NCBI GenBank assembly: GCA_035547835.1 | Contig: DASZTW010000019.1 | Location: forward strand, 62,001 to 126,000 | Direction: 5' to 3' | Length of the DNA stretch: 64,000 nucleotides | Source: Acidimicrobiales bacterium | Lineage (GTDB): Bacteria; Actinomycetota; Acidimicrobiia; Acidimicrobiales; Iamiaceae | In this document: one piece after another, positions 1 through 64,000 of the stretch | Layout of the letters: every line of letters starts with the position of its first letter | Position numbering within the stretch: the first letter of the stretch is position 1 | Made by a program: the position numbers and the translations under genes | Notes under the pieces: model-generated | What the model was told of the DNA's origin: nothing | Seen by the model: only the letters and a program-made list of their open reading frames with translations | Databases searched by the model: none

Positions 1-2
1 GT

Positions 3-386
3 GGGATGTTCGGCCAGGGGCTGTTCCGCGGCAGCCAGACCCGCCTCAGCATCGTGCCCGAGCAGCACACCGACTTCATCTTCACGGCAGTGGGGGAGCA
101 GTTCGGGTTCTTCGGCGCCGGTCTGCTACTGGTGCTGTTCTGCCTGATGGTGTGGCGCATCTGGCGAACGGCGCTGCTGGCCCGCGACGAGTTCGGCACC
201 CTGATCTGCGTCGGCGTGCTGGCCATGCTCGTGTTCCACACGTTCGAGAACGTCGGCATGACCATGGGGATCATGCCGATCACCGGCATCCCGCTGCCGT
301 TCATGTCGTACGGCGGCTCGTCGACGCTGTTGAACTTCTTGGCCATCGGGTTCGTGCTCAACGTCCACATGCGCCGCTTCTCCTGA
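3..386 (+). CDS. rodA: RodA/FtsW-type SEDS peptidoglycan glycosyltransferase, C-terminal fragment
   Basis: This is the last ~127 residues of a SEDS-family integral membrane protein; the 5' end lies outside the window. SEDS proteins polymerise lipid II in the cytoplasmic membrane, and RodA serves lateral wall synthesis. Visible family signatures are PEQHTDFIF near the beginning, a GEQFGFFGA turn, two hydrophobic segments, and the C-terminal block GIPLPFMSYGGSS followed by a last membrane helix. The neighbourhood (radical-SAM pair, RNase E/G, rplU, rpmA downstream) is where rodA usually sits in actinobacteria, so I prefer RodA over FtsW. The family is certain; the exact paralogue is inferred from context. 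Confidence 0.88.
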   Translation, partial: GMFGQGLFRGSQTRLSIVPEQHTDFIFTAVGEQFGFFGAGLLLVLFCLMVWRIWRTALLARDEFGTLICVGVLAMLVFHTFENVGMTMGIMPITGIPLPFMSYGGSSTLLNFLAIGFVLNVHMRRFS

Positions 387-432
387 GACGACGGCAGGTT
401 TCGTGTCGCCCGGGTCGGGAAGGGCGGCTCCT

Positions 433-450
433 CGGCTGCGTCGGCAGCCG
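433..450 (+). terminator. Probable terminator after rodA
   Basis: Arms CGGCTGC (433-439) and GCAGCCG (444-450) pair perfectly around a GTCG loop and are followed by TCTCTC. The hairpin lies 47 bases after the rodA stop. There is no long T-run, which is usual for high-GC actinobacteria, so termination is inferred from structure and position. The rest of 387-567 shows no gene I can support. Confidence 0.5.
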
Positions 451-567
451 TCTCTCATGGCGAGGAGTCCGAACCATGCCCCTGTCCACCTCCGCGGCGC
501 TCGGCCGTGACGCCGATCGGCGTTCACGTCCGCCCATCTCCGTCATCTCCGATAACCTCCACCGCCC

Positions 568-1029
568 ATGACCCCGCCACACAGCTCTGCCCCCACGTCC
601 ATGCCGTCGCCTGCCCGTCAACGGTCCCGTCGCAGTCTCGCTCTCGTGGTCGCGTTGCTGGCCGTGCTGGTGCTCGGAGCGGCCGCCTGTTCGGGCGGCT
701 CCAGCAAGGTGCTGAAGACCACGACCACCAAGAGCCCGACCACGGAGGCCACGTCCGACACCGGGAGCTTCTCCGACACCGGGAGCTTCTCGGACTCCGG
801 CGACTTCTCCGACTCGTCCAGCTACAGCGACTTGCTGTCGGACCTCTCGAGCGACGACAGCGGCAGTTCGGGCGGCAGCCTCCGCGACATCTTCTTGAAC
901 TCCTGCGAGGGCAGCGGCGGCAGCAAGTCGTTGTGCGAGTGCGTGGCCGACAAGCTCGACTTCAGCGACCCCACGAGCCTCGTGACCGAGGCGCAGTCCG
1001 CTGCCCGCGAGTGCGTGAGCGGCGACTGA
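568..1029 (+). CDS. Small secreted lipoprotein with Ser/Asp-rich repeats, function unknown
   Basis: This 153-residue protein has a basic N-terminus, a hydrophobic stretch and a lipobox LGAAAC near residue 41, so it is predicted to be lipidated and anchored outside the membrane. A Thr-rich spacer leads into a short tandem repeat (GSFSDT, GSFSDS, GDFSDS) and a Ser/Asp-rich linker. The C-terminal ~45 residues hold four cysteines (C, CxC, C), suggesting a small disulfide-bonded domain. I do not recognise the family. A possible -10 (TAACCT, 553-558) lies nine bases before the ATG. The overlapping antisense reading frames have no recognisable domains. It is followed by a strong hairpin. Confidence 0.72.
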   Translation: MTPPHSSAPTSMPSPARQRSRRSLALVVALLAVLVLGAAACSGGSSKVLKTTTTKSPTTEATSDTGSFSDTGSFSDSGDFSDSSSYSDLLSDLSSDDSGSSGGSLRDIFLNSCEGSGGSKSLCECVADKLDFSDPTSLVTEAQSAARECVSGD

Positions 1030-1072
1030 CCCGTCGTCACCGACAATCGAGGCCACCTTGCGTCTGTGTCCA

Positions 1073-1102
1073 TCGCCCGGGTGCATGACTGCACCCGGGC
1101 GA
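1073..1102 (+). terminator. Strong GC-rich hairpin, probable terminator of the lipoprotein gene
   Basis: A perfect 13-bp inverted repeat (arms 1073-1085 and 1090-1102) with a TGAC loop lies 43 bases after the lipoprotein stop and 43 bases before the next gene. There is no U-tract. Stem length and intergenic placement favour termination, but a role in the 5' region of the next gene cannot be excluded. Confidence 0.6.
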
Positions 1103-1144
1103 GGCGCGGGTGCGGGGCCACTGAGGGTGAGTCGGTAACATCGA

Positions 1145-3106
1145 GTGATCATGACCTCGCTCTGGCCGCAGCTCGAGCCGCTCCTCATGCAGGTCGCCAA
1201 ACCTGCTCGCTACATCGGCTGCGAGGACGGCGCGGTGGTCCCTGACCACGATCCGCACAAGGTGGCCTGGCTGCTCGCCTACCCCGACACGTACGAGATC
1301 GGCCTGCCCAACCAGGGCCTGCAGGTGCTGGCCGAGATCCTCAACGAGCGCGCCGACGCGGTGGCCGAGCGAGCGTACGCACCTTGGCACGACCTCGAAG
1401 CCCTGCTCAGGGCCAACGGCCTGCCGCTCTTCTCGGTGGAGACCCACCGCGCGGCTGGGGACTTCGACCTGCTCGCGTTCAACCTGTCGGCCGAGCTCAC
1501 GTACACCAACCTGCTCAACATGGTCGACCTGGCGGGCGTCCCGGTGCGCACCGCTGACCGGTCGGTCGAGAACCCCCTCATCGGTGCGGGCGGCCACTGC
1601 ACTTACAACCCCGAGCCCATCGCCGACTTCCTCGACTTCGTGGTGCTCGGCGACGGCGAAGAAGCCGTCGGCGAGATCACCGAAGTGGTCGCCGACTGGA
1701 AGGCGAACGGGCGTGCCGGTGGGCGCGAGGCCGTGCATCGTGCCCTGGCGACGCTCGACGGGGTCTACGTCCCCGCGCTGTACGAAGCGGCGTTCGACGG
1801 GGACCTCTTCGGCGGCCTCACGCCGCTGGTGGCCGACGCGCCCGACGTGGTCGAAAAGCGCACCATCGCCGATCTCGCCGACTGGCCGTATCCGAAGCGC
1901 CAGCTCGTGCCGCTCACCGAGGTCGTGCACGACCGCCTCAACGTCGAGGTCTTCCGTGGCTGCACCCGCGGCTGCAGGTTCTGCCAAGCCGGGATGATCA
2001 CCCGCCCGGTGCGTGAACGCCCTGCCGAGCAGGTCCGCACGATGGTGGCCGCTGGTCTGCAGCGCACCGGATACGACGAAGTCGCGCTCACCTCGCTGTC
2101 GACCGCCGACTTCTCGGGCATCCAAGGCGTGCTCGACGAAGTGATGGACGATCCCGTCAACTGCGGCAAGGTCAGCGTGTCGTTGCCGAGCTTGCGGGTC
2201 GACGCGTTCGGGGTCGGCATCGCGGGCGCGATCCAAGGCGCCCGTCGCACCGGGCTGACCTTCGCGCCCGAGGCCGGTTCTTGGCGGCTGCGACAGGTGA
2301 TCAACAAGCTGATCCGCGAGGAAGACCTCTACGGGGCGGTCCGCTCGGCGTACAGCCAGGGCTGGCGCCGCATGAAGCTGTACTTCCTCACCGGCCTGCC
2401 GACCGAGACCGACCAGGACACGCTCGGCATCGCGGAGCTGGCCCGCAACGTGCTGGCGATCGGCAGGGAGTACCACCAGCGCCCGTCGGTCACCATCTCG
2501 GTCGGCGGGTTCGTGCCCAAGCCGTTCACGCCGTTCCAGTGGTTCGGCGCCAACACCGAGGACGAGCTGCGCCGCAAGATCGGCCTGCTGCGCGACGAGC
2601 TTCGCCGCGACCGCGGCATCGACCTCAAGTGGCACGATCCCCGCGCGACGGTCGCCGAGGCCATCATCAGCCGGGGTGACCGTCGCCTGGGGCCGGTCAT
2701 CGAACACGTGTGGCGACACGGCGGCACGTTCCAGGAGTGGTCGGAGTTCTTCGACCTCGACCTGTGGACGTCGGCGCTCGAGGCCCATGGCCTGACGGTC
2801 GAGCAGTTCGCGTACCGCCACCGCACCGAGGACGAGCCGCTCCCGTGGGATCACCTCTCGGCCGGCCTGCACCGCGACTTCCTGTGGCAGGACTGGCGCG
2901 ACGCACTCGCCGAGGTCGGCCTGCCCGACTGCCGGTGGACCCCGTGCTACGACTGCGGTGCATGCACCGGCTACGGCATCGAGCACGTGGTCGCCTCGGC
3001 AACCCCGCCGGCCGGCGGGAGTCAGGGCACCGGTGTCGAGCTCGCGTCCGGCGGCGAGGTCCCGATCACGCTGCTCCCCCGCAAGCCCGAGATGGCGGCC
3101 CGATGA
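1145..3106 (+). CDS. Radical SAM protein of the TIGR03960 type (B12-binding-like N-domain)
   Basis: This 653-residue protein has an N-terminal domain resembling the B12-binding-like Rossmann region of methylthiotransferase-type radical SAM enzymes. A radical SAM core follows, with the cluster motif CTRGCRFC (Cys 273, 277 and 280) that should bind a SAM-ligating [4Fe-4S] cluster. A C-terminal CYDCGAC motif could hold further metal. The family is conserved across actinobacteria and firmicutes beside a TIGR03936-type partner, as here, and its substrate is not established. The stop overlaps the partner's start (ATGA), so the two are translationally coupled. The start is GTG 1145 or ATG 1151. A possible -10 (TAACAT, 1136-1141) just upstream suggests a leaderless or very short-leader mRNA. 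Confidence 0.88.
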   Translation: MIMTSLWPQLEPLLMQVAKPARYIGCEDGAVVPDHDPHKVAWLLAYPDTYEIGLPNQGLQVLAEILNERADAVAERAYAPWHDLEALLRANGLPLFSVETHRAAGDFDLLAFNLSAELTYTNLLNMVDLAGVPVRTADRSVENPLIGAGGHCTYNPEPIADFLDFVVLGDGEEAVGEITEVVADWKANGRAGGREAVHRALATLDGVYVPALYEAAFDGDLFGGLTPLVADAPDVVEKRTIADLADWPYPKRQLVPLTEVVHDRLNVEVFRGCTRGCRFCQAGMITRPVRERPAEQVRTMVAAGLQRTGYDEVALTSLSTADFSGIQGVLDEVMDDPVNCGKVSVSLPSLRVDAFGVGIAGAIQGARRTGLTFAPEAGSWRLRQVINKLIREEDLYGAVRSAYSQGWRRMKLYFLTGLPTETDQDTLGIAELARNVLAIGREYHQRPSVTISVGGFVPKPFTPFQWFGANTEDELRRKIGLLRDELRRDRGIDLKWHDPRATVAEAIISRGDRRLGPVIEHVWRHGGTFQEWSEFFDLDLWTSALEAHGLTVEQFAYRHRTEDEPLPWDHLSAGLHRDFLWQDWRDALAEVGLPDCRWTPCYDCGACTGYGIEHVVASATPPAGGSQGTGVELASGGEVPITLLPRKPEMAAR

Positions 3107-3861
3107 CCCGGGTGCGCGTGCGGTTCACCAAGCACGGCAAAGTGCGCTTCACGAGCCACCGCGACACCGCCAGGATCTGGGAGCGGGCGTTGCGGAAGGC
3201 CTCGATCGAGGTCGCCTACTCCGAAGGTTTCTCGCCTCGCCCGAAGCTCCACTTCGGCTTGGCGCTGCCGACCGGCTACGAGTCGGATGCCGAGTACCTC
3301 GACGTAGACCTCGCCGGCGCCGCCGGCGTGGACGAGATCACCACCTTCCCCGACCGCCTCACCACGGCCCTCCCCATCGGGATGGCCGCCACGGCGGCCG
3401 AGACCCTCGAGCCTGGCGCTCCGTCGCTCCAGCAAGCCGTCACTGTCTGCGGCTGGCGAGTGGCGGTCCCCGGGCTCGGTCGCGACGACCTCGTGGCAAC
3501 GGTCGAGCGAGCGCTCGCCGCGACGGAGCTGTTCGTGACCCGCACCCGCAAGGGTGTCGAGACCACCGACGACGTGCGGCCGTGCATCGCTGCGCTCGAC
3601 GTCGGCAGTACCACCGACCACGGGACCGAGCTCATCGCCGAGCTCGGCACCCAGCCCCGTGCGCTTCGCCCGGCCGAGCTCCTCGCTGCGCTCGACCCGG
3701 CACCCACGGAGGGGCTGGTCACCCGCACACACCAATGGATCGAGCACGACGGGGAGCGCCGGGAACCACTCGTGGCCACCCGGCCCGCCGAGGTGGGTGC
3801 AGTCGCACCCTCGGCACCGGCCCGCCCCGAAGCTCCGCACGCGACGGCGCGTGCGTCATGA
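3103..3861 (+). CDS. Radical-SAM-linked protein, TIGR03936 / DUF2344 family
   Basis: This 252-residue cytosolic protein opens with the family signature: RVRFTKHGKVRFTSHRDTARIWERA, seen here as FTKHGKVRFTSH followed by an Arg-rich helix and then EGFSPRPKLHFGLALPTG. Members are encoded beside, or fused to, TIGR03960 radical SAM proteins and are presumed to form a complex with them. The biochemical role is unknown. The gene starts inside the stop codon of the radical SAM gene and is followed 15 bases later by RNase E/G, a conserved arrangement that hints at RNA or ribosome-related work. The start at 3103 is fixed by the ATGA overlap and by the family N-terminus. Confidence 0.85.
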   Translation: MTRVRVRFTKHGKVRFTSHRDTARIWERALRKASIEVAYSEGFSPRPKLHFGLALPTGYESDAEYLDVDLAGAAGVDEITTFPDRLTTALPIGMAATAAETLEPGAPSLQQAVTVCGWRVAVPGLGRDDLVATVERALAATELFVTRTRKGVETTDDVRPCIAALDVGSTTDHGTELIAELGTQPRALRPAELLAALDPAPTEGLVTRTHQWIEHDGERREPLVATRPAEVGAVAPSAPARPEAPHATARAS

Positions 3862-3876
3862 GAAGGGAACACACCC

Positions 3877-5670
3877 ATGGCCGACCACGGTCAGCCCGAC
3901 GAAACGTCCGGTTCCGACACCGGCAGCGGGGCCGTTCCGGCCCCGACCGCCGCACCCCGTAAGCCACAGATCGGCGACACGAGACCAGCCCCGCCCCCCG
4001 CCCCGAAGGCATCCGGTGGCGACGACAGCGCAGGATCCCGGTCCGATGGCCTGTCGGCGAGCGCCAAACGACGGCGTCGCCGCAACCGCAGCCGCAGCGG
4101 CAGCGGCAGCGGCGCAGCCGGAGCCAAGTCGGCAGGGGGTACGGCGGGCAACGGTGCTGCTGGCGCGCCGCGTCCGACCCAGAAGTCGGCGCCGACCGCG
4201 GCCGGCAAGGAGACGACAGCCACGGGCAAGGAAAGCGGCGGCCAACCGGCCTCCGCCAGGAGCGGCAACCGCTCCGCCCGCCGCCGAGGCAAGGCGACCC
4301 CGAAACCCAAGCCGGTCGAGGCCGTCACCAGCGACGAGCCGGTCGAGCTCTCCGACGACGCGCTCGAGCAGCGGCGCGGGAAGGCCCGCAACGGCCAGCC
4401 GGTGGGTCGGTACTCGATGGTCGTGCACCAGCACGCGGAGGCCACCCAGATCGCGGTGCTCGAGGGACGGTCGCTGCTCGAGTTCTACGTGTCCCGCCCC
4501 ACCGACGACGTCAACTTGATCCACGGCAACATCTACCTCGGCCGGGTCCAGAATGTGCTGCCCGGCATGGAAGCGGCCTTCGTCGACATCGGGACCCCGA
4601 AGAACGCGGTGCTGTACCGAGGCGACGTCCACTACGACCCCGACGACGTCGAGAGCAAGGGCGACGCGCCCCGGATCGAAGACGTGCTGAAGGCCAAGCA
4701 GTCGATCCTGTGCCAGGTCACCAAGAACCCGATCGGCGTGAAGGGTGCCCGTCTCACCCAGGAGATCTCCCTGCCGGGCCGGTTCGTGGTGCTCGTCCCG
4801 AACTCCACGACGTTCGGGATCTCCAAGCGACTGTCGGACAATGAACGCAAGCGACTCCGGTCGATCCTCGACCGGGTGAAACCCAAGCAGCACGGGGTGA
4901 TCATCCGCACCGCGGCGGAGGGGATCACAGGTGAAGAGATCGAGCGGGATGTCCGCCGGCTGCTGTCGCAGTGGGAGCAGATCGAGGCGCTCGCGAACGG
5001 GTCCAGAGCACCGACGCTGCTGTACCGCGAGCCCGACATGGCGGTCCGCGTGATCCGCGAGGAGTTCAACAAGGACTATCGCAAGGTCATCATCGACGAC
5101 CGCGCGCTGTACGAAGAAGTGCGCGAGTACGTGGCCAGCGTGTCACCCGCCCTGGCGGACCGGGTGGAGTACTACGACCCCGAGCGTGAGCCGCTGCCGG
5201 TGTTCGAGCGCTACCACGTGTACGAACAGCTCCAGAAGGCGCTCGACCGCAAGGTCTGGCTGCCGTCGGGCGGGTCGCTCATCATCGACCACACCGAGGC
5301 GCTGACGGTCATCGACGTGAACACCGGCAAGAACGTCGGCAAGTCCAACCTCGAGGACACGGTCTTCAAGAACAACCTCGAAGCGGCGCAGGAGATCGCC
5401 AAGCAGCTCCGTCTGCGCGACATCGGTGGCATCATCGTGATCGACTTCATCGACATGGAGATCCGCAAGAACCGCGACGAGGTCGTTCGGGTGTTCCGAG
5501 AGGCGCTGGCCCGCGACAAGACCCGCACCCAGGTGTTCGAGATCTCCGACCTGGGGTTGGTCGAGATGACCCGAAAGCGCATCGGGGAGGGTCTGTTGGT
5601 GTCCTTCGCCGACGAATGCCCCCACTGCGCCGGCCGGGGCATGATCCTCGACGCCTCGCTGTTGGGCTGA
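3877..5670 (+). CDS. rng: Ribonuclease E/G
   Basis: This 597-residue endoribonuclease has a ~170-residue low-complexity Arg/Lys/Ala/Ser-rich N-terminal extension, then the catalytic core. An S1-like RNA-binding segment contains NIYLGRVQNVLPGMEAAF. The catalytic aspartates sit in VIDVNTGKN (~residue 480) and DFIDME (~525). The Zn-link CPHC (~581-584) joins protomers in RNase E. It processes rRNA and mRNA from 5'-monophosphate ends. The extension is the usual location of disordered RNA- and protein-binding regions in actinobacterial enzymes. ATG 3877 follows the upstream gene by 15 bases with AGAAGGGAA as ribosome-binding site. Core assignment is firm; E versus G naming is conventional. Confidence 0.93.
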   Translation: MADHGQPDETSGSDTGSGAVPAPTAAPRKPQIGDTRPAPPPAPKASGGDDSAGSRSDGLSASAKRRRRRNRSRSGSGSGAAGAKSAGGTAGNGAAGAPRPTQKSAPTAAGKETTATGKESGGQPASARSGNRSARRRGKATPKPKPVEAVTSDEPVELSDDALEQRRGKARNGQPVGRYSMVVHQHAEATQIAVLEGRSLLEFYVSRPTDDVNLIHGNIYLGRVQNVLPGMEAAFVDIGTPKNAVLYRGDVHYDPDDVESKGDAPRIEDVLKAKQSILCQVTKNPIGVKGARLTQEISLPGRFVVLVPNSTTFGISKRLSDNERKRLRSILDRVKPKQHGVIIRTAAEGITGEEIERDVRRLLSQWEQIEALANGSRAPTLLYREPDMAVRVIREEFNKDYRKVIIDDRALYEEVREYVASVSPALADRVEYYDPEREPLPVFERYHVYEQLQKALDRKVWLPSGGSLIIDHTEALTVIDVNTGKNVGKSNLEDTVFKNNLEAAQEIAKQLRLRDIGGIIVIDFIDMEIRKNRDEVVRVFREALARDKTRTQVFEISDLGLVEMTRKRIGEGLLVSFADECPHCAGRGMILDASLLG

Positions 5671-5702
5671 CGCCAGGTTCGCCTCGGCGTCCGCGGATCC
5701 CG

Positions 5703-5735
5703 TACAATCGTCGATCGCGCCCAAACGGGCCCGTT
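5703..5735 (+). promoter_or_regulatory. Candidate promoter and leader palindrome for rplU-rpmA
   Basis: TACAAT at 5703-5708 is a near-consensus -10 in the 88-base gap before rplU. A perfect 12-bp palindrome AACGGGCCCGTT (5724-5735) lies in the resulting leader. Ribosomal protein operons are often autoregulated through leader structure, but I see only the palindrome and cannot claim an L21 leader. The -35 is weak. Confidence 0.4.
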
Positions 5736-5758
5736 CCGAATCCGAGGCAGATCCGAGC

Positions 5759-6064
5759 ATGTACGCAGTCATCAAGACCGGTGGAAAGCAGTACCGCGTG
5801 ACCGAGGGCGAGCAGCTCGCGGTCGAACGCCTCGGTGACGACGTCGACGAGGTGACGTTCACGCCGCTGCTGGTGGTCGACGGCGAAGCGGTGGTGTCGG
5901 GCGAGGCCCTGTCCGCCGCCAAAGTGACCGCCCGCGTGGTCGGCGACGCCAAAGGCCCGAAGATCACCGGGTTCACGTACAAGAACAAGACCAACCAGCG
6001 CACGCGGTGGGGCCACCGCCAGAAGCTGCACACCATCGAGATCACCGGCATCTCGAAAGGCTGA
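5759..6064 (+). CDS. rplU: 50S ribosomal protein L21
   Basis: The 101-residue protein has the full-length bL21 pattern: N-terminal MYAVIKTGGKQYRV, a central acidic strand region, and the C-terminal KNKTNQRTRWGHRQ rRNA-binding segment. It binds domain II/V regions of 23S rRNA. It is followed six bases after its stop by rpmA, the usual partner, and the pair precedes obgE across the inserted opposite-strand dgt gene. The start is set by the family N-terminus. Confidence 0.97.
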   Translation: MYAVIKTGGKQYRVTEGEQLAVERLGDDVDEVTFTPLLVVDGEAVVSGEALSAAKVTARVVGDAKGPKITGFTYKNKTNQRTRWGHRQKLHTIEITGISKG

Positions 6065-6070
6065 GAGACC

Positions 6071-6343
6071 ATGTCGAAGACCAAGGGCGGCGGTTCCACC
6101 CGGAACGGCCGTGACTCAGAAGCCAAGCGCCTCGGCGTGAAGGTCTATGCCGGCACCGAGATCAAGGCCGGCGCGATCATCGTGCGCCAGCGCGGCACCA
6201 AGTTCCACCCCGGCGACAACGTCGGGCGCGGCGGCGACGACACGCTGTTCGCCCTGGCGCCGGGCGTGGTCCGGTTCGGTTCCCGCAAGGGCCGCAAGCT
6301 GGTCAGCGTCGTACCGCACGACACGCCCGACAGCGGCGCCTGA
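6071..6343 (+). CDS. rpmA: 50S ribosomal protein L27
   Basis: The 90-residue protein has the bL27 hallmark [20 protein letters not shown] near the N-terminus and the [23 protein letters not shown] core. The N-terminal tail reaches the peptidyl-transferase centre. The start (MSKTKGGG) gives the mature-type N-terminus directly, without the cleavable extension known from staphylococcal L27. It is cotranscribed with rplU and ends in a hairpin shared with the convergent dgt gene. Confidence 0.97.
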
Positions 6344-6357
6344 CCCAGCCGTCAGGC
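6338..6357. terminator. Bidirectional hairpin between rpmA and dgt
   Basis: GCCTGAC (6338-6344) and GTCAGGC (6351-6357) form a 7-bp stem with a six-base loop that overlaps the stop codons of both convergent genes. Only eight bases separate the two genes, so this is the only available terminator space. Confidence 0.45.
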
Positions 6358-7461
6358 AGTTCGGGGCAAGGCGCTGGGCGCCCACCCCAGATGTTCGAGC
6401 GCGGCTCGCTGCGCGAAGCGATCCGTCATCCCGCTCACGTGCTGCACTGCCGCGGCTACTGCCGCGTCGGAGCGCGGCACCGGCGGCGCACCTGAGCTGG
6501 GCTCACCTCCTTCGGCTTGGCGCGCCGCGGGGTTGGCGGCGTACCAGTCGGTGAGATCACTGATCAGGCGGGCCGCCCGGTCGGCCTGCTCCACCGACTC
6601 GGGCCGGAGGTAGATCCGCTCGTAGTTGAACGCCCGGAATGCCGCCAGCGCCTCGGCTTCGGTGGCCCGCATGGCCACCACTCCTGTCTCGCCGATGGTC
6701 TCGACCATGGCGGTGATGAAGCGGTGGAGCTGCCCGCGGCGGTCGCGACCGACCACGCCCGCCACGTCGTCGGGCAGGTCCCGAGCGTGGACGATGCCCG
6801 CGGTGGCCGCGTCCTCGAAGTCGTGGCAGACATACGCGATGCGATCGGCCCACGCCACGATCTCGCCTTCGGGGGTGATCGGGGCGGGTCGGTTCCACGA
6901 GTGGTTGCGGACCGCGTCCAGCGTCTCCGCGCACAAGTTCATGGGCGCCAGCACGACATCGGCCCCGTAGACCGCGTGGTGGTAGCCGCCATCGACGAAC
7001 GGCGACAGCGCGCCTTCCGACGCGTGCCCCGCGGGACCGTGGCCGCAATCGTGGCCGGTGGCAGCGGCCGCCGTCAGCGCCACGTTGCAGCCGACCGGCC
7101 GGGCGATGCTCACCGCGACCTGCGCCACCTCGATGGCGTGGGTGAGGCGGGTGCGGAGGTGGTCGTCGTCGGGAGCGATGAAGACCTGACACTTGCCGGC
7201 GAGGCGGCGGAAGGCCCGGCTGTGCTGGATGCGATCGAGGTCGCGCTCGAAACAGGTCCGGAACGGGTCCGGCTCCTCGGCCACCGCCCGGTTGCCGGCG
7301 CCCAACGACTCCGTGGCACCTGGCGCGAGGCGGCCCTGATCGCCGGCCGGCTCCCGCTGGGCGCGGCTCCGCACCTCGCCGCCCACGAACGCGGCACGGC
7401 TCGGCCCGTGGGCCCAGTGGATCGGGCCGTCGGCCAAGTGGCGCGGCGCGTCGAACTCCAT
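6352..7461 (-). CDS. dgt: Deoxyguanosinetriphosphate triphosphohydrolase-like HD protein
   Basis: This 369-residue cytosolic protein is expected to hydrolyse dNTPs to nucleosides and triphosphate. HD-domain metal ligands are visible: H108 in RLTHAIEV, H137-D138 in TGHDCGH, and a later Asp in VAWADRIAYVCHD. The segment DRIQHSRAFRRLAGKCQVF is the conserved substrate-side motif. The length fits the dGTPase-like subfamily. It lies on the opposite strand between rpmA and obgE. TAAGGT at 7468-7473 followed by exactly six bases before ATG supports this start and a leaderless transcript. Substrate specificity within the family varies and is not readable from sequence. Confidence 0.88.
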   Translation of the reverse strand: MEFDAPRHLADGPIHWAHGPSRAAFVGGEVRSRAQREPAGDQGRLAPGATESLGAGNRAVAEEPDPFRTCFERDLDRIQHSRAFRRLAGKCQVFIAPDDDHLRTRLTHAIEVAQVAVSIARPVGCNVALTAAAATGHDCGHGPAGHASEGALSPFVDGGYHHAVYGADVVLAPMNLCAETLDAVRNHSWNRPAPITPEGEIVAWADRIAYVCHDFEDAATAGIVHARDLPDDVAGVVGRDRRGQLHRFITAMVETIGETGVVAMRATEAEALAAFRAFNYERIYLRPESVEQADRAARLISDLTDWYAANPAARQAEGGEPSSGAPPVPRSDAAVAAAVQHVSGMTDRFAQRAALEHLGWAPSALPRTA

Positions 7462-7467
7462 GCCTTC

Positions 7468-7473
7468 ACCTTA
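7468..7473 (-). promoter_or_regulatory. -10 element of dgt (leaderless type)
   Basis: Read on the minus strand, TAAGGT is followed by GAAGGC and then ATG. This is one of seven starts in the window with TAnnnT exactly six bases before the start codon, which places the transcription start at or next to the first codon. Confidence 0.55.
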
Positions 7474-7522
7474 CGAACCGCGTGTGACGATCGTGGGCGA
7501 CCTCCACTTCGCGACACGCCAC

Positions 7523-7528
7523 TAGCCT
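7523..7528 (+). promoter_or_regulatory. -10 element of obgE (leaderless type)
   Basis: TAGCCT is followed by TGAGCG and then GTG 7535. The same TAnnnT-N6-start arrangement appears at dgt 50 bases away in the opposite direction, so 7462-7534 is a divergent promoter region. No convincing -35 is visible. Confidence 0.5.
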
Positions 7529-7534
7529 TGAGCG

Positions 7535-8806
7535 GTGTCCGGGTTCGTCGACGTCGCCCAACTGAACGTGCGGGGAGGCGACGGCGGCGCGGGCTGTGTG
7601 TCGTTCCGGCGGGAGGCGCACGTGGCCCGAGGCGGGCCGGACGGCGGCGACGGTGGCAGGGGCGGCGACGTCTGGCTGGTGGCCGATCGCAACGTGGCGT
7701 CCCTGTTGGCGTTTCGCGACCACCCGCACCGCCGGGCCACCAACGGGACGCACGGCCAGGGTAAGAAGCGTCACGGCGGCGGCGGCGACGATGTCGACGT
7801 CCACGTCCCCGAAGGCACGGTCGTGACCGATCGCGAGGGATCGGTGCTCGCGGATCTCGTCCAACACGGCGACCGGTGGCTGGCTGCCCGCGGCGGGGTG
7901 GGCGGGCAGGGCAACGCCCGGTTCCTCGCCAACAACCGGCGCGCACCGGCCTTTGCCGAGCAGGGTGAGCTCGGCGAGGAACGCTGGTTGGGGTTGGAGC
8001 TGAAGTTGATGGCCGACGTGGCGCTCGTCGGCTTCCCGAACGTCGGCAAGTCGACGTTGATCTCCCGCATCTCGGCCGCCAAGCCCAAGATCGCCGACTA
8101 CCCGTTCACCACGCTCGAGCCCAACTTGGGCGTCGTGTCGATGGACGACGGCATCGAGTACGTCGTGGCCGACGTGCCCGGGCTCATCGAGGGCGCCAGC
8201 GAAGGGCGCGGGCTGGGCCACCAGTTCCTGCGCCACGTCGAACGTGCCCGGGTGCTGTGCCTCCTGCTCGACTTGTCGCCGTTCGCCACGCATCCACCCA
8301 CCGATCAGCACGAGATCCTGTTGCGTGAGCTCGGCGCGCACCGGCGCGAGCTGCTCGACCGACCGCGCCTGGTCGTGGGCTCGAGGTCCGACCTGCGGGA
8401 AGACACCGACGCGCCCTTGCCTGCGGGAGTCGAGCTCGAGGTCGCTGCCGTGACCGGCCAAGGCGTCGACCGGCTGCGTGGGCGGCTCGCAGACCTGGTC
8501 CAGACCGCGCGACAGGCCGAGCCGGTGTCCGACGCGATCGTGGTGCACCGTCCTGAGCCCGATGGCATCCGGGTCGAGCGCATCGGTGAGCGGGCGTGGC
8601 AGGTGGTCGGTCGCCCGGCAGAGCGCGCCGTGGCGCTCAACGACCTGACCCGGCCCGACACGCTCGCGTTCGTCCAGCAACGGCTTCGTCGGCTGGGCGT
8701 CGATCGCGCCCTGGCCCGGGCCGGAGTGCGCGGCGGCGACATCGTCACGATCGGCGCTTTCGAGTTCGACTTCGAGCCCGACGAGCAGGTACACGAGTGG
8801 ACGTGA
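7535..8806 (+). CDS. obgE: Obg family GTPase (CgtA/ObgE)
   Basis: This 423-residue ribosome-assembly GTPase acts on the 50S subunit and in stress signalling. It has the Gly-rich Obg fold at residues 1-158 (VRGGDGGAGCVSF, GGPDGGDGGRGGDV), G1 GFPNVGKST (166-174), G3 DVPGLIEGAS (213-222), and a C-terminal OCT domain ending FEFDFEPDE. Oddly, the G4 motif, normally NKxD, reads SRSD (283-286): the guanine-specifying Asp is kept but Asn and Lys are replaced. It follows rplU-rpmA as in most bacteria. GTG 7535 is chosen from the family N-terminus and the -10 spacing. Confidence 0.95.
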   Translation: MSGFVDVAQLNVRGGDGGAGCVSFRREAHVARGGPDGGDGGRGGDVWLVADRNVASLLAFRDHPHRRATNGTHGQGKKRHGGGGDDVDVHVPEGTVVTDREGSVLADLVQHGDRWLAARGGVGGQGNARFLANNRRAPAFAEQGELGEERWLGLELKLMADVALVGFPNVGKSTLISRISAAKPKIADYPFTTLEPNLGVVSMDDGIEYVVADVPGLIEGASEGRGLGHQFLRHVERARVLCLLLDLSPFATHPPTDQHEILLRELGAHRRELLDRPRLVVGSRSDLREDTDAPLPAGVELEVAAVTGQGVDRLRGRLADLVQTARQAEPVSDAIVVHRPEPDGIRVERIGERAWQVVGRPAERAVALNDLTRPDTLAFVQQRLRRLGVDRALARAGVRGGDIVTIGAFEFDFEPDEQVHEWT

Positions 8807-9945
8807 CGAAGGCCGACGCAACCCCGCCCGCGAAGCCGTCGAAGCGAGGGATGGTTGTCGCCAAGATCGGAACTTCCTCGGTGACCGACCGCGCGGGCCG
8901 CATCGACCACGCGGCCGTCCAGAAGTTCTGCGACGGTGTCGCAGCGCTCCGCAACGATGGCCACCAGGTCGTGGTCGTCACGTCCGGCGCGATCTCGGCC
9001 GGCCTACCGGCGCTCGGTTGGTCGGGCGACCGACCCCGCGACGCGGTCACCCTCCAAGCGGTGGCCGCCGTGGGCCAGGCCCGGCTCCTCCAGGTATACG
9101 AGGAGGCGTTGGCGCACCACGACCTCGTGTGCGGGCAGGTCCTGTTGGTGCCGCTCGACTTCATGGTGCGCCAGCAGTACCTCCATGCCCGCGGCACGCT
9201 CGAGCGACTGCTCGAGCTCGGCGTCGTCCCGGTCGTCAACGAGAACGACGCCACCGCCGACGACGAGATCCGCTTCGGCGACAACGACCGTCTCGCCGCG
9301 CTGGTGGCGCACCTCGTGCGGGCCGACGTGCTCGTGTTGTTGACCGACACTGCCGGGCTGTACACCGCCGATCCCCGCATCGACGAAGGCGCGTCGTTGA
9401 TCGAGGAGATCGTGGCACTCGATGCCGAGGTGAGCGCCGAAGTCGGGGGGGCGGGCACGCAGCGCGGCAGCGGCGGTATGGCGTCGAAGCTGGCCGCGGC
9501 TCGGATCGCGGCCTGGTCGGGCGTCCGCGCCGTGATCGCATCGGCCTCACGTCCCGGGGTCTTGGCCGACGCCGTGGCAGGCGAGGCAGGCGTCGGCACG
9601 ATCGTGCGACCCCTCGACCGCCGGCTGCCGGCCCGCAAGCTGTGGATCGCGTTCGCGGTCGGCTCCTCGGGGACGGTGGTGGTCGACGAGGGCGCACGTC
9701 GGGCGCTCGTCGAGGGCAACCGTTCGCTGCTACCGGCCGGTGTGGTCGAGGTGCGAGGCATCTTCCGAGCCGACGAAGCGGTCGAGGTCAGCGGGCCGGA
9801 CGGGTCGGTGTTCGCCAAGGGCTTGGTGCGTTGCGGATCCACCGACCTGGCCGAGATGGCGGGTCGTCACACCTCGCTGTTGCCGGCGGGCGCGCCGCAC
9901 GAGGTGATTCACCGCGACGACCTGGTGGTGCTGCCCGAAGGCTGA
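8797..9945 (+). CDS. proB: Glutamate 5-kinase with C-terminal PUA domain
   Basis: ProB phosphorylates glutamate at the gamma carboxyl, the first step of proline synthesis, in complex or channel with ProA. This 382-residue form has the amino-acid-kinase core: VVAKIGTSSVTD near residue 20, SGAISAG, VVNENDATADDEIRFGDND, and the glycine-rich GSGGMASKL. The C-terminal PUA domain includes VVEVRGIFRADEAVEVSG. Starts at GTG 8797 or 8803 both overlap the end of obgE, implying translational coupling. proA is not adjacent; murJ on the other strand separates them. Confidence 0.95.
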   Translation: MDVTKADATPPAKPSKRGMVVAKIGTSSVTDRAGRIDHAAVQKFCDGVAALRNDGHQVVVVTSGAISAGLPALGWSGDRPRDAVTLQAVAAVGQARLLQVYEEALAHHDLVCGQVLLVPLDFMVRQQYLHARGTLERLLELGVVPVVNENDATADDEIRFGDNDRLAALVAHLVRADVLVLLTDTAGLYTADPRIDEGASLIEEIVALDAEVSAEVGGAGTQRGSGGMASKLAAARIAAWSGVRAVIASASRPGVLADAVAGEAGVGTIVRPLDRRLPARKLWIAFAVGSSGTVVVDEGARRALVEGNRSLLPAGVVEVRGIFRADEAVEVSGPDGSVFAKGLVRCGSTDLAEMAGRHTSLLPAGAPHEVIHRDDLVVLPEG

Positions 9946-9955
9946 GCGCCCTCAG
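9942..9955. terminator. Short hairpin between convergent proB and murJ
   Basis: CTGAG and CTCAG flank a CGCC loop and overlap both gene ends. The stem is only 5 bp, so this is a weak call based mainly on position in the six-base gap between convergent genes. Confidence 0.3.
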
Positions 9956-11613
9956 ATGCGGGCGGTGCGGCGTCGGACGCGGCCGAGCACCAGGCGCAGC
10001 TCCTCGACGTCGAGTGCTGTCGCCAGCGATCCGTACACGGCCACGCCGACCACGGCGCCGACGACGGTGGGGATGAGCGAGGCGAACCCGTCTTTGGGCC
10101 CGATCACCCGCACGACGGCTGCCACCGCCAGTCCCATCGCGGTCGCCGCGGCGATGATGCGCGACGCCGCGGCCACGGTGCGCCGACCGTCGAAGCGCAC
10201 CATGCGCCGGCGCGCCGCGCTCAACGCCAGCACGGCACCGATCGAGTAAGCGATCGCGTAGGCGAGTGCCAGGCCCTGCGCGTGCCACTTGAACACGAAC
10301 ACGAACACCACAGCGAGGACGATGTTCACCGCGTTCTCGACCACGTTCAACAAGAACGGTGTCCGGGTGTCGCGCAGCGCGTAGAACATCCGCAGCGAGT
10401 ACAGGTACATCGTGTAACCGACCATCCCGATGGCGAACAGCAACAGGAGGTCGCCCGTCACCGGCGCCGCCTTGCGGTAGTTCCCGTGGCCCATCAGGGC
10501 GTTGACGATCGGGTGCGCGAGCACGGCGCTGCCGATCGACGCGGGCACCATGACGAGCAACAACATGCGCATGCCGAGCGAGAACTGTCGCCGGAAGCCC
10601 TCTGCGTCGGCCCTCGCCACGTGGCTCGACAGTTCGGGCTCGATCGTGGTCATCAGGGAAACGGCGAACAGGCCGTAGGGGAGCTGGAAGAAGATGAACG
10701 CGTACGTGTACGCGGTGGGGTCGCCGGGCCGCCGGTTGGCAAGCGCCAGCACCACTGCCAGCGCGACCTGGTTGACGAACGCGTAGGCGAGCGTCCAACC
10801 CGACAGCCCGAACACTTTGCGAACGGCCCGGTTGTGGAGGTCGAAGTTCCAGCGGAGGTGGATGCCGGCCCGGCGGATCGCCGGCCACAGCACGAGGGCC
10901 ATCGCCGCGATCCCCGCGGTGGTACCACCGCCGAGGAGGGCCAGCAGGGCCGGGTCGCCCGCCACCACACCGACGCTCGGCACCTGGTGGCGGGCCTTCA
11001 GCATCCAAAAGCTCCCGAACATGCAAATGACCATCACGTTGTTCAGCACCGGCGCGAACGCTGCAGCGGCGTAGCGCCGCCGGGAGTTCAACAGTGCGTT
11101 CCCGACGGCGGTCAGGCCGTAGAAGAGGATCTGAGGGAGGAACCACCGCAGCAGCGGGACCCCGACCCTCGTGAGCTCAACCCGGTCGCTGCCGGGTGCC
11201 GACCACGTGTACATGCGGAAGATCCAGGGCGCGGCGACCAGGGCCACCGCAGTGAGTACCACCATCCCGGTCACGAGCACGCTGACCACTGCGTCGGTGC
11301 CGGCGTCGTTGTCGGTCTCGCGGTGCACCACGAAGACCGGCACCAGCGTGGCCGCGAGCACCCCACCGAGCAGCAGGTCGTACACCATGTTGGGCGTGGT
11401 GTTGGCGAGGTTGTAGCCATCGGCCAGCACCGTGCCGCCGAGCACGAAGGCGGCGCTGAGGGTGCGGATCATGCCCGTGAGCCGGCTCAACATGGTGCCC
11501 ACGCCGACGATCGCGCTGGAGCGCAGCAAGCTGTGAGGAGCGCCGGTCGATGGAGCAGCGCCGCGGCCGGCTGCAGGGTTCTCGACGGTGGGAGTGGGCG
11601 GAGAATCGGTCAT
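9952..11613 (-). CDS. murJ: Lipid II flippase MurJ (MviN family)
   Basis: This 553-residue polytopic membrane protein is expected to flip lipid II to the outer face for RodA/PBP enzymes. After a short Pro/Thr-rich N-terminus the sequence shows SSAIVGVGTMLSRLTGMIRT, the MviN/MurJ helix-1 motif with its conserved Arg residues, then a series of hydrophobic helices compatible with the usual 14. The start at ATG 11613 (MTDSPPTP) is preferred over far-upstream in-frame starts, which would run into the proA promoter and give an Arg-rich non-homologous tail. No kinase-like or C-terminal extension of the mycobacterial type is present. It diverges from proA. Confidence 0.9.
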   Translation of the reverse strand: MTDSPPTPTVENPAAGRGAAPSTGAPHSLLRSSAIVGVGTMLSRLTGMIRTLSAAFVLGGTVLADGYNLANTTPNMVYDLLLGGVLAATLVPVFVVHRETDNDAGTDAVVSVLVTGMVVLTAVALVAAPWIFRMYTWSAPGSDRVELTRVGVPLLRWFLPQILFYGLTAVGNALLNSRRRYAAAAFAPVLNNVMVICMFGSFWMLKARHQVPSVGVVAGDPALLALLGGGTTAGIAAMALVLWPAIRRAGIHLRWNFDLHNRAVRKVFGLSGWTLAYAFVNQVALAVVLALANRRPGDPTAYTYAFIFFQLPYGLFAVSLMTTIEPELSSHVARADAEGFRRQFSLGMRMLLLVMVPASIGSAVLAHPIVNALMGHGNYRKAAPVTGDLLLLFAIGMVGYTMYLYSLRMFYALRDTRTPFLLNVVENAVNIVLAVVFVFVFKWHAQGLALAYAIAYSIGAVLALSAARRRMVRFDGRRTVAAASRIIAAATAMGLAVAAVVRVIGPKDGFASLIPTVVGAVVGVAVYGSLATALDVEELRLVLGRVRRRTARI

Positions 11614-11717
11614 GGCTGGGTTCGCGCGGGGCCCAATGAAATGGATCGCGCGCTCGCGGTCTCTGCCGGTGGGGACGAGGGTAGATCGTCCAGGCGGAGG
11701 AGCCGGTGACCTACCGG

Positions 11718-11723
11718 TACCAT
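11718..11723 (+). promoter_or_regulatory. -10 element of proA (leaderless type)
   Basis: TACCAT, then GGCCAC, then GTG 11730. The exact six-base spacing supports GTG 11730 as the start rather than the in-frame GTG at 11706, which lies upstream of the -10. Confidence 0.5.
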
Positions 11724-11729
11724 GGCCAC

Positions 11730-12980
11730 GTGACCTCACCATCTTCGATCGCCGAGCTGGGCCGCCGCGCCAAAGCTGCGTCGCGGCGTATGGCGGTGGC
11801 GTCGACGGCCGAGAAGGACGCGGCCTTGTCGGCGGCCGCCGGACTGCTCGAAGCCCGAACCCGGCCGATTCTCGATGCCAACCTGGTCGACATCGAGCGC
11901 GCACGCGCTGAAGGCGTGTCCGCGACCGTGATCGACCGGCTGCGGCTCGACGAGGGCCGCGTCGCCGGCATGGCCGACGGCCTCCGGCAGGTCGCGTCGC
12001 TTGCCGACCCCGTCGGTGAGGTGGTCGACGGCTGGACCCGCCCGAACGGGCTGCAGATCAGTCGCGTGCGCGTGCCGCTCGGCGTCGTCGGCATCATCTA
12101 CGAGAACCGCCCCAACGTCACCAGCGACGCAGCCGGTCTGTGCCTCAAGTCGGGCAACGCCGCGTTCCTTCGGGGCAGTTCCGGTGCGATCTCGTCCAAC
12201 CTCGCCATCGCGGGCGTCTTGCGAGAGGCCATCGAGTCGAAGGGGTTGCCCGCCGATGCGGTGGTGCTCGTCGACGACACGAGCCGGGAAGCGGCCGTCG
12301 AGTTCATGCAGCAGCGCGAGTCGATCGACTGCCTGATCCCTCGCGGCGGGCCTTCGCTGATCCAGTCCGTTCTCGAGCACGCCACCGTGCCCTACGTGAT
12401 CGACGGCGACGGCAACTGCCACGTCTACGTCGACGCGGCTGCCGACCTCGAGATGGCTGCCGCGATCGTGGTCAACGCCAAGACCCAGCGTCCGTCGGTC
12501 TGCAACGCCGCGGAGACGCTGCTCGTGCACCGTGAGGTGGCGGAGAAGTTCCTGCCCGCGGTCGCGGCCCGCCTCGAGCGCGTCGAGATCGTGGGCGACG
12601 ACGAGTCGCGCCGGCTGGTGCCCGGCGCAGGTGCGGCCTCCGAGGCCGACTGGGCCACAGAGTTCCTCGACCTGCGGCTCGCCGTGCGGGTGGTCGACGA
12701 CCTCGACCAGGCGATCGGCCACATCGGTCGCTACGGCAGCGGCCACTCAGAGGCCATCGTCACCAACAGCGTCCGGGCGGCCGATCGGTTCTGCCGGGAA
12801 GTCGACGCGGCGGCGGTGCTGGTGAACGCGTCGACCCGGTTCGTCGATGGTGGTGAGTTCGGTTTCGGAGCCGAGATCGGCATCAGCACCCAGAAGTTGC
12901 ACGCCCGTGGGCCGCTCGGCCTGCGCGAGCTCACGACCGCCAAGTACGTCGTGCGCGGCGACGGTCAGATCAGAGGCTGA
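11730..12980 (+). CDS. proA: Gamma-glutamyl phosphate reductase
   Basis: This 416-residue NADPH-dependent enzyme makes glutamate semialdehyde, the second step of proline synthesis. Conserved blocks are the substrate/cofactor segment GIIYENRPNVTSDAAGLCLKSGN, seen as YENRPNVT, and the catalytic cysteine in RPSVCNAAETLL (Cys ~258). The C-terminus has GAEIGISTQKLHARGPLGL. Length and motifs are typical of ProA. It is transcribed divergently from murJ and away from proB. No obvious regulator is adjacent. Confidence 0.95.
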   Translation: MTSPSSIAELGRRAKAASRRMAVASTAEKDAALSAAAGLLEARTRPILDANLVDIERARAEGVSATVIDRLRLDEGRVAGMADGLRQVASLADPVGEVVDGWTRPNGLQISRVRVPLGVVGIIYENRPNVTSDAAGLCLKSGNAAFLRGSSGAISSNLAIAGVLREAIESKGLPADAVVLVDDTSREAAVEFMQQRESIDCLIPRGGPSLIQSVLEHATVPYVIDGDGNCHVYVDAAADLEMAAAIVVNAKTQRPSVCNAAETLLVHREVAEKFLPAVAARLERVEIVGDDESRRLVPGAGAASEADWATEFLDLRLAVRVVDDLDQAIGHIGRYGSGHSEAIVTNSVRAADRFCREVDAAAVLVNASTRFVDGGEFGFGAEIGISTQKLHARGPLGLRELTTAKYVVRGDGQIRG

Positions 12981-13137
12981 GCCCGCAACCGCACGTTCGC
13001 ACCAGCGCCGGAACCGGATCTCCACCCTGTCCGGGTGCCGGGCGGTGTCGGTGATGCGTCCGACGAGGCCTTGCCGACCCTCTTCACGGTCAACTTGGCC
13101 AAGCGGTCCGCCGACACCTTCGTGGCACCGAACTGGA

Positions 13138-13168
13138 TTGACCGCCTGGTCAAGTGCGGCGATACGCT
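13138..13168 (+). promoter_or_regulatory. Promoter with 16-bp palindromic operator upstream of the MoxR-VWA operon
   Basis: TTGACC-GCCT-GGTCAA (13138-13153) is an inverted repeat with 6-bp arms. Its first half could also serve as -35. TACGCT (13163-13168) lies 19 bases on and is followed by six bases and ATG 13175. The same half-sites with N4 spacing occur in the promoter of the F420-dependent oxidoreductase at 38904-38919. A TetR-type regulator is a plausible binder but none is encoded in the window. The rest of 12981-13137 shows nothing I can support. Confidence 0.5.
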
Positions 13169-13174
13169 CGGCGG

Positions 13175-14098
13175 ATGCCACGCTTCGAGTCTGTCGACGC
13201 CGTCCGGGACGACCTGCGCAAGGTCGATTACCTCGCCGATGAGAGCATCGCGGGGATCGTTTACCTCGCCGACCGCCTCGGCAAGCCGGTGCTGGTCGAG
13301 GGCCCGGCAGGCACGGGCAAGACCCAGCTCGCGAAGTCGGTGGCCGAGATCACCGGCGCCCGTCTGATCCGCCTCCAGTGCTACGAGGGGCTCGATGAGT
13401 CGAAAGCGCTGTACGAGTGGAACTACAAGAAGCAGCTGTTGCGGATCCAGGCTGAGCGCGTGGTGTCCGGCGACGACGACGGCACCGAGTCGCACACGTG
13501 GACCGACATCGAGACCGACATCTTCTCCGACGAGTTCCTGCTCACCCGGCCGTTGCTGGAAGCCATCCGCGCCGACGAGCCGGTCGTGCTGCTGATCGAC
13601 GAAGTCGACCGAGTGGAAGTCGAGACCGAGGCGCTGCTGCTCGAGATCCTGTCCGACTACCAGGTCTCGATTCCCGAGCTCGGCACCATCACCGCGAAGC
13701 AGATCCCGTTGGTGTTCCTCACCTCCAACAACACCCGTGAGCTGTCCGAAGCCCTCAAGCGGCGCTGCCTGTTCTTGCACATCGACTATCCCGACATGGA
13801 CCGCGAGAAGCTCATCGTGGAGACCAAGGTCGAGGGCATCACCGAGTCGTTGGCCGACCAGGTCGCGCGCATCGTCCGGTCGATCCGTCAGCTCGAGCTG
13901 AAGAAGGCGCCATCGGTGTCCGAGACGCTCGACTGGGCCCGCACGTTGATGCTGCTCGGCATCGACCAGATCGACGCCGAGACCGCCACCAACACGTCGA
14001 ACATCTTGCTCAAGTACCAGAGCGATATCGCCAAGGCGGCCCGCGAGTTCGCGCAGGATGCGCAAGGCGCCAAGGCGTTCGCCCCCGGGCCCAAGTGA
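13175..14098 (+). CDS. MoxR-family AAA+ ATPase
   Basis: This 307-residue cytosolic AAA+ protein has Walker A GPAGTGKT (43-50), Walker B VLLIDEVD (~138-145), a sensor-1 region FLTSNNTRELSEALKRRC with the arginine finger, and a helical lid. MoxR ATPases act as chaperones with a VWA-domain partner, often for metal-cofactor or complex maturation. The stop overlaps the start of exactly such a VWA protein. ATG 13175 is supported by the -10 six bases upstream. The client complex cannot be named, and no oxidoreductase subunit gene is adjacent. Confidence 0.9.
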   Translation: MPRFESVDAVRDDLRKVDYLADESIAGIVYLADRLGKPVLVEGPAGTGKTQLAKSVAEITGARLIRLQCYEGLDESKALYEWNYKKQLLRIQAERVVSGDDDGTESHTWTDIETDIFSDEFLLTRPLLEAIRADEPVVLLIDEVDRVEVETEALLLEILSDYQVSIPELGTITAKQIPLVFLTSNNTRELSEALKRRCLFLHIDYPDMDREKLIVETKVEGITESLADQVARIVRSIRQLELKKAPSVSETLDWARTLMLLGIDQIDAETATNTSNILLKYQSDIAKAAREFAQDAQGAKAFAPGPK

Positions 14099-15642
14099 CC
14101 GACCAGCAAACGCCGGGCGACGGCGCGTCCGCCGATGGCGTGACCGTCGACCACGCAACGGCGGCGGTCGCCGTGGGCGAGCCGATTCTCGACCTCCTCG
14201 CCGGGTTCATCGGCGAGCTGCGCGAGGCCGGGCTGCCGGTCAGCCTCACCGAGAACCTCGACGCGATGGAGGCCGTCAAGCACATCCCGATCGAGGACCG
14301 TTCGGCGTTCAAGTACGCCCTCGCCGCCACCCTGGTGAAGAACAACGCGCACTGGCGCGCTTTCGAGACCGTGTTCGAGGTGTACTTCTCGTTGCGGGGC
14401 AAGGCCTGGGGCGTGGGCGACCTCGACGAAGCGCACGCGCTCGACGAGCTGCTCGACGACATGGAGGGCCAAGGCGAGGGCGACCAGGGCTCGTCGGGCT
14501 TCCAAGGTCAGGGCGGCGGCGACGCGCTGACGCCCGAGCAACTCGCCGAGCTGCTCTATCAGGCGTTGATGAGGGGCGACGACGCGCTCATGCGGGCGAT
14601 CGCTCGCCAAGCGGTGAAGCGCTTCGCCGGCATGGAGCCGGGCCGTCCCGTGGGCGGCACGTACTACCTGTACCGCACGCTGCGGAACCTCGATCTCGAC
14701 AACGTGCTCGACAAGCTGATGGACCAGACCCGTCGCCAGGCCGACGACGCGGGCACGCCGCTGAGCGCGCTCGAGGACCGCCTCGAGGCCGACGAGTACA
14801 AGTCGCGGATCGAAGCCTTGAAGAAGGAGATCGAAGCCGAGATCCGCCGGCGGCTGGTGGCAGACCGGGGTGTGGAGGCGATGGCGCGCACGTTGCGCAA
14901 GCCGCTGCCCGAGGACGTCGACTTCATGCACGCCAGCCGCGAGGAGATGGGCAACCTCCGCCGCGCGCTCGGCCCGCTCACCCGGCGTCTCGCTGTGCGC
15001 CTGGCCCGCAAACGGCGGCACGGTCGCAAAGGCCCGCTCGACTTCCGCTCGACGGTCCGTCACTCGCTCAGCTACGGCGGCGTGCCCGCAGATCCGCAGT
15101 TCCGCTACCCGCGCCCCTCGAAACCCGAGATCTTCGTCGTCGCCGACATCTCCGGGTCCGTCGCCGCATTCGCCCGCTTCACGCTGATGTTGGTGTACGC
15201 CATCTCCGGCCAGTTCTCGAAGGTCCGCTCCTTCGTGTTCATCGACGGGATCGATGAGGTCACGAGCTTCTTCGAAGGCGTCGAGGACGTCACCGAGGCG
15301 GTCCACCGGGTCAACACGGAAGCCGACGTCGTGTGGGTCGACGGCCACTCCGACTACGGCCATGCCTTTGAGGCGTTCTGGGAGCGGTGGGGCAAGGAAG
15401 TCAGCCCCAAGACCACGGTCTTGTTCCTCGGCGACGCCCGGAACAATTACCACGCGAGCCAGTCCTGGGTCGTCAAGGAGATCCAGCACAAGGCTCGCCA
15501 CGTCTACTGGCTGAACCCCGAGCCTCGCAGCTACTGGGACACGGGCGACTCGATCGTGGGGGAGTACGCCAACTTCTGCGACGGCACGTTCGAGTGCCGC
15601 AACCTGCGCCAGCTCGAAGCGTTCGTCGACCACCTCGCCTGA
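14095..15642 (+). CDS. VWA domain protein of the CoxE-like / MoxR-partner type
   Basis: This 515-residue cytosolic protein has an N-terminal helical region, then an acidic/Gln-Gly-rich linker (~120-140). A long helical middle with RLARKRRHGRKGPLDFRSTVRHS precedes the VWA fold. The MIDAS motif DISGS (351-355) begins the VWA domain and a later Gly-Asp-Ala-Arg segment follows. Proteins of this build pair with MoxR ATPases, with CoxD-CoxE as the known example in Mo-CO dehydrogenase maturation. Here no cox genes are present, so only the partner relationship is supported. GTG 14095 overlaps the moxR stop (GTGA). Confidence 0.87.
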   Translation: MTDQQTPGDGASADGVTVDHATAAVAVGEPILDLLAGFIGELREAGLPVSLTENLDAMEAVKHIPIEDRSAFKYALAATLVKNNAHWRAFETVFEVYFSLRGKAWGVGDLDEAHALDELLDDMEGQGEGDQGSSGFQGQGGGDALTPEQLAELLYQALMRGDDALMRAIARQAVKRFAGMEPGRPVGGTYYLYRTLRNLDLDNVLDKLMDQTRRQADDAGTPLSALEDRLEADEYKSRIEALKKEIEAEIRRRLVADRGVEAMARTLRKPLPEDVDFMHASREEMGNLRRALGPLTRRLAVRLARKRRHGRKGPLDFRSTVRHSLSYGGVPADPQFRYPRPSKPEIFVVADISGSVAAFARFTLMLVYAISGQFSKVRSFVFIDGIDEVTSFFEGVEDVTEAVHRVNTEADVVWVDGHSDYGHAFEAFWERWGKEVSPKTTVLFLGDARNNYHASQSWVVKEIQHKARHVYWLNPEPRSYWDTGDSIVGEYANFCDGTFECRNLRQLEAFVDHLA

Positions 15643-15667
15643 TCGTCCCTGCGTCCTGGTCGGACCT

Positions 15668-15683
15668 CGCCCCGGGCGGGGCG
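15668..15683. terminator. Hairpin between convergent VWA and lipoprotein genes
   Basis: CGCCCC and GGGGCG flank a GGGC loop in the 52-base gap between two convergent genes. The GC-rich stem without a T-run fits a bidirectional actinobacterial terminator. Confidence 0.45.
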
Positions 15684-15694
15684 CTCGGGCCGCG

Positions 15695-16885
15695 TCAGTG
15701 GCGCACGGCGCGGGTGACGACCTGGCTGGCCTCGCTCGGGCCGAACGTCGGAGGTTTCGGCTGCGCTTCGGCAGTGCCGAGCCGCACCACCACGGTCCGG
15801 GATCCCGGGTCGACTTGCACGAGCTGGTTGCCGAGGCCGAGTGCCCAGTACAGGTCGTCGGGCGCACCCGGCACGAGCTGGCCGCGGGCGGTGGTCGGGT
15901 TGGCCGCCGCAGCCAGGTTCGTCGCCGACAGCGGCCCGGCGAGCACCCCCTTGCGGTTCAGCCACCACAGATAGCCGTACGCGGCGTTGAGGGGTGTCGA
16001 TGGCTTCCCGGTCGACTCGGCCACCCACGACGACGACACGATCTGGCGGCTGCCCCACTTGCCGTCGCGCTGCACCATCAGCCCGAGCCGGGCCAAGTCC
16101 TCGCAGTTGGACTGCACGCCCTCGAAGGTCTGCGTGTTGCCGGCGCGGTCGGTGGTCATCCGGGTGTGCGCCATGCCGAGCGGACGGAACAAGCGTTGCT
16201 CGGCGAAGGTCGACACGTCCTCACCGGTCGCGCCTTGCAGGACCTGTTGCAAGGTCTGGATGGCGGAGTTGTTGTACGCCCACACCTGCCCCGGCGGGTG
16301 TTGCTGGGGCAGACCGATCGCGAACGCCGTACGGTCGCTCGACCGGATGAGCCGGACATAGTCGATGATGGGGCTCCATTCGCGACCCGAGTCGTTGCTC
16401 AGGAGGTCGCGGACGGTGACTTGGGTCGCCGCGGTGCCGCGCCACTCGGGGATCCACTTCGACGCGGAGTCGTCGATGTGCAGGTCGCCCTCGTCTTGTG
16501 CGATGCCGACGAGCAGGCTGGTGATCGACTTGGTGGCCGAGAAGATGTCCTGGGTCTGGGTGGCGGTCGTGCCGGCGAACTGCCATTCGCCGGCGATCGC
16601 TCCGTCGCGCTCGACCACCAGGCAGTGGGACTTGCCGACTTGCGCAGTGCGGGCGATGTCGTCGAGGACGGCGCCGTCGAGTCCAGCCTGCGCCGGAGCG
16701 ATGTGGCGCCAGGCGGACCCTGGGACGAGCTGGCCGCCGGGTGCCGTCGCGGTCGCGGGCGTGGTCGACGTCGACCCGTTCGCGTTTCCGCCCGAGCTGC
16801 TGCTGCACCCGCCGAGCACGACGAGGACCAGCAGGGCGCTCACCACGGCCACGGCCCCAGGGCGGTGCGGGATGCGTCGGCTCAT
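15695..16885 (-). CDS. Beta-lactamase-fold serine hydrolase lipoprotein
   Basis: This 396-residue protein has a signal peptide ending in lipobox VLGGC (Cys 27), so it is expected on the outer face of the membrane. The class C / AmpH-like fold is shown by the nucleophile motif SATK (Ser 116, Lys 119), the YNN motif (Tyr 204, Asn 206), and a C-terminal region with GYLWWLNRKG. Such proteins act as peptidases, esterases or DD-peptidases, and the substrate is not predictable. Upstream on the minus strand, TAGGGT (~16924-16929) is a possible -10 giving a leader of about 30 bases. It is monocistronic and convergent with the VWA gene. Confidence 0.88.
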   Translation of the reverse strand: MSRRIPHRPGAVAVVSALLVLVVLGGCSSSSGGNANGSTSTTPATATAPGGQLVPGSAWRHIAPAQAGLDGAVLDDIARTAQVGKSHCLVVERDGAIAGEWQFAGTTATQTQDIFSATKSITSLLVGIAQDEGDLHIDDSASKWIPEWRGTAATQVTVRDLLSNDSGREWSPIIDYVRLIRSSDRTAFAIGLPQQHPPGQVWAYNNSAIQTLQQVLQGATGEDVSTFAEQRLFRPLGMAHTRMTTDRAGNTQTFEGVQSNCEDLARLGLMVQRDGKWGSRQIVSSSWVAESTGKPSTPLNAAYGYLWWLNRKGVLAGPLSATNLAAAANPTTARGQLVPGAPDDLYWALGLGNQLVQVDPGSRTVVVRLGTAEAQPKPPTFGPSEASQVVTRAVRH

Positions 16886-16975
16886 GTACTTCGGCCCGCG
16901 GTGTCGACGACGAGGTCGCCTCGACCCTAGACCGTCCGGTCGACCCCCAGGTCGTCACCGCATTGACTCACCCAA

Positions 16976-17027
16976 CCCATTCCTGCTGTGAGCAGTTGAC
17001 CACCCTGGAGGTGGTCAACTGCTCACA
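16976..17027 (-). repeat. Dispersed hairpin repeat, copy 1
   Basis: Perfect 18-bp arms (16987-17004 and 17010-17027) surround a 5-base loop. Read on the minus strand the element is TGTGAGCAGTTGACCACC, loop, the complementary arm, then flank GCAGGAATGGG. The outer TGTGAGCAGTT / TGCTCACA and the flank match two copies near 56 kb, while the centre differs. It lies downstream of cysH and may act as its terminator, but the shared flank shows it is a repeated element, not a chance hairpin. Confidence 0.75.
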
Positions 17028-17102
17028 CCTCGGCCTTGGTGAGGCACCTCGGCCTTGGTGCGGCACGAAGGCCTGTGTGAAGTACCTCGGCCTGTGTGAA
17101 GT
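17027..17102. repeat. Four tandem copies of a 19-bp unit
   Basis: The unit ACCTCGGCCTTGGTGAGGC repeats four times with substitutions (17027-17045, 17046-17064, 17065-17083, 17084-17102), followed by a partial fifth ACCTCGG ending one base before the cysH stop codon. The first unit abuts the hairpin repeat. The period is not a multiple of three, so it does not encode a peptide repeat. Confidence 0.8.
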
Positions 17103-17109
17103 ACCTCGG

Positions 17110-17796
17110 TCATGCCAGGTGCAGGCCGCACTCCGTCTTGTCCTGGCCCCGCCAGCGACCCGCCCGGGGGTCTTCGCCGGGGGCCACGGGGGTCGTGCAC
17201 GGCTGGCAGCCGATGGACGGGTAGCCCTGGTGCACGAGCGGGTTGACCGGCACGTCGTGCTCGGCGATGTAGCCCGCGACGTCGTCGTCTGACCAGTTGG
17301 CAAGCGGGTTGATCTTGACGAGGCCCCGGATGTCGCGGGCGATGATCGGCGCCGAGGCCCGGCTGGGAGCCTCGATCCGCCGCAGGCCGCTCAACCAGGC
17401 GAGCTTGCCGGCGAGTGCACGGTCGAGCTGGCCCACCTTGACGGCCGAGCAGCACCCCTCGGGGTCCTTCTCCCACAGCGGCTCGTCGTGGCGGGCGACA
17501 GTCATCATCTTCAAGTTCAGCCCGTAGCGGCGCCGCACGAGCTCGACCGTCTCGAGCGTCTCGGGGAAGTGGTAGCCGGTGTCGATGAAGACGACCTCGA
17601 TCGCGGGATCGATCCGGGTGGCCAAGTCGATCAGCACCGCGTCGGTCATCGACGCAGACAGACACAGATGAGGGCTGAAACGGTCGACGGCCCACTGGAC
17701 GATCTTCGAGGCGGGCAGCAGGTCGAACTCGTTGTTCAGCTCGGCGAGGTCGCGGTCGTTCAGATCGAAGTCGAGGTGGGTTTCGGTCATCGCCAT
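17110..17796 (-). CDS. cysH: Phosphoadenylyl/adenylyl-sulfate reductase, [4Fe-4S] APS-reductase type
   Basis: This 228-residue enzyme reduces APS (or PAPS) to sulfite in the cytosol with thioredoxin. Four cluster cysteines are visible as CC (115-116) and CxxC (197, 200), the pattern of assimilatory APS reductases. The catalytic cysteine is in the C-terminal ECGLH (Cys 223). The CC motif is followed by SAVK, not the usual xxRK, a mild deviation. ATG 17796 gives the family N-terminus. Its start lies 19 bases downstream of the sulfite reductase stop on the same strand, so the two form one sulfate-assimilation operon. Confidence 0.93.
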   Translation of the reverse strand: MAMTETHLDFDLNDRDLAELNNEFDLLPASKIVQWAVDRFSPHLCLSASMTDAVLIDLATRIDPAIEVVFIDTGYHFPETLETVELVRRRYGLNLKMMTVARHDEPLWEKDPEGCCSAVKVGQLDRALAGKLAWLSGLRRIEAPSRASAPIIARDIRGLVKINPLANWSDDDVAGYIAEHDVPVNPLVHQGYPSIGCQPCTTPVAPGEDPRAGRWRGQDKTECGLHLA

Positions 17797-17815
17797 GTCC
17801 TGGGCTCCCTCGGGC

Positions 17816-19594
17816 TCACGCGCCGGCGCACTCGCCTTCACCGACCTCGCGCACATAGGGACCCGTCTCGGCGTAATCGACGTAGAAGTCGGGGTTCTCA
17901 TCGGGGGTCGGGAACTCGGCCAGGTCGGCGAGCTCCTCTTTGACGGCCTCCGGGCCGCCGACGCTCGCCAGCCACTCGGCAAACGTCTGACCGGCCACAC
18001 GCTCGCCGGCGAAGCGACCGATGATGCGCACGGCCGCCTCGGGTGCCGCTTTGGCCGGGAGCCGCATGGTGCGCTTGCCGAACTCGGCCTTGGTCTGGCC
18101 GACGTAGCCGCCGAGGAGCAGCTGGTAGCCCGGGGCGCTGCGGCCGTGGGCCCGACGCTCGGCGCCGTGGAAGCCGATGTCGGCGGTGTGGTGCTGGCCG
18201 CACGAGTTCGTGCAGCCCGAGATGTTGGTGCGCACCCCGCCGACTTCGCCGAGGCCGGCAGCCTCGAGGGCCACGCCGATCGCGTCGGCGAGCCCGCGGG
18301 ACTGGGTCTCGGCCAGGTTGCAGGTGTCGGCGCCGGGGCAGGCGACCACGTCGCGCGCGAGCTCGGCGCCGGGTTCGGCCATGCCGATGGCTTCGAGTCG
18401 CTCGTACAGGTCCGGGAGCTGGCCTTCGCTGAGGCCGCGGTACACGAGGTTCTGGCGGTTCGTGATGCGGGCTTCGGCGGCGAAGTCACGTTGGATCGCA
18501 GCGAGACCGCGGAACTGGTCGGCGGTCACGTCGCCGAGGCGCGACCAGGCGTAGGCGGACACGGTGCCGTTGGCCCGACCACGCACCACGTTGGCCTCGT
18601 CCCACCGCTGGCGGGGGTCGCGGGCTGTGATGGTGACCGGCGTGCCCTGCCCCATGGGCGTGACCTCGATCTGGCTGGATCCGCCGGCGGGGGTGTCGCC
18701 GTACTTCTCGACGATCTCCGGGACCCCGCCGGGCCAGGTCGACGAGGCGATGAGCAGCTTGCGCTCCTTGAGGATCCGCTGCTGCAGCTCCTCCCAGCCC
18801 ATGGTCTTGACGAGCCACTTCATGCGGGCGCGGAGCTTGTTGTCGCGGTTGCCGTAGTGGTCGAAGGTGCGGACGACGGCTTCGATGGTGGGCAGGAGCT
18901 GGTCGCGTGGCGTGAAGTCCTCGAGCGCGAGGGCCGGGAACGGGTTGGCGCCGAGACCACCTGCCACGAAGACACGGAACCCGGCCTCGACCGTGCCATC
19001 TGGGTGGGTGTGGTTGGTGGCGACCACGCCCACGTCGTTGAACATGGCCTGGCCGCAGTCGGTGTCGCAGCCTGAGAAGTTGATCTTGAACTTGCGCGGC
19101 ATGCGTTGGCAGATCGGGTTGTGCAGGAAGTACTGGAACGTGGCCTCGGCCCACGCCGAGATGTCGAGCACCTCGTTGGGGCAGGCACCGGCCAAGTGGC
19201 AGCCCTGCACGTTGCGGACGGTGTCGCCGCACGCCTCTCGGCTGGTGAGCCCGACGCGAGCGGCCTCGCGGAGCAGTGCGGGCACCCGCTCGAGCTGCAC
19301 GAAGTGGAACTGGACGTTCTGGCGGGTGGTGAAGTGACCCCAGCCCCGCGAGTACTCCTCGGCGATGTGGCCGAGCATGTCGAGTTGTTCGGCGCTGGCG
19401 TTCCCGTACGGGAACTTCAGCCGGACCATCTGGTTGTGGCCCTTCTGGCGCTGGCCGTAGATCCCGTTGTTCAGGCGGAAGATCCGGAACTGGTCCTCGT
19501 CGAGGTCCCCGGCGAGGTACTGATCGAGCAGGGTCTCGAACTTCGCGATGTCGGCGGCGATGGCCGGATCGATCGTGTCGCGTTCCAACAACAT
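17816..19594 (-). CDS. sir: Ferredoxin-dependent sulfite/nitrite reductase
   Basis: This 592-residue siroheme enzyme has two nitrite/sulfite reductase half-domains. [4Fe-4S]-siroheme ligands are seen as CPGADTC and NISGCTNSCGQH in the C-terminal half. The N-terminal half has FTTRQNVQFHFV, the siroheme-side motif. Pairing with cysH immediately downstream makes sulfite reduction to sulfide the likely role rather than nitrite reduction. The start at 19594 (MLLERDTI) is the most upstream sensible ATG. cysD, cysN and cysC are not in the window, so the activation genes must lie elsewhere. Confidence 0.9.
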   Translation of the reverse strand: MLLERDTIDPAIAADIAKFETLLDQYLAGDLDEDQFRIFRLNNGIYGQRQKGHNQMVRLKFPYGNASAEQLDMLGHIAEEYSRGWGHFTTRQNVQFHFVQLERVPALLREAARVGLTSREACGDTVRNVQGCHLAGACPNEVLDISAWAEATFQYFLHNPICQRMPRKFKINFSGCDTDCGQAMFNDVGVVATNHTHPDGTVEAGFRVFVAGGLGANPFPALALEDFTPRDQLLPTIEAVVRTFDHYGNRDNKLRARMKWLVKTMGWEELQQRILKERKLLIASSTWPGGVPEIVEKYGDTPAGGSSQIEVTPMGQGTPVTITARDPRQRWDEANVVRGRANGTVSAYAWSRLGDVTADQFRGLAAIQRDFAAEARITNRQNLVYRGLSEGQLPDLYERLEAIGMAEPGAELARDVVACPGADTCNLAETQSRGLADAIGVALEAAGLGEVGGVRTNISGCTNSCGQHHTADIGFHGAERRAHGRSAPGYQLLLGGYVGQTKAEFGKRTMRLPAKAAPEAAVRIIGRFAGERVAGQTFAEWLASVGGPEAVKEELADLAEFPTPDENPDFYVDYAETGPYVREVGEGECAGA

Positions 19595-19762
19595 GGAGCA
19601 GGCCTCTCGGGTGTCGACCGCCGTCGCGGCCGAACGAATAGTCGACTTATCCGATCGACATTGTCGTCAATGAATCCTGAGCGCGCAAGTCAACATTTGT
19701 CACGCGGGAGGGTCCGCCAGGTGTTGCGCGGAGGTGCTGCTCGGGCGCCCTGCGCGGAGGGC
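19595..19762 (-). promoter_or_regulatory. AT-rich upstream region of the sir-cysH operon
   Basis: This 168-base gap is visibly less GC-rich between about 19630 and 19700. It contains an 11-bp palindrome CGACATTGTCG (19656-19666) and, on the minus strand, two TTGAC-like hexamers. No good -10 at proper spacing could be assigned. A sulfur-responsive operator is plausible but unproven. Confidence 0.35.
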
Positions 19763-21103
19763 TCAGCGCAAGAGGTTGCCGACCCGGAAGGCCAGGTCGA
19801 GGCCCTGGCGGCCGTTCAGCCGCGGGTCACACACCGTTTCGTAGCGGTGGTCCAGGTTGGCCTCGGTGAGGTCGTCGCCTCCGCCGAGGCACTCGGTGAC
19901 GTCCTCGCCGGTCAGCTCGACGTGGAGGCCGCCGGGCCACGTGCCGACCTCGGCGTGGGCGGCGAAGAACCCCGTGACCTCGGCCAAGATGTCGTCGAAG
20001 CGCCGGGTCTTGCGACCGTCAGCGGTCGAGAACGTGTTCCCGTGCATCGGGTCGCACGCCCAGACCACCGGGTGGCCCGCGTCGCGCACGGCCTCGAGGA
20101 GCGGCGGGAGCGCGTTGGCGACCGTGGCGGCGCCCATCCGGGTGATCAGCGTCAGACGGCCCGGCACCCGGTCGGGGTTGAGACGTTCGCACAGCGCGAG
20201 CACTTCAGCCGGGGTGGTGGACGGACCGATCTTGCAGCCGATCGGATTGCCGACGCCCGCCAGGAACTCGACGTGCGCGCCGTCGATCTGTCGGGTCCGC
20301 TCGCCGACCCACAACATGTGCGCCGAGCAGTCGTACCAGTCGTCGGTGAGCGAGTCGCGGCGGGTGAGCGCTTCCTCGTAGCCGAGGATCAGTGCCTCGT
20401 GGCTCGTGTAGAAGTCGACCTCGTGGAGCATGGGCTGCGTGGCCGTGTTGACCCCGCACGCCCGCATGAAGCGCAGGGCCCGGTCGATCTCCGCCGCCAC
20501 CTGGTCGTAGTGGCGGCCCTCGGGGCTCGACGCGATGAACTCCAAGTTCCACTGATGGACGCGGTTGAGATCGGCGAAACCACCCTTGGTGAACGCGCGC
20601 AGCAAGTTCAGCGTGGCGGCCGACTGGTGGTACGCCTGGACGAGCCGGTCGGGGTCGGGCGTGCGAGCGGCCGCGGTGAAGGCCACGTCGTTGACGATGT
20701 GGCCCCGAAACGAAGGGAGCTCGACGCCGTCGACGACCTCGGTGGTGCTCGAGCGAGGCTTGGCGAACTGCCCCGCGATGCGGCCGACCTTCAGCACCGG
20801 TACGCCGGAGGAGTACGTGAGCACGACGGCCATCTGCAAGATGACCTTGAGCTTGTCGCGGATCGAGTTCGCGGTGAACGACTCGAACGACTCCGCGCAG
20901 TCGCCGGCTTGGAGGAGGAAGGCCCGACCTTCGGCCACCTCGGCGAGTTGCTCGGTGAGACCGCGGGCCTCTCCAGCGAAGACCAGCGGCGGCAGCGAGC
21001 TGAGGTGCTTGACGGCGCCCTCGAACGCGACGCCGTCAGGCCAATCGGGTTGCTGGGCCACGGGGTAACGGCGCCACGACCCGGGTTCCCAGGTCTCGGT
21101 CAT
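19763..21103 (-). CDS. aroG: Class II 3-deoxy-7-phosphoheptulonate synthase
   Basis: This 446-residue enzyme condenses phosphoenolpyruvate and erythrose 4-phosphate, the first step of the shikimate pathway. It is the plant/actinobacterial class II type: FLLQAGDCAESF carries the metal-binding Cys (~69), and KVGRIAGQFAKPRS, WEGRT-like GERTRQIDGAH, GCKIGPST and DPMHGNT are present. Length matches the family. The class II form in mycobacteria is feedback regulated and can activate chorismate mutase, but whether that holds here is not visible. It is single, with a GAGGAG-like ribosome site ten bases upstream. Confidence 0.95.
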   Translation of the reverse strand: MTETWEPGSWRRYPVAQQPDWPDGVAFEGAVKHLSSLPPLVFAGEARGLTEQLAEVAEGRAFLLQAGDCAESFESFTANSIRDKLKVILQMAVVLTYSSGVPVLKVGRIAGQFAKPRSSTTEVVDGVELPSFRGHIVNDVAFTAAARTPDPDRLVQAYHQSAATLNLLRAFTKGGFADLNRVHQWNLEFIASSPEGRHYDQVAAEIDRALRFMRACGVNTATQPMLHEVDFYTSHEALILGYEEALTRRDSLTDDWYDCSAHMLWVGERTRQIDGAHVEFLAGVGNPIGCKIGPSTTPAEVLALCERLNPDRVPGRLTLITRMGAATVANALPPLLEAVRDAGHPVVWACDPMHGNTFSTADGRKTRRFDDILAEVTGFFAAHAEVGTWPGGLHVELTGEDVTECLGGGDDLTEANLDHRYETVCDPRLNGRQGLDLAFRVGNLLR

Positions 21104-21207
21104 CGCGCCGCGCTCCTCATCCGAAAAGCCTGACCGCTCGCCGCCTGCACGCGCAAAGTCAATTCCAGAGGTTGCCTGCCGCCGGGGACGAGGAAGACGA
21201 CGGGGTG

Positions 21208-22035
21208 TCAGGCGGCCGGGTTCGCGGCGGCCTTGGAACGCACGGTACCGACCGCACGCTTGACCAGGCGTCGCGCCGCTTCGGCGGTGACGCCCAGCTC
21301 CTCACCGACCTCGCGGTAGCTGCGTTTGCGACCGTCGTTGATGCCGAAGCGCTGCTCCACTGCATAGCGGGCGCGGGCGTCGAGGACGTCGAGCAGGTCG
21401 GTGACCATCTGCGTCTCCTCGGCGGCCATCACGAGCGCTTCGGGACCGTCGGCCGTGTCGGCGATCACGTCGACCAGCTCGTTGCTGTCGTCGTCACCGA
21501 TGGTGCGGTCGAGCGAGGTGGGGGTGGACAGGCGGTGCAGCCACGCGTTCTCGGCGTCGAGCTCGTCGCCGTCGCCGGCGACCTGACGGAGGGCCGCGCG
21601 GAGCGCCGCCGACCGGTCGCCCGGGAGCCGCACCAAGCTGGCCTTCTGGTCGAGGGCACGCCCGATCGCTTGGCGGATCCAGAACGTGGCGTACGTCGAG
21701 AACTTGAAGCCCTTGCGCCAGTCGAACTTGTCGACCGCGTGCTCGAGGCCGATGTTGCCCTCCTGGATGAGGTCGAGCAGCTCCATGCCCGGCGGGAGCG
21801 GGTACCGGCGGGCGATGCTGACCACCAGGCGGAGATTCGACCGGATGAAGCGGTCTTTGGCCTTGGCCGCCGCCCGATCGGCGCGGCGCAGCTCCACCGA
21901 CGTCTCCCCCGATGCCAGCTTCTCACGGGCTTCGTGCCCGGCCTCGATCACCTGTGCGAGCTCGCGCTCCTCTTGAGCGGTGAGCAGCGGCACGAGGCCG
22001 ATCTCGTTGAGGTACTGGCCGACTGAGTCACTCAT
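21208..22035 (-). CDS. Sigma-70 family factor, group 2 (HrdB/SigB-like)
   Basis: This 275-residue sigma factor has region 1.2 (DSVGQYLNEIGLVPLLT), region 2 with RLVVSIARRY, LDLIQEGNIGLEHAVDKFDWRKGFKFSTYATFWIRQAI split across 2.3-2.4, region 3, and region 4 (YREVGEELGVTAEAARRLVKRA). Region 1.1 is absent and the protein is short, so it is a group 2 alternative factor rather than the primary one. GAGGGAG precedes ATG 22035 at good spacing, so it uses a leadered mRNA. No anti-sigma gene is adjacent. It is transcribed divergently from the NuoF-like gene. Confidence 0.9.
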   Translation of the reverse strand: MSDSVGQYLNEIGLVPLLTAQEERELAQVIEAGHEAREKLASGETSVELRRADRAAAKAKDRFIRSNLRLVVSIARRYPLPPGMELLDLIQEGNIGLEHAVDKFDWRKGFKFSTYATFWIRQAIGRALDQKASLVRLPGDRSAALRAALRQVAGDGDELDAENAWLHRLSTPTSLDRTIGDDDSNELVDVIADTADGPEALVMAAEETQMVTDLLDVLDARARYAVEQRFGINDGRKRSYREVGEELGVTAEAARRLVKRAVGTVRSKAAANPAA

Positions 22036-22119
22036 TGCACTCCCTCAAACCGCGACGTGTCTCGAACCATTCCCGCCTCGGCACACCTGCCGTGCTTCGT
22101 GCGGGACTTACCGGATCGC

Positions 22120-22125
22120 TAGGGT
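22120..22125 (+). promoter_or_regulatory. -10 element of the NuoF-like gene (leaderless type)
   Basis: TAGGGT, six bases (GCAACC), then GTG 22132. The exact spacing supports GTG as the first codon and a transcript without a ribosome-binding site. Confidence 0.5.
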
Positions 22126-22131
22126 GCAACC

Positions 22132-23586
22132 GTGATCGAGCCCTATTTGCTTCCTGAAACGCCGGTGACGTCGGTCACCGACTGGGTGGCCCGCGGCGGC
22201 GGAAAAGGCCTGGCCAGAGCGTATGAGCTCGGTCCCGATGCCACCATCTCGGAGATCCTCGACGCCAAGCTCCGGGGCCGGGGTGGGGCCGGGTTCCCCA
22301 CCGGCATCAAGTGGCGCTCGTTGCGCGAGGCGGCGCACGGTGACCAGTGCTACATCGTCTGCAACGGCTCGGAGGGAGAGCCGGGCACCTTCAAGGACCG
22401 GACCCTGCTGCGTGCCAACCCCTATCAGCTGATCGAGGGCATGGCGATCGCAGCGTTCGCGCTCGGCGCCCGGGCCGGCTTCATCGGAATGAAGGCCCGC
22501 TACACCGAGCACACGGAGCTGTTGCTCCAGGCGTTGCAGGACATGGAGGCAGCCGGTCTGGCGGGCGAGGTGCGGCTGCAGCTCGTGCCCGGTCCCGACG
22601 CCTACCTCTTCGGCGAAGAAACCGCCCTGCTCCAGGCCGTCATGGGCGAGGCGCCCACGCCGCGCCTCGTGCCGCCGTACATCCAGGGCATCTTCGCCAC
22701 GACGCCCACCTTCGACTGGTCGGCGCTGCCACCCGAGGAGCTCGTCGAGGCCCTGTCCGACGACGTGTACTCGCTCCCGGCGGCTGGATCCGGGCTGGCG
22801 AGCCCGACGCTCGTCAACAACATCGAGACGTACTCCACGGCCTGCCACATCCTGCGCGAAGGCGCCGACTGGTTCCGTTCGATGGGCACCGACGACACGC
22901 CCGGCCATGCAGTGATCACGATCGTGGGCGACACCACCCGCCAGATCGTCGAGGAAGTCGACATGGGCTCCACCCTGCGCGAGCTGCTCGACGGGCCGTG
23001 CGGCGGCATGGCCAACGGCCGCAACTTCAAGGCGATGTTGTCGGGGATCTCGAACCCGGTGATGACCGAGGAGTTCCTCGACGTGCCGCTCGGGTTCGAC
23101 TCGTTCCGTGCCGCTGGCTCGGGCATCGGATCGTGCGGGTTCATGATCTACGACGACACCACCAGCGCGGTGGAGCTGGCCCACTTGTGCTCCCGCTTCT
23201 TGTCGGTCGAGTCGTGCGGTCAGTGCAACGCCTGCAAGACCGGCACGATGGCGATCACCGAGATGATCGAGTCGATCATCGACGGCAAGGGAAGCATGCG
23301 CACGATCGACTCCATCGGCAGCCGGCTGCTGCGGGTCACGGACTCCAACCGGTGCTTCTTGCCGCAACAGGAGCAGATCGTGATCTCGAGCCTGCTGCGA
23401 ACTTTCCCGCAGGACTTCCTCGACGCGGTCGACACCCAACACGTCGCGATCCGCGGCATCCCGGTGCCCAAGCTGAAAGACGTCGTGGGTGGCGTGGCCG
23501 ACATCGACGAGCACTGGGAGCTCAAGCGCACCGACTGGACCTATGCCGACGTCGGGGTGACCACCGGCGTCTACCGCACCGAGTGA
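22132..23586 (+). CDS. Stand-alone NuoF/HoxF-like flavo-iron-sulfur protein
   Basis: This 484-residue protein resembles the 51-kDa NADH-binding subunit of complex I. FMN/NADH-side motif GRGGAGFPTGIKW is near residue 50, NGSEGEPGTFKDR near 80, then an SLBB-type region. The [4Fe-4S] ligands are SCGQCNAC (Cys ~362, 365, 368) with a fourth in NRCFLP (~408). No other nuo, hox or formate dehydrogenase subunit is adjacent, so it is not part of a visible complex I operon and may serve a NADH-linked oxidoreductase encoded elsewhere. Its stop overlaps the nadD start (GTGA). Confidence 0.87.
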   Translation: MIEPYLLPETPVTSVTDWVARGGGKGLARAYELGPDATISEILDAKLRGRGGAGFPTGIKWRSLREAAHGDQCYIVCNGSEGEPGTFKDRTLLRANPYQLIEGMAIAAFALGARAGFIGMKARYTEHTELLLQALQDMEAAGLAGEVRLQLVPGPDAYLFGEETALLQAVMGEAPTPRLVPPYIQGIFATTPTFDWSALPPEELVEALSDDVYSLPAAGSGLASPTLVNNIETYSTACHILREGADWFRSMGTDDTPGHAVITIVGDTTRQIVEEVDMGSTLRELLDGPCGGMANGRNFKAMLSGISNPVMTEEFLDVPLGFDSFRAAGSGIGSCGFMIYDDTTSAVELAHLCSRFLSVESCGQCNACKTGTMAITEMIESIIDGKGSMRTIDSIGSRLLRVTDSNRCFLPQQEQIVISSLLRTFPQDFLDAVDTQHVAIRGIPVPKLKDVVGGVADIDEHWELKRTDWTYADVGVTTGVYRTE

Positions 23587-24191
23587 CGCGACCCGGGGAA
23601 CGCCTCGGGATCTTCGGGGGGACGTTCGACCCGCCCCACGTGGGCCATTTGGTGACGGCCGTCAACGTCCGTCACGAGCTGCAACTCCAACGTGTCCTGC
23701 TCGTCGTGGCCAACGAGCCCTGGCAGAAGACGGGGACCCGCGAGATCACGCCGGGACCTGCTCGCCTCGCCATGGTGGAGGCAGCCGTCGGTGACGTCGC
23801 CGGCCTCGAAGCGTCACCTATCGAGATCGACCGGGGCGGTGACTCCTACACGGCCGACACGCTCGAAGCCCTGCACCGCGAGGACCCCGAGCGGGAGCTG
23901 TTCGTGATACTCGGCAGCGATGCCGCCGCGGGGCTGCACACGTGGGAGCGCGCCGAGCGAGTGGCGGAGTTGTCGTCGGTGGTGGTCGTCGACCGTCCGG
24001 GCGAACCGCCCACCCGGTCGCTTCCGGACGGCTTTCGATGGACGAGGGTCGAAGTGCCTCGCCTCGAGGTGTCGAGCACCGACCTGCGAGCCCGGGTGCG
24101 CGACGGCCGCCCGCTCGACTACCTGCTCACCCCCTCGGTCATCGCTTCGATTGCCAGCCTCGGCCTCTATCGTCGTTCCGATGGCTCCTGA
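23583..24191 (+). CDS. nadD: Nicotinate-nucleotide adenylyltransferase
   Basis: This 202-residue enzyme adenylates nicotinate mononucleotide to deamido-NAD in NAD synthesis. The nucleotidyltransferase motif GGTFDPPHVGH (12-22) and the C-terminal EVSSTDLRAR, matching the ISSTxxR signature, are clear. GTG 23583 overlaps the upstream stop and gives the family N-terminus. Overlapping starts continue into the next gene (11 bases), and the order nadD, LCP-like, rsfS is typical of actinobacteria. Confidence 0.95.
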   Translation: MTRPGERLGIFGGTFDPPHVGHLVTAVNVRHELQLQRVLLVVANEPWQKTGTREITPGPARLAMVEAAVGDVAGLEASPIEIDRGGDSYTADTLEALHREDPERELFVILGSDAAAGLHTWERAERVAELSSVVVVDRPGEPPTRSLPDGFRWTRVEVPRLEVSSTDLRARVRDGRPLDYLLTPSVIASIASLGLYRRSDGS

Positions 24192-25941
24192 CGGCGAACC
24201 ACCTCCCCGACGGGTGTCAGGACGGTTGGTCGCCCGCGGTCGGCGTCCGCCGGGGTCGGCGCCAGCCGAGGGAGGAGCGGGTTCGGTCGACGATGTGGCC
24301 GCAGGCGCTGTCGGGTCGGCCTCCTCACGGGCCCACCTCCGGGTCCGGGTCACGCCCCGGGGGGTGGACAGCCGGGAACGGCCCGAGCCGACGGCGGCGG
24401 AAAGCCCCGCTCCGGCGCCCATCGCCTGGCCCTCGCCAGACACCGCCGAGCACGGCGGGGAAGCGGCCCCTGTCGACGCGTCGTGGACAGCCGACGCCTG
24501 GCGCGACGAGGAATGGATCGACGAGGCCGAGTGGGTCGATGACGTGGCCGAACCGGAGACGTTCCCGGGCGGCACGGTCGCCGAGGAGGAGGGAATCCCT
24601 GCCTTTGACTTCGTCCCGGTGGTCGGCGCCGGGTCCGCCGGCCCTTCCGGCGCCGGGTCCGCCGGCTCTTCCGGCGAAGACGACGAACCGGCCGAGGCCC
24701 CCGAGCCCACTGGCGACGACGTCGCCGAATCGGCTGTCGCGGCGTGGCCGAAGCCGCGTCGTCGGTCGCGGTTCGGGATGCGGGCTGCCGCGTTCGCCGC
24801 CGCCGTGCTGGTGCTCACCGTTGCGGTGCCCGCGCTCACCTGGATCGGCTGGCAGTGGGTGCAGCACAGTCGCACGGGTGTGACGCGATCGAACAGCTCG
24901 GGTCTGCTCGGAGGCGGCGACCACCTCGTGCCGTACACCGCCACCGCCCTGGTCGTGACCACCGACGCGGGCGGGACGCCGACCTCCGTGGCGCTGTTCA
25001 CCCTCGACCACGGCACGACGGGCGGGTCGGTCACGTTCGTGCCGCTCGACACGCTGGTACCGCGCCAGGCGTATGGCATCGACCGACTGCGCACTGCGTT
25101 CGTGCGACAGGGCATGGCGGCCTTCGTCCGGTCGGCGAGCCAGATCCTAGGGCTCACCTTCAGCGACACGATCGTCCTCGATCCCGCGGCGATGCAGCAG
25201 TACTTCGAGCCGGTGGGCAACCTGGCCGTCTCCAGCCCCGCGGCGTTCAGCGCCGGCGGCGTGTCGTTCCCCCAAGGCGTCTCGCAGCTCGATGCGACAC
25301 GGGCGCTGGCCTACCTCGATGAAGGCAGCGCTGCGCCGGGAGACGTCGCCGCCCGCCAGCAAGCGTTCTGGGCTGCATGGGCGGACTTGGTCCGCCAACG
25401 GGGTGACGCGGTGATCGCAGGTGAGCCCGATGCCGGCCTCGGTCGCTACCTGTCGGCCTTCGCCCGCGGCACGGTCGACTTCGCGCCGTTCCCGGTGAAG
25501 GCCGAGATGAGCCCGCCGAACCCCCTGGACGGCGGATCGACCCGCGTGTACCGCGTCGACAGCCAGGCCGCGGGCCGGCGGCTGGCACTCGTGGTGCCGT
25601 TCCCGCAGGCGTCGACCGACGACCGCCTGATGGTGCGGCTGTTGAACGGTGTCGACAGCGGTGGGATCCCGCGTTCGATCGTCCAGCGCCTCGTGATCGG
25701 CGGTGGTCAGGTGGGCCTCGAGGGCACCTCACCGAACAGCGGGCTCGAGATCACCGAGATCCGTTACGGCGACCGGTCGCTCCTCGACAGGGTCAAGGTG
25801 CTCCGAGCGGCGCTCGGCGCTGGCAAGCTGGTCATCGACGACACCGTCTCGGACCCGGGTGAGGTCACGATCGTGCTCGGCCACGATCTGCTCGACCGGC
25901 CCCCGGCTGCCCTCACCAGCGACACCGGAAGCAACTCATGA
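24181..25941 (+). CDS. Membrane-anchored LCP/LytR-C-like protein
   Basis: This 586-residue protein has a long, acidic, Pro/Ala-rich cytoplasmic N-terminus (~1-195), one transmembrane helix (~197-222), then an extracytoplasmic region. The middle resembles a divergent LytR-CpsA-Psr fold (YGIDRLRTAFVRQGMAAFVRSA, then a segment like the Asp/hydrophobic strand of LCP). The end resembles a LytR_C domain (MVRLLNGVDSGGIPRS, then VIGGGQVGL). The cluster of arginines expected for polyprenyl-phosphate binding in LCP transferases is not evident, so catalytic activity is doubtful. ATG 24181 overlaps nadD, and the stop overlaps rsfS (ATGA). Confidence 0.75.
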   Translation: MAPDGEPPPRRVSGRLVARGRRPPGSAPAEGGAGSVDDVAAGAVGSASSRAHLRVRVTPRGVDSRERPEPTAAESPAPAPIAWPSPDTAEHGGEAAPVDASWTADAWRDEEWIDEAEWVDDVAEPETFPGGTVAEEEGIPAFDFVPVVGAGSAGPSGAGSAGSSGEDDEPAEAPEPTGDDVAESAVAAWPKPRRRSRFGMRAAAFAAAVLVLTVAVPALTWIGWQWVQHSRTGVTRSNSSGLLGGGDHLVPYTATALVVTTDAGGTPTSVALFTLDHGTTGGSVTFVPLDTLVPRQAYGIDRLRTAFVRQGMAAFVRSASQILGLTFSDTIVLDPAAMQQYFEPVGNLAVSSPAAFSAGGVSFPQGVSQLDATRALAYLDEGSAAPGDVAARQQAFWAAWADLVRQRGDAVIAGEPDAGLGRYLSAFARGTVDFAPFPVKAEMSPPNPLDGGSTRVYRVDSQAAGRRLALVVPFPQASTDDRLMVRLLNGVDSGGIPRSIVQRLVIGGGQVGLEGTSPNSGLEITEIRYGDRSLLDRVKVLRAALGAGKLVIDDTVSDPGEVTIVLGHDLLDRPPAALTSDTGSNS

Positions 25942-26321
25942 GCCCGCCCACGCCGATCCACGAACACGACGAGGTCCGTGACTGGGTCGGCGTTGCCGCG
26001 CGCGCGGCCGACGCGAAGAAGGGCGCGGACATCGTGGTGCTCGACGTCGGCGACGTGCTGTCGATCACCGGCTGGTTCGTGATCACCTCCGCGCCGAACG
26101 ACCGTCTGGTGCGCACGCTGGCCGAGGAGATCGAGCAGCAGGTCGCGGGAGCAGGTGGTCCTCGCCCGCTGCGGGTCGAAGGGCTCGACGACCTGCGCTG
26201 GGTGCTGATGGACTACGGCGACTTCGTCGTGCACGTGTTCCTCGAGGAAGCCCGGCGCTACTACGACCTGGAGCGACTGTGGCGCGATGTGCCCACGCTC
26301 GACTGGGCCGCGGGTACCTGA
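25938..26321 (+). CDS. rsfS: Ribosomal silencing factor RsfS
   Basis: This 127-residue protein blocks subunit joining by binding L14. The family core is readable: KKGADIVVLDVGDVLSITGWFVITSA, seen as DVLSITGWFVI, then RVEGLDDLRWVLMDYGDFVVHVF with the conserved DYGD and HVF. The C-terminus YYDLERLW is also typical. The ATGA overlap with the upstream gene couples translation. It sits after nadD and the LCP-like gene as in other actinobacteria. Confidence 0.94.
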   Translation: MSPPTPIHEHDEVRDWVGVAARAADAKKGADIVVLDVGDVLSITGWFVITSAPNDRLVRTLAEEIEQQVAGAGGPRPLRVEGLDDLRWVLMDYGDFVVHVFLEEARRYYDLERLWRDVPTLDWAAGT

Positions 26322-26382
26322 GCGGACGAGCCGACATGGCCAGTGCTTCCCACGAGCGGCGTGGCGCGGCGGAACCGAGCCG

Positions 26383-27198
26383 ATGAGCGGCCCGCTCGCC
26401 GGCCGGCGCGTCGGCGTCACCGCGGACCGCCGGCGCGACACGCAGCGGCGCCTGCTCGAGGCGCGAGGCGCCACCGTCGTCGAAGGGCCCACGCTGGCGA
26501 GCCGCTCGCTGACCCAGGCACCGGAGCTGCGCGCCGCCACCGAATCCATCGTCCGCGATCCGCCCGACGTCGTGGTCGTGGACACGGGAGTGGGCGTCAC
26601 GTCCTGGTTCGAGGCGGCGCAGGAGTGGGGTCTCGCCGATCAGGTCCGAGACGCGCTCCAAGGCGCCGGCGCGCTGGCGCGTGGGGCGAAGGCCGCATCG
26701 GCGTTGCGGCGACGGACCGGGTTGGTGTCCGTCACCTCTCCCGACGGTCGGTTGGGGTCGCTGCGCGCCGTGCTGGCGGACCGGTCGCTCGAGGGTCGCC
26801 GTGTCGTCGTCCAGCGCAGCGGCGCCACGGACGCGCCGCTGGTCGACTGGCTGCGGGCACGGGGCGCGACCGTGGTCGAGCTCGAGGTGTACCGGTGGGA
26901 GCTGCCAGCGGATCGTGACACTGCCTATGAGTTGGTGCGCCAGGGATGCACGGGCGAGCTCGACGCCGTGACCTTCACCAGCGTGCCGGCGGTCGACAAC
27001 TTGTTCGCGCTGGCCGGCGAGCTCGGGGAGGCCGAGCGGCTCCGTTACGGCTTCACGTCCGGCATGGTCGCCGCGTGCGTGGGCTCGGTCTGCGCCGAAG
27101 CCGCCCGCCAACAGGGGATCGCCGACCCGTTGTTCCCCGCGAGCGGCACGCTGCCGGACATGGTGCGGCTGCTCACCGACAAGCTCGTCCGCGCCTGA
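26383..27198 (+). CDS. HemD-like uroporphyrinogen-III synthase domain protein
   Basis: This 271-residue protein follows the two-lobe HemD pattern: LAGRRVGVTADRR at the first lobe, DVVVVDTGVGVTSW, a second strand-helix pair VVVQRSGATDAPLVDWLRARGA, then VELEVYRWELP and DAVTFTSVPAVDNLF. HemD closes hydroxymethylbilane to uroporphyrinogen III. No hem, cob or nirC-type gene is nearby and HemD sequences are very divergent, so a regulator or paralogue of unknown role cannot be excluded. ATG 26383 is used because further-upstream starts overlap rsfS. Confidence 0.72.
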   Translation: MSGPLAGRRVGVTADRRRDTQRRLLEARGATVVEGPTLASRSLTQAPELRAATESIVRDPPDVVVVDTGVGVTSWFEAAQEWGLADQVRDALQGAGALARGAKAASALRRRTGLVSVTSPDGRLGSLRAVLADRSLEGRRVVVQRSGATDAPLVDWLRARGATVVELEVYRWELPADRDTAYELVRQGCTGELDAVTFTSVPAVDNLFALAGELGEAERLRYGFTSGMVAACVGSVCAEAARQQGIADPLFPASGTLPDMVRLLTDKLVRA

Positions 27199-27264
27199 CG
27201 ACCCGGAGTGACGAACGGGTTGGGAAGGGAGCCATTGCGGCGCTTCATCTGCTGAACTGCGCCC

Positions 27265-28305
27265 ATGCGTGCAGTGGTGCTGACCGGTGAGCGACAGGTC
27301 GACGTGGAGCAGGTGCCGGATCCGGTGCTGCCCGGACCCGACGGCGTGATCGTGCAAGTCGAGCACACCGCCATCTGCGGCTCCGACCTGCACCTCTACC
27401 ACGGCGCGATGGGCGGCGCGCACGTCCATCTCGGGCATGAGTTCGTCGGGACGGTGGTGGAGTCCGGGCCGGAGGTGTACCGGTTGCGGACCGGCGACAG
27501 GGTGCTGGTGTCGGGCGTGGTGGGGTGCGGGCGCTGCCCGGCCTGCCTGGGTCGCGACCCGGTGCGCTGCGCGGTCGCGCCCCGGATCTTCGGCACGAGC
27601 ACCGACCTCGACGGGGGCCAGGCGGAGTTCGCCGCCGTCCCTGCCGCCGACGCGTTCGCGCTGCCGATCCCCGACGGCATCTCGGTCGAGCAGTCGGTGC
27701 TGCTCACCGACATCTTGCCGACGGGCTACCTGGGCGCCTTGCGGGCCGACATCACGCCGGGCTCGACGGTGGCCGTCATCGGCTTGGGGCCGGTGGGGGT
27801 TTTTGCCCTTCAGTGCGCGCAGCTCCACGGGCCCGCCCGCATCCTGGCCATCGACCGGGTGCCGGACCGCCTGGAGCGGGCCGCCGCGCTCGGCGCCGAA
27901 CCGGTCGACGTGACCAACGGCGACACCATCGCCCAGGTGGCGCAGCTCACGGGCGGACGTGGCGCGTCGTCGGTGATCGAGGCCGTGGGCGCCGACGCCA
28001 CCATCGCCGATGCGATCTGGTGTGCGGCGCCCGGCGGCACCGTCTCGATCATCGGGGCCAACATGAACTTCGCCCTCCCGATCCCTATGCCGATCGCGCT
28101 GATGCGCAGCCTCACGGTGCGGGTGACGCTGGCGTCGATCCCCTCGACGTGGGAGGCGTTGATCCCGCTGGTGGCCACGGGCCGCCTCCACCCCGAATCG
28201 GTCTTCACCCACCACATGGGGTTGAGCGAAGCGGCGGCCGCCTACGAGTTGTTCGATCAGCGTCGCGACGGGGTGCTGAAGGTCCTGCTCGACCCCACCC
28301 GCTGA
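27265..28305 (+). CDS. Zinc-dependent medium-chain alcohol dehydrogenase
   Basis: This 346-residue MDR protein has catalytic zinc ligands Cys 38 (ICGSD) and His 58-Glu 59 (LGHEF), and four structural-zinc cysteines (88, 91, 94, 102). The Rossmann motif GLGPVGVFALQ binds NAD(P). The sequence most resembles the threonine dehydrogenase / glutathione-independent formaldehyde-alcohol dehydrogenase branch. The substrate is not predictable. It is monocistronic and convergent with the SDR gene. Confidence 0.88.
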   Translation: MRAVVLTGERQVDVEQVPDPVLPGPDGVIVQVEHTAICGSDLHLYHGAMGGAHVHLGHEFVGTVVESGPEVYRLRTGDRVLVSGVVGCGRCPACLGRDPVRCAVAPRIFGTSTDLDGGQAEFAAVPAADAFALPIPDGISVEQSVLLTDILPTGYLGALRADITPGSTVAVIGLGPVGVFALQCAQLHGPARILAIDRVPDRLERAAALGAEPVDVTNGDTIAQVAQLTGGRGASSVIEAVGADATIADAIWCAAPGGTVSIIGANMNFALPIPMPIALMRSLTVRVTLASIPSTWEALIPLVATGRLHPESVFTHHMGLSEAAAAYELFDQRRDGVLKVLLDPTR

Positions 28306-28316
28306 CCCCGTTCGGC

Positions 28317-28337
28317 GCCGTGCCTGCGGCACACGGC
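28317..28337. terminator. Hairpin between convergent dehydrogenase genes
   Basis: GCCGTGCC pairs imperfectly with GGCACACGGC around TGC, giving a GC-rich bulged stem in the 58-base gap between two convergent genes. No T-run follows. Confidence 0.4.
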
Positions 28338-28363
28338 CGCCGGGTCGTGCCGGGCGTCCGCGA

Positions 28364-29137
28364 TCAGGTGTTCTGCACCGTCAGCCCGCCGTCGACCGGG
28401 ATGATCGCGCCGTGGCAGTACGAAGCTGCGGGCAGGCACAGCGACAACGTCATCTGCGCGACTTCCTCCGGATCGCCGTAGCGCCGCATGGGCACGCGGC
28501 GGCGGGCGAACTTCTCCTTCGCCTCGTCGGGGATCGGTGCGGTCATGGCGGTGCGGATCGGGCCGGGGCAGATGCAGTTGACGGTGATGCCCGCCGGCCC
28601 GAGCTCCATCGCCAGGCTCCGGGTGAGCCCGACGACGCCGTGCTTCGCGGCGGTGTAAGGCGACAGATACGCGGTCGCGCCGAGCCCTTCGGTGCTCGCG
28701 ATGTTGACGATGCGGCCGGCATCGGACTCGCGGAGGTGGGGCAGGCAGGCGCGGATCATGCGGGCTTCACCGGTGAGGTTCACCGCGATCGTGCGATCCC
28801 ATGCGTCGTCCCATCCCTCGTGGTCGATGGGCGCCGGCACGGAGATGCCGGCGTTGTTCACCAAGATGTCGAGCTTCCCGAAGCGGCCGATCACTTCCGC
28901 GACCACGGACTCGATTGCTTCAGGGTCACTGACGTCGAGTTGCCAGCCCGCCGCGGTGCCACCGGCGGCGACGATCGCGTCGACGACGGGGGTGGGGTCC
29001 GCCGTGTCGGTCACCGCCACGGCCATGCCCTCGTCGGCGAACAGCTCGGCGGTGGCACGGCCCATGCCCGACGCAGCACCGGTGATGATCGCGACCCGAC
29101 CCGTGACGTCGCGCGACAGCGCGCGGAGCCGCGCCAT
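28364..29137 (-). CDS. Short-chain dehydrogenase/reductase (SDR)
   Basis: This 257-residue classical SDR has cofactor motif TGAASGMG (19-26), NNAG, the catalytic serine in NIASTEG, and YTAAK carrying the catalytic Tyr and Lys. The C-terminus IIPVDGGLTVQ is standard. The Asp in VTDTADP after the second strand suggests NAD rather than NADP. Its ATG at 29137 overlaps the stop of the aldo/keto reductase (ATGA), so the two oxidoreductases are coupled and likely act in one small-molecule pathway that cannot be named. Confidence 0.9.
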   Translation of the reverse strand: MARLRALSRDVTGRVAIITGAASGMGRATAELFADEGMAVAVTDTADPTPVVDAIVAAGGTAAGWQLDVSDPEAIESVVAEVIGRFGKLDILVNNAGISVPAPIDHEGWDDAWDRTIAVNLTGEARMIRACLPHLRESDAGRIVNIASTEGLGATAYLSPYTAAKHGVVGLTRSLAMELGPAGITVNCICPGPIRTAMTAPIPDEAKEKFARRRVPMRRYGDPEEVAQMTLSLCLPAASYCHGAIIPVDGGLTVQNT

Positions 29138-30168
29138 CAGCGAGCGGTGCGCCGGCGAGCGCCGGCGAACGCAAGCGACGGCGGCAGGTAGCCGGCGTCG
29201 TCCCAGCTGAACGTGGTGCCCGGCGGGACGATCTCGTCGATGCGGTCGAGGATGTCGGCGGTGAGCGTCACGTCGGCGGCGCCGAGCTGGCTCTCGAGGT
29301 GCTCCGCGGTGCGCGGCCCGATGATCGCGGCGGTGACCGCGGGATGCTGGAGAACGAACGCGAGCGCGAGGTGGATGAGCGTCATACCCGACTCCTCGGC
29401 GAGCGTGGCCAGCGCGTCGGCCGCCTCGAGCTTCGCCTGGTTGGCAGGGAGCGAGAGGTCGTAACGGCCCGGTAGGCGCTGCGCCCGCCGACTCGTCAGC
29501 TCGCTCGCGCCCTTGCGCCACTTGCCCGACAGCCAGCCGCCGGCGAGCGGGCTCCAAGGGATGACGCCCATGCCGTAGCGCGCGCACGTCGGCAGGACAT
29601 CGGCCTCGATGCCGCGCACGAGGATCGAGTACGGCGGCTGCTCGCAGACGAAGCGCTCACGGTGCCGTCGCTCCGCAGTCCACTGGGCCTCGACGATGGC
29701 CGAGGGCGGGAACGTCGACGAGCCCAGGTAGCGGACCTTTCCCTGGTGAACGAGGTCGGAGAGCGCGCCCAACGTCTCGTCGACGTCGGTAGAGGGATCG
29801 GGGCGGTGGATCTGGTACAGGTCGATGTAGTCGGTGCCGAGCCGCCGCAGGCTGTTCTCGCACTCCTGGATGATCCAGCGCCGCGAGTTGCCGGCGTGCA
29901 GGGGGTTGGCGCTCGCCGGGAAGTGGACCTTCGTCGCGATCACGAGGTCGTCGCGGCGCCCCGCGATCGCCTTGCCGACGATCTCTTCCGACTCGCCGGC
30001 CGAGTACACGTCGGCGGTGTCGATGAAGTTGACGCCCGCGTCGATCGCCTGGTCGATGATCCGCAGCGAGTCGTCGTGGTCGGGGTTGCCCCACGCGCCG
30101 AACATCATGGCGCCGAGGCAGAGCGAGCTGACGTGGAGGCCGGTGGTCCCGAGGCGGCGGTGTTCCAT
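29137..30168 (-). CDS. Aldo/keto reductase
   Basis: This 343-residue NADPH-dependent TIM-barrel reductase has LGTTGLHVSSLCLG at the N-terminus. The catalytic tetrad is in NFIDTADVYSAGESE (Asp, Tyr), VIATKVHF (Lys) and LYQIHRPD (His). It resembles the YajO/Gfo-tas branch. ATG 30168 is preceded by AAGGA at 7-base spacing. It is the first gene of a two-gene unit with the SDR and diverges from the thioesterase. Confidence 0.9.
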   Translation of the reverse strand: MEHRRLGTTGLHVSSLCLGAMMFGAWGNPDHDDSLRIIDQAIDAGVNFIDTADVYSAGESEEIVGKAIAGRRDDLVIATKVHFPASANPLHAGNSRRWIIQECENSLRRLGTDYIDLYQIHRPDPSTDVDETLGALSDLVHQGKVRYLGSSTFPPSAIVEAQWTAERRHRERFVCEQPPYSILVRGIEADVLPTCARYGMGVIPWSPLAGGWLSGKWRKGASELTSRRAQRLPGRYDLSLPANQAKLEAADALATLAEESGMTLIHLALAFVLQHPAVTAAIIGPRTAEHLESQLGAADVTLTADILDRIDEIVPPGTTFSWDDAGYLPPSLAFAGARRRTAR

Positions 30169-30333
30169 GGGTGTGTCCTTCCTGCGCCGGCCGTGCGTGG
30201 TTCGCCAGACCTCACGCATGGCGGACGGTACACGGGCCGGCACCGTCGCGGCGCGCCGCGTGGCGGCGTGCCGCCGACCCGCTCCACGTCCGGGCGTAGC
30301 GGGAGCCAGCCACCGGGCTGCGAGGATGGATCC

Positions 30334-31272
30334 ATGGCCCAAGGCGCTCCCGCACTCGTCGACCAACTGCGTCCGCTCGATCGCCGCCTGCTCGGCCTCG
30401 TGGCTGATGGCGACGACCCCGCGGTCCTGTCGTTCGAGGTCGTCCCGCACTTGTGCCGCACCGACGGGCGCTTCTACGGGGGTGCCGCCCTCGCCGCCGC
30501 GCTGGCGGCGTCCGAAGCGGTGACCGGTCGGGTGGCGCTGTGGTCGTGCACCCAGCTCGTGGGTGCCGCAGCGATGAACGAGCGCATCCGCGTCGACGCG
30601 TCGGTGGTGGCATCGGGTCGATCCGTCGACCAGGTACAGGTGACCGCCACGACCGGCGGCCGGATCGTGTTCAGCGCGGTGGGTGCGACGGCAACACCGC
30701 AGCCGGACGGCATCGAGGCCAGAGGGCAGACCATGCCGAGAGTGGCGCCGCCGGAGGAGTCGCGCCCGTGGGGCGGGCCGGCCCGGCGGGACGATGCCGG
30801 CGAGCACGCGGCGGTGTTTGGCACACCACCGGCCGTCGGCCACCACCTCGTCAGCGAGCACCGCGAGGCCCACATCATGGACACATCGGCTGATCGCCCG
30901 GGCCACATGGCGTTGTGGGCGAGGCTCACCGGCGAGTTCGCCGGCACGACGATGACACCTGCCGTGCTCGGGTTCCTCGCCGACATGGTGCCGATCGCGG
31001 TGTGTCGCGCTGGTGGGGTGGAAGGCGCGGGCACCAGCCTCGACAATTCCTTGCGGGTGGGGGAGCCGATCGACACCGATTGGGTGCTCCTCGAGCTCGA
31101 TGCTGAACAGGCGGTCGGTGGCTATGGCCATGGCCACGTGCGGCTGTGGTCGCGCGACGGTCGTCTGCTCGGCACCGGCACGCAGTCGTGTCGCCTGTTC
31201 AGCTTCGAGGACTTCTTGCATGGCGCCGGGGGCCACTCGTCGGGCTCCCCGCGCGCCGGTGGCACGCGCTAG
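30334..31272 (+). CDS. Acyl-CoA thioesterase-like double-hotdog protein
   Basis: This 312-residue protein shows two hotdog-like halves: YGGAALAAALAASEAVTG in the first, with SFEVVPHLCRTDGRFYGG, and AVLGFLADMVPIAV plus SLDNSLRVGEP and WVLLELDAE in the second. This layout matches TesB/4HBT-3-type acyl-CoA thioesterases. The chain length of the substrate is unknown. The 30169-30333 gap to the divergent reductase holds the two start regions but no clear -10. ATG 30334 is used because the longer in-frame extension runs antisense to the reductase gene. Confidence 0.78.
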   Translation: MAQGAPALVDQLRPLDRRLLGLVADGDDPAVLSFEVVPHLCRTDGRFYGGAALAAALAASEAVTGRVALWSCTQLVGAAAMNERIRVDASVVASGRSVDQVQVTATTGGRIVFSAVGATATPQPDGIEARGQTMPRVAPPEESRPWGGPARRDDAGEHAAVFGTPPAVGHHLVSEHREAHIMDTSADRPGHMALWARLTGEFAGTTMTPAVLGFLADMVPIAVCRAGGVEGAGTSLDNSLRVGEPIDTDWVLLELDAEQAVGGYGHGHVRLWSRDGRLLGTGTQSCRLFSFEDFLHGAGGHSSGSPRAGGTR

Positions 31273-31322
31273 ACATCGCCCGTGGCCTGGGGGAGGCATC
31301 CAATCGCTGCTGCGGCTGCGTC

Positions 31323-32948
31323 GTGAGGCGTCTCGCCGTCGCGCTGGTCGCGCTCGTGTCGGTGACGGTACCCGCAGCGGCGCCTCGCAGGTCTCGGTCG
31401 GCCACGCCCGCGGCCGTGCGGGCGGCCGGCTGCCCGGTTGTTCCGGACCCCGCTGCGCTGCCCACGGTGGCCGAGCTTCGCCACAGCGAGGAGTTCCTGG
31501 CCTCGCTGGGCGCCCGACCCACGGGCAGCGCGGCGCACGATCGCTACATCGCCTGGATCCGCCAGCAGCTCCGCACGATCCCCGGCTTGCGGGTGCACGA
31601 CCTCGACTACCGCATCCACCGCTGGACCTCGCAGTCAGCCGCGCTCACCCTCGACGTGGGCGGCCAGCACCAGCGCGTGCCGATCGCGGATGCGATCCCG
31701 TACTCGAAGCCCACGGGCTCTGATGGGGTCGCGGCCCCGCTCGTCTACCTCGACGACAGCCAACCGATCAGCCACGCCAACGCGTCGGGCCGGATCGTCG
31801 TGCGTCCGGCACCGGCCGGCAGCGTGCCCAACTACGACTTCCTGTTGCCGATCGTCAGCTGGGAGACCTACGACCCGGGCCACACGATCGATCCGACCCA
31901 GAACTTCTACGGCGACTTCATCAACTACTCGCCGCGCGTCACCGACCTGCGCGCGGCGGCGACCGCCGGCGCCGTCGGGATCATCTTTGTGAAGGACCGT
32001 CCGCTGCGCCAGATCATCGGCCACTACGAGCCGTACGAGGGTGAGGCGTGGGGCGTGCCGGGCGTCTTCGTCGGCTCGGACCAGGGCAAGCAGCTGCGGG
32101 ACGCCATCGCGTCCGGGAAGCCGGCGACCGCCGAGATCTCCGACGTCGCGTCGTTCGACGATGCCACGACCCCGTCGATCGAGGCGGTCCTGCCGGGCAG
32201 GAGCGCGCAGCGCATCGTGGTCGACAGCCACACCGACGGCACCAACGCGGTCGAGGACAACGGCCCGATCGCCATGATCGCCATGGCCCGCTACTTCGCC
32301 GCCCTCCCTATGGCGTGCCGTCCCCGCACCATCCAGTTCGCGTTCTCAACAGCGCACTTCTACCAGCGGGTCGCCAACCCGGCCGATCGTGACGGCGGTG
32401 CCGAGCAGCTCGCCCAGCAACTCGATCGGGAGTACGACCAGGGCACGGTGTCGTCGGTGGTGGTACTCGAGCACCTCGGGGCGCGTGACTTCGAGCCCGT
32501 TCCCCGCACCGACGGTGGGCCGGGTGCCGAGCTGAAGGACACGGGTCGGCGCTCGGTGCAGTTCATCGGTGTGACGCCGAGCGTCAACCTCGTGGGCGCC
32601 GTCGACCAAGTGGTCCGCAAGTACGGCATGAACCGCACGATCGTGCTCCAAGGCTCCGACGCACCGGGCGCGACCGTCCCCCTCCACTGCTCGTTCGGTG
32701 GCGAGGGAACGCCGTTCGAACGGCACTTGCTGCCGACCGTCGGTGTGATCGCGGCCCCGCAGTTCCTTTACGACCCTGCGATTCAGATGGACGGCCTCGA
32801 TGTCGGCGTCATGCACTCCGAGCTGCTCGGTTTCACCCAACTCGTCGCCGAACTCGGCCCGATGCCGCAAGTCGCGGTGAGCGGCGCGGTCGACGTGGAG
32901 CGAGCGCTTCGCGCCCTGGGTGCGCCCGCCTGCCCGCCCGATGGGTGA
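31323..32948 (+). CDS. Exported M28-like peptidase-fold protein with PA domain
   Basis: This 541-residue protein has a signal peptide (RRLAVALVALVSVTVPAAA), a PA-like insertion (GRIVVRPAPAG, then AGAVGIIFVKD), and an M28-type fold. Metal-site motif SHTDGTNAVEDNGP supplies His, Asp and the DN aspartate. The usual catalytic EE pair is replaced: FAFSTAHF occupies that position. A later VLEHLG replaces the usual Asp-Met-Gly strand. It may be an altered or inactive aminopeptidase. GTG 31323 is chosen because it precedes the signal peptide. Confidence 0.72.
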   Translation: MRRLAVALVALVSVTVPAAAPRRSRSATPAAVRAAGCPVVPDPAALPTVAELRHSEEFLASLGARPTGSAAHDRYIAWIRQQLRTIPGLRVHDLDYRIHRWTSQSAALTLDVGGQHQRVPIADAIPYSKPTGSDGVAAPLVYLDDSQPISHANASGRIVVRPAPAGSVPNYDFLLPIVSWETYDPGHTIDPTQNFYGDFINYSPRVTDLRAAATAGAVGIIFVKDRPLRQIIGHYEPYEGEAWGVPGVFVGSDQGKQLRDAIASGKPATAEISDVASFDDATTPSIEAVLPGRSAQRIVVDSHTDGTNAVEDNGPIAMIAMARYFAALPMACRPRTIQFAFSTAHFYQRVANPADRDGGAEQLAQQLDREYDQGTVSSVVVLEHLGARDFEPVPRTDGGPGAELKDTGRRSVQFIGVTPSVNLVGAVDQVVRKYGMNRTIVLQGSDAPGATVPLHCSFGGEGTPFERHLLPTVGVIAAPQFLYDPAIQMDGLDVGVMHSELLGFTQLVAELGPMPQVAVSGAVDVERALRALGAPACPPDG

Positions 32949-32979
32949 CCCGCGATCCGGCGCCGGCGACGGGGTGCTG

Positions 32980-33052
32980 TGGAGCTAAGGAGAATCGAAC
33001 TCCTGACCTCTTCCATGCCATGGAAGCGCTCTACCAACTGAGCTATAGCCCC
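32980..33052 (-). tRNA. tRNA-Ala (anticodon GGC)
   Basis: The minus strand folds as a cloverleaf with acceptor arms GGGGCTA / TAGCTCC. The single non-Watson-Crick pair is G3-U70, the alanine identity element. The D-loop has AGCTCAGTTGGTAGAGC, the anticodon loop ATGGCAT gives GGC, and the T-loop has GTTCGAATC. The discriminator is A. The 3' CCA is not encoded, so it must be added. Confidence 0.97.
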
Positions 33053-33120
33053 GAGATGGAGACGTCATCGTAGCAGCGCGGGGCTGGCGTCCGGAAACGA
33101 CGCGACGCCTGCGCGGGCGG

Positions 33121-36039
33121 TCAGCCGACCACGAAGTTGACCATCCGACCGGGCACGACGATGACCTTGCGCACGGTGGCGCCATCGAGCGCGGCGGCCA
33201 CTTTCGCGTCGGCGCGAGCTGCCGCTTCGAGCGCCTGCTCGTCGGCGTCGGTGGCCACCTCGATGTGCCCCCGCACCTTGCCGTTCACTTGCACGGGCAA
33301 CTCGATCGTGTCGTCGACCAGCAGCGCCGCGTCGGCCACGGGGAACGGCGTGCGCGCCAGCGAGTCCGGGTGGCCGAGCCGTTCCCACAGTTCCTCGGCG
33401 ATGTGTGGCGCCAGGGGAGCCAGCAACAGCACCAGCGGCTCCGCCGCGCCCCGCGCCACCGGTCCGCCCTGATCGCGGGCGGTGAGATGGTTGGTCAGCT
33501 CGGTGATGCGGGCGATCGACGTGTTGAACCGCAGGGTCTCCATGCCGTCGCGCACCGCCGCGATCGTGCGGTGCACGATCCGCTGTGTCTCGACGTCCGG
33601 TTCGTCGTCGGAGACGTGGACTTCGCCGGTGTCCTCGTCGACCAGCAGACGCCAGATGCGCTGCAGCTGGCGGTACATGCCGACGACGGCCGTCGTGTCC
33701 CATGGCCTGCTCTGGTCGAGCGGTCCGGTGAACATCTCGTACAGCCGGAGTGTGTCGGCGCCGTACCGTTCGAACATCTCGTCGGGCGTGACGGCGTTCT
33801 TCAGCGACTTGCCCATCTTCCCGTACTCGCGGGTGACCGGCTTGCCGTCGTGGGTCCAGGTGCCGTCGGCCCCGGTGACCTCCGACGCCTCGACGTAGAC
33901 GCCGCGCTCGTCGGTGAACGCCCACGCCTGCACCATTCCCTGGTTGTAGAGGCGCCGGAACGGCTCGCACGACGACACGTGGCCGAGGTCGAAGAGGACC
34001 TTGTGCCAGAAGCGTGCGTAGAGCAGGTGGAGCACGGCGTGCTCGGCCCCACCGACGTACAGGTCCACCCCGCCGCAGTCGCCTTCGGACTGCGGGCCCA
34101 TCCAGTAGCGCTCGACGTCGGCGTCGACGAACGCCTGCTCGTTGGTGGGGTCGAGGTAGCGCAGCTCGTACCAGCACGAACCGGCCCACTGCGGCATCGT
34201 GTTCAGCTCGCGGCGGTACGGGCGTGGCCCGTCGCCCAAGTCGAGCGTCACGGTGGCCCACCCTTCGACGCGGCCCAACGGTGGCTCGGGTTCGGAGTCC
34301 TCCCGATCCGACGTGCGGGGGCTGAAGTCGTCGATCTCCGGCAGCAGCACCGGTAGCTCCGCTTCGGGTACCGCCTGCGGCAGACCGTCGTCGCCGTACA
34401 CGATGGGGAACGGCTCGCCCCAGTAGCGCTGGCGGCTGAACAGCCAGTCGCGCAGCTTGTACTGCACGGTGCCGTGGCCGATGCCCGCCGACTCCAGCCA
34501 CGAGGTGATCTGGGCTTTCGCTTCCTCGACGCGCAGGCCGTCGATCGACACGTCGTCGTTGTGGGAGTTGACTGCCACGCCGTCGCCGACGAACGCTTCG
34601 GGCCACTGGCCGGCCGGGGTGCCGGCCGCGATCCCGTGCTGGTCGACCCAGGCCTTGCTCGGCGTGACCACCTCGACCACGGGCAGGCCGAACGCCTGGG
34701 CGAACTCGAAGTCGCGCTGGTCGTGGGCGGGCACCGCCATGATGGCTCCGGTGCCGTAACCCATCAGCACGTAGTCGGCGACGAACACCGGCACCGGCTG
34801 TCCCGTGACCGGGTTGGTGGCGTGAGACCCGGTGAACACGCCGGTCTTGTCCCGCCCTTCGGTCTGGCGGTCGAGGTCGGACCGGCGGCTGGTCTGCTCC
34901 TGATAGGCGCGCACCGCGGCGGCCGGGTCGGCAGCGCCGCCGGTCCAGCGTGGGTCCACGTCGTCGGCCCAGGCCGCGGCGATCAGCGAGTCGATGGCAG
35001 AATGCTCGGGCGCGAGCACCATGTACGTGGCGCCGAACAGCGTGTCGGGTCGAGTGGTGAAGACCTCGATCGGGGGCCCGACCTCGACGGGGAAGGCGAC
35101 CTGGGCGCCGGTCGATCGACCGATCCAGTTGCGCTGCATCAGCTTGATCGACTCGCTCCAGTCGAGCAGGTCGAGGTCGTCGACCAGGCGGTCGGCGTAC
35201 GCCGTGATCCGCAGCATCCACTGTTTCATCGGCCGCCGGTACACGGGATAGTTGCCGCGCTCGGAACGCCCGTCAGCGGTGACTTCCTCGTTGGCGAGCA
35301 CCGTGCCGAGACCCGGGCACCAGTTGACGGGCGCTTCGTGCAAGTACGCCAAGCGGTGCTCGTTGACGACCGCACGCCGTTCGCTCTCGTCGAGCTCGGC
35401 CCACGGGCGGTTCCCGGCGCTCGTGCCGGGGCCCGGTTGGCGGCTCCCCGCGTCGAGCTCGGCGATCAGCTCGGTGATCGGGCGCGCTCGGTGGGCATCC
35501 GTGTCGTACCAGCTGTTGAAGATCTGCAGGAAGATCCATTGTGTCCACCGGTAGTACGAGGGGTCGGTGGTCAACACGGACCGGCGGGGGTCGTGGCCCA
35601 GGCCGAGGCTCCGCATCTGGCGACGCATGTTGGCGACGTTCTGCTCGGTGGTGACGCGCGGGTGGGTCCCGGTCTGGACGGCATACTGCTCGGCCGGCAG
35701 CCCGAACGCGTCGTAGCCCATCGCGTGCAACACGTTCCGGCCGCACATGCGCTGGTAGCGGGCGTACACGTCGGTGCCGATGTAGCCGAGTGGGTGCCCG
35801 ACGTGGAGCCCGACACCGGACGGGTACGGGAACATGTCGAGCACGAACAGCTTGTCGGCGCCGTGGACCTGGTCGATCCCCTCGCTGAGCAGGCCCGAAG
35901 GGTTTGGTGCCTCGAACGTGCCCCGCTCCTCCCACCGGTCCTGCCACTTGGCCTCGATCGTGGCGGCGAGCGTGGCCGAGTAGCGGTGTGCGGGATGGTC
36001 GTCGCGTGTGCTGGAGGACGAAGTCGTCTGCTCGGCCAT
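33121..36039 (-). CDS. leuS: Leucyl-tRNA synthetase
   Basis: This 972-residue class I synthetase charges tRNA-Leu. Its HIGH-type motif is in [15 protein letters not shown] (around residue 80), and its KMSKS-type motif reads KMGKS followed by LKNAVTPDE, a form common in actinobacterial LeuS. The CP1 editing domain is intact ([16 protein letters not shown]). C-terminal anticodon-binding and LeuS-specific domains end in [14 protein letters not shown] 36039 gives the expected N-terminus. TACCGT lies eight bases upstream as candidate -10. Confidence 0.97.
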
Positions 36040-36047
36040 GGCGGTTC

Positions 36048-36053
36048 ACGGTA
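36048..36053 (-). promoter_or_regulatory. Candidate -10 of leuS
   Basis: On the minus strand TACCGT is followed by eight bases and ATG 36039, implying a leader of at most a few bases. No -35 consensus is visible. Confidence 0.4.
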
Positions 36054-36159
36054 CTTGGCGGCCGTGAACGCCCCGAAGCCGGAATCTGACCGCGACCATG
36101 CCAGCGGAGGGACGAAAAGTTCGTCAAAATCGTCGCATGGCCGTAACACGCTCGACCGA

Positions 36160-36178
36160 CGAGCGGTCGAACCGCTCG
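36160..36178 (+). repeat. Inverted repeat directly before the acyl-AMP ligase start
   Basis: CGAGCGGT and ACCGCTCG flank a CGA loop. The last base of the right arm is the first base of GTG 36178. It could be a small hairpin affecting initiation or an operator. If GTG 36064 is the real start, it is coding. Confidence 0.4.
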
Positions 36179-37827
36179 TGACCTCTCTTCTCGCGCGCCT
36201 GCGCCACGCCGCCACCCGTCCGGCCGACATCGTCTTGTTGACCGGGGGTGCCGAGGAGCGGGTGCCGTGGGCGGAGCTGCACGAGGAGGCCAAGGCTGCG
36301 GCGGCGGGGCTCCAAGCGCGCGGGATCCGTCCCGACGACCACGTCGCGATCCTGGGGCCGACCAGCCGGGAGCTGGTCACCGCCATCCAGGCCGTCTGGC
36401 TGGCCGGCGCCACGTTGATCGTCTTGCCGCTGCCGATGCGCATGGCTTCGATCGAGGAGTTCGTGGCCCAGACCCGGGCCCGGATGCGGGGCGCCGACAC
36501 CGACCTGCTGTTGATCGACCACCAGCTGCTGCCGTTCGTGGAACCGGTCGAAGGCGACCCGCCGATGGTGCGGCTCGACGAGGTCGGCGGCGACGCAGCG
36601 TCGTACCGGACAGTGGCCGACGACCCTGAGCGTCTCGTGATCCTGCAGTTCACCAGCGGTTCCACGTCGGATCCGAAAGGTGTGATGATCCACGACCGCA
36701 CCTTGTGCGCCAACCTCGACGCGATCGTGCAGGCGGGCGAGCTCACCGACCACGACGTGCTGGTGTCCTGGCTGCCCCTCTACCACGACATGGGTCTCGT
36801 CGGTCTGCTGACCGTCCCGATGACCACCGGCACGCCGCTGGTGCTCGCTGCACCCCAGGACTTCACCGCTGCGCCGGGGCGCTGGATGGAGTGGCTGGCC
36901 ACGTATCGAGGCACCGTCACGGCGGGGCCGAACTTCTCCTGGGTGCTCGCGGCCCGGGCGCTCAACAGGATGGAACCGCTCGACCTCTCCTGCGTTCGAA
37001 TCGCCCTGAACGGCGCAGAGCCGGTCGATCCGGACAACGTCGCCGCGCTGGTGGCAGCGGGGGAGCGGCACGGTCTGCGGCCCGGCAGCGTGTTCCCGGC
37101 CTACGGCATGGCAGAGCTCGGCATCGGCGGCGCGTTCCCCGAGCCGCTGAGTGGGCTGCGGGTCGACATCGTCGACGGGCGGGTGTTGGAGACCGAGCGC
37201 TACGCCGCGCCCGTGGCAGCCGCTGCGCCGACCGCTCGACCGCTCGCACGCCTCGGCCAGCCCGTGCCGGGCCTCCAGATGCGCATCGTCGATCCCGAAT
37301 CCGGCCAGGCGCTCGGCGAGCGCGAGGTGGGCGAGCTCGAGATCCGCGGCTCCTCGGTGACCAGTGGCTACTACAAGCGACCCGACGCCACCGTCGAGCT
37401 CTTCCACGACGGCTGGATGCGAACCGGCGACCTCGCGTACCTCGTCGACGGTGAGCTGGTGATCTGCGGCCGCATCAAGGACGTGATCATCGTGGGCGGC
37501 CGCAACGTGTTCCCGCAGGACATCGAGCGGGCGGTAGGTGAGGTGCCGGCCGTCCGCGCCGGCAACGTGATCGCTTTCGGCACCGACAGCGGCCGCGGCA
37601 GCCAGCACATCGTGGTCGTTGCCGAAGTGAAGCTCGACGACGCGGCCGACGCCCGTGAGGTCCGCCGGGCGATCAGCGCCCGAGTGCGCGCCACCGCCGG
37701 CCTGTCGGCCAAGGACGTCGTGCTGGTGAGTGCGGGCACGTTGCCGAAGACCAGCTCCGGCAAGGTGCAGCGCTCGCTGTGCCGCACCCGCTGGCTCGCC
37801 GGCGAGCTCGAGCTCGTGCACGCGTAG
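36178..37827 (+). CDS. Fatty acyl-AMP ligase-like / acyl-CoA synthetase (ANL superfamily)
   Basis: This 549-residue adenylate-forming enzyme has the P-loop-like FTSGSTSDPKGVMI, SWLPLYHDMGLVG (a hallmark of fatty acyl-AMP ligases), GPNFSWVLAARAL, LNGAEPV, YGMAELG and GDLAYLVDG. The C-terminal domain has IIVGGRNVFPQDIE and the acyl-adenylate lysine in KTSSGKVQRS. FAALs load acyl groups onto carrier proteins, but no polyketide or NRPS gene is adjacent. GTG 36178 is preferred because 36064-36177 uses unusual codons. GTG 36064 is the alternative start. It diverges from leuS. Confidence 0.82.
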   Translation: MTSLLARLRHAATRPADIVLLTGGAEERVPWAELHEEAKAAAAGLQARGIRPDDHVAILGPTSRELVTAIQAVWLAGATLIVLPLPMRMASIEEFVAQTRARMRGADTDLLLIDHQLLPFVEPVEGDPPMVRLDEVGGDAASYRTVADDPERLVILQFTSGSTSDPKGVMIHDRTLCANLDAIVQAGELTDHDVLVSWLPLYHDMGLVGLLTVPMTTGTPLVLAAPQDFTAAPGRWMEWLATYRGTVTAGPNFSWVLAARALNRMEPLDLSCVRIALNGAEPVDPDNVAALVAAGERHGLRPGSVFPAYGMAELGIGGAFPEPLSGLRVDIVDGRVLETERYAAPVAAAAPTARPLARLGQPVPGLQMRIVDPESGQALGEREVGELEIRGSSVTSGYYKRPDATVELFHDGWMRTGDLAYLVDGELVICGRIKDVIIVGGRNVFPQDIERAVGEVPAVRAGNVIAFGTDSGRGSQHIVVVAEVKLDDAADAREVRRAISARVRATAGLSAKDVVLVSAGTLPKTSSGKVQRSLCRTRWLAGELELVHA

Positions 37828-37854
37828 CGAGGGCCGCGGCCAGCCGCAGCCGTC

Positions 37855-37867
37855 GCGGCGACGCCGC
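37855..37867. terminator. Short hairpin between convergent genes
   Basis: GCGGC and GCCGC flank GAC in the 52-base gap between the acyl-AMP ligase-like gene and the convergent F420 oxidoreductase gene. The stem is short, so confidence is low. Confidence 0.3.
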
Positions 37868-37879
37868 CGGTGTGGCTGC

Positions 37880-38890
37880 TCAGATCTCCTTGAGCTGCTT
37901 GGTGACGGCCGCCCAACGTTCGGGATCCGACTTGTACGGCGCGTAGAAGCTGAGTCGGGTGACGAGGCCCGCGTAGCGCTCCGCGATGCCCGCGGCGAGC
38001 TGCTCGGGCTCGGCCACCACGGCGAAGGCGTGGAGGATGTCGTCGTCGATCAGCTCGCCCATCTTCTCCCACTCGCCCTTCTTCGACAGGGTGTTGAGCT
38101 CGGTCTGGAGCTCGCCCCAGCCGTGGTGTTCCAGCACGGGTCGGTAGTTGGGCGTCGAGCCGTAGAACGCGATCTGGCGCCGCACGCCGACAGCTGCGGC
38201 AGCCATCTCCTCTTCGGTCGTGCCGGTGACCACGAAGGCGGGGATCGAGATCTCCAGGTCGGCGAGCGGCCTGCCGGCCTTGGCGAGGCCTCGCTCCAGC
38301 GCCGGGAGGGTCTCGGCCTTGAAGTACGAGTCGGTCGTGAAGCCATGGGCCAAGAAGCCGTCGGCCACTTCTCCGGCCACCTCGGTCATGAGCTGTCCGA
38401 CACCGGCGAGGAAGACCTTGGGGGGTCCGTACTCATTGGGACCCGGGTTGAAGAACGGCGTCATCAGGGTGTGCGTGTAGAAGTCGCCGCGGAAGTCGAG
38501 CTTCACGTCGTTGTTCCAACAGTCCCAGATCGCTCGCATGGCGAGGATGTACTCGCGCATGCGCTCGGCCGGGTGGCTCCACGGCATCGAGAAGCGCTTG
38601 GTGATGTGGGCCTTCACCTGCGAGCCGAGGCCGAGGATGAAGCGGCCCTGCGATTCGCGCTGGAGGTCGTTGGCCAACACGGCCATCGACATCGGGTTGC
38701 GGGAGAAGGCCACAGCGATCCCGGTGCCGAGCTCGATCGTGCTGGTGGCGCGGATCGCGTCCATCAGCAACAGGAAGGGGTCGTGGCTGGTCTCGGCGGA
38801 GAACACGCCGTCGTAGCCACGCTCTTCCGCCACTTTGGCCGACGGGCCGGCCTTACCGAACGTTGGGTCCACACCACCGTCTACGCGCAT
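37880..38890 (-). CDS. LLM-class F420-dependent oxidoreductase
   Basis: This 336-residue luciferase-like TIM-barrel protein has AEERGYDGVFSAETSHDPF near the N-terminus, IELGTGIAVAFSRNPM, RFILGLGSQVKAHI and PVFLAGVG-type PPKVFLAGVG motifs. It fits the TIGR03617 (MSMEG_2256-like) subgroup of F420-dependent enzymes, whose substrates are mostly unknown. Expression is likely repressor-controlled: a palindromic operator abuts its -10. ATG 38890 has the -10 TATGGT exactly six bases upstream. Confidence 0.88.
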   Translation of the reverse strand: MRVDGGVDPTFGKAGPSAKVAEERGYDGVFSAETSHDPFLLLMDAIRATSTIELGTGIAVAFSRNPMSMAVLANDLQRESQGRFILGLGSQVKAHITKRFSMPWSHPAERMREYILAMRAIWDCWNNDVKLDFRGDFYTHTLMTPFFNPGPNEYGPPKVFLAGVGQLMTEVAGEVADGFLAHGFTTDSYFKAETLPALERGLAKAGRPLADLEISIPAFVVTGTTEEEMAAAAVGVRRQIAFYGSTPNYRPVLEHHGWGELQTELNTLSKKGEWEKMGELIDDDILHAFAVVAEPEQLAAGIAERYAGLVTRLSFYAPYKSDPERWAAVTKQLKEI

Positions 38891-38896
38891 GACGGC

Positions 38897-38919
38897 ACCA
38901 TAGTTGACCGGTCGGTCAA
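38897..38919 (-). promoter_or_regulatory. Leaderless promoter with adjacent TetR-type palindrome for the F420 oxidoreductase
   Basis: On the minus strand, TTGACC-GACC-GGTCAA (38919-38904), one base, TATGGT (38902-38897), six bases, ATG. The 16-bp palindrome fills the whole -35 to -10 spacer, where a bound repressor would exclude RNA polymerase. The half-sites match those at 13138-13153. Confidence 0.65.
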
Positions 38920-38932
38920 GTAGGTCGGGAGG

Positions 38933-39820
38933 TCAGGAATCGCCCTGCTCACGCAAGAAGCGCTCGAACTCGGCCGCGAGCTCGTCGCCGGACGGCAGCC
39001 CGCCCGACGGGTTGAGCGGGGTCCCGTCGCTGCCTTCGGCGGCGGCCTGCTCGGCTTGCTGCTCGAGCGCCCGCACCATGGCCTCGTGCTGGGGGTTGCC
39101 CGAGACGAGCCCGTCGATGCGCTCGCGGGCTTCAGTCGACTGCTGGGCGAGATCGCCTTTGGGGAGGTGCAGGCCGGCCACCGCCTGGACCGCGTCGATC
39201 AACTCGAGGCTGGCGGCGGGGTACGGCATGCCCGCGACGTAGTGGGGGACTTGCGCCCAAAGCCCGCATGAGGGGATGCCGGCGTCGGCGCAGGCCCGCT
39301 CGACCGCCGCTTGCGCGCCCCCGGGGACGTCGACCGTGTAGCGCAAGAAGTGGTACGCGCCGACGAGGCCCGGTGTCGAAGCGGTGCACGACAATCCGAC
39401 CGGCCGGGTGTGCGGCGCAGGGGCCGGGTACGCGCCGAGGCCGAGCACCATGCGGGTGTCGAGGTCGAGCGCCAGGTCGGTCATCTGATCGCAGAAGGCC
39501 TTCCAGGCGTGGTCGGGCTCGGCGCCCACCAGGAGCAGGAAGTCGCGGCCATCGAGGTCGAGCCCGTGGCGTAGCTCCAGCCGCTGCCACGACAAGTCGT
39601 GCGCGACGCCCTCCACCAGCTCGAGCGTCGGTCGCCGCGCCCGGTAGTCGAGCAGTGCATCGGTATCGAAGGTGGCGATGCTGCGGGTGTCGAGCCCGTT
39701 GAGCACCGTCGCCAGCGCGCCGGCCGCCGCACCACCCGCGTCGATCCAACCGTCGAGCACCAACAGCAGCGGTGGCTCCACGAGACCGGGTCGGTCGTGC
39801 AGTTCGTACAACGGGTTCAC
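38933..39820 (-). CDS. PAC2 family protein (proteasome-assembly-chaperone-like)
   Basis: This 295-residue cytosolic protein shows the PAC2 fold pattern: PPLLLVLDGWIDAGGAAAGAL, TFDTDALLDYRARRPTLEL, LLLVGAEPDHAWKAF and GLWAQVPHYVAGMPYPAA. The C-terminal part is acidic and possibly coiled. PAC2 proteins are widespread in actinobacteria, but their partners outside eukaryotes are not established. GTG 39820 follows a G-rich ribosome-binding site, and the longer in-frame upstream extension is compositionally unlike protein. It lies 37 bases after the APH-like gene and probably shares its transcript. Confidence 0.85.
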   Translation of the reverse strand: MNPLYELHDRPGLVEPPLLLVLDGWIDAGGAAAGALATVLNGLDTRSIATFDTDALLDYRARRPTLELVEGVAHDLSWQRLELRHGLDLDGRDFLLLVGAEPDHAWKAFCDQMTDLALDLDTRMVLGLGAYPAPAPHTRPVGLSCTASTPGLVGAYHFLRYTVDVPGGAQAAVERACADAGIPSCGLWAQVPHYVAGMPYPAASLELIDAVQAVAGLHLPKGDLAQQSTEARERIDGLVSGNPQHEAMVRALEQQAEQAAAEGSDGTPLNPSGGLPSGDELAAEFERFLREQGDS

Positions 39821-39857
39821 AACACCCCCCAGGGTAGGGGGAGCGGGCGCGGGGAGG

Positions 39858-40919
39858 TCATCGACTCTTGTCGAGGGCGCTCGCCGAGGCTTCCGCCAGG
39901 AGCCGCACCTGCCCCTTGAACCCCTCGATGTCGCGGCTGGCGCCTTCGCCGGCGGAGCCCATCGCGCCACCTGCCCACCTCGTGTACACGCCGGCGAGGA
40001 TGCACGCGAGCTTCCAGTAGCCGAACGCCACGTAGTAGTCGATGCGGCGGAGATCGAGGCTCGACACCTCCGCGTAGCGGTCGAGCATCTGCTGGCGGGA
40101 CCAGAAGCCTTCGGTCGACGTGGCGCTGTCCATCAACGGTGCGAAGGCGTCGCCCTGCTCCGACCAATAGACCATCAACAGCCCGACGTCGGCCAGCGGG
40201 TCGCCGAGGGTGCAGATCTCCCAGTCGAGCACCGCGATCACCTGGCCGGAGGTGTCGACCATGCAGTTGTCGAGTCGGTAGTCGCCGTGGACGATCGCGG
40301 CCACCTGCTGCGTGGGGATGTCGGTCGACAGTCGAGCGTGCAGATCGTGGATGAGCTCCAGGTCGGCCACCGCCGATGCTTCGAACTGGGAGTGCCAGCG
40401 CTTGAGTTGGCGCTCGATGTACGCCTCCTTGCGGCCGAGGTCGCCGAGGCCCACCGCGTCGGTGTCGACTGCGTGGATGCGGGCCATGACCTCGACAATG
40501 GACTGGCTTGCCGCAGCCCGCGCCGCGACCGTGAGCACGTCGGCCTCGGCACGGTTGCGGATCACCAGGCCGTCGACGAACTCCATCACATAGAACGGCG
40601 CGTCGTTGACCGATTCGTCGGTGCAGAGCCCGACCACCGGCGGGACCGGCACGTCGGTCGGGCCGAGCGCCGAGATGATCCGGTGCTCACGGCCCATGTC
40701 GTGGGCGGTGGCCAAGACGTGACCGAGGGGCGGCCGCCGCAACACCCAGGCGTGGTCGGCCGCGTCGGTGACCTTGTAGGTCATGTTGGAGCGACCGCCG
40801 GCGACGAGATCGAAGGTCAGCGGCGGCTCGACCCCTTGCGCGTGCTGCTCGAACCACGCGGTGACGCGGTCGACGTGAACGCCGTCGGGATCGGAGGGTT
40901 CGTGCGGCTCGTTGCTCAT
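39858..40919 (-). CDS. APH/ACAD10-like phosphotransferase family protein
   Basis: This 353-residue kinase-fold protein has GGRSNMTYKVTDA at the nucleotide-binding loop, LRRPPLGHVLATAHD, the catalytic loop HGDYRLDN and the metal motif VLDWE. This matches the ACAD10-like phosphotransferases often found with acyl-CoA metabolism genes, not an antibiotic resistance kinase. The partner acyl-CoA dehydrogenase is not adjacent. ATG 40919 has TAGGTT seven bases upstream. Confidence 0.88.
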   Translation of the reverse strand: MSNEPHEPSDPDGVHVDRVTAWFEQHAQGVEPPLTFDLVAGGRSNMTYKVTDAADHAWVLRRPPLGHVLATAHDMGREHRIISALGPTDVPVPPVVGLCTDESVNDAPFYVMEFVDGLVIRNRAEADVLTVAARAAASQSIVEVMARIHAVDTDAVGLGDLGRKEAYIERQLKRWHSQFEASAVADLELIHDLHARLSTDIPTQQVAAIVHGDYRLDNCMVDTSGQVIAVLDWEICTLGDPLADVGLLMVYWSEQGDAFAPLMDSATSTEGFWSRQQMLDRYAEVSSLDLRRIDYYVAFGYWKLACILAGVYTRWAGGAMGSAGEGASRDIEGFKGQVRLLAEASASALDKSR

Positions 40920-40926
40920 CGGCGGG

Positions 40927-40932
40927 AACCTA
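40927..40932 (-). promoter_or_regulatory. Candidate -10 of the APH-like / PAC2 unit
   Basis: On the minus strand TAGGTT is followed by seven bases and ATG 40919, close to the leaderless spacing seen elsewhere in the window. Confidence 0.4.
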
Positions 40933-41021
40933 CCGCCCCCGCCCGGCGAGAGCGGACCCGAGAGCGGGCACCTCGTCGCAGGGCATGGCGTTCGGCGGGT
41001 TGCTCGCTACCGTTGACGATC

Positions 41022-41750
41022 GTGGACACGCCAACGGACACCGTCGCCATCGATGTCACCGACGCCACCTTCCAAGCGGAGGTGTTGCAGCGGTCGATGA
41101 CCACCCCGGTCGTGGTCGACCTGTGGGCGCCGTGGTGCGGGCCGTGCCGCCAGCTCGGCCCCATTCTCGAGTCGGTCGTGGCGGCCACTGGCGGCAAGGT
41201 CGCCCTCGTCAAGGTCAACGTCGACGAATCGCCGGGCATCTCCCAGCAGTTCCAGGTTCAGAGCATCCCGGCCGTGTACGCGATCCGCGACGGCAAGGTG
41301 ATCGACGGCTTCCTCGGCGCGCAGCCCGAACCGGCCGTGCGCGAGTTCGTCGAGCGGTTGCTGCCGACGGCCAGCGAGTCGGAGATCCAGGCGTTGCTCG
41401 AGGCGGGCGACCTGTCGTCGTTGCGTCACGTGCTCGAGCTCGATCCGGGTCATGAAGAGGCCATCGTGCGGCTCGCCGAGCTGCTCGTGAAGGAGCGGCG
41501 CTCGGAGGAGGCGCTCGAGCTGTTGGGTCGGATCCCGGAGAACTCCGAGACCCGCCGCGTGGCGGCGCTCGCCCGGGCGGGCATCGCCGACATCCCTTCC
41601 GACGTCGAGCAGCAGCTCGAGTCGTTGCTGGCCCAGGTGAGGTCCGACGATGACGCCCGACAGAAGTTCGTCGATCTCCTCGAGTTGATGGGTCCGGCCG
41701 ACGAGCGCACCGCGGTCTGGCGCAAGCGCCTCACCTCGCAACTCTTCTGA
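41022..41750 (+). CDS. Thioredoxin-domain protein with C-terminal TPR-like helices (CnoX/YbbN type)
   Basis: This 242-residue protein has an N-terminal thioredoxin domain with WCGPC (Cys 39, 42) and a cis-Pro segment QSIPAVYAI. An alpha-helical C-terminus with TPR-like repeats follows (EEAIVRLAELLVKERRSEEALELL). This is the layout of YbbN/CnoX co-chaperones that protect clients from oxidation and hand them to GroEL or DnaK. The intact CxxC means redox activity is possible. GTG 41022 follows a candidate -10 (TACCGT, 41008-41013) by eight bases. It diverges from the APH-like gene. Confidence 0.87.
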   Translation: MDTPTDTVAIDVTDATFQAEVLQRSMTTPVVVDLWAPWCGPCRQLGPILESVVAATGGKVALVKVNVDESPGISQQFQVQSIPAVYAIRDGKVIDGFLGAQPEPAVREFVERLLPTASESEIQALLEAGDLSSLRHVLELDPGHEEAIVRLAELLVKERRSEEALELLGRIPENSETRRVAALARAGIADIPSDVEQQLESLLAQVRSDDDARQKFVDLLELMGPADERTAVWRKRLTSQLF

Positions 41751-41863
41751 CCGTTGCCGGCCTGACCACGTTCGTGGCCGCGGCCCGTTCGGGTGGCCGG
41801 CGCACTAACGTATGACCTGATTCCCCTCCTCTTGCCGTCTTTCGCGCGCCCCGAGGAGGGGAC

Positions 41864-42649
41864 ATGGAGCAGCCGACCTCCCCTGCACCCGCTCGCCCCG
41901 AGCATGAGGTGCTCGACGATCTCGACCTACGCCGCCCGCCGCCGTTGCGCACGGTGTTCGAGCGACTTGCCGATGCCCGCTGGTCCCAGGTCCGTTGGCC
42001 GTCACTCGGTTCCGCGCGGTGGGGTCGGTGGGCCATCGGGGGGCTGGTCCTCGTGGTCGCAGCCGTCGTCGGATGGCGGATGCTGGCGGCGCCGCCCGCC
42101 GCTCCGGTCGAGGCCCAGCTCCCGCGGGCGTCGACCTCGGTTGCGGGCAGCTCCGCCGCGGCGGTCGCTCCCGCGGGCAACACGTCCGTGCCGCAGGGCG
42201 GCGTCGTGGTCCACGTCGCCGGCGCGGTGCGCCTGCCCGGCTTGCGGCGCCTCGGCAACGGAACGCGCGTGGCCGACGCCTTGGCCGCCGCCGGCGGTCC
42301 GACCGCCGACGCCGATCTCGACCGCCTGAACTTGGCGGCTCCGCTGCGCGACGGCGAGCGGGTATGGGTGCCCCGCAGGGGCGAGCTGACCGAACCACCG
42401 GTGGCCGACGGCGACGGCAGTGGGGGCGGGGGCGGCAACGGGTCGGCCAGCAGCGGTCCAGTCGACTTGAACCAAGCGTCGGAGAAGGACCTCGAGGAAC
42501 TGCCGGGCGTGGGGCCTGCGACGGCGCAGGCGATCATCGCGTACCGCGACCAGCACGGCGGGTTCCGGTCTGTGGACGAGCTACAAGACGTCCGAGGCAT
42601 CGGGGACGCCAAGTACGCCCAGCTACAACCGTTGGTGACGGTCGGGTGA
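41864..42649 (+). CDS. comEA: ComEA-like DNA-binding competence protein
   Basis: This 261-residue protein has a Pro-rich cytoplasmic N-terminus and one membrane helix (~58-75). An SLBB domain (VVVHVAGAVRLPGLRRL) is followed by a Gly/Ser linker, then a helix-hairpin-helix DNA-binding domain (LNQASEKDLEELPGVGPATAQAIIAYRD). ComEA captures incoming DNA outside the membrane and passes it to ComEC, encoded 650 bases on. ATG 41864 follows GAGGAGGGGA. Domain order matches actinobacterial ComEA. Confidence 0.92.
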   Translation: MEQPTSPAPARPEHEVLDDLDLRRPPPLRTVFERLADARWSQVRWPSLGSARWGRWAIGGLVLVVAAVVGWRMLAAPPAAPVEAQLPRASTSVAGSSAAAVAPAGNTSVPQGGVVVHVAGAVRLPGLRRLGNGTRVADALAAAGGPTADADLDRLNLAAPLRDGERVWVPRRGELTEPPVADGDGSGGGGGNGSASSGPVDLNQASEKDLEELPGVGPATAQAIIAYRDQHGGFRSVDELQDVRGIGDAKYAQLQPLVTVG

Positions 42650-42660
42650 GCGCAGGTTCC

Positions 42661-42679
42661 CGGCTCGCCAGCCGAGCCG
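42661..42679. terminator. Hairpin between convergent comEA and membrane protein gene
   Basis: CGGCTCG (42661-42667) and CGAGCCG (42673-42679) form a perfect 7-bp stem in the 38-base gap between convergent genes. Confidence 0.5.
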
Positions 42680-42687
42680 AGGGTGGC

Positions 42688-43311
42688 TCAACTGCTGAGG
42701 ATCAACACCATCGCGAGCAGCCCCACGATCACCCCCGCCCACACGCCGGCCACCATCGGGGCGAGTTCGGCGGCGTAACCGCGCCACGACGGTGCGGCCG
42801 CGCGGCGGGCGCGGCGAGTGGCCCAGCCGCCCAGCGCGAGCCAGGCGATCGCGCTGGTCACCACGGCGAGCAGCACCCGACCCGAGCCGCCGTAGAACGG
42901 CAAGCCGGTCAACAGCAGCGTGGGAAGCGCGAACAGGGCGAGCAGATACGCCGCCGCATCTTGGGTTGCCCCGGCGTGGCCGGCTGGCGCCGCCGACCAG
43001 ACCAGCAGCCCGATGAGCGCAAGGCACGCCGCGGGTGCGAGCGCGAGGGGCGCGCCGAACACGCGCATCTGACTGGGTTCGATGCGGGGCAGGCGGCGGC
43101 CCGCGATACGCGGCGCGGCCTGAGGGCGGAGGCCGGTCGCGCCCGCCGCCGGGGCTTCCGGGGAGGGCGTGCGGGTGACGCGGGCGCCTGGGCGTGCAGG
43201 TACCGACGGTGGCGGGGGAGCGGCCGTCGCCGAGCCGCGGGCGCCGCGGCGGCGAGCCTGGCGCCGAGCCTGCACGGCCCGATCGAGATCTTCGAGGCCC
43301 GATGATGGCAC
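42688..43311 (-). CDS. Small membrane protein of unknown function between comEA and comEC
   Basis: This 207-residue protein has an Arg/Ala/Pro-rich N-terminus (~1-80) and four predicted membrane helices (FGAPLALAPAACLALIGLLVW, seen as ALAPAACLALIGLLVW; AAYLLALFALPTLLLTGLPF; VLLAVVTSAIAWLALGGW; APMVAGVWAGVIVGLLAMVLILS). I do not recognise the family. The GTG start at 43311 overlaps the comEC start on the other strand by ten bases, so a shorter form is possible. It breaks up comEA-comEC on the opposite strand. Confidence 0.6.
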   Translation of the reverse strand: MPSSGLEDLDRAVQARRQARRRGARGSATAAPPPPSVPARPGARVTRTPSPEAPAAGATGLRPQAAPRIAGRRLPRIEPSQMRVFGAPLALAPAACLALIGLLVWSAAPAGHAGATQDAAAYLLALFALPTLLLTGLPFYGGSGRVLLAVVTSAIAWLALGGWATRRARRAAAPSWRGYAAELAPMVAGVWAGVIVGLLAMVLILSS

Positions 43312-45188
43312 CCGACGATGTTAGGACCCGAGCGCAACGGCCTGGTGGCGGTGCACCGAGCCCGCCACCAGTCGGGTTGCCCGGCGTGGTCGAGCGGGCC
43401 GCGCTGTCGGATCTCGGGGCGGTGGCGTTGGCATCGGCGGTGGCGGTCGGCGCGTGGTGGTCTCATCCCTTCCCACTGGCCGTGTCCGCAGCCGGTGTCG
43501 GGGCCGCGTTCGCGCTTCGCCGCCCGTGGCTCTTGGTGCTGGCGGCCGCGTTCCTCGCCTCGTCGCTCGGCGCCCGTGCCGTCGCCGGCATGCGACCACC
43601 CGCACCGGCCGCCTACCGCGGCACGGTCACGTTGGTCGGCGATCCGATCGACGTGGCCGGCGGCGCCCAGGTCGAGGTCCGCGCAGGTCGCCGTCACCTG
43701 TCGCTCACCGCGAGCGGCCCAGCCGCTGGCTCGGTCCGGGGTCATCTCGCTGGCGACCGGTTGATGGTCGAGGGTCGGATCCGGCCCCTGACCAAGCCCT
43801 CCGCATACCTGCACGCCCGCCACGTGGTGGGGCGGATGTCGGTCGACCGGGTGGTCGGTGTGCGCTCGACCGCGCTGCCGTGGCGACTCGCCAACATGGT
43901 CCACCGCGCGGTTGGACGAGCGGCGGACTGGCTGCCCGGGCGGGATCGGGCGTTGTATCGCGGGTTCCTCCTCGGCGATGCCCGAGGGCAGCCGGTCGAG
44001 GTCGCCGCCGACATGCGGGCCTCCGGCCTCGGCCACCTGCTCGTCGTCTCGGGCGAGAACGTGGCGTTCCTGCTGACGTTGCTCGGACCGTTGCTGCGGC
44101 GCGTCGGCCTGCGGCACCGCTGGCTCGCGGTGTGGGCAGTGGTGTCCTCGTTCGCCGTCCTCACCCGCTTCGAGCCGTCGGTGCTGCGGGCCGTGGCGAT
44201 GGCCGGCCTGGGCGCGGTCGCGATGGCGCGGGGCACGAGTGCGAGCACGCTGCGGTTGTTGGCGCTGTCGGTCGCAGGGCTGGTGCTCCTCGACCCGTTC
44301 CTCGTCCACCAGGTCGGATTCGGCCTCTCGGTGGGTGCCACCGCCGGCATCTGCCTTCTCGGACCACCGTTGGCCGACGTGCTGCCGGGCCCGCGCCCGC
44401 TGGTGCTGGCCGCCGCCACCACGGTGGCCGCACAGATCGGGGTGGCCCCGCTGGCGGTGTCCGTGTTCGGTGGGCTGCCGGTGGCGGCGCTACCCGCGAA
44501 CGTGTTGGCCGCTCCTGCCGCGGCTGCCGTCCTCGTCTGGGGGTTGCCGGCGGGCCTGCTGGCCCAGCTGCTCGGTGGGCCGGTCGCGGGGGTGCTCCAG
44601 TTCCCGACCCGCCTGCTCGTCGGGTGGATCGCGGTCATTGCTCGCTGGTGCGCCGCGCTCCCGCTCGGCGACTTCGGGCGGATCGAGGTGGCACTCGCCG
44701 CGGGTGCAGCGGTCCTCGTGGCGGTCGCGCGTCGGGCGGGGACGCGTGTGCGAGGCGCCGCTCGGTCGGTGGCGGCGGCGCTGGCGCTGGTGGCCGTCGC
44801 CGTGCCGTGGTGGGGAACCGCGCACCCTCCGGCCCGGTCGCGGATCGCCGGAGGCGAAGTGTGGCGAGTTGGCGCGACCGTCCTGGTCCTCACCTCTGGC
44901 GCACGCCCGCTCGACCTGTTCGATGCGCTGCATCGGCTCGGTGTCCGGCGGATCGACCTCGTGGTCGCGCCCACCGGCGGCCTCGGTCCTGCTGGCACCA
45001 TCGCCCTGCTCCGAACGCGGTGGGCGATCGGAGCGGTCCTGGCCCCTCGCGACAACGAGATCCGCGGCGCGACCGGCGCGACCGCCGGTGATCGGTGGCA
45101 GGTCGGTGGCCTCGTCGTGATCGCGACGCAGGCGGTTCCACGCCTCGAGGTCCGGGTCGCACCTGCCCGTGTAGCGTCACCGCCATGA
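43302..45188 (+). CDS. comEC: ComEC/Rec2-family DNA uptake channel with degenerate C-terminal domain
   Basis: This 628-residue polytopic membrane protein has an N-terminal helix pair, a DUF4131-like OB region (YRGTVTLVGDPIDVAGGAQVEV), and the Competence domain with LGHLLVVSGENVAFLLTL and many helices. It carries single-stranded DNA across the membrane. The C-terminal metallo-beta-lactamase-like part is short and lacks HxHxDH: the corresponding stretch reads VVAPTGGLGPAG. Nuclease activity through that site is therefore unlikely. ATG 43302 or 43305 is possible. The stop overlaps the start of the next small gene (ATGA). Confidence 0.88.
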   Translation: MMAPDDVRTRAQRPGGGAPSPPPVGLPGVVERAALSDLGAVALASAVAVGAWWSHPFPLAVSAAGVGAAFALRRPWLLVLAAAFLASSLGARAVAGMRPPAPAAYRGTVTLVGDPIDVAGGAQVEVRAGRRHLSLTASGPAAGSVRGHLAGDRLMVEGRIRPLTKPSAYLHARHVVGRMSVDRVVGVRSTALPWRLANMVHRAVGRAADWLPGRDRALYRGFLLGDARGQPVEVAADMRASGLGHLLVVSGENVAFLLTLLGPLLRRVGLRHRWLAVWAVVSSFAVLTRFEPSVLRAVAMAGLGAVAMARGTSASTLRLLALSVAGLVLLDPFLVHQVGFGLSVGATAGICLLGPPLADVLPGPRPLVLAAATTVAAQIGVAPLAVSVFGGLPVAALPANVLAAPAAAAVLVWGLPAGLLAQLLGGPVAGVLQFPTRLLVGWIAVIARWCAALPLGDFGRIEVALAAGAAVLVAVARRAGTRVRGAARSVAAALALVAVAVPWWGTAHPPARSRIAGGEVWRVGATVLVLTSGARPLDLFDALHRLGVRRIDLVVAPTGGLGPAGTIALLRTRWAIGAVLAPRDNEIRGATGATAGDRWQVGGLVVIATQAVPRLEVRVAPARVASPP

Positions 45189-45352
45189 CCGGAGTGACCG
45201 AGGGCGACGGCCCACACGCATTGCGGTCGGTCCCCGAGGTCGCGGCTGCGGCCGCGTTGGGCGCGGCCGAGCTCGTGGTGGCGGAACCGGTCACCGAGCG
45301 GTCCGCGCGGCGGGTGGCTGCGGTGATCGACGCCATCCGCGCCGCGCGTTGA
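45185..45352 (+). CDS. 55-residue protein coupled between comEC and holA
   Basis: A short gene begins inside the comEC stop (ATGA) and its own stop overlaps the TTG start of holA (TTGA). The product is Ala/Val-rich, with an amphipathic helix-like segment (RSVPEVAAAAALGAAELVVAEP) and an Arg-rich C-terminal helix. There is no signal peptide and no known motif. The double coupling argues it is translated; the function is unknown. Confidence 0.6.
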   Translation: MTGVTEGDGPHALRSVPEVAAAAALGAAELVVAEPVTERSARRVAAVIDAIRAAR

Positions 45353-46362
45353 GCGCCCCGCCCCTCCACGTGCTGCGGGGCGCCGACCCCGTCTTGTTGG
45401 CCGCTGCGGTGACCGCGCTCGTCGACGAGCTCGTGGGCGGCGACGATCGTTCGCTGGCGGTCACGGAGCTTGCCGGCTCCGACTACCTGCTCGGCGAAGT
45501 CGTCGATGCGGCGAACACACCGCCGTTGCTGACCGCGCGGCGGGTGATCGTGGCTCGCAACGCGGCGCGCTTCTCGAAGGCCGACGACGTCGCCCCGCTG
45601 GTCGCCTACCTGGAGTCACCGCTGGACTCCTCGGTCGTCGTGCTGGTCTGGGAGAAGGGGCCCGACCAAGCCCAGCTCGCGACCGTGCCCAAGCGCCTGG
45701 CCGACGCGCTCAAGGCGGCGGGCGGCACGGTCACCGCCACCGACGCACCGGCCGGCCGTGCCCGCAGCGACTGGATCGACGAGCAGTTGGCGGGCGCGCC
45801 GGTGGAGCTCGACTCGCGTGCCAAGTCCCGCGTGGTCGAGCAGCTCGGCGACGACGTGTCCGAGCTGGCGGGCCTCCTGCAACGGCTGGCCGCCGTCCAC
45901 GGCGAGGGCGCACACCTCGGCGTCGACGACGTGGAACCGCTCCTCGGCCAGGCAGGCGCGGTACCGCCATGGGAGCTGACCGATGCCATCGACCGGGGCG
46001 ACGTCGCCACGGCTCTCGACAAGCTGCACCGCATGTTGGGCGCCGGGGACCGCCACTCACTCCAACTGATGGCCACGCTGCAGGGCCACTACGGCCGCAT
46101 GCTCCGCCTCGACGGTGCTGACGTCCGCACCGAGCGGGAAGCCGCCGACGTGCTGGGGATGAAGGGCTCCAGCTTCCCCGCCAAGAAGGCGCTCGCCCAG
46201 ACGCAACAGCTCGGGCACGGTGGCGTGGCCCGCGCGATCGGGCTGCTGGCCGATGCAGATCTCGACCTCCGCGGCGCGCAGGCCTGGCCCCCGGAGCTCG
46301 TCCTCGAAGTGCTCATCGCCCGGCTCGCGCGCCTCTCCAGGCGCTCGCCGGCGAGGCGATAG
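45349..46362 (+). CDS. holA: DNA polymerase III subunit delta
   Basis: This 337-residue clamp-loader wrench subunit begins LHVLRGADPVLLAAAV, has the AAA-like segment VVVLVWEKGPDQAQLATVPKRLADAL, seen in part as VVVLVWEKGP, and the C-terminal collar helices with PPWELTDAIDRGDVATALDKLHRML. The order comEC-holA-rpsT is conserved in many bacteria; here a transporter gene is inserted before rpsT. The TTG start is set by the overlap with the small upstream gene. Confidence 0.92.
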   Translation: MSAPPLHVLRGADPVLLAAAVTALVDELVGGDDRSLAVTELAGSDYLLGEVVDAANTPPLLTARRVIVARNAARFSKADDVAPLVAYLESPLDSSVVVLVWEKGPDQAQLATVPKRLADALKAAGGTVTATDAPAGRARSDWIDEQLAGAPVELDSRAKSRVVEQLGDDVSELAGLLQRLAAVHGEGAHLGVDDVEPLLGQAGAVPPWELTDAIDRGDVATALDKLHRMLGAGDRHSLQLMATLQGHYGRMLRLDGADVRTEREAADVLGMKGSSFPAKKALAQTQQLGHGGVARAIGLLADADLDLRGAQAWPPELVLEVLIARLARLSRRSPARR

Positions 46363-46397
46363 GCTCCGCGACCCGTCTCCGACCCCGAGGTGCTGCC

Positions 46398-48989
46398 GTG
46401 CGGAAGTTCTGGGCCTGGCTCGGCTACCAGTCGGGTCGCCGCGCCGGGCTGGTGTCGCTCGGCGGGTTGCTGGTCACGCTGCTGTTGGGTCTCGGCGTCA
46501 CCCAACTCCATTTCAAGACCGGCACCGACAGCTACTTGAACAAGTCCGATCAGGCCTACAAGGACGACGTCCGCTACGAAGACCTGTTCGGCGGCCAAGC
46601 GGTCGCAGTCATGTTCACGATGCCGAAAGGCCACGACGTGAGCGAGTTGCTCACGGCCGAGAACCTCGCGAAGTTCGACTCCCTCGAACAACACCTGCAG
46701 ACCTCTGCCGACGGCAAGCGGCTCGTCTTCACCGTCATCACGCCCTCGAGAGTCCTCGAGTACTCCAACGCCCTCATCGGCGGGCCCGCCGCCACCAACG
46801 GCTACCACCCGCCCGATCTCGGCTCGGTGTCGACGTCGGTGGTGGGTTCAGCCCTGCTGGCTGCGCAGAGCGCCGACCCGAGCCCGAAAGGCCAGGCCGC
46901 CCGGGCCGCCGACACGCAAGAGACGGTGGCTCGCCTGCCGGCTGCGTCGACCTGGACACCGGCCACCCTCCACGCGCCGCTGACCAACCGGGCGTGGGCG
47001 CAGTTCTTGTTGTTCAACAACCAGGGCCAGGTCCGGCTGGCGCAGCGCACGTTCTATCCGAATCGCAGCCACGCGCTGCTGATCGTGCGCTTGCACGGGA
47101 ATCAGTCCATCGACCAGCAATCCGAGTCGGTCCGGTTCGTGACCGCGGCGGTGCACGACGCGCATTTCCAAGGCGTCGAGACCACGGTGACCGGCGCGCC
47201 GTCGCTGCTGAAGAGCCTGAACGACTACTTGAAGGGCGGCATGCTCACGCTCGGCGCGCTGGCCGCGGCGATCATGGTCGTGCTGTTGCTGGTGGCGTTC
47301 CGGGTGCGATGGCGACTGCTGCCCCTCGCCGTGATCCTCGTCGGTCTCGTGTGGGCGTTCGGTCTCGCCGGCTACCTGCACATCCCGCTCACGCTGGCCA
47401 CCATCGCCGGTCTGCCCACCTTGATGGGTGTCGGGATCGACTACGCGATCCAGATGCACGCGCGCGTCGAGGAGGAAGTCCTGGTCGCCCGGCATCGCAC
47501 ACCGGTGCAGGAGACCGCACGGAACTTGTGCCCGGCGCTGCTGGTGGTCACGTTCGACGCGGTGTTCGCGTTCGCGGCGCTCACGTTCGCCAAAGTGCCG
47601 ATGATCCGCCAGTTCGGCTTCTTGCTCGCCGTCGGCATCGCCATGATCTGCCTGTGCAGCATCGTCATGCCGCTCGCGACGCTGGGGATGCGCGAGTACC
47701 GGTCGCCCACCAAGCGCGACGAGTACGGCGGCAAGTGGCTGTCACGCATCGTGGTCTGGCTCGGCGAGCTGCCGGCCCGCGCCGCCATCCCGTTCGCGGT
47801 GGTGAGCGTGCTCCTCTTCTTCGGTGGGATTCTCGTGGAGGGCCGGTTGGTGCTGCAGACCGACCCGATCGAGTGGGTCAACCCCCATTCACAGGTGGTG
47901 AAGGACATCCACGCCTTGCAGGACGGCACGGGCTCCAGCAACGAGATGGGCGTGTTCGTGCACGTGGACCGCGGGTCGGCGTTCAATGACGCCACCGTGA
48001 AGTACATCGACGATCTCACCACCAGCCAGCTCCAGCGCAACGGCCCAGGGGCGCGTGACCAGACGCTCGCCACTGCGAACTCGATCGTCGAAGTGGTGTC
48101 CGACGTCATCAACGACATCCCGGGCGCCTCGCATGTGGCACCGAAGGCCGCGTCGGTCCTGGCAGCCTATGGCGTCACGCCCCCGGAATTCCGGCGGCAG
48201 CTCGTGTCGAGCGATCTCGCCACGCTCAATGTCGTCTTCCGCACCTCGACCCCGAACCTCAAGCGTGTGAAAGGTGCGGTCGACGAGGTGCGCTCGTTGT
48301 CCAAGAGCCATCCCTACGACCCCAGGCTGGCGGTGCCGTCGGCGACAGAAGCCCGGCCTTCTGGCCTGGCCGTGGTCGGCGTCGGCCTGCTCGAAAACCT
48401 CGAGTCGAACCGCATCCTGTTGACGTACCTGTCGATCGCGTTCGTCGGCATCTTCCTCGCGGTCCGGATGCGATCGATCGTGCGGTCACTGCTGTCGCTG
48501 GTGCCGGTACTGATCGCGGTCGGCACCGCGTCGCTCGTCGCGTTCGGGCTGAGCTTGAAGCTCAGCCCGATGACGGCAGTCGGCGGCCCGCTCGTGGTGG
48601 CCGTGTGCACCGAGTTCACGTCGCTGATCCTGTTGCGGTTCGTGGAGGAGCGCGCACGAGGGCTGGCGCCGAAGGCAGCCATCGACGTGACGGCCGCTCG
48701 CACCGGCCGGGCCTTCCTCGTGTCTGCCATGACGGCGATCGCCGGCGTGTTGGTGATGGCGACATCGACCATGCCCGTGTTGCGAGGGTTCGGCATCGTC
48801 GTCGGCATGAACGTCGCCGTGGCGTTGCTGGCCGCGCTGGTCGTGTTGCCGCCGATGCTGGTGTGGGCCGACGAAGACGGCCGCAACTGGGTGTCGCGGG
48901 GGATGGTCGACCGGTTGCGGGCGGCCCAAGCACGCGAGCGCGCAGAACTCGAGGCGGCGGATTCCGCGGCGGGCGCCACAGCGAACTGA
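46398..48989 (+). CDS. MmpL/RND-superfamily transporter
   Basis: This 863-residue polytopic protein has the RND layout: N-terminal helix (residues ~14-34), a large extracytoplasmic loop (~35-280), helices 2-6, a cytoplasmic segment, helix 7, a second loop, and a final helix bundle. The sterol-sensing-like blocks include GLPTLMGVGIDYAIQMHARVEEE and VGGPLVVAVCTEFTSLILLRFVEE, the positions of proton-relay residues. Such proteins export lipids or hydrophobic molecules. No adaptor or regulator is adjacent, so the cargo is unknown. GTG 46398 has GAGG upstream and a possible -10 (TAGGCT, 46360-46365). Confidence 0.87.
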   Translation: MRKFWAWLGYQSGRRAGLVSLGGLLVTLLLGLGVTQLHFKTGTDSYLNKSDQAYKDDVRYEDLFGGQAVAVMFTMPKGHDVSELLTAENLAKFDSLEQHLQTSADGKRLVFTVITPSRVLEYSNALIGGPAATNGYHPPDLGSVSTSVVGSALLAAQSADPSPKGQAARAADTQETVARLPAASTWTPATLHAPLTNRAWAQFLLFNNQGQVRLAQRTFYPNRSHALLIVRLHGNQSIDQQSESVRFVTAAVHDAHFQGVETTVTGAPSLLKSLNDYLKGGMLTLGALAAAIMVVLLLVAFRVRWRLLPLAVILVGLVWAFGLAGYLHIPLTLATIAGLPTLMGVGIDYAIQMHARVEEEVLVARHRTPVQETARNLCPALLVVTFDAVFAFAALTFAKVPMIRQFGFLLAVGIAMICLCSIVMPLATLGMREYRSPTKRDEYGGKWLSRIVVWLGELPARAAIPFAVVSVLLFFGGILVEGRLVLQTDPIEWVNPHSQVVKDIHALQDGTGSSNEMGVFVHVDRGSAFNDATVKYIDDLTTSQLQRNGPGARDQTLATANSIVEVVSDVINDIPGASHVAPKAASVLAAYGVTPPEFRRQLVSSDLATLNVVFRTSTPNLKRVKGAVDEVRSLSKSHPYDPRLAVPSATEARPSGLAVVGVGLLENLESNRILLTYLSIAFVGIFLAVRMRSIVRSLLSLVPVLIAVGTASLVAFGLSLKLSPMTAVGGPLVVAVCTEFTSLILLRFVEERARGLAPKAAIDVTAARTGRAFLVSAMTAIAGVLVMATSTMPVLRGFGIVVGMNVAVALLAALVVLPPMLVWADEDGRNWVSRGMVDRLRAAQARERAELEAADSAAGATAN

Positions 48990-48995
48990 ACTCGA

Positions 48996-49025
48996 GCGCG
49001 GCGCCGTTCGTTCGGACGGCCGCGC
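48996..49025. terminator. Bidirectional hairpin between the RND gene and rpsT
   Basis: GCGCGG-CG-CCGT pairs with ACGG-CCGCGC, with a two-base bulge and an eight-base loop, in the 47-base gap between convergent genes. The stem is ten pairs and GC-rich. Confidence 0.55.
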
Positions 49026-49036
49026 CCTCGGCGGCG

Positions 49037-49294
49037 TCAGTCGGTGTTGACCCGCTTCATCAGGCGGCTCTTGCGGCGTGCGGCCTGGTTCTTGTGGATG
49101 ACGCCCTTGGCTGCGGCCTTGTCGATGCGCTTGACGGCCAGGCGCAGCGCCTCGGCGGCCTGGGCCGCGCCTTCGTCGGCAGCAGCGACCGCCCGCTTGG
49201 TGCGGGTCTTGACCTCGGAGCGCACGGCCTTGTTGCGGGCCTGGCGGGCCTCGTTCTGGCGGTTTCGCTTGATCTGGCTACGGATGTTGGCCAC
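49037..49294 (-). CDS. rpsT: 30S ribosomal protein S20
   Basis: The 85-residue basic helical protein begins [23 protein letters not shown], the bS20 N-terminus, and ends with [20 protein letters not shown], the other family block. It binds helix 9 and 44 regions of 16S rRNA. It is monocistronic and divergent from lepA, the common arrangement. Confidence 0.97.
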
Positions 49295-49475
49295 GGTCGC
49301 TCACAAGTAGGTGGTCGGGACAGCCGGATCACGTTAGCGGCCGAGGTGCTCACCGGCACAACCGAGGGGTGAGGCCCGGGGAGTCGGGGCCGGGGTGGGC
49401 GGCACTACGATCGAACCTCCGGCCGAACCGTCGGCTGGCCGCGCGAACCGCGCCGACCGTTGAAGCAGCTGACCT

Positions 49476-51263
49476 GTGAACGATCTCGACAAGCTTCGTG
49501 ACTTCTGCATCGTGGCGCACATCGACCACGGCAAGACCACGTTGTCGGACCGCATGCTGGAGCTGTGTGGCGCCGTGGATGCCCGCGACATGCGTGCCCA
49601 GTACCTCGACACGATGGAGCTGGAGCGCGAGCGCGGCATCACGATCAAGCTCCAGTCCGTGCGGCTCGACTGGAAGGGCCACGTCTTCAACTTGATCGAC
49701 ACACCCGGCCACGTCGACTTCGGCTACGAGGTGTCGCGGTCGTTGGCGGCCTGCGAGGGCGCGATCTTGCTGGTTGACGCGTCGCAGGGCATCGAGGCCC
49801 AGACGCTCGCCAACTGCTATCTCGCGCTCGAGCACGACCTCGAGATCGTCGCCTGCCTCAACAAGGTCGACCTCCCGGCCGCGGAGCCCGATCGGTGCGC
49901 CCAGGAGATCGAGCAGGTCCTGGGCCTGCCGGCCGAGGAAATCTTGCGGATCTCCGCCAAGACCGGCGAAGGCGTGGCGGAGCTGCTCGACGCGATCATC
50001 GACCGGATCCCACCTCCCGTGGGTGACGTGACGGCGCCGCTCCAAGCGCTCATCTTCGACTCGCACTTCGACCAGTACCGCGGCGTCGTGTCGTCGGTGC
50101 GGGTCAAGCAGGGCGTGTTGCGAACCCGCGCGCGGCTCCGGTTCATGCAGGCGGGTACCAGCCATGAGGCCGACGAGGTGGGGGTGAGGAACCCGGCGCC
50201 GACACCGGTGGCCGAGCTCGGCCCTGGCGAGACCGGTTACCTGATCGCGGGCATCAAGGACGTGGGCGAAGCCCGGTCGGGTGAGACGGTCACCGAGGCA
50301 GCCCGGCCTGCCAGCGAGGTGCTGGAGGGCTACCAGGACCCCAAGCCGATGGTGTTCTGCGGCCTGTATCCGATCGACGGCGACGAGTTCAGCGACCTGC
50401 GCGAGGCCCTCGAGAAGCTGCGGTTGAACGACTCGAGCTTCACGTACGAGCCCGAGACCTCCGGGGCGCTGGGCTTCGGTTTCCGGTGCGGGTTCCTCGG
50501 CCTGTTGCACATGGAGATCGTGCGCGAGCGCCTGGAGCGCGAGTTCGACCTCTCGCTGATCGCCACCGCCCCATCGGTCGAGTACGTGGTGCACAAGACC
50601 GACGGTTCCAAAGTCGAGGTCGACAATCCCTCTGCCATGCCGCCAGCCGCGGAAGTGGAACAGATCGAGGAGCCCTGGCTGAACGCCACGCTGCTCACGC
50701 CGTCCGACTACACGGGGACGATCATGGAGCTGTGCCAGGCTCGGCGCGGCGAGCTGCAAAAGCTCGAGTACCTGTCGCCTGAACGGATGGAGCTGGTGTA
50801 CCGGCTCCCGTTGGCCGAGGTGGTGACCGACTTCTTCGACCAGCTCAAGTCGCGCAGCCAGGGTTACGCGAGCCTCGACTACGAGCCATCGGGCTATGCC
50901 GCGTCGAACCTCGTCAAGGTCGACGTGCTGTTGAACGGCGAGCCGGTCGACGCGTTCTCGACCATCGTCCATCGCGAGAAGGCCGATGACTACGGCCGCC
51001 GCATGACCGAGAAGCTGCGTGAGCTGATCCCGCGCCAGATGTTCGACGTGCCGATCCAAGCCGCGATCGGGGGGCGGATCATCTCCCGCCAGACGGTGAA
51101 GGCCAAGCGCAAAGACGTCCTGTCCAAGTGCTACGGCGGCGACATCACCCGCAAGCGCAAACTGCTCGAACGCCAAAAAGAGGGCAAGAAGCGCATGAAG
51201 GCCATCGGGCGGGTCGAAGTGCCGCAGGAGGCCTTCATCTCGGCTTTGAAGCTCGACGAGTGA
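49476..51263 (+). CDS. lepA: Elongation factor 4 (LepA)
   Basis: This 595-residue ribosome-dependent GTPase has G1 [13 protein letters not shown], the switch [11 protein letters not shown]3 [13 protein letters not shown]4 NKVD, then EF-G-like domains II, III and V. The LepA-specific C-terminal domain has [27 protein letters not shown], seen as [12 protein letters not shown]. It back-translocates or remodels stalled ribosomes. In the 181-base gap to rpsT, TACGAT (49406-49411) is a possible -10 giving a ~58-base leader. GTG 49476 gives the family N-terminus. Confidence 0.97.
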
Positions 51264-51302
51264 CCGCGGCCCGCTCGGCCCCGACCAGGCCGGGCGTTCC
51301 GC

Positions 51303-51329
51303 CTGGCACTCGGTAGTATCGAGTGCCAA
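51303..51329 (+). promoter_or_regulatory. CIRCE operator with embedded -10
   Basis: CTGGCACTC, nine bases, GAGTGCCAA: the classic CIRCE geometry (9-bp arms, 9-bp spacer) with G/C in place of the inner A/T of the consensus. The spacer contains TAGTAT, a good -10, so HrcA bound here would cover the promoter. It controls hrcA-dnaJ directly downstream. Confidence 0.88.
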
Positions 51330-51371
51330 CCCACGGTGGGGATCGTGGGTCCGCAGCCGACGAGGGCACCG

Positions 51372-52373
51372 ATGCTCGACGAACGCAAAGCGGCCATCCT
51401 GCGTGCGGTGGTCGAGGAGTACATCGAGACCGCACAGCCGGTCGGGTCCGGGCACGTGACCCGCGCGCCCGGCGTGAAGGTGTCGTCGGCCACCGTCCGC
51501 AACGACATGACGGTGCTGGAGCAGGAGGGCTTCCTCCACCAGCCCCACACCAGCGCCGGCCGGGTGCCCACCGAGAAGGGCTACCGCTTCTTCGTCGACC
51601 ACCTCGGTGGACCGACCCGTCTCGACCGCCTCGCCGCGATGCAGGTCCGTCAGTTCTTCGACACCCGCCACGGCGAGCTCGAGCAGATGCTGGTCGACAC
51701 GTCGCGGCTGCTGTCCGACCTCACCCAGTACGCAGCGGTCGTGGTCGGGCCCACCCACGAGACGGCCCGCGTGCGGGCCGTGCAGCTCGTGTCGCTCACC
51801 GACGACGTCGGTGTGTTGGTGCTGGTGCTGTCCAATGGCCAGATCGACAAGCACACGATCGCGTTCGACGGGCCGATCAGCGAGGCGGTGCTGGCCCGTG
51901 TGCAGGTGCACCTCGCGGCGCATCTCGCCGAGCGGAACGTGGGCGACCTGCCGCCGGTCGTTCCCTCCGGGGACCCGGACGTCGACCACCTCGTCCGCTG
52001 TTGCCTCGAGGCCATGGTCGCCGAGCCGGGCGCCGACTCCGACAGCGTGTTCGTCGGCGGCGCGGCCCGTATGGCGGCGGCCTTCGATGCAGTCGAGACC
52101 GTGCGGCGGGTGCTCGGCATCCTCGAACAGCAACTCGTGGTCGTCACCTTGTTGCGCGACGTGCTCGACCGCGGGTTGAGCGTCGCGATCGGGAGCGAGA
52201 CCGGCATGGCACCGCTCGCCGACTGCTCGCTCGTCGTCGCTCCGTACGAGGTCGACGGCGAGCCGGCCGGTTCGATCGGCGTGCTCGGCCCCACCCGTAT
52301 GAACTACCCCCAGGCCCTCGCCGCGGTCGCCCTCGTGAGCCGGCGGCTGAGCCATCGACTCTCGGAAAGTTGA
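51372..52373 (+). CDS. hrcA: Heat-inducible transcription repressor HrcA
   Basis: This 333-residue repressor of class I heat-shock genes has an N-terminal winged helix: [25 protein letters not shown], seen as [18 protein letters not shown], then [10 protein letters not shown] and [17 protein letters not shown]. The C-terminal domain has [19 protein letters not shown] 51372 gives the canonical N-terminus with GAGGG upstream. The in-frame GTG 51336 would leave almost no leader. It should bind the CIRCE element 43 bases upstream and so autoregulate. Confidence 0.95.
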
Positions 52374-52375
52374 CC

Positions 52376-53491
52376 GTGCCGACCGATTACTACGAGATCC
52401 TCGGCGTGCGCCGCGACGCATCGGCGGAGGAGATCAAGAAGGCGTACCGCCAGCGGGCCCGCGAGCTGCATCCCGACGCAAACCCAGGTGACGACGAAGC
52501 CGAGGCGCGCTTCAAGGAGCTCGGCGAGGCCTACGAGGTGCTCTCGGACCCGACCCGCCGGCAGCGCTACGACACGTTCGGCCACGAAGGCGTCCGGGCC
52601 GGTGCAGGGGCGGCGGGCGAGCCGTTCGGGTTCGGGGGCTTCAGCGACATCTTCGACGCGTTCTTCGGCGGTGGCGACGGCTTCGCTGGCGGCCGGGCCG
52701 GGCCCCAGGCCGGTGCCGACATCGAGCAGGCCGTCGAGATCGACTTCGAGCAGGCCGTGTTCGGAACCGAGGCTCCGGTCACCGTGCGGACTGCGGCGCC
52801 ATGCGATGCGTGCGAGGCCACGGGCGCTGCCCCGGGCACCCACGCCGAGACCTGCCCCGACTGTCAGGGCAGCGGCCAAGTGCGGCGAGTCCGCCAGTCG
52901 ATCCTCGGCCAGATGGTCACGTCCGGTCCGTGCCCGCGCTGCGGTGGTGCTGGCCAGACGATCGAGAGCCCTTGCCCGGAGTGCCGGGGCGAAGGTCGCC
53001 TGATCCAGGACAAGACCTACACGGTTGACATCCCGCCCGGTGTCGACACCGGCTCCACGCTGCGGCTCGGTGGTCTGGGTGCGGTCGGCCCCCGCGGCGG
53101 CGGCCACGGCGACCTCTATGTGCACGTGCGGGTGCGGCCCCACGAGCGCTTCCAGCGCGAGGGCGACGACCTCTACGAGGAGTTGCACGTGCCGTTCACG
53201 CAAGCGGCACTCGGCGCCGAGCTGTCGTACGAGACCCTCGATGGCGCGGAGACCCTCACCCTCCCGCGGGGCACGCAGACCGGCCGGTCGTTCCGCTTCC
53301 GCGGCAAGGGCGTTCCCCATGTCCGGGGCCGCGGACGGGGCGACCTCGTGGCCACTGTGGTGGTCGACGTTCCCACCGACCTCTCCGAGGAGCAGGACGC
53401 GCTCGTCCGCCAGCTCGCTGACCAGCGGTCCGAGCAGGTGGCCGAGCCGGACACCAAGCTCTTCTCCCGTCTCCGCTCCGCGTTCAAGTAG
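52376..53491 (+). CDS. dnaJ: Chaperone protein DnaJ
   Basis: This 371-residue co-chaperone has a J-domain ([23 protein letters not shown] at LHPDANPG), a Gly/Phe-rich region, and four zinc-finger repeats [33 protein letters not shown]. The first has Ala in place of the usual Gly (CxxCxGxG becomes CxxCxAxG). A C-terminal client-binding domain with [11 protein letters not shown] follows. GTG 52376 starts three bases after hrcA. This is the hrcA-linked DnaJ2-type copy; dnaK and grpE are not in the window. Confidence 0.95.
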
Positions 53492-53494
53492 GAC

Positions 53495-54184
53495 ATGGCC
53501 CCGCTGCGTGGCCGCGGTCCGCTCGCGTTCGTCGACGACCTCGAGCGACCGCAGCTGAGCGACGACGACCGCCACCACTTCGTCCGGGTGCGTCGGGTCC
53601 GTGGCGGAGACGACCTCGTGATCAGCGATGGGCAAGGCCGCTGGCGCACCGCGCGCTGGGGTGACCGGATCGAGCCGGTGGGCGAGGTCCACGAAGACCC
53701 GGAGCCAGCCCCGCTCGTGACCGTCGGCTTCGCCCTCGTGAAGGGCGAACGACCCGAGTGGATCGTCCAGAAGCTCACCGAAGTCGGGGTCGACCGCATC
53801 GTGCCGTTGCGGGCCGCCCGGTCAGTGGTTCGCTGGGACCGACGTAAGGCCGAGGCCAATCGCGACCGGCTCCGGCGGGTGGCACGCGGGGCCGCCATGC
53901 AGGCCCACCGCACCCGCGTGCCGGTCGTCGACGATCTGGTCGACCTCGACGTCGCGCTTGGCGCGCCCGGCGTCGGGCTCGCCGATTTCGGCGGAGACGC
54001 CCCGACGCTGGCCACGCCGACGGTCCTGATCGGGCCCGAAGGTGGATGGAGCGACGAGGAGCGCGCCGGCCGCGCGACGGTGTCGCTCGGCCCCACGGTG
54101 CTGCGGGCCGAGACCGCCGCGGTCGCCGCCGGCGTGGCGCTCTGCGGCCTGCGAGCTCACCTGTTTTCGCCCAATCCGCACTGA
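53495..54184 (+). CDS. rsmE: 16S rRNA (uracil-1498-N3)-methyltransferase
   Basis: This 229-residue SPOUT enzyme has HHFVRVRRVRGGDDLVISDG at the N-terminal PUA-like domain, KGERPEWIVQKLTEVGVDRIVP, and the knot motifs IGPEGGWSDEE and LGPTVLRAETAAVAA, which bind SAM. It follows dnaJ by three bases, the common dnaJ-rsmE order, so it belongs to the CIRCE-controlled transcript. Confidence 0.94.
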   Translation: MAPLRGRGPLAFVDDLERPQLSDDDRHHFVRVRRVRGGDDLVISDGQGRWRTARWGDRIEPVGEVHEDPEPAPLVTVGFALVKGERPEWIVQKLTEVGVDRIVPLRAARSVVRWDRRKAEANRDRLRRVARGAAMQAHRTRVPVVDDLVDLDVALGAPGVGLADFGGDAPTLATPTVLIGPEGGWSDEERAGRATVSLGPTVLRAETAAVAAGVALCGLRAHLFSPNPH

Positions 54185-54205
54185 ACGCGGTCATTCGGTC
54201 ACGCT

Positions 54206-54262
54206 GATCACGCGTGGTGATCGAAGGTGAACGCTGAGTGGAGGTAGGGTGAGCCCTTGACA
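54206..54262 (+). promoter_or_regulatory. Promoter region of the BldD-like gene
   Basis: TTGACA (54257-54262) is a consensus -35 in the 113-base gap; no good -10 could be fixed. Upstream, GATCAC-GCGTG-GTGATC (54206-54222) is a palindrome with 6-bp arms, a possible operator, perhaps for autoregulation. GAGGGG precedes the start codon. Confidence 0.4.
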
Positions 54263-54297
54263 GACCGGCTGGGCGGCCGGGGCGAAAGAGGGGAACG

Positions 54298-54825
54298 ATG
54301 ACGGTGATCGACTCGACCGAGTCGGAGTTGGACGAAGCGGGACGGGCGTACGCCCGCTTGGTGGGTGTTCGGCTGCGCGGGATCCGCCGCCAGAAGCGGA
54401 TGTCGTTGCAAGAAGTCGAACGCGACTCCGCGTTGGAGTTCAAGGCATCGGTGCTGGGCGCATACGAGCGCGGCGAGCGGGCCATCTCGGTGCCCCGCCT
54501 GCAACGCCTCGCACGCTTCTACCGGGTGCCGGTCAGCCAGCTGCTGCCGGGCGACGACGGCGACGACGGCGCCGAGCCATCCGAGACCGGGCGGGCGCCC
54601 GACAAGCTGATTCTCGACCTGACGAAGCTCGACGCGCTGGCCACGACCGAGGGTGCGCTGCTGGCGCGGTTCCTCGGGATGATCCAAGTCCAGCGTCAGG
54701 ACTTCAACGGCCGGATGCTCACGATCCGTGGCGATGACCTCCGCGCCGTCGCGTGCATCTTGAACGTGTCGGTCGACGGGGTGCGCACGCGGCTCGACGA
54801 AATGGGCGTCGCCTTCCATCCCTGA
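54298..54825 (+). CDS. BldD-like transcription regulator with c-di-GMP-binding motif
   Basis: This 175-residue protein has an N-terminal XRE-type helix-turn-helix (LRGIRRQKRMSLQEVERDS, then LGAYERGERAISVPRLQRLA). The C-terminal domain carries RQD (133-135), eight residues, RGDD (144-147). This is the RxD-X8-RxxD signature by which Streptomyces BldD binds tetrameric c-di-GMP. BldD represses developmental genes when c-di-GMP is high. All contact residues are present, so the same ligand is likely. ATG 54298 has GAGGGG upstream. Confidence 0.87.
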   Translation: MTVIDSTESELDEAGRAYARLVGVRLRGIRRQKRMSLQEVERDSALEFKASVLGAYERGERAISVPRLQRLARFYRVPVSQLLPGDDGDDGAEPSETGRAPDKLILDLTKLDALATTEGALLARFLGMIQVQRQDFNGRMLTIRGDDLRAVACILNVSVDGVRTRLDEMGVAFHP

Positions 54826-54838
54826 CCACCATGGTGGG

Positions 54839-55915
54839 GTGACCGCCCCGTTCGGTGTCTACGTGCACGTGCCGTTCTGCCGGCACCGCTGTGACTACTG
54901 CGCGTTCGCCACGTGGACCGACCGCGACGAACTGATCGACCGGTACGTCGACGCGTGCCAGCGGCAGATCGAGCGCGACCGCGCCGGCAGGCTTCCGCCG
55001 GTGACCAGCGTGTTCTTCGGTGGTGGGACGCCGTCGCGGCTGCCCCCCGAGCAGCTGGTCGGGGTGCTGGCGGCGATTGCGCCCGAGTCGGATGCCGAGG
55101 TGACCGTCGAGTGCAACCCTGATGACGCGTCGGTCGAGCGCTTCGCGGCGTACCGGGCCGGGGGCGTGAACCGCTTGTCGTTCGGGGTGCAGTCGACGGC
55201 CGCGCACGTGCTGCGCGCGCTGGGTCGCACCCACGACCCCGCCAACGTGGTGGCGGCCGCCGATGCAGCCCACGAGGCCGGCATCCCGTTCAGCGTCGAC
55301 CTCATCCACGGGGCGCCGGGAGAGACGCTCGACGACTGGCGACGCACCCTCGACGACGTGATCGGACTGGACCCGGTGCATGTGAGCGCGTACGCGCTGA
55401 CGGTGGAACCGGGCACGCCGCTCGCCAAGGATCCGTCCCGCCACCCCGACGACGACGACCAGGCCGACAAGTACGAGTTGGCGGTCGAGCGACTCGAAGC
55501 CGCGGGGTTCGCCTGGTACGAGCTGTCGAACTGGGCGCGCCCAGGTCACGAGGCGCGCCACAACCTCTTGTACTGGACCATGGGCGACTACCTGGCGGTG
55601 GGGTGCGCCGCGCACGGTCACCGCGATGGCCGCCGTTACTGGCACGTGCGGACGCCGGACCGGTATGTGTCGCTCATCGAGGCGGGTGCGTCGGTCGAGG
55701 CGGGATCCGAGCGGCTCGACGCCGACCAACGCCGGATCGAGGCCCTGCAGCTCGCGTTGCGCACCCGCGACGGCGTCCCTGCGTCGTCGTTCACCGACGC
55801 CGATCGCGCCGGCCCGCTCGCACCACTGTTGGAGCCCGCAGCCAGGCCTGGCAACGTGCGGTTGACGGTTCCGGGACGCCTCCTCGCCAACGAGGTGGCC
55901 CTCCGCCTTCGCTGA
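54839..55915 (+). CDS. hemW: Radical SAM heme chaperone HemW (HemN-like)
   Basis: This 358-residue protein has the radical SAM motif VPFCRHRCDYCAF (Cys 14, 18, 21), the GGGTPSRL segment, VECNPDD, NRLSFGVQS, and the HemN C-terminal domain with WYELSNWARPGHEARHNLLYW. HemW delivers heme to membrane proteins; true HemN needs an extra N-terminal region absent here. GTG 54839 is 13 bases after the BldD-like gene. Confidence 0.93.
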   Translation: MTAPFGVYVHVPFCRHRCDYCAFATWTDRDELIDRYVDACQRQIERDRAGRLPPVTSVFFGGGTPSRLPPEQLVGVLAAIAPESDAEVTVECNPDDASVERFAAYRAGGVNRLSFGVQSTAAHVLRALGRTHDPANVVAAADAAHEAGIPFSVDLIHGAPGETLDDWRRTLDDVIGLDPVHVSAYALTVEPGTPLAKDPSRHPDDDDQADKYELAVERLEAAGFAWYELSNWARPGHEARHNLLYWTMGDYLAVGCAAHGHRDGRRYWHVRTPDRYVSLIEAGASVEAGSERLDADQRRIEALQLALRTRDGVPASSFTDADRAGPLAPLLEPAARPGNVRLTVPGRLLANEVALRLR

Positions 55916-55935
55916 CCTCCCGCCACCCCCACCAG

Positions 55936-56001
55936 ACGCTTCGTGCTGTGAGCAGTTAGCGACCGTATACGTGCTCAAGTGCTCACAGCAGGGATGGGGA
56001 A
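55936..56001 (+). repeat. Dispersed hairpin repeat, copy 2
   Basis: A 66-bp unit with outer arms TGCTGTGAGCA (55944-55954) and TGCTCACAGCA (55980-55990) around a 25-base centre that contains GTATAC. It is followed by GGGATGGGG. It is repeated 28 bases on with one substitution and shares arms and right flank with the element at 16976-17027. Confidence 0.85.
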
Positions 56002-56029
56002 GTGTCGCGATCGTGGTGGTGCGCGCCCC

Positions 56030-56095
56030 ACGCTTCGTGCTGTGAGCAGTTAGCCACCGTATACGTGCTCAAGTGCTCACAGCAGGGATGGGGAA
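56030..56095 (+). repeat. Dispersed hairpin repeat, copy 3
   Basis: A near-exact direct repeat of 55936-56001 (one G-to-C change in the centre). Arms are at 56038-56048 and 56074-56084. The tandem pair fills the intergenic space between hemW and the carboxyltransferase gene. Confidence 0.87.
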
Positions 56096-56150
56096 TGGGG
56101 GAGAGCGGCGGATTCGACAGGCCGGGTCGGGGCTTGTGACGGTACCGGGT

Positions 56151-57536
56151 ATGGAGCTGCCGCCCCTGGTCGAGGAATGGGACCGTGACTTGCGCAGCGG
56201 GGACCCGCTCGGATTCCCCGGCTATGCCGCGGTGCTCGACGAGATGGCCGAGGAGTCGGTTCGGACTGGCCGCACGCAGCACGTTGTGGTCATCGAAGGT
56301 CGCTTCGAGGTGCTGGGTGGTTCGATGGGCGTGGTTGCGGGCGAGAAGGTGTGCCGGGCCTACGACCGGGCCGTCGACGCGCGGCTGCCGGTGGTGGTGG
56401 TCACCCGCTCGGGCGGCGCACGGATGCAAGAGGGCATGGTGAGCCTGATCCAGATGGGTCGCACAGCTGCCGCCGCGCGTCGCCACGCCCGCGCCGGGTT
56501 GCTGTCGGTGGCCCTGCACCGCTCGCCGACCACCGGCGGGGTGTTCGCCTCGTACGGCTCGCTGTGCGACGTGCGGGCGGTCGAAGCCGAGGCGACCATC
56601 GGTTTCGCCGGACCGCGGGTGGTCGCGCAGACCACCGGCACCGAGGTAGGCGGTCGCTCGCACACCTCGGCGACCGCGTACGCCGCCGGCCTGGTCGACG
56701 CGGTGGTGGCGCCGCACGACGCGTGGGCGTGGGTGGAGGCGGCGCTGGGCCACGGCGACGCACCGCTGGTGCTGGGCCCGCGCGGGGTCGCACCCACAGA
56801 TGTCGAGCCTCCGGCTGCGGGCGCGTGGGGTGAGGTGCAGCGCGCCCGGGGCGCCTCACGCCCCACCGGCATCGAGGTCGCAGCCGAGCTGTGCCGGTCG
56901 TGGACCGACTTGCACTCCACCGACCCGGTCACCCGCGCGGGCCTTGCGTCGATCGGCGACCGCCGGGTGGTCGTGATCGCGCACGACCGCAAGGCGGGCG
57001 ACGGCCGCTCTCGCCCGGACGGGTTCCGCCTCGCACAGCGGGCCATCGACCTGGCAGGACGTCTGGCGCTGCCGCTTGTCACGCTGATCGACACGCCGGG
57101 CGCCGATCCCTCGTCGGATGCCGAGCTGCACGGCGTGGCCGGCGAGATCGCCCGCACGTTCGCGGCGTTGGCCGAACTTCCGACCGCGAGCGTGGCGGTC
57201 TGCGTCGGCGAGGGGGGCAGCGGGGGAGCGCTGGCGCTCGGCCACACCGACCGGCTGCTGATCCAGGAGCACGCCGTCTTCTCGGTGATCGGCCCCGAGG
57301 GCGCTGCGGCCATCCTCGAGCGCGACGCCGGCAAGGCTGCCGCGGTAGCTCCCAAGCTCCGGCTCACGAGCGGCGACCTGCTCGAGCTCGGCATCGTCGA
57401 CGCGGTGGTGCCCGACACCACCGCCGCGGTCATCGACGCGGTCAGCCGTGCCCTCGACGAGGCCCAGCCCGGCGATCGCGCGCGACGCACCGACGCGGCG
57501 TCGGCGCTCGCCTTGTCGGACCGGGTGGTCCCGTAG
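56151..57536 (+). CDS. Fused acetyl-CoA carboxylase carboxyltransferase (AccD-AccA type)
   Basis: This 461-residue protein contains two crotonase-like carboxyltransferase halves. The first (residues ~1-210) is AccD-like: VVVIEGRFEVLGGSMGVVAGEK and VVVVTRSGGARMQEGM, seen as TRSGGARMQEG. It lacks the AccD zinc finger. The second (~240-440) is AccA-like: IDTPGADPSSDAE, VCVGEGGSGGALALGH and EHAVFSVIGPEGAAAIL. It should transfer the carboxyl from biotin to acetyl-CoA for fatty acid synthesis. Biotin carboxylase and BCCP genes are not adjacent. ATG 56151 is used; GTG 56136 is possible. Confidence 0.87.
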   Translation: MELPPLVEEWDRDLRSGDPLGFPGYAAVLDEMAEESVRTGRTQHVVVIEGRFEVLGGSMGVVAGEKVCRAYDRAVDARLPVVVVTRSGGARMQEGMVSLIQMGRTAAAARRHARAGLLSVALHRSPTTGGVFASYGSLCDVRAVEAEATIGFAGPRVVAQTTGTEVGGRSHTSATAYAAGLVDAVVAPHDAWAWVEAALGHGDAPLVLGPRGVAPTDVEPPAAGAWGEVQRARGASRPTGIEVAAELCRSWTDLHSTDPVTRAGLASIGDRRVVVIAHDRKAGDGRSRPDGFRLAQRAIDLAGRLALPLVTLIDTPGADPSSDAELHGVAGEIARTFAALAELPTASVAVCVGEGGSGGALALGHTDRLLIQEHAVFSVIGPEGAAAILERDAGKAAAVAPKLRLTSGDLLELGIVDAVVPDTTAAVIDAVSRALDEAQPGDRARRTDAASALALSDRVVP

Positions 57537-57603
57537 CGGCCCACTCGGCGGCGGGTCGTCAGCTGGCGAGGCGCCGCGCTGGTCACTTCGTTGAGGTGGC
57601 CGT

Positions 57604-58617
57604 TCAGTCGATCGGCGGCAGCTCGAACTCCTGGCCGGGGAAGATCAGCTCGGGGTGCCCCGGCCGCGCGAGGCGACCGGCGTTGGCGGCGACCAGCTTC
57701 GGCAGGTAAGTGGCGACTTCGCCATCGGACGGAGCATGGCCCCTCGTCCACTCGAGGACGTGTTGGGCGATCGACCACAAGCTGTCGCCGGGCCGCGTGG
57801 TCCACAGCGGCGGCGCGGTGGTGGGAGCGGCCCTCTCCTCAGGGTCACCTGGCGCGTCAGCGGGCGACCCTTTCGGCCTCGGCCCTCGGGGAGGACTCGT
57901 CCGTCGGAGCGACGCGGTGCCCAAATCCGGGGGTGCAGGCGCGGCGGTGGTTTCCGGCGCACTTCCGGCCGTGGCCGGTGGTCGGGAAGTGGTCGGTGGG
58001 TTGGGTGCGGGCGCCGTGGTGGCATTTGGCGCGGAGGGTTCGATGGTCGTCGGTGGCGTGGTGGTCGGAGCAGCCGGTCGGGAGGGCGTCGTGGGCTCCT
58101 CGTCGACCGCCGGCAGGCGTCGCAGGGCTGCCGTGCCGGAGTCACCAGCGGTGATCCGTCGCTGCTCTGCCTGCGGTGTGCCAACAGCGCCTGCTGCCGG
58201 ACGCGGTTGCTGCCCGTGTCCCTGGGCGGGGGGCGTGGGCGCAGCGGATGCTGGCGCGACGGCGAGCGCGCTGGCCACGAGGGTTGCTCCTGCGACGGCG
58301 GTCATGGCGCGGCGCAGCAGCGGCAGCGTCACCAGGTCGGCTACCCGGGCGAGGGGCTGGCTGCGGCTGCCCGCTGCGGCGAGGTGGGCCACGCACACCA
58401 CCAACACGTACCAACCCGCGACCAGCGCGACGAGTCGCACCAGCGCGAACGCCATCGTCGCCGGGTCACGCGCGGCGGCCCAGCGGCCGAGCTGTCCGGG
58501 GTGAAGGAGCGGCGGGGCGGCGAGGGCCGCTCCACCCAAGCGGTGCAGCGCCGCGACCAGCAGTGCGAGGGCGACTGCGCAGCCGGCCAACCGGTGGAGG
58601 CGGTGGTTGGCGCTCAC
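57604..58617 (-). CDS. Membrane protein with C-terminal LysM domain
   Basis: This 337-residue protein has three predicted N-terminal helices (~10-28, 55-80, 105-122), a long Pro/Thr/Ala-rich linker, and a C-terminal LysM module (TTRPGDSLWSIAQHVLEW, then PGQEFELPPI) that should bind peptidoglycan. It is the last gene of the pilus-linked minus-strand cluster. Its GTG start overlaps the pseudokinase stop (GTGA), so the two are made together. LysM-BTAD-type proteins are often encoded beside Tad loci in actinobacteria; here there is no BTAD domain. Confidence 0.8.
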   Translation of the reverse strand: MSANHRLHRLAGCAVALALLVAALHRLGGAALAAPPLLHPGQLGRWAAARDPATMAFALVRLVALVAGWYVLVVCVAHLAAAGSRSQPLARVADLVTLPLLRRAMTAVAGATLVASALAVAPASAAPTPPAQGHGQQPRPAAGAVGTPQAEQRRITAGDSGTAALRRLPAVDEEPTTPSRPAAPTTTPPTTIEPSAPNATTAPAPNPPTTSRPPATAGSAPETTAAPAPPDLGTASLRRTSPPRGPRPKGSPADAPGDPEERAAPTTAPPLWTTRPGDSLWSIAQHVLEWTRGHAPSDGEVATYLPKLVAANAGRLARPGHPELIFPGQEFELPPID

Positions 58618-60170
58618 GGCGTCGGGACCGCAACGGGCTGGTTCCTGGGACGGGTGGCGTACAGCGTGTCGCAATTGCCGTGGTGCTCGACCCTGAGCCC
58701 ATCGGCACCGTCGACCTGCGCGGTGGCCGGCACGACGACGGGATGGTCGCCGGCCCAAGACGAGAACACGAAGACCTCACCCGTCGTCGGGCGAAGCAGT
58801 GCCGGCGTGACCTGACCGGTGCAGTTCCACGATCCGAGAACCAACTGATCACCCGGGCGACCCACCTCGAACTGAGCATCGCCCGCTGTGACCCGACGTC
58901 CGCTGACGAGCACCGCCTCGCCGCAGCCGTCGTGGTCGAGATCGACAGCCGGCGCTCGCACCGTCGGGCAGCGCCCGGTGGCCACGTGGGCGGGGCGCGA
59001 GCGGGACGGCGTGGCGGCCGTTCGCACGGAGGTGGGTCGCGTCGACCGGGTGAGGCGTTGCGACGGCGGCGCGGCCGTGGCAGCTCGCAGCCCCATGAGC
59101 CCGAACGCGATCAGCGCCGCACCGGCCAGGGCGGCCGCCGCATGGACCCCGGCCCCTCCACGGATCAAGAGTCGACGTCGGGTGTTCGGGGGCCGGGGTG
59201 GCTCCACGTGCTCGGGTGGACGCTCGTCGTGCTGCGACGGGAGTTCGTGGTCGACCACTGCGTGCAGCGGCCCCGCGCCCCGCTCGACCACGCCCCACAA
59301 CGCCTCCCACCGCGCGTCGTCGTCGCTCAGCACGCCCTCGGCCGTCGCGCTCGCAACGACGTCCGACCTGCCCTGCGGCTCGACCCGCTCCAGCGAGGTG
59401 GCATTGTCCGTGGGTGCGCTGGCAGGCCCGGCCGAGGTCGTGTCATCGGGCGGTGCTGATGCCGGTGCCTCGGTGTCGAGATGCGTCAGGACCGCGCCGA
59501 CCGGCGGGGTCCGTGCACCTTCATCGGCGTCGGCGATCAACCGGGCATCGGGGATGGTCGTTGCCAGGCTGCGCGCGAGCTGGCGGGCGCTCGGCCGATG
59601 GTCGGGTTCGGCCGTGGCCTGGTCGGCCAACATCAACATCGCACGTAGTCGGTAGCCATGCCACCGCTTGTCGCGCCGCTTCAGTCGCCGATCGGGGATG
59701 GGCTCTAGCTCCCCGTCGGTGCCGACCAACTCGTTGAGGAGGCGGCCCAGCGCCCACACATCTTGGGCTCGATCGGCGGGATCGGTCGACGCGTCGCCGA
59801 GCCCGCACAACACCGGCCGCCCATCGGGTGCCACCACCACGTGGGTGGCGTCGATGCGAGTGTGGGCGAGCCCTGCGTCGTGCAGGTCGGCAACGGTGTG
59901 CGCCAAGGCGGCGACCACGCCCGCCGCCTCCTCCACCCGGCCCGGCCGTGTGCCGGCGAGACAGCGCGAACCGGCCCAGCGCTGCCGGAGCTCTGCCCGG
60001 CCGGCCTCCTCGGTGAACGAACGCAGCTCGACCACGCCGGGGTGGGCGATTGCCGTCAGCAACTCGGCCTCCCGCCGCAATCGGTCGCGTCCTGCTGCCG
60101 TGGTGGCGGTCTTCACCAGCGCGAGTCCGTCGCCATCGACGCCTACGGATGACACTACGTCACATGGCAT
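58614..60170 (-). CDS. Membrane pseudokinase with extracytoplasmic DxDxDG domain
   Basis: This 518-residue protein has an N-terminal kinase-like domain: Lys 20 (LALVK) and a Glu in the next helix are present. The catalytic HRDxxxxN loop reads HTRIDATH (103-110), and the DFG position reads CGLGDA (122-127), so both catalytic aspartates are missing. After a Pro/Thr/Ser linker comes one membrane helix (~342-364) and an outside domain with DLDHDG (410-415), a Ca-binding-like repeat. It is coupled to the LysM gene and lies just downstream of the Tad cluster. A sensor or scaffold for pilus or wall is inferred. Confidence 0.78.
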   Translation of the reverse strand: MPCDVVSSVGVDGDGLALVKTATTAAGRDRLRREAELLTAIAHPGVVELRSFTEEAGRAELRQRWAGSRCLAGTRPGRVEEAAGVVAALAHTVADLHDAGLAHTRIDATHVVVAPDGRPVLCGLGDASTDPADRAQDVWALGRLLNELVGTDGELEPIPDRRLKRRDKRWHGYRLRAMLMLADQATAEPDHRPSARQLARSLATTIPDARLIADADEGARTPPVGAVLTHLDTEAPASAPPDDTTSAGPASAPTDNATSLERVEPQGRSDVVASATAEGVLSDDDARWEALWGVVERGAGPLHAVVDHELPSQHDERPPEHVEPPRPPNTRRRLLIRGGAGVHAAAALAGAALIAFGLMGLRAATAAPPSQRLTRSTRPTSVRTAATPSRSRPAHVATGRCPTVRAPAVDLDHDGCGEAVLVSGRRVTAGDAQFEVGRPGDQLVLGSWNCTGQVTPALLRPTTGEVFVFSSWAGDHPVVVPATAQVDGADGLRVEHHGNCDTLYATRPRNQPVAVPTP

Positions 60171-60176
60171 CACACA

Positions 60177-60204
60177 AAACTACATGAAAATACATGCACG
60201 TGCA
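60177..60204 (-). promoter_or_regulatory. AT-rich promoter of the pseudokinase-LysM unit
   Basis: On the minus strand TAGTTT (60182-60177) is followed by TGTGTG and ATG 60170. Upstream lie a repeated TACATG (60181-60186 and 60191-60196) and a 10-bp palindrome TGCACGTGCA (60195-60204). The stretch 60171-60210 is much lower in GC than its surroundings. The unit thus has its own promoter apart from the Tad genes. Confidence 0.5.
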
Positions 60205-60213
60205 CAAGTGACA

Positions 60214-60648
60214 TCAGCTCGACAGCGCCGTCACTCGTACGGTCGCTCGGACGGTCGCCGTGTGCGACACGCCCGGAACGATCGGTGCGAACACGAGGCG
60301 CACCGTGCGCCGGAGGCGAACCGAGGCCGAGCGACCATCGGTTGTGATCGCCACGTCCTCGACGGTCGCGTCGTCGATCCCGTCGCGGTGCAGGACGCGG
60401 AGGATCGTGGCCGCGACAGACCGGCGGTCGAGGCGCACCTCGCCCTGCCCGAGCAGCGCGCCCCGGTCGAGGCCGACCTCGCTGGCGTCGTTCGACGCGT
60501 CGCCGGCAGCCGCGACCAGGTTCCGCTGGGCGGTGAATGCCACCGCAGCATCGACCGCGATGGCGCCGAGGATGATCACGATCAGCACGGCGGCCGGCAT
60601 CAGCAACAAGACCGTGCCCGCGTCGCGCCGCCGCGCCCGGTCAGGCAC
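60214..60648 (-). CDS. TadE/TadG-like pilus assembly protein (small)
   Basis: This 144-residue protein has a short Arg-rich N-terminus, one hydrophobic segment (GTVLLLMPAAVLIVIILGAIAVD), and an extracytoplasmic domain. It fits the TadE/G pseudopilin-like pattern (RRDAG then a helix). It overlaps the previous gene by eight bases. It is probably a minor pilin of the Flp system. Sequence conservation in this family is low, so the call leans on the hydrophobic pattern and the locus. Confidence 0.7.
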   Translation of the reverse strand: MPDRARRRDAGTVLLLMPAAVLIVIILGAIAVDAAVAFTAQRNLVAAAGDASNDASEVGLDRGALLGQGEVRLDRRSVAATILRVLHRDGIDDATVEDVAITTDGRSASVRLRRTVRLVFAPIVPGVSHTATVRATVRVTALSS

Positions 60649-61129
60649 AGGTTCCCTCCGCAGTACCGCCGGATCGGTAGGCGTCGATCACCTCGGAGTG
60701 GGTGGAGCCAACAGTGAAGCCGTGTCCGAAGCCGCCGATGTACGGCAACGACAACGCAGGCACCCGATATCGCGCAGTGATCGTGACGCGGCCGCATCGT
60801 TCGTAGGCGGGGTCCAGGGTGCGGGTGAGGTCGAGCCGGGTGCCGTCCCGACCTTGGGCCGACGCGGCATCGCGGCCGCGTCGCTGCGCGTCGGCCCAAC
60901 TCGCCGCGGGGTCGGGCCAGTCCTCGACATACGCGCGAGCGGCCTCCCGCGAGGCAGCGTCTGCAGCGAGCTTGGCGTCGATCACCGCCCAGGCATTGGT
61001 GATCAACAGCACGCCGACCACGAACACGAGGATCCCGAAGGGGATGGCCTCGATGCCCGCGACCTGCCCGGCGTCCCCGCGCAGCTGTCGGCCCCGCGGC
61101 GGGCGACGTCCGACCTCGGGCGCGGTCAC
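60641..61129 (-). CDS. TadE-like pilus assembly protein
   Basis: This 162-residue protein has a 27-residue basic/polar N-terminus, then GIEAIPFGILVFVVGVLLITNAWAVIDAK, a TadE-type transmembrane segment, and an outside domain containing DAASREAARAYVED, the typical helix after the membrane anchor. It is in a four-base overlap with the upstream TadE-like gene. Confidence 0.72.
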   Translation of the reverse strand: MTAPEVGRRPPRGRQLRGDAGQVAGIEAIPFGILVFVVGVLLITNAWAVIDAKLAADAASREAARAYVEDWPDPAASWADAQRRGRDAASAQGRDGTRLDLTRTLDPAYERCGRVTITARYRVPALSLPYIGGFGHGFTVGSTHSEVIDAYRSGGTAEGTCA

Positions 61130-61557
61130 GGCTGAGGCTCCTCCAGCCGGACCGTGACCGTGCGGTCGATGTGGTCGACGAGCAAGGGCGAGCTGACACC
61201 GGCAAGTCCGATGCGAGGGTTGTCGACGGTCACACGCAGACGCACCACTTCGCCGTCTGTGGACCAGTGAAAGCGCACCCGCGAGCCGTAGCGGCCGAGC
61301 GCCGATCGAGCTTCGGTCTCCGCCGTCGCCTGCGCACTCGCGAAGGAGCCGCGGTGGTCAGCGGCCACGCGGCGGGCGGCATCGTAGGCCGTGGCGGTCA
61401 CGACGGATCGAGCGTAGAGATCGAACATCACCTGCACAGCGAACAGCAGCAGCACCAGCACGACGACGAGACCGAACCACGTGCCGAACAAGCCCGCGCC
61501 CTGATCGCCGCGGCCTCGACACGGCGATCGCCCGTGGATCGCGGCCGGCGCTCGCAA
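61126..61557 (-). CDS. TadE-like pilus assembly protein
   Basis: This 143-residue protein shows RGDQGAGLFGTWFGLVVVLVLLLFAVQVMFDLY, seen as a GAG motif before a long hydrophobic helix, then VVTATAYDAARRVAAD. This is the TadE helix-turn pattern. It directly follows the small pilin-like gene by six bases. A minor pseudopilin role is likely. Confidence 0.75.
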   Translation of the reverse strand: MRAPAAIHGRSPCRGRGDQGAGLFGTWFGLVVVLVLLLFAVQVMFDLYARSVVTATAYDAARRVAADHRGSFASAQATAETEARSALGRYGSRVRFHWSTDGEVVRLRVTVDNPRIGLAGVSSPLLVDHIDRTVTVRLEEPQP

Positions 61558-61563
61558 CCGCGC

Positions 61564-61782
61564 TCAGTTCCCGATCTGGGTGATCTGCTGGTCGGTCTTG
61601 GTCTTCGTCGTCCCCCAGATCTGCTTGAAACCGACCCACATCAGCGCACCCAGGAACGCCACGATCAGCACCGCGATCGCAGCGGAGATCACCCCCTCGC
61701 CCCGCTCGTTCAGTTGGATGCGGGTGCGGACCGTCGCTCGCAGGGCGGGAGCGGCGAGCAGCGCGGTGTAGAGGTCGGTCAT
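61564..61782 (-). CDS. Small Flp-pilin-like membrane protein
   Basis: This 72-residue protein has a 26-residue cytoplasmic-type leader, ERGEG, a hydrophobic helix (VISAAIAVLIVAFLGALMWV), and a polar Lys/Thr/Gln-rich tail. It occupies the Flp pilin position between tadC and tadE genes. The class IVb pilin Glu at +5 after the cleavage glycine is not evident, so it may be an atypical pilin. AAAGGAG lies six bases before ATG 61782, a strong ribosome-binding site consistent with high output. Confidence 0.72.
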   Translation of the reverse strand: MTDLYTALLAAPALRATVRTRIQLNERGEGVISAAIAVLIVAFLGALMWVGFKQIWGTTKTKTDQQITQIGN

Positions 61783-61796
61783 GACGGCTCCTTTGG

Positions 61797-62705
61797 TCAC
61801 GCGGAGGAGAACAAGCGGAGGGCTTCGATGAAGGGGACGGCGAGGAAGATGACGCCGGGGACGAGCGTGGCGACGGTGACGGGGATCCAGACCTGCTGGG
61901 CGCGGCGTTCGAGCTCCTCGACCCGGCGTCGTTGCACTTCTTGGCGAATCGAGCGCGCTTCGCGGGACATGACCCGGCCGAGGTCCGAGGTGGCGCGGTT
62001 GAGCGACAGCACTTGCACCACCTGGCGCACCTCGGGCACGGCGGCCAGGTCGGCCCACTCCGTGAGCGCTTCCGCCTCGCCGAGTCCTTGCCGGATCCGG
62101 TTGGCGACGCGGGTGAGGTCTTGTGCCACCGCGCCTCGACCGCGGTGGGCGACCCGTCCGAGCGCGCCCCCGAGGGAGTGTCCCGCGGACAGGAGCATGC
62201 CGATCTGTTCGCACACGACCGGGAGCTCGAGCAGGAGGTTGCGCTGCCACCTCGTCGAGGCGGCGGCCAGGCCTTGCTCGATCACCAAGAACGCGAGGAG
62301 CGGGGCAGCCACGATCGCGGCCAGCGCGACCAGTGGTGGCGGCCGGACCGCGACGCTCGCGGCAGTGGCGAGGGCGAACGCCGCAGCAGCCCACCCGGCC
62401 TGTCGAACCCGGAAGGTCATGGGATCGAGCGGTGAGTGGATGCGCATGAGACGGACGGTGAGGGGCTCTTCGACGCCCAAGGCGCGCGCCAGGCGTCCGC
62501 CCACGTCGGTTGCCAACGGCGCGACGACCTCGCGAACCGAGCCGACCGAGAGCAGGCCAGGTGCGCTGCTGGTCGGCGCGCCGGGCTGGTAGGGGCGTAG
62601 CCGCTCGGACAACGAGCGACGCGCGAACCATCGCACGCGCGACAACAGCAACGAGCAGCCGGCCCACATCGCGAGCCCGGCGACGGCGAGGAGCCGCGTG
62701 TTCAT
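61797..62705 (-). CDS. tadC: Tad pilus inner-membrane platform protein TadC
   Basis: This 302-residue type II secretion F-domain protein has an N-terminal helix, paired central helices, the T2SF segment (LLELPVVCEQIGMLLSAGHSLGGAL, seen as EQIGMLLSAGHSLGGAL), RQVVQVLSLNRATSDLGRVM, and a final helix VTVATLVPGVIFLAVPF. It overlaps tadB by four bases (ATGA). ATG 62705 gives MNTRLLAVAG with a clear membrane start; the longer in-frame upstream region is antisense to nothing but within tadB. Confidence 0.87.
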   Translation of the reverse strand: MNTRLLAVAGLAMWAGCSLLLSRVRWFARRSLSERLRPYQPGAPTSSAPGLLSVGSVREVVAPLATDVGGRLARALGVEEPLTVRLMRIHSPLDPMTFRVRQAGWAAAAFALATAASVAVRPPPLVALAAIVAAPLLAFLVIEQGLAAASTRWQRNLLLELPVVCEQIGMLLSAGHSLGGALGRVAHRGRGAVAQDLTRVANRIRQGLGEAEALTEWADLAAVPEVRQVVQVLSLNRATSDLGRVMSREARSIRQEVQRRRVEELERRAQQVWIPVTVATLVPGVIFLAVPFIEALRLFSSA

Positions 62706-63583
62706 TCTGCGAACACCCGTCCTTCCACGGGCACTTGCATGATCCGGCCGGCCCACCACCAACAACCCGCCACCACGCCGATGCCGATCAGCACGGCGAC
62801 TTGTCCCGCAGCCGTCGCGTACGCGGCTCGCCCTGTCCCCACCGAGAGACCGGCCAGCGCCATGCCGAGCGGCACGAGGAGCACGAAGCGACGGGCGAAT
62901 CTGGCACCGGCCTGGCGGGCGCGGGCATCCTTGCGTCCCTGCACCTCTTGGAGCCGGTCGCCGCTCAAGGCGGTGAGCCGGGCCTCGAGGCCGGTGCCGC
63001 CCAGTTCGTTCGCGACGAGGATCGTCTCGCAGGCAGCGTCGCAAGTGGGGTCGGCGAGGTCGCGCTTGAGCACGCCGAGCGTGCGTGCGAAGTCCGTCGA
63101 GAGCAGCCATTCACGTTGTGCGGCAGCGAATGCGGGTCGCAGCTCCGCAGGTGCGCGACGACCCACTTCGAAGAGCGCTTGCGGGATGGAAAGGCCGGCC
63201 GAGCCGGTGAGGATGCGCAGCTCGTCGATCATCGTGGGCCACGCCTCCTGGGCCCGCTCGAGCCGCCGACGCCGACGTGAACGCAAGGTCGCCGCGGGCA
63301 GCATGGCCGTGAACGCGCCGAGGGCAACCGCCGCCAAGATGCCGCCGAAGATCGCGAACCCGAGGACACCGCCGAGCAGCAGGAGCAACAGCGAGGCCGC
63401 GGCGAACTGCGGAAGGCCGACCCCGCTCACCCCGGCTTCGCGCAGCCACCGTGTGACGTCGCGCCGCGGCGCAGGCGGCGTGACCTGCGGGCCCGGACCG
63501 AGCCCACGCCAGCGGAAGACGACGGCGGTGTACAGAAGGTGGACGCCGTAGGCGGCGGCGAGGGCGACGAGAAGTGCCGTCAC
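62702..63583 (-). CDS. tadB: Tad pilus inner-membrane platform protein TadB
   Basis: This 293-residue T2SF-domain protein has two N-terminal helices, a cytoplasmic segment LERAQEAWPTMIDELRILTGSAGLSIPQAL, seen as WPTMIDELRILTGSAGLSI, then ETILVANELGGTGLEARLTALS, and two C-terminal helices. With TadC it forms the membrane platform driven by TadA. GTG 63583 overlaps the tadA stop (GTGA). Confidence 0.88.
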   Translation of the reverse strand: MTALLVALAAAYGVHLLYTAVVFRWRGLGPGPQVTPPAPRRDVTRWLREAGVSGVGLPQFAAASLLLLLLGGVLGFAIFGGILAAVALGAFTAMLPAATLRSRRRRRLERAQEAWPTMIDELRILTGSAGLSIPQALFEVGRRAPAELRPAFAAAQREWLLSTDFARTLGVLKRDLADPTCDAACETILVANELGGTGLEARLTALSGDRLQEVQGRKDARARQAGARFARRFVLLVPLGMALAGLSVGTGRAAYATAAGQVAVLIGIGVVAGCWWWAGRIMQVPVEGRVFAE

Positions 63584-64000
63584 CGTGCGACCTGCGAGGT
63601 CGTGTCGACGATCTCGCGAACGTGGAGCCCGGCCTGGTCGAAGAGCAGGCCGAGCCGGTTCGGGATCTCGCCCGTCCAGCGCAGCATCCCGTCGCTGCCC
63701 GTCCGACGGAACACGTCCGTGATCGTGAACGGTACGGCGTCGAGGCTCCCGGCGTGATCCTCGACGGCGATGATCTCGTTGATCCGTGGGCCTTCTGAGG
63801 TGCGGACACTGTGGACGACAAGGTCGACGGCCTCGGCGACGAGTGAGTTGAGTGCGGCCAGCGGCAAGTCGCCGTCGGCGAGCTGCGCCACGAACCGAAG
63901 ACGAGTCAACGCTTGACGGGCCGAGCCGCCGTGGATCGTGGTGAATCCCTTCACGCCGGATGAGAGCGTGAGCAACAGTGCGAGGGCTTCGCGGTCGCGG
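63580..64000 (-). CDS. tadA: Tad pilus ATPase TadA/CpaF, C-terminal fragment
   Basis: This is the C-terminal ~140 residues of a VirB11-like secretion ATPase; the 5' part is beyond the window. GVKGFTTIHGGSARQALTRLRF matches the His-box GxxxTxHANSxxxALxRL of CpaF, here with GG instead of AN. EAVDLVVHSVRTSEGPRINEIIAVED is the following conserved strand block. Its position directly ahead of tadB and tadC is the standard Tad order. Confidence 0.87.
   Translation of the reverse strand, partial: RDREALALLLTLSSGVKGFTTIHGGSARQALTRLRFVAQLADGDLPLAALNSLVAEAVDLVVHSVRTSEGPRINEIIAVEDHAGSLDAVPFTITDVFRRTGSDGMLRWTGEIPNRLGLLFDQAGLHVREIVDTTSQVAR

Follow-up and report, generated by a model that had tools for sequence, protein, structure and literature searches.

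RlmN and Cfr are radical SAM methylases of 23S rRNA, and the methylthiotransferases MiaB and MtaB act on tRNA. Among solved structures, the radical SAM protein described here is closest to MgmA, a cobalamin-dependent radical SAM glutamine methylase (TIGR04014), and to CysS, TsrM and TokK, and the substrates of these enzymes are proteins or small molecules. The protein encoded next to it carries the DUF2344 domain (TIGR03936), which shares Pfam clan CL0649 with the pseudouridine synthases. As this placement is already in print in the available portion of PMC7955657, the kinship of DUF2344 to pseudouridine synthases is not new; what is added here is the loss of the catalytic residue in DUF2344 and its pairing with the radical SAM protein of family TIGR03960.

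The locus lies in a 64,000-nucleotide stretch of Acidimicrobiales DNA, referred to here as the window (Table 1). The first protein scored 666.6 bits on TIGR03960 (rSAM_fuse_unch; cut-off 462.3) and matched the Pfam models Radical_SAM_N2 and Radical_SAM. The second scored 163.8 bits on TIGR03936 (cut-off 71.9) and 142.0 bits on the DUF2344 Pfam model (cut-off 23.8), and the third scored 488.9 bits on TIGR00757, the RNase E/G model (cut-off 325.95). The assignments to TIGR03960, TIGR03936 and TIGR00757 are thus far above chance. The earlier note had called a radical SAM gene overlapping DUF2344 by four bases, RNase E/G after a further 15 bases, and then rplU-rpmA; the genes are arranged as it described, with rplU-rpmA at 5759-6343 falling beyond the range that it covered (1145-5670). 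The end of a RodA-like gene, read by eye, lies upstream in the window.

Table 1. Features of the radical SAM–DUF2344 locus, in coordinates of the window
Feature	Position	Strand	Basis	Details
TIGR03960 B12-binding-type radical SAM protein, 653 aa	1145..3106	+	NCBIfam, Pfam, fold of fusion relative	GTG start, or possibly the in-frame ATG at 1151
D48-x-Y50-E51-x-G53, counterpart by position of the cobalamin motif DxHxxG, with Tyr for His	1286..1303	+	alignment of 57	
Radical SAM CxxxCxxC (Cys 273, 277, 280)	1961..1984	+	57/57 sequences	
C-terminal C-x4-C-x2-C-x2-C (Cys 596, 601, 604, 607)	2930..2965	+	alignment of 57	
TIGR03936/DUF2344 partner, 252 aa	3103..3861	+	NCBIfam, structure model, Foldseek, VIA, hhalign	ATG at 3103, stop 3861; ATGA 3103-3106 common to both genes (4-base overlap)
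S40-x-G42-F43-x-P45, family-specific insertion relative to TruA	3220..3237	+	alignment of 51	
Pro56, where TruA has its catalytic Asp (RTDAG)	3268..3270	+	hhalign register, TIGR03936-TruA matches	
RNase E/G	3877..5670	+	TIGR00757; positional link, not co-occurrence	ATG at 3877, 15-base gap after DUF2344; stop 5670
rplU, ribosomal protein L21, linked gene	5759..6064	+	ORF, profile neighbours	
rpmA, ribosomal protein L27, linked gene	6071..6343	+	ORF, profile neighbours	
obg GTPase, linked gene	7535..8806	+	ORF, profile neighbours	

The two proteins form an obligate pair. Among 149 Actinomycetota genomes both are present in the same 77 and neither ever occurs alone, and at four loci (L145, L147, L158 and L160) the two genes are naturally fused into one. 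Control genomes indicate that the pair probably also occurs in Cyanobacteria and Thermotogota; Synechococcus elongatus is among the controls listed for both families. With regard to its surroundings, we examined 80 named loci, assigned by record title to Actinomycetota (65), Bacillota (13) and Armatimonadota (2), and found DUF2344 in 74 of them. Where at least 6 kb of downstream sequence was available (62 loci), DUF2344 was present in 61 and both DUF2344 and RNase E/G in 55; with at least 9 kb (59 loci), RNase E/G was present in 54 and L21 or L27 in 43. The earlier note had held this linkage to be broadly conserved and would have given up its proposal had the linkage been lost in most genomes, which is not the case because most loci have kept it. 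There are exceptions: the three genomes of Actinomycetota family f26 in which the downstream side is visible carry the pair apart from the L21-L27 cluster. Genes of the RodA/FtsW type lie near the pair in this family and in genome G072, and MurB lies downstream in genome G027.

The position of the pair had also led the earlier note to propose RNase E/G itself as a possible substrate. If the pair modified RNase E/G, or worked only together with it, their close association would be expected, and DUF2344 indeed precedes RNase E/G on the same strand, at a distance of at most 2.4 kb, in 62 of the 64 Actinomycetota genomes that have both, the other two having them on different contigs. The distributions of the pair and of RNase E/G are nonetheless independent: RNase E/G is found in 64/77 genomes with the pair and in 60/72 without it (Fisher p = 1), and the 13 pair-bearing genomes in which it has no match include two where the contig ends after DUF2344. 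Moreover, comparison of RNase E/G sequences from genomes with and without the pair (67 and 53, respectively) yielded only two positions, a Leu and an Ala, that were conserved in at least 97% of the former and less than 90% of the latter. Since RNase E/G does not co-occur with the pair it is not a general substrate; we rejected it in that role, which the data already contradict, and regard any dependence on it as very improbable.

Several lines of evidence place DUF2344 among the TruA-type pseudouridine synthases. A structure model of the window protein (pLDDT 93.1) matched the pseudouridine-synthase fold in the PDB with a Foldseek E-value of 4.7e-8, and all 24 PDB matches at E ≤ 1e-3 were pseudouridine synthases or proteins of the same fold, two of these chains belonging to the trypanosome mitoribosome assembly set. 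In VIA comparisons the model aligned with PUS10 (Z 14.7, 200 residues, 3.4 Å) and with TruA (Z 13.2, 185 residues, 3.4 Å). At the level of sequence, local hhalign comparison of DUF2344 with 30 TruA proteins gave a moderate probability of 79.9 (score 42.9), whereas eleven controls gave probabilities of 0.5 or less and scores no higher than 20.1. In addition, all 15 matches to TIGR03936 that fell below its cut-off in the 149 genomes were TruA genes, identified as such by gene place (5) or through NCBIfam (10).

The likeness to TruA, PUS10 and PUS3 extends over the fold of residues 1-225, the register of the catalytic loop, on which hhalign and four TIGR03936 matches to TruA agree, and an aromatic position, W, Y or F in 51/51 DUF2344 sequences, near the place of the active-site Tyr known from TruA. 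At the catalytic position, however, DUF2344 has Pro, Ala, Ser, Gln or Gly, and in none of the 51 sequences an Asp. It further differs in an SxGFxP motif (G, F and P each 51/51; S 48/51) that has no counterpart in TruA when the two are aligned by hhalign, in occurring only alongside the radical SAM protein, and in its charge, the mean net charge being -0.6 for DUF2344 (n = 51; window protein -5) and +5.3 for TruA. As DUF2344 is not basic, the TruA fold alone is no proof of RNA binding. One might therefore suppose that DUF2344 binds something besides RNA and that the role of the pair is a different one, for example in growth of the cell envelope, for which the RodA/FtsW-type and MurB genes near the pair in some genomes, and the RodA-like gene end in the window, could also be cited. 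No function unrelated to RNA is known for the TruA family, though, and the nearest neighbours kept in most loci are RNase E/G and the 50S genes, and so we consider an envelope function improbable.

The radical SAM protein has the CxxxCxxC motif of the superfamily within its barrel in every one of 57 sequences. Its fold was taken from a 45%-identical natural fusion, and VIA comparison of the N-terminal Rossmann domain and barrel was run on a model of the Mitsuokella fusion, in which the C-terminal half is covered by only 4 alignment rows. The closest structure was MgmA (9ccb; E 9e-15, Z 20.6 over 372 residues), followed in order by CysS (Z 18.5), MtaB, MiaB, TokK, TsrM and OxsB; MgmA, CysS, TokK, TsrM and OxsB aligned with Z 15.5-20.6 over 372-411 residues. 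In this model the N-terminal Rossmann domain is arranged as in MgmA, TsrM and OxsB, with the MgmA domain order of Rossmann and then radical SAM barrel. MgmA is also the top sequence match in the PDB (E 2e-13) but has a protein as substrate and no TruA-like partner, and on the MgmA model the window protein stays at 48.7 bits, against a cut-off of 360.

The earlier note had likened the N-terminal domain to that of methylthiotransferases. As regards overall fold this holds, with MiaB, MtaB and RimO matching at Z 16-17, yet MgmA and CysS fit better, and the three cysteines that hold the second cluster in the N-domain of methylthiotransferases are absent, no N-domain column being more than half Cys in the 57 sequences. 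In addition, the Pfam scan gave no TRAM match, no MiaB or RimO model was among the five matches of the window protein at E ≤ 0.001, and relatives scored 18-35 bits on these models against cut-offs of 251-357. Because the N-domain cysteines are missing, we rejected the pair as a methylthiotransferase.

Whether the Rossmann domain holds cobalamin bears on a broader alternative, in which it would be structural only and the pair would act on RNA by a radical SAM reaction that needs no cobalamin, be it like that of methylthiotransferases (methylthiolation, for instance) or another. After the first strand, where cobalamin proteins have DxHxxG, the family has DxYxxG (D and Y 57/57, G 56/57), a correspondence that we infer from position, and the Pfam B12-binding model scored 19.5 bits on the window protein, under its cut-off of 32.1. 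Among 34 tested pair-bearing genomes (of the 77), all had a B12-binding Pfam match over cut-off but only 19 had CobS, 14 of them over cut-off. A C-terminal four-Cys motif (57, 57, 57 and 55 of 57 sequences) is a possible second metal site and would, in this alternative, supply the second cluster. The use of cobalamin is unproven, given Tyr for His, CobS in only part of the genomes and the similar N-terminal fold of the cobalamin-free methylthiotransferases. Against the non-cobalamin alternative, the four-Cys motif is missing in both members of Actinomycetota family f11 that were read to the end, and cobalamin-dependent radical SAM enzymes of known structure likewise do without the His ligand, according to the accessible part of PMC13331322. 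With the lack of conserved N-domain cysteines and the better fit of MgmA and CysS added, we judge it unlikely.

What, then, does the pair modify? RimO, which acts on S12, and MgmA, which acts on methyl-coenzyme M reductase, provide models for a reaction on protein, in which the pair would modify L21 or L27 and the TruA fold would hold the ribosomal particle or protein. Consistent with this, rplU-rpmA stays beside the pair in 7 of the 13 genomes without RNase E/G, and MgmA, the nearest relative with a solved structure, has a protein substrate (PMC11796369). However, genomes that lack the pair still have L21 and L27 in this order, and the partner has the fold of an RNA-modifying enzyme. Residue comparison of pair-bearing with other genomes yielded no position, whether in L21, L27 or RNase E/G, that convincingly told the two groups apart: all L27 positions conserved in at least 97% of 55 pair-bearing sequences were also conserved in at least 87% of 54 others, and all eight such L21 positions were conserved in at least 90% of the others (58 and 53 sequences). 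The ribosomal proteins raised earlier as targets thus find no support in this comparison, and we think L21 or L27 an improbable substrate.

Since the partner has the fold of an RNA-modifying enzyme but not the catalytic residue, we suggest that the pair modifies RNA, a part of the earlier proposal, drawn from gene location, that the TruA fold strengthens. Building on the observed folds and homology, the lost Asp, the obligate pairing, the fusions and the independence from RNase E/G, we put at roughly 55% the probability that the two proteins are a two-subunit RNA-modifying enzyme in which a dead TruA-like subunit presents its RNA to a radical SAM subunit of the cobalamin type. Such an enzyme, a single protein in some species, would use its TIGR03936 subunit, a TruA-type synthase minus the catalytic Asp, to bind and place the RNA, on which the TIGR03960 subunit would make a carbon-centred change, most likely methylation. 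Because the pair stays with rplU-rpmA-obg even without RNase E/G, we infer as the probable target one of the RNAs of translation, either 23S rRNA or, as for TruA, tRNA; obg is a 50S assembly factor. RlmN and Cfr would be parallels in being radical SAM enzymes of RNA, with RlmN matching the radical SAM half at Z 10.4. Both differ in being single subunits without a B12-type domain, and the distribution of RlmN is unrelated to that of the pair (42/77 genomes with it, 48/72 without). One candidate product, the N-330 cytidine at position 1404 of Thermotoga maritima 16S rRNA, was set aside because this nucleoside also occurs in Haloferax volcanii (available text of PMC2584109), which is in neither the TIGR03960 nor the TIGR03936 list of control genomes with matches.

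The pair is present in about half of the sampled Actinomycetota genomes and in other phyla, yet our literature search found no paper on the function of either family. The fold of the partner, its lost catalytic residue and the strict pairing make the question of substrate directly testable. Tentatively, the pair may be a new kind of RNA-modifying enzyme, in which a retired pseudouridine synthase was kept as a guide that brings a site in rRNA or tRNA to a cobalamin-dependent radical SAM subunit. The latter would install a carbon-linked modification for which no enzyme has so far been assigned in Actinomycetota, Bacillota, Armatimonadota and, probably, Cyanobacteria and Thermotogota. If true, this would be a case of a dead pseudouridine synthase guiding another enzyme, and of a cobalamin-type radical SAM enzyme working on RNA.

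A survey of 149 Actinomycetota genomes placed both the radical SAM model (TIGR03960) and that of its DUF2344 partner (TIGR03936) above cut-off in the same 77 genomes, and none of the 149 carried either gene alone. The two genes shared a contig and strand in 73 of the 77 (less than 1 kb apart in 67 of those 73); they were 1.4-14 kb apart in six genomes and on separate contigs in three (G083, G102 and G133). Because the genome sets are identical, no genome holds one gene alone and DUF2344 was absent from all 56 fetched stretches from genomes without an intact pair, the pair is a single unit, gained or lost whole.

Some loci depart from the common arrangement. On contig C6 of G072, the radical SAM gene (84830-86653, minus strand) and the DUF2344 gene (63439-64083, plus strand) lie about 21 kb apart on opposite strands; the latter still adjoins RNase E/G and the former sits among FtsW/RodA-type genes. 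In G072 and family f26 (stretches L063, L066 and L078), a protein weakly matching DUF697/EcsC is encoded either immediately upstream of the radical SAM gene or in the space that separates that gene from a RodA-type gene. Genome G091, the source of one of the 56 fetched stretches (L212), lacks DUF2344 and has a radical SAM remnant adjoining RNase E/G (7024-8343; 59 bits, model positions 3-74), and the pair appears to be in decay there.

The gene positions read in the earlier note, including the 4-base overlap within the pair and the 15-base gap before RNase E/G, were correct for the window, which comes from a 3.7-Mb genome.

Features around the radical SAM-DUF2344 pair in the window
Feature	Position	Strand	Remark
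RodA/FtsW-like gene end	6-386		upstream of pair; read by eye
Small serine-rich ORF	568-1029	+	lipoprotein-like start; weak family matches only; between RodA-like end and radical SAM gene
Radical SAM gene	1145-3106	+	TIGR03960
DUF2344 gene	3103-3861	+	TIGR03936
RNase E/G	3877-5670		TIGR00757
rplU and rpmA	5759-6343		downstream of RNase E/G
dGTPase-type HD gene	6352-7461	-	opposite strand, separating rpmA from obg
obg	7535-8806		after dGTPase-type gene

RNase E/G (TIGR00757 matches in 124 of 149 genomes) lies directly downstream of DUF2344 in 62 of the 64 genomes with both. It is equally common with the pair (64/77) and without it (60/72), and the order radical SAM-DUF2344-L21-L27 is kept in 7 of the 13 pair-bearing genomes that lack it, so RNase E/G is a neighbour of the pair and not its partner. 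The suggestion that RNase E/G is the substrate thus fails as a general role. Those 13 genomes were inspected over 10-20 kb around the pair; two stretches (G048 and G108) stop at a contig edge, and L21-L27 was not found near the pair in four f26 genomes, of which G054 also stops at a contig edge. Most of the 56 stretches without an intact pair carry RNase E/G followed by L21-L27-Obg. RlmN, a control radical SAM enzyme, was unrelated to the pair across the 149 genomes (42/77 with, 48/72 without).

A scan of genome contigs had at least 591 matches; the best 80 of these, a set therefore skewed to Actinomycetota, comprised by record title 65 Actinomycetota, 13 Bacillota and 2 Armatimonadota. Tissierella, Desulfovirgula and Armatimonadota were among the taxa with the same gene order in these best 80. 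Fusions of the two proteins occur in both Armatimonadota and in two Selenomonadaceae, one of them a Mitsuokella. Each model scored above cut-off in two of 14 control genomes; Synechococcus elongatus and Thermotoga maritima alone were on both lists, which suggests that the pair is present in these two.

An AlphaFold2 model of the window DUF2344 protein (51 sequences, pLDDT 93) has the two-fold alpha-beta fold of pseudouridine synthases. All 24 Foldseek matches in the PDB at E <= 1e-3 were pseudouridine synthases (TruA, PUS1, PUS3, PUS10 and Cbf5 kinds) or two trypanosome mitoribosome assembly chains, and VIA Z was 14.7 to PUS10 and 13.2 to TruA. Alignment to 30 TruA sequences with hhalign gave a probability of 79.9, while none of 11 controls, made from reversed, column-shuffled or unrelated alignments, exceeded 0.5. 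All 15 sub-cut-off TIGR03936 matches in the 149 genomes were TruA genes (5 by position, 10 by NCBIfam). By two routes, the catalytic Asp of TruA (RTDAG) aligns to Pro56 of the window protein, a column holding P 36, A 7, S 6, Q 1 and G 1 in 51 sequences. DUF2344 resembles TruA in its fold and in the Gly two residues past Pro56 (kept in 49/51); it has lost the catalytic Asp and, relative to TruA, carries an insertion containing the invariant G42, F43 and P45. Alignment position 118, near the place of the TruA active-site Tyr, is aromatic in 51/51. The placement of DUF2344 among the pseudouridine synthases in Pfam has already been published (PMC7955657).

We also modelled the Mitsuokella fusion (57 sequences, pLDDT 86.6, pTM 0.85). 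Its C-terminal half likewise matches PUS1 and TruA; its radical SAM half, 45% identical to the window protein, best fits the cobalamin-dependent enzyme MgmA (Z 20.6, 372 residues), then CysS, MtaB, MiaB, TokK, TsrM, RimO and OxsB. A methylthiotransferase was ruled out because the N-domain has no conserved Cys across the 57 aligned radical SAM sequences. A nearly invariant D-x-Y-E-x-G there probably occupies, judging by position, the place of D-x-H-x-x-G in MetH-type domains; according to sections 5 and 8 of a review (PMC13331322), the His is missing from the cobalamin-dependent radical SAM enzymes whose structures are known. Also nearly invariant in the 57 is a C-terminal four-Cys motif; it can disappear from genomes that retain the pair, since in the two f11 members read (L026 and L027) the radical SAM protein ends before it.

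Our literature search found no paper describing the function of the TIGR03960/DUF2344 pair. The analysis established the folds and homologies, the obligate pairing, the fusion, and that the pseudouridine site has lost its catalysis. We propose that the TruA-like subunit would bind structured RNA and place one of its bases before the radical SAM subunit, where SAM and cobalamin may serve methylation, by analogy with MgmA, TsrM, TokK and CysS. The partner's TruA-type fold and homology strengthen the RNA part of the earlier interpretation; two points count against it: the partner is not positively charged, and MgmA, the nearest relative, acts on a protein. As candidate targets of RNA modification, 23S rRNA is favoured by the 50S genes nearby and tRNA by the kinship to TruA.

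Follow-up and report, generated by a model that had tools for sequence, protein, structure and literature searches.

The window studied here, a stretch of 64,000 nucleotides from the genome of an Acidimicrobiales bacterium, encodes a membrane protein, which we call KIN, that is a pseudokinase as judged from its motifs and modeled fold, and its gene is followed by that of a membrane protein with a putative C-terminal LysM domain. The two genes lie 3' of a Tad pilus locus, and we posit, with a probability of roughly one half, that their products form an envelope module associated with Tad, with KIN acting as a scaffold or sensor and the LysM protein as a wall anchor. The control of Tad pili and their passage through the thick monoderm wall are poorly known, and a conserved pseudokinase/LysM pair beside pilus genes is a concrete candidate for both.

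An earlier note, made from the letters of this DNA, placed the pair at the correct coordinates and strand (table 1) and described a stop/start overlap between the two genes, which is the tetranucleotide GTGA. KIN starts at the ATG at 60170 (alternative start, GTG at 60173), stops at 58614–58616, and consists, in order, of a kinase-like domain, a linker, one transmembrane helix, and an outside half-propeller. The open frames of its orthologs rule out a frame artifact. Upstream of KIN, in transcription order, are cpaB, tadZ, tadA, tadB, tadC, flp, and three tadE-like genes, on the same strand as the earlier note had it; TadA, TadB, TadC, TadZ, Flp, TadE, and CpaB are all encoded together in a locus that is completed just past the window edge. 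The gene 3' of the LysM gene, at 56073–57536, is convergent and carboxyltransferase-like.

Table 1. Coordinates of the pseudokinase/LysM pair, its promoter elements, and the adjacent Tad genes in the window.
Feature	Coordinates	Strand	Basis or remark
KIN, membrane pseudokinase, 518 aa	58614..60170	-	ORF, translation, family profile, orthologs
Pseudokinase domain, residues 1-212	59535..60170	-	AF2 pLDDT 90.8, PknB match, motif census
Single membrane helix, residues 341-359	59094..59150	-	Hydropathy
Outside domain, residues 401-518	58617..58970	-	Putative FG-GAP-like half beta-propeller, two conserved Cys
GTGA overlap, KIN stop/LysM start	58614..58617	-	Sequence
LysM protein, 337 aa	57604..58617	-	Start codon GTG 58617
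LysM domain, residues 274-331	57625..57798	-	Putative; Pfam PF01476 score below cut-off, family alignment
-10 hexamer TAGTTT, 6 nt before ATG	60177..60182	-	Sequence; position conserved in family
Possible -35 TTGTGC, spacer 19	60202..60207	-	By eye
TadE3-like minor pilin	60214..60648	-	Position and conservation
TadE2-like minor pilin	60641..61129	-	Position and conservation
TadE1 minor pilin	61126..61557	-	Pfam TadE 19.2 bits (cut-off 22.9); position
Flp-type pilin, 66 aa	61564..61764	-	Position, size, one membrane helix
TadC (T2SSF)	61797..62702	-	Pfam 4.1e-13
TadB	62702..63583	-	Position and conservation
TadA, C-terminal part	63580..64000	-	Rest of gene, tadZ, and cpaB past window edge

Domains of KIN and the LysM Protein

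Pfam recognizes the kinase domain of KIN with a score of just 15.3 bits; a profile of the KIN family recovers structurally characterized kinases with E values as low as 3e-12. Structure prediction, proposed in the earlier note for both globular domains, yields a confident kinase fold for the first of them. This bilobal AF2 model has as its top PDB match Mycobacterium tuberculosis PknB (Z 19.8 over 190 residues, 3.0 Å). The alignment begins at about residue 20 of PknB, so the domain lacks its first strand and most of its Gly-loop.

The ATP-site lysine was said to be retained and both catalytic aspartates lost, and the sequence bears this out. KIN of the window keeps the β3 lysine (Lys20, in GLALVKT) as well as the αC glutamate (Glu34), the HRD aspartate is replaced by Arg105 (HTRIDATH), and the DFG aspartate is replaced by Gly123 (CGLGDA). 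Further losses that the earlier note did not mention are the catalytic-loop asparagine, which is His110, and the Gly-loop and activation segment, which are absent; 13 residues separate the DFG position from αF, compared with 32–41 in intact relatives. A census of 40 pseudokinases across the class reveals the same pattern. The αC glutamate, the HxD histidine, and the histidine in place of the catalytic-loop asparagine are each present in 40 of 40 sequences, and the HRD aspartate is kept in four and missing in 36 (arginine in 23). The DFG aspartate is found in 0 of 40, the position being occupied by glycine (34) or serine (6), and the β3 position holds lysine in 33, arginine in three, and a gap in four. 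The distance from the DFG position to αF has a median of 15 residues, the range of 32–41 applying to those intact relatives in which it is cleanly measurable. In a phylogenetic tree, 41 pseudokinase rows form one clade (support 100/98) that is separate from all intact kinases.

Based on these motifs and on the model, KIN is a pseudokinase, a kinase fold predicted to be inactive through loss of its catalytic residues. That it might still be an active enzyme by some unusual route is very improbable: Lys20 and Glu34 are kept, the HRD aspartate persists in 4/40 sequences, and two loci outside the census (L147 and L191) have an aspartate at the DFG position, set against a window protein that lacks the HRD aspartate, the asparagine, the DFG aspartate, the Gly-loop, and the activation segment. 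The fold appears to be maintained rather than decaying, since three positions are fixed in 40/40 sequences, and we give hardly any credence to a functionless remnant; fast divergence and the long branches in the tree would be expected of one, unlike the invariant residues, the intact frames, and a promoter conserved across the group.

The single membrane helix of the earlier description is present, as is the outside DxDxDG domain (motif DLDHDG). The helix is preceded by RRRLLIR, which places the kinase side inside. A second FG-GAP-type repeat in the outside domain is better conserved (GSWNCTG in KIN of the window, GDWDCDG in relatives), and Pfam FG-GAP_3 matches the domain in 8/16 relatives. 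Its AF2 model is also confident (pLDDT 92.6). A profile search of the PDB with this domain gave no significant match, and a Foldseek search of the PDB with the model gave none under E 0.001; a second look with VIA-align laid the model on half of ITFG2/BBS9-type propellers (Z 8.8–8.1, 3.5–4.0 Å). We interpret the domain, with moderate confidence, as an FG-GAP-like half-propeller. It stands in the place of PASTA repeats, for which KIN has no Pfam match.

The second protein of the pair is, as had been described, a three-helix membrane protein, with helices predicted from hydropathy at about residues 7–28, 58–77, and 104–125, followed by a Pro/Thr-rich linker and the putative LysM domain at the C-terminus. 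The domain in the window protein scores 18.2 bits against PF01476, below the cut-off of 20.9, and Pfam LysM matches are found in 6 of 13 relatives (best E 1.4e-5). In most orthologs, a short repeated motif (GTATMRV, GTAALRR, VVLERLPD) is found in the linker that joins the third helix to the LysM domain, perhaps a strand-forming interaction motif.

Linkage of the Pair to One Type of Tad Locus

The gene order cpaB–tadZABC–flp–tadE1-3–KIN–LysM is found in nearly all loci of the family that are not cut by a contig end, and among the named family members are Aquihabitans sp. G128 and Actinobacteria bacterium IMCC26207. KIN and cpaB are divergently oriented in five loci. Homologs of KIN were detected by scanning genome contigs with an alignment; a scan with the single KIN sequence gave none. 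As the earlier note had suggested, we surveyed co-occurrence in related genomes, taking tadA of this type at E under 1e-90 and KIN by either of its domains. Among 248 genomes of the order, 79 have both genes, 19 have tadA only, 38 have KIN only, and 112 have neither, an odds ratio of about 12 that is not corrected for phylogeny. Where KIN and tadA share a contig (45 genomes), they are at most 20 kb apart in 42, mostly 4–5 kb; in the other three the distances are 57, 60, and 343 kb, and KIN stays at its lepA-side site. Together with the distribution in the phylum sample described below, the co-occurrence and the 42/45 adjacency rule out mere chance neighbors.

The KIN site has a second anchor, a hemW–xre–rsmE–dnaJ–hrcA–lepA neighborhood. 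About sixteen genomes, including whole marine clades, have KIN at the lepA–hrcA–dnaJ site and no orthologous tadA that we could find, their best T2SSE match having about 40% identity or less. In total, this tadA was not found in 38 of 117 KIN genomes, some of which are drafts. Many of the Tad-less loci show no LysM partner next to KIN. In two genomes (G288 and G290), the LysM protein follows Tad without KIN. Among the partners of this Tad type, the LysM family is the most constant. The link is not obligatory, since whole clades retain KIN but not this Tad and one locus has an apparent tad deletion; the Tad attachment proposed in the earlier note is strong for one Tad subtype, and it fails as an obligatory one in the Tad-less clades.

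The apparent deletion is in locus L039 (genome G009, about 2610–2722, reverse strand), where about codon 24 of tadA is joined to the start of KIN; tadA–tadE3 and the KIN promoter are gone, and KIN and the LysM gene are kept. This join appears to be either a natural tad deletion or an assembly error. In another locus (L041, genome G011), about 5 kb is inserted between tadZ and tadA, at about 5028–10242 in transcription orientation.

About 43 nt separate the last tadE gene (60214) from KIN, and the hexamer TAGTTT lies in this gap. The earlier note proposed that the pair has its own leaderless promoter, and comparison backs this proposal. In 14/18 KIN family genes, a TAnnnT element precedes the start codon by 5–8 nt (mostly 6); 1.4 genes are expected, and at most five had this placement in any of 300 block shuffles. 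The recurrence of this arrangement makes the leaderless promoter well supported. A sigma-70 scan called no promoter upstream of KIN, the leaderless type falling outside the consensus of the scan. By eye, a possible -35 of the form TTGTGx with a spacer of 17 is seen in several relatives. Upstream of KIN (window 60177–60210), many relatives have a TTGTGnTGTTTcATG-like stretch between the -35 and the -10, which is possibly the site of a regulator.

The Tad-less loci and the separate promoter are also what would be expected under the chief rival to a Tad-associated module, in which the pair serves envelope homeostasis in general, much as MviN or the PASTA kinases do, and works without Tad, with which it would share only a chromosomal neighborhood. 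The retention of KIN at the lepA–hrcA–dnaJ–rsmE site in Tad-less clades agrees with this explanation, and there is a precedent in MviN, a pseudokinase that regulates peptidoglycan synthesis (PMC12599244). We consider it less likely, because association with a single Tad subtype, by both co-occurrence and adjacency, is strong in two classes that differ in gene order, and because in many Tad-less loci KIN has no visible LysM neighbor.

A Second Class and the History of the Association

In a phylum-wide sample of 246 genomes, tadA of this type is confined to the order (three genomes) and two families of a second class (ten genomes). All ten of the latter have the three-helix LysM protein, which in the stretches read is either beside cpaB or after the tadE genes. 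In five of the ten, a membrane Ser/Thr kinase adjoins the LysM gene in divergent orientation, and four of these five kinases have an outside domain of the KIN type. The kinase of G531 (L231) has HRDVTPGN, GDFG, and an activation segment of normal length, that of G413 (L235) has HRDVKPAN and ADLG, and that of G471 (L233) has HRDVTPGN and ADFG with no match to the outside domain. The kinases of G422 and G492 are partly degenerate (HGHVKPAN/ADFG and HGGLKPAN/ADLG, respectively).

Relatives that retain HRD and DFG had been named in the earlier note as evidence against its proposal. They do exist outside the pseudokinase clade, some of them Tad-linked and with the same outside domain. The class-wide census (HRD aspartate missing in 36/40, DFG aspartate in 40/40) supports KIN as a genuine, conserved pseudokinase. 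Because the other class has this Tad type, the LysM protein, and a kinase in which HRD and DFG are in some cases intact, the loss of catalysis probably took place on the branch of Acidimicrobiia, to judge from the sequences. The simplest history is that the association of Tad, LysM protein, and kinase is older than the class and that catalysis was then lost in Acidimicrobiia. A related kinase may instead have been recruited separately, since in the tree the sister group of the pseudokinase clade is not formed by the Tad-linked kinases of the other class. The intact counterparts provide a natural kinase-to-pseudokinase transition inside one gene neighborhood.

Three further loci, L204 (G294:C207), L120 (G288), and L099 (G293:C48), encode Ser/Thr kinases that look intact and share the half-propeller outside domain of KIN; these kinases are not Tad-linked, yet their genomes also carry this Tad type. 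Those of L120 and L204, from two Acidimicrobiia genomes, group with three Tad-linked kinases of the other class (support 93/91). Such unlinked kinases could suggest that KIN works via a separate intact kinase that phosphorylates its linker or domain and so regulates the pilus. We regard this explanation as improbable, as the genome of the window has one protein only with this outside domain; general Ser/Thr kinases are still possible partners.

Proposed Function and Related Systems

For the Tad-associated module that we favor, we envisage a catalytically dead membrane kinase homolog whose outside half-propeller would sense or bind a target, either within the wall space or on the pilus itself, and whose cytoplasmic domain may be a switchable docking platform for partners, for example a Tad motor or localization protein, or a phosphoprotein. 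The LysM protein would tie the complex to peptidoglycan where the pilus passes the wall, and the leaderless promoter would uncouple expression of the pair from the long tad operon. We infer the sensing, docking, and wall anchoring, as well as a physical link to the pilus, from these features, the coupling to the pilus coming from genomic linkage only. Given that the module recurs class-wide and that an apparently working kinase is found there in another class, it resembles an undescribed pilus signaling or anchoring unit. A bolder and more tentative proposal is a kinase-fold checkpoint of the Tad pilus, in which a Tad-linked membrane kinase bearing a half-propeller sensor would work with a LysM wall anchor; the kinase would be enzymatic in one class and converted to a pseudokinase at the equivalent locus in another, pilus control having moved from phosphorylation to docking.

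Several known systems share parts of this architecture. MviN (Rv3910) and its family ActPs3 (PMC12599244; PDB 3UQC) have, like KIN, an actinobacterial pseudokinase domain with degraded motifs, an activation-loop deletion, in many members a membrane helix that follows the domain, and a proposed role as a scaffold; the MviN pseudokinase recruits FhaA once PknB has phosphorylated its tail (PMC12599244). The family is defined by full degradation of the canonical catalytic motifs, including the β3 lysine (PMC12599244), and KIN falls outside this definition because the lysine is kept in the window protein and in most of the 40 sequences. KIN also differs in its FG-GAP-like outside domain, the lack of a flippase fusion, and its linkage to Tad, and MviN is not among the fold matches listed for the kinase-domain model. 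The pseudokinase families reviewed in PMC12599244 are described with neither an FG-GAP-like outside domain nor a Tad context. EssB of T7SSb, a pseudokinase, and TscD of T7SSc, with a conserved kinase active site, are components of type VII secretion variants (PMC11217815) and, like KIN, are bitopic kinase-fold parts of a machine that are a pseudokinase in one lineage and have a kinase site elsewhere. The machine in the case of KIN is the Tad pilus, and neither Pfam nor NCBIfam gives KIN a match to the EssB/YukC family at E values of 1 or less. The PknB-type membrane Ser/Thr kinases of Actinomycetota, with PknB itself the best structural match, share the layout of kinase, transmembrane helix, and wall-facing domain; KIN differs from them in being catalytically dead by prediction, in having a half-propeller instead of PASTA repeats, and in its LysM partner protein. 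We found no report of such a pseudokinase/LysM pair in the open-access literature, nor any bacterial pseudokinase family described there with an outside domain or genomic context like those of KIN, and a description elsewhere is possible.

The LysM protein has its own parallels. In a Propionibacterium acnes plasmid Tad locus, a LysM-BTAD protein (PAGK_2369) is tabulated after the TadE genes (PMC3666418), and by this published description it is, like the window protein, a LysM protein 3' of TadE genes; the window protein differs in being short and ending at its LysM domain. A tblastn search of plasmids with the window protein gave a single weak match, to a Pseudomonas LysM protein. Three-helix LysM proteins are also found near other, divergent Tad loci. 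The genome of the window (G000) has a second, divergent Tad locus on contig C5 (L251; tad genes at 15029–18667, minus strand), with a 1320-aa ORF at 9337–13299 (minus strand) that contains membrane helices and LysM and shares the three-helix LysM layout of the window protein. The C-terminal end of this ORF resembles a winged-helix/BTAD regulator by eye, with no Pfam call for BTAD. At L117 (10222–10590, plus strand) and similar loci, which lack the LysM protein, its place after KIN is taken by a short one-helix protein whose repeats resemble SITEIGPAP/SISDIGAVP.
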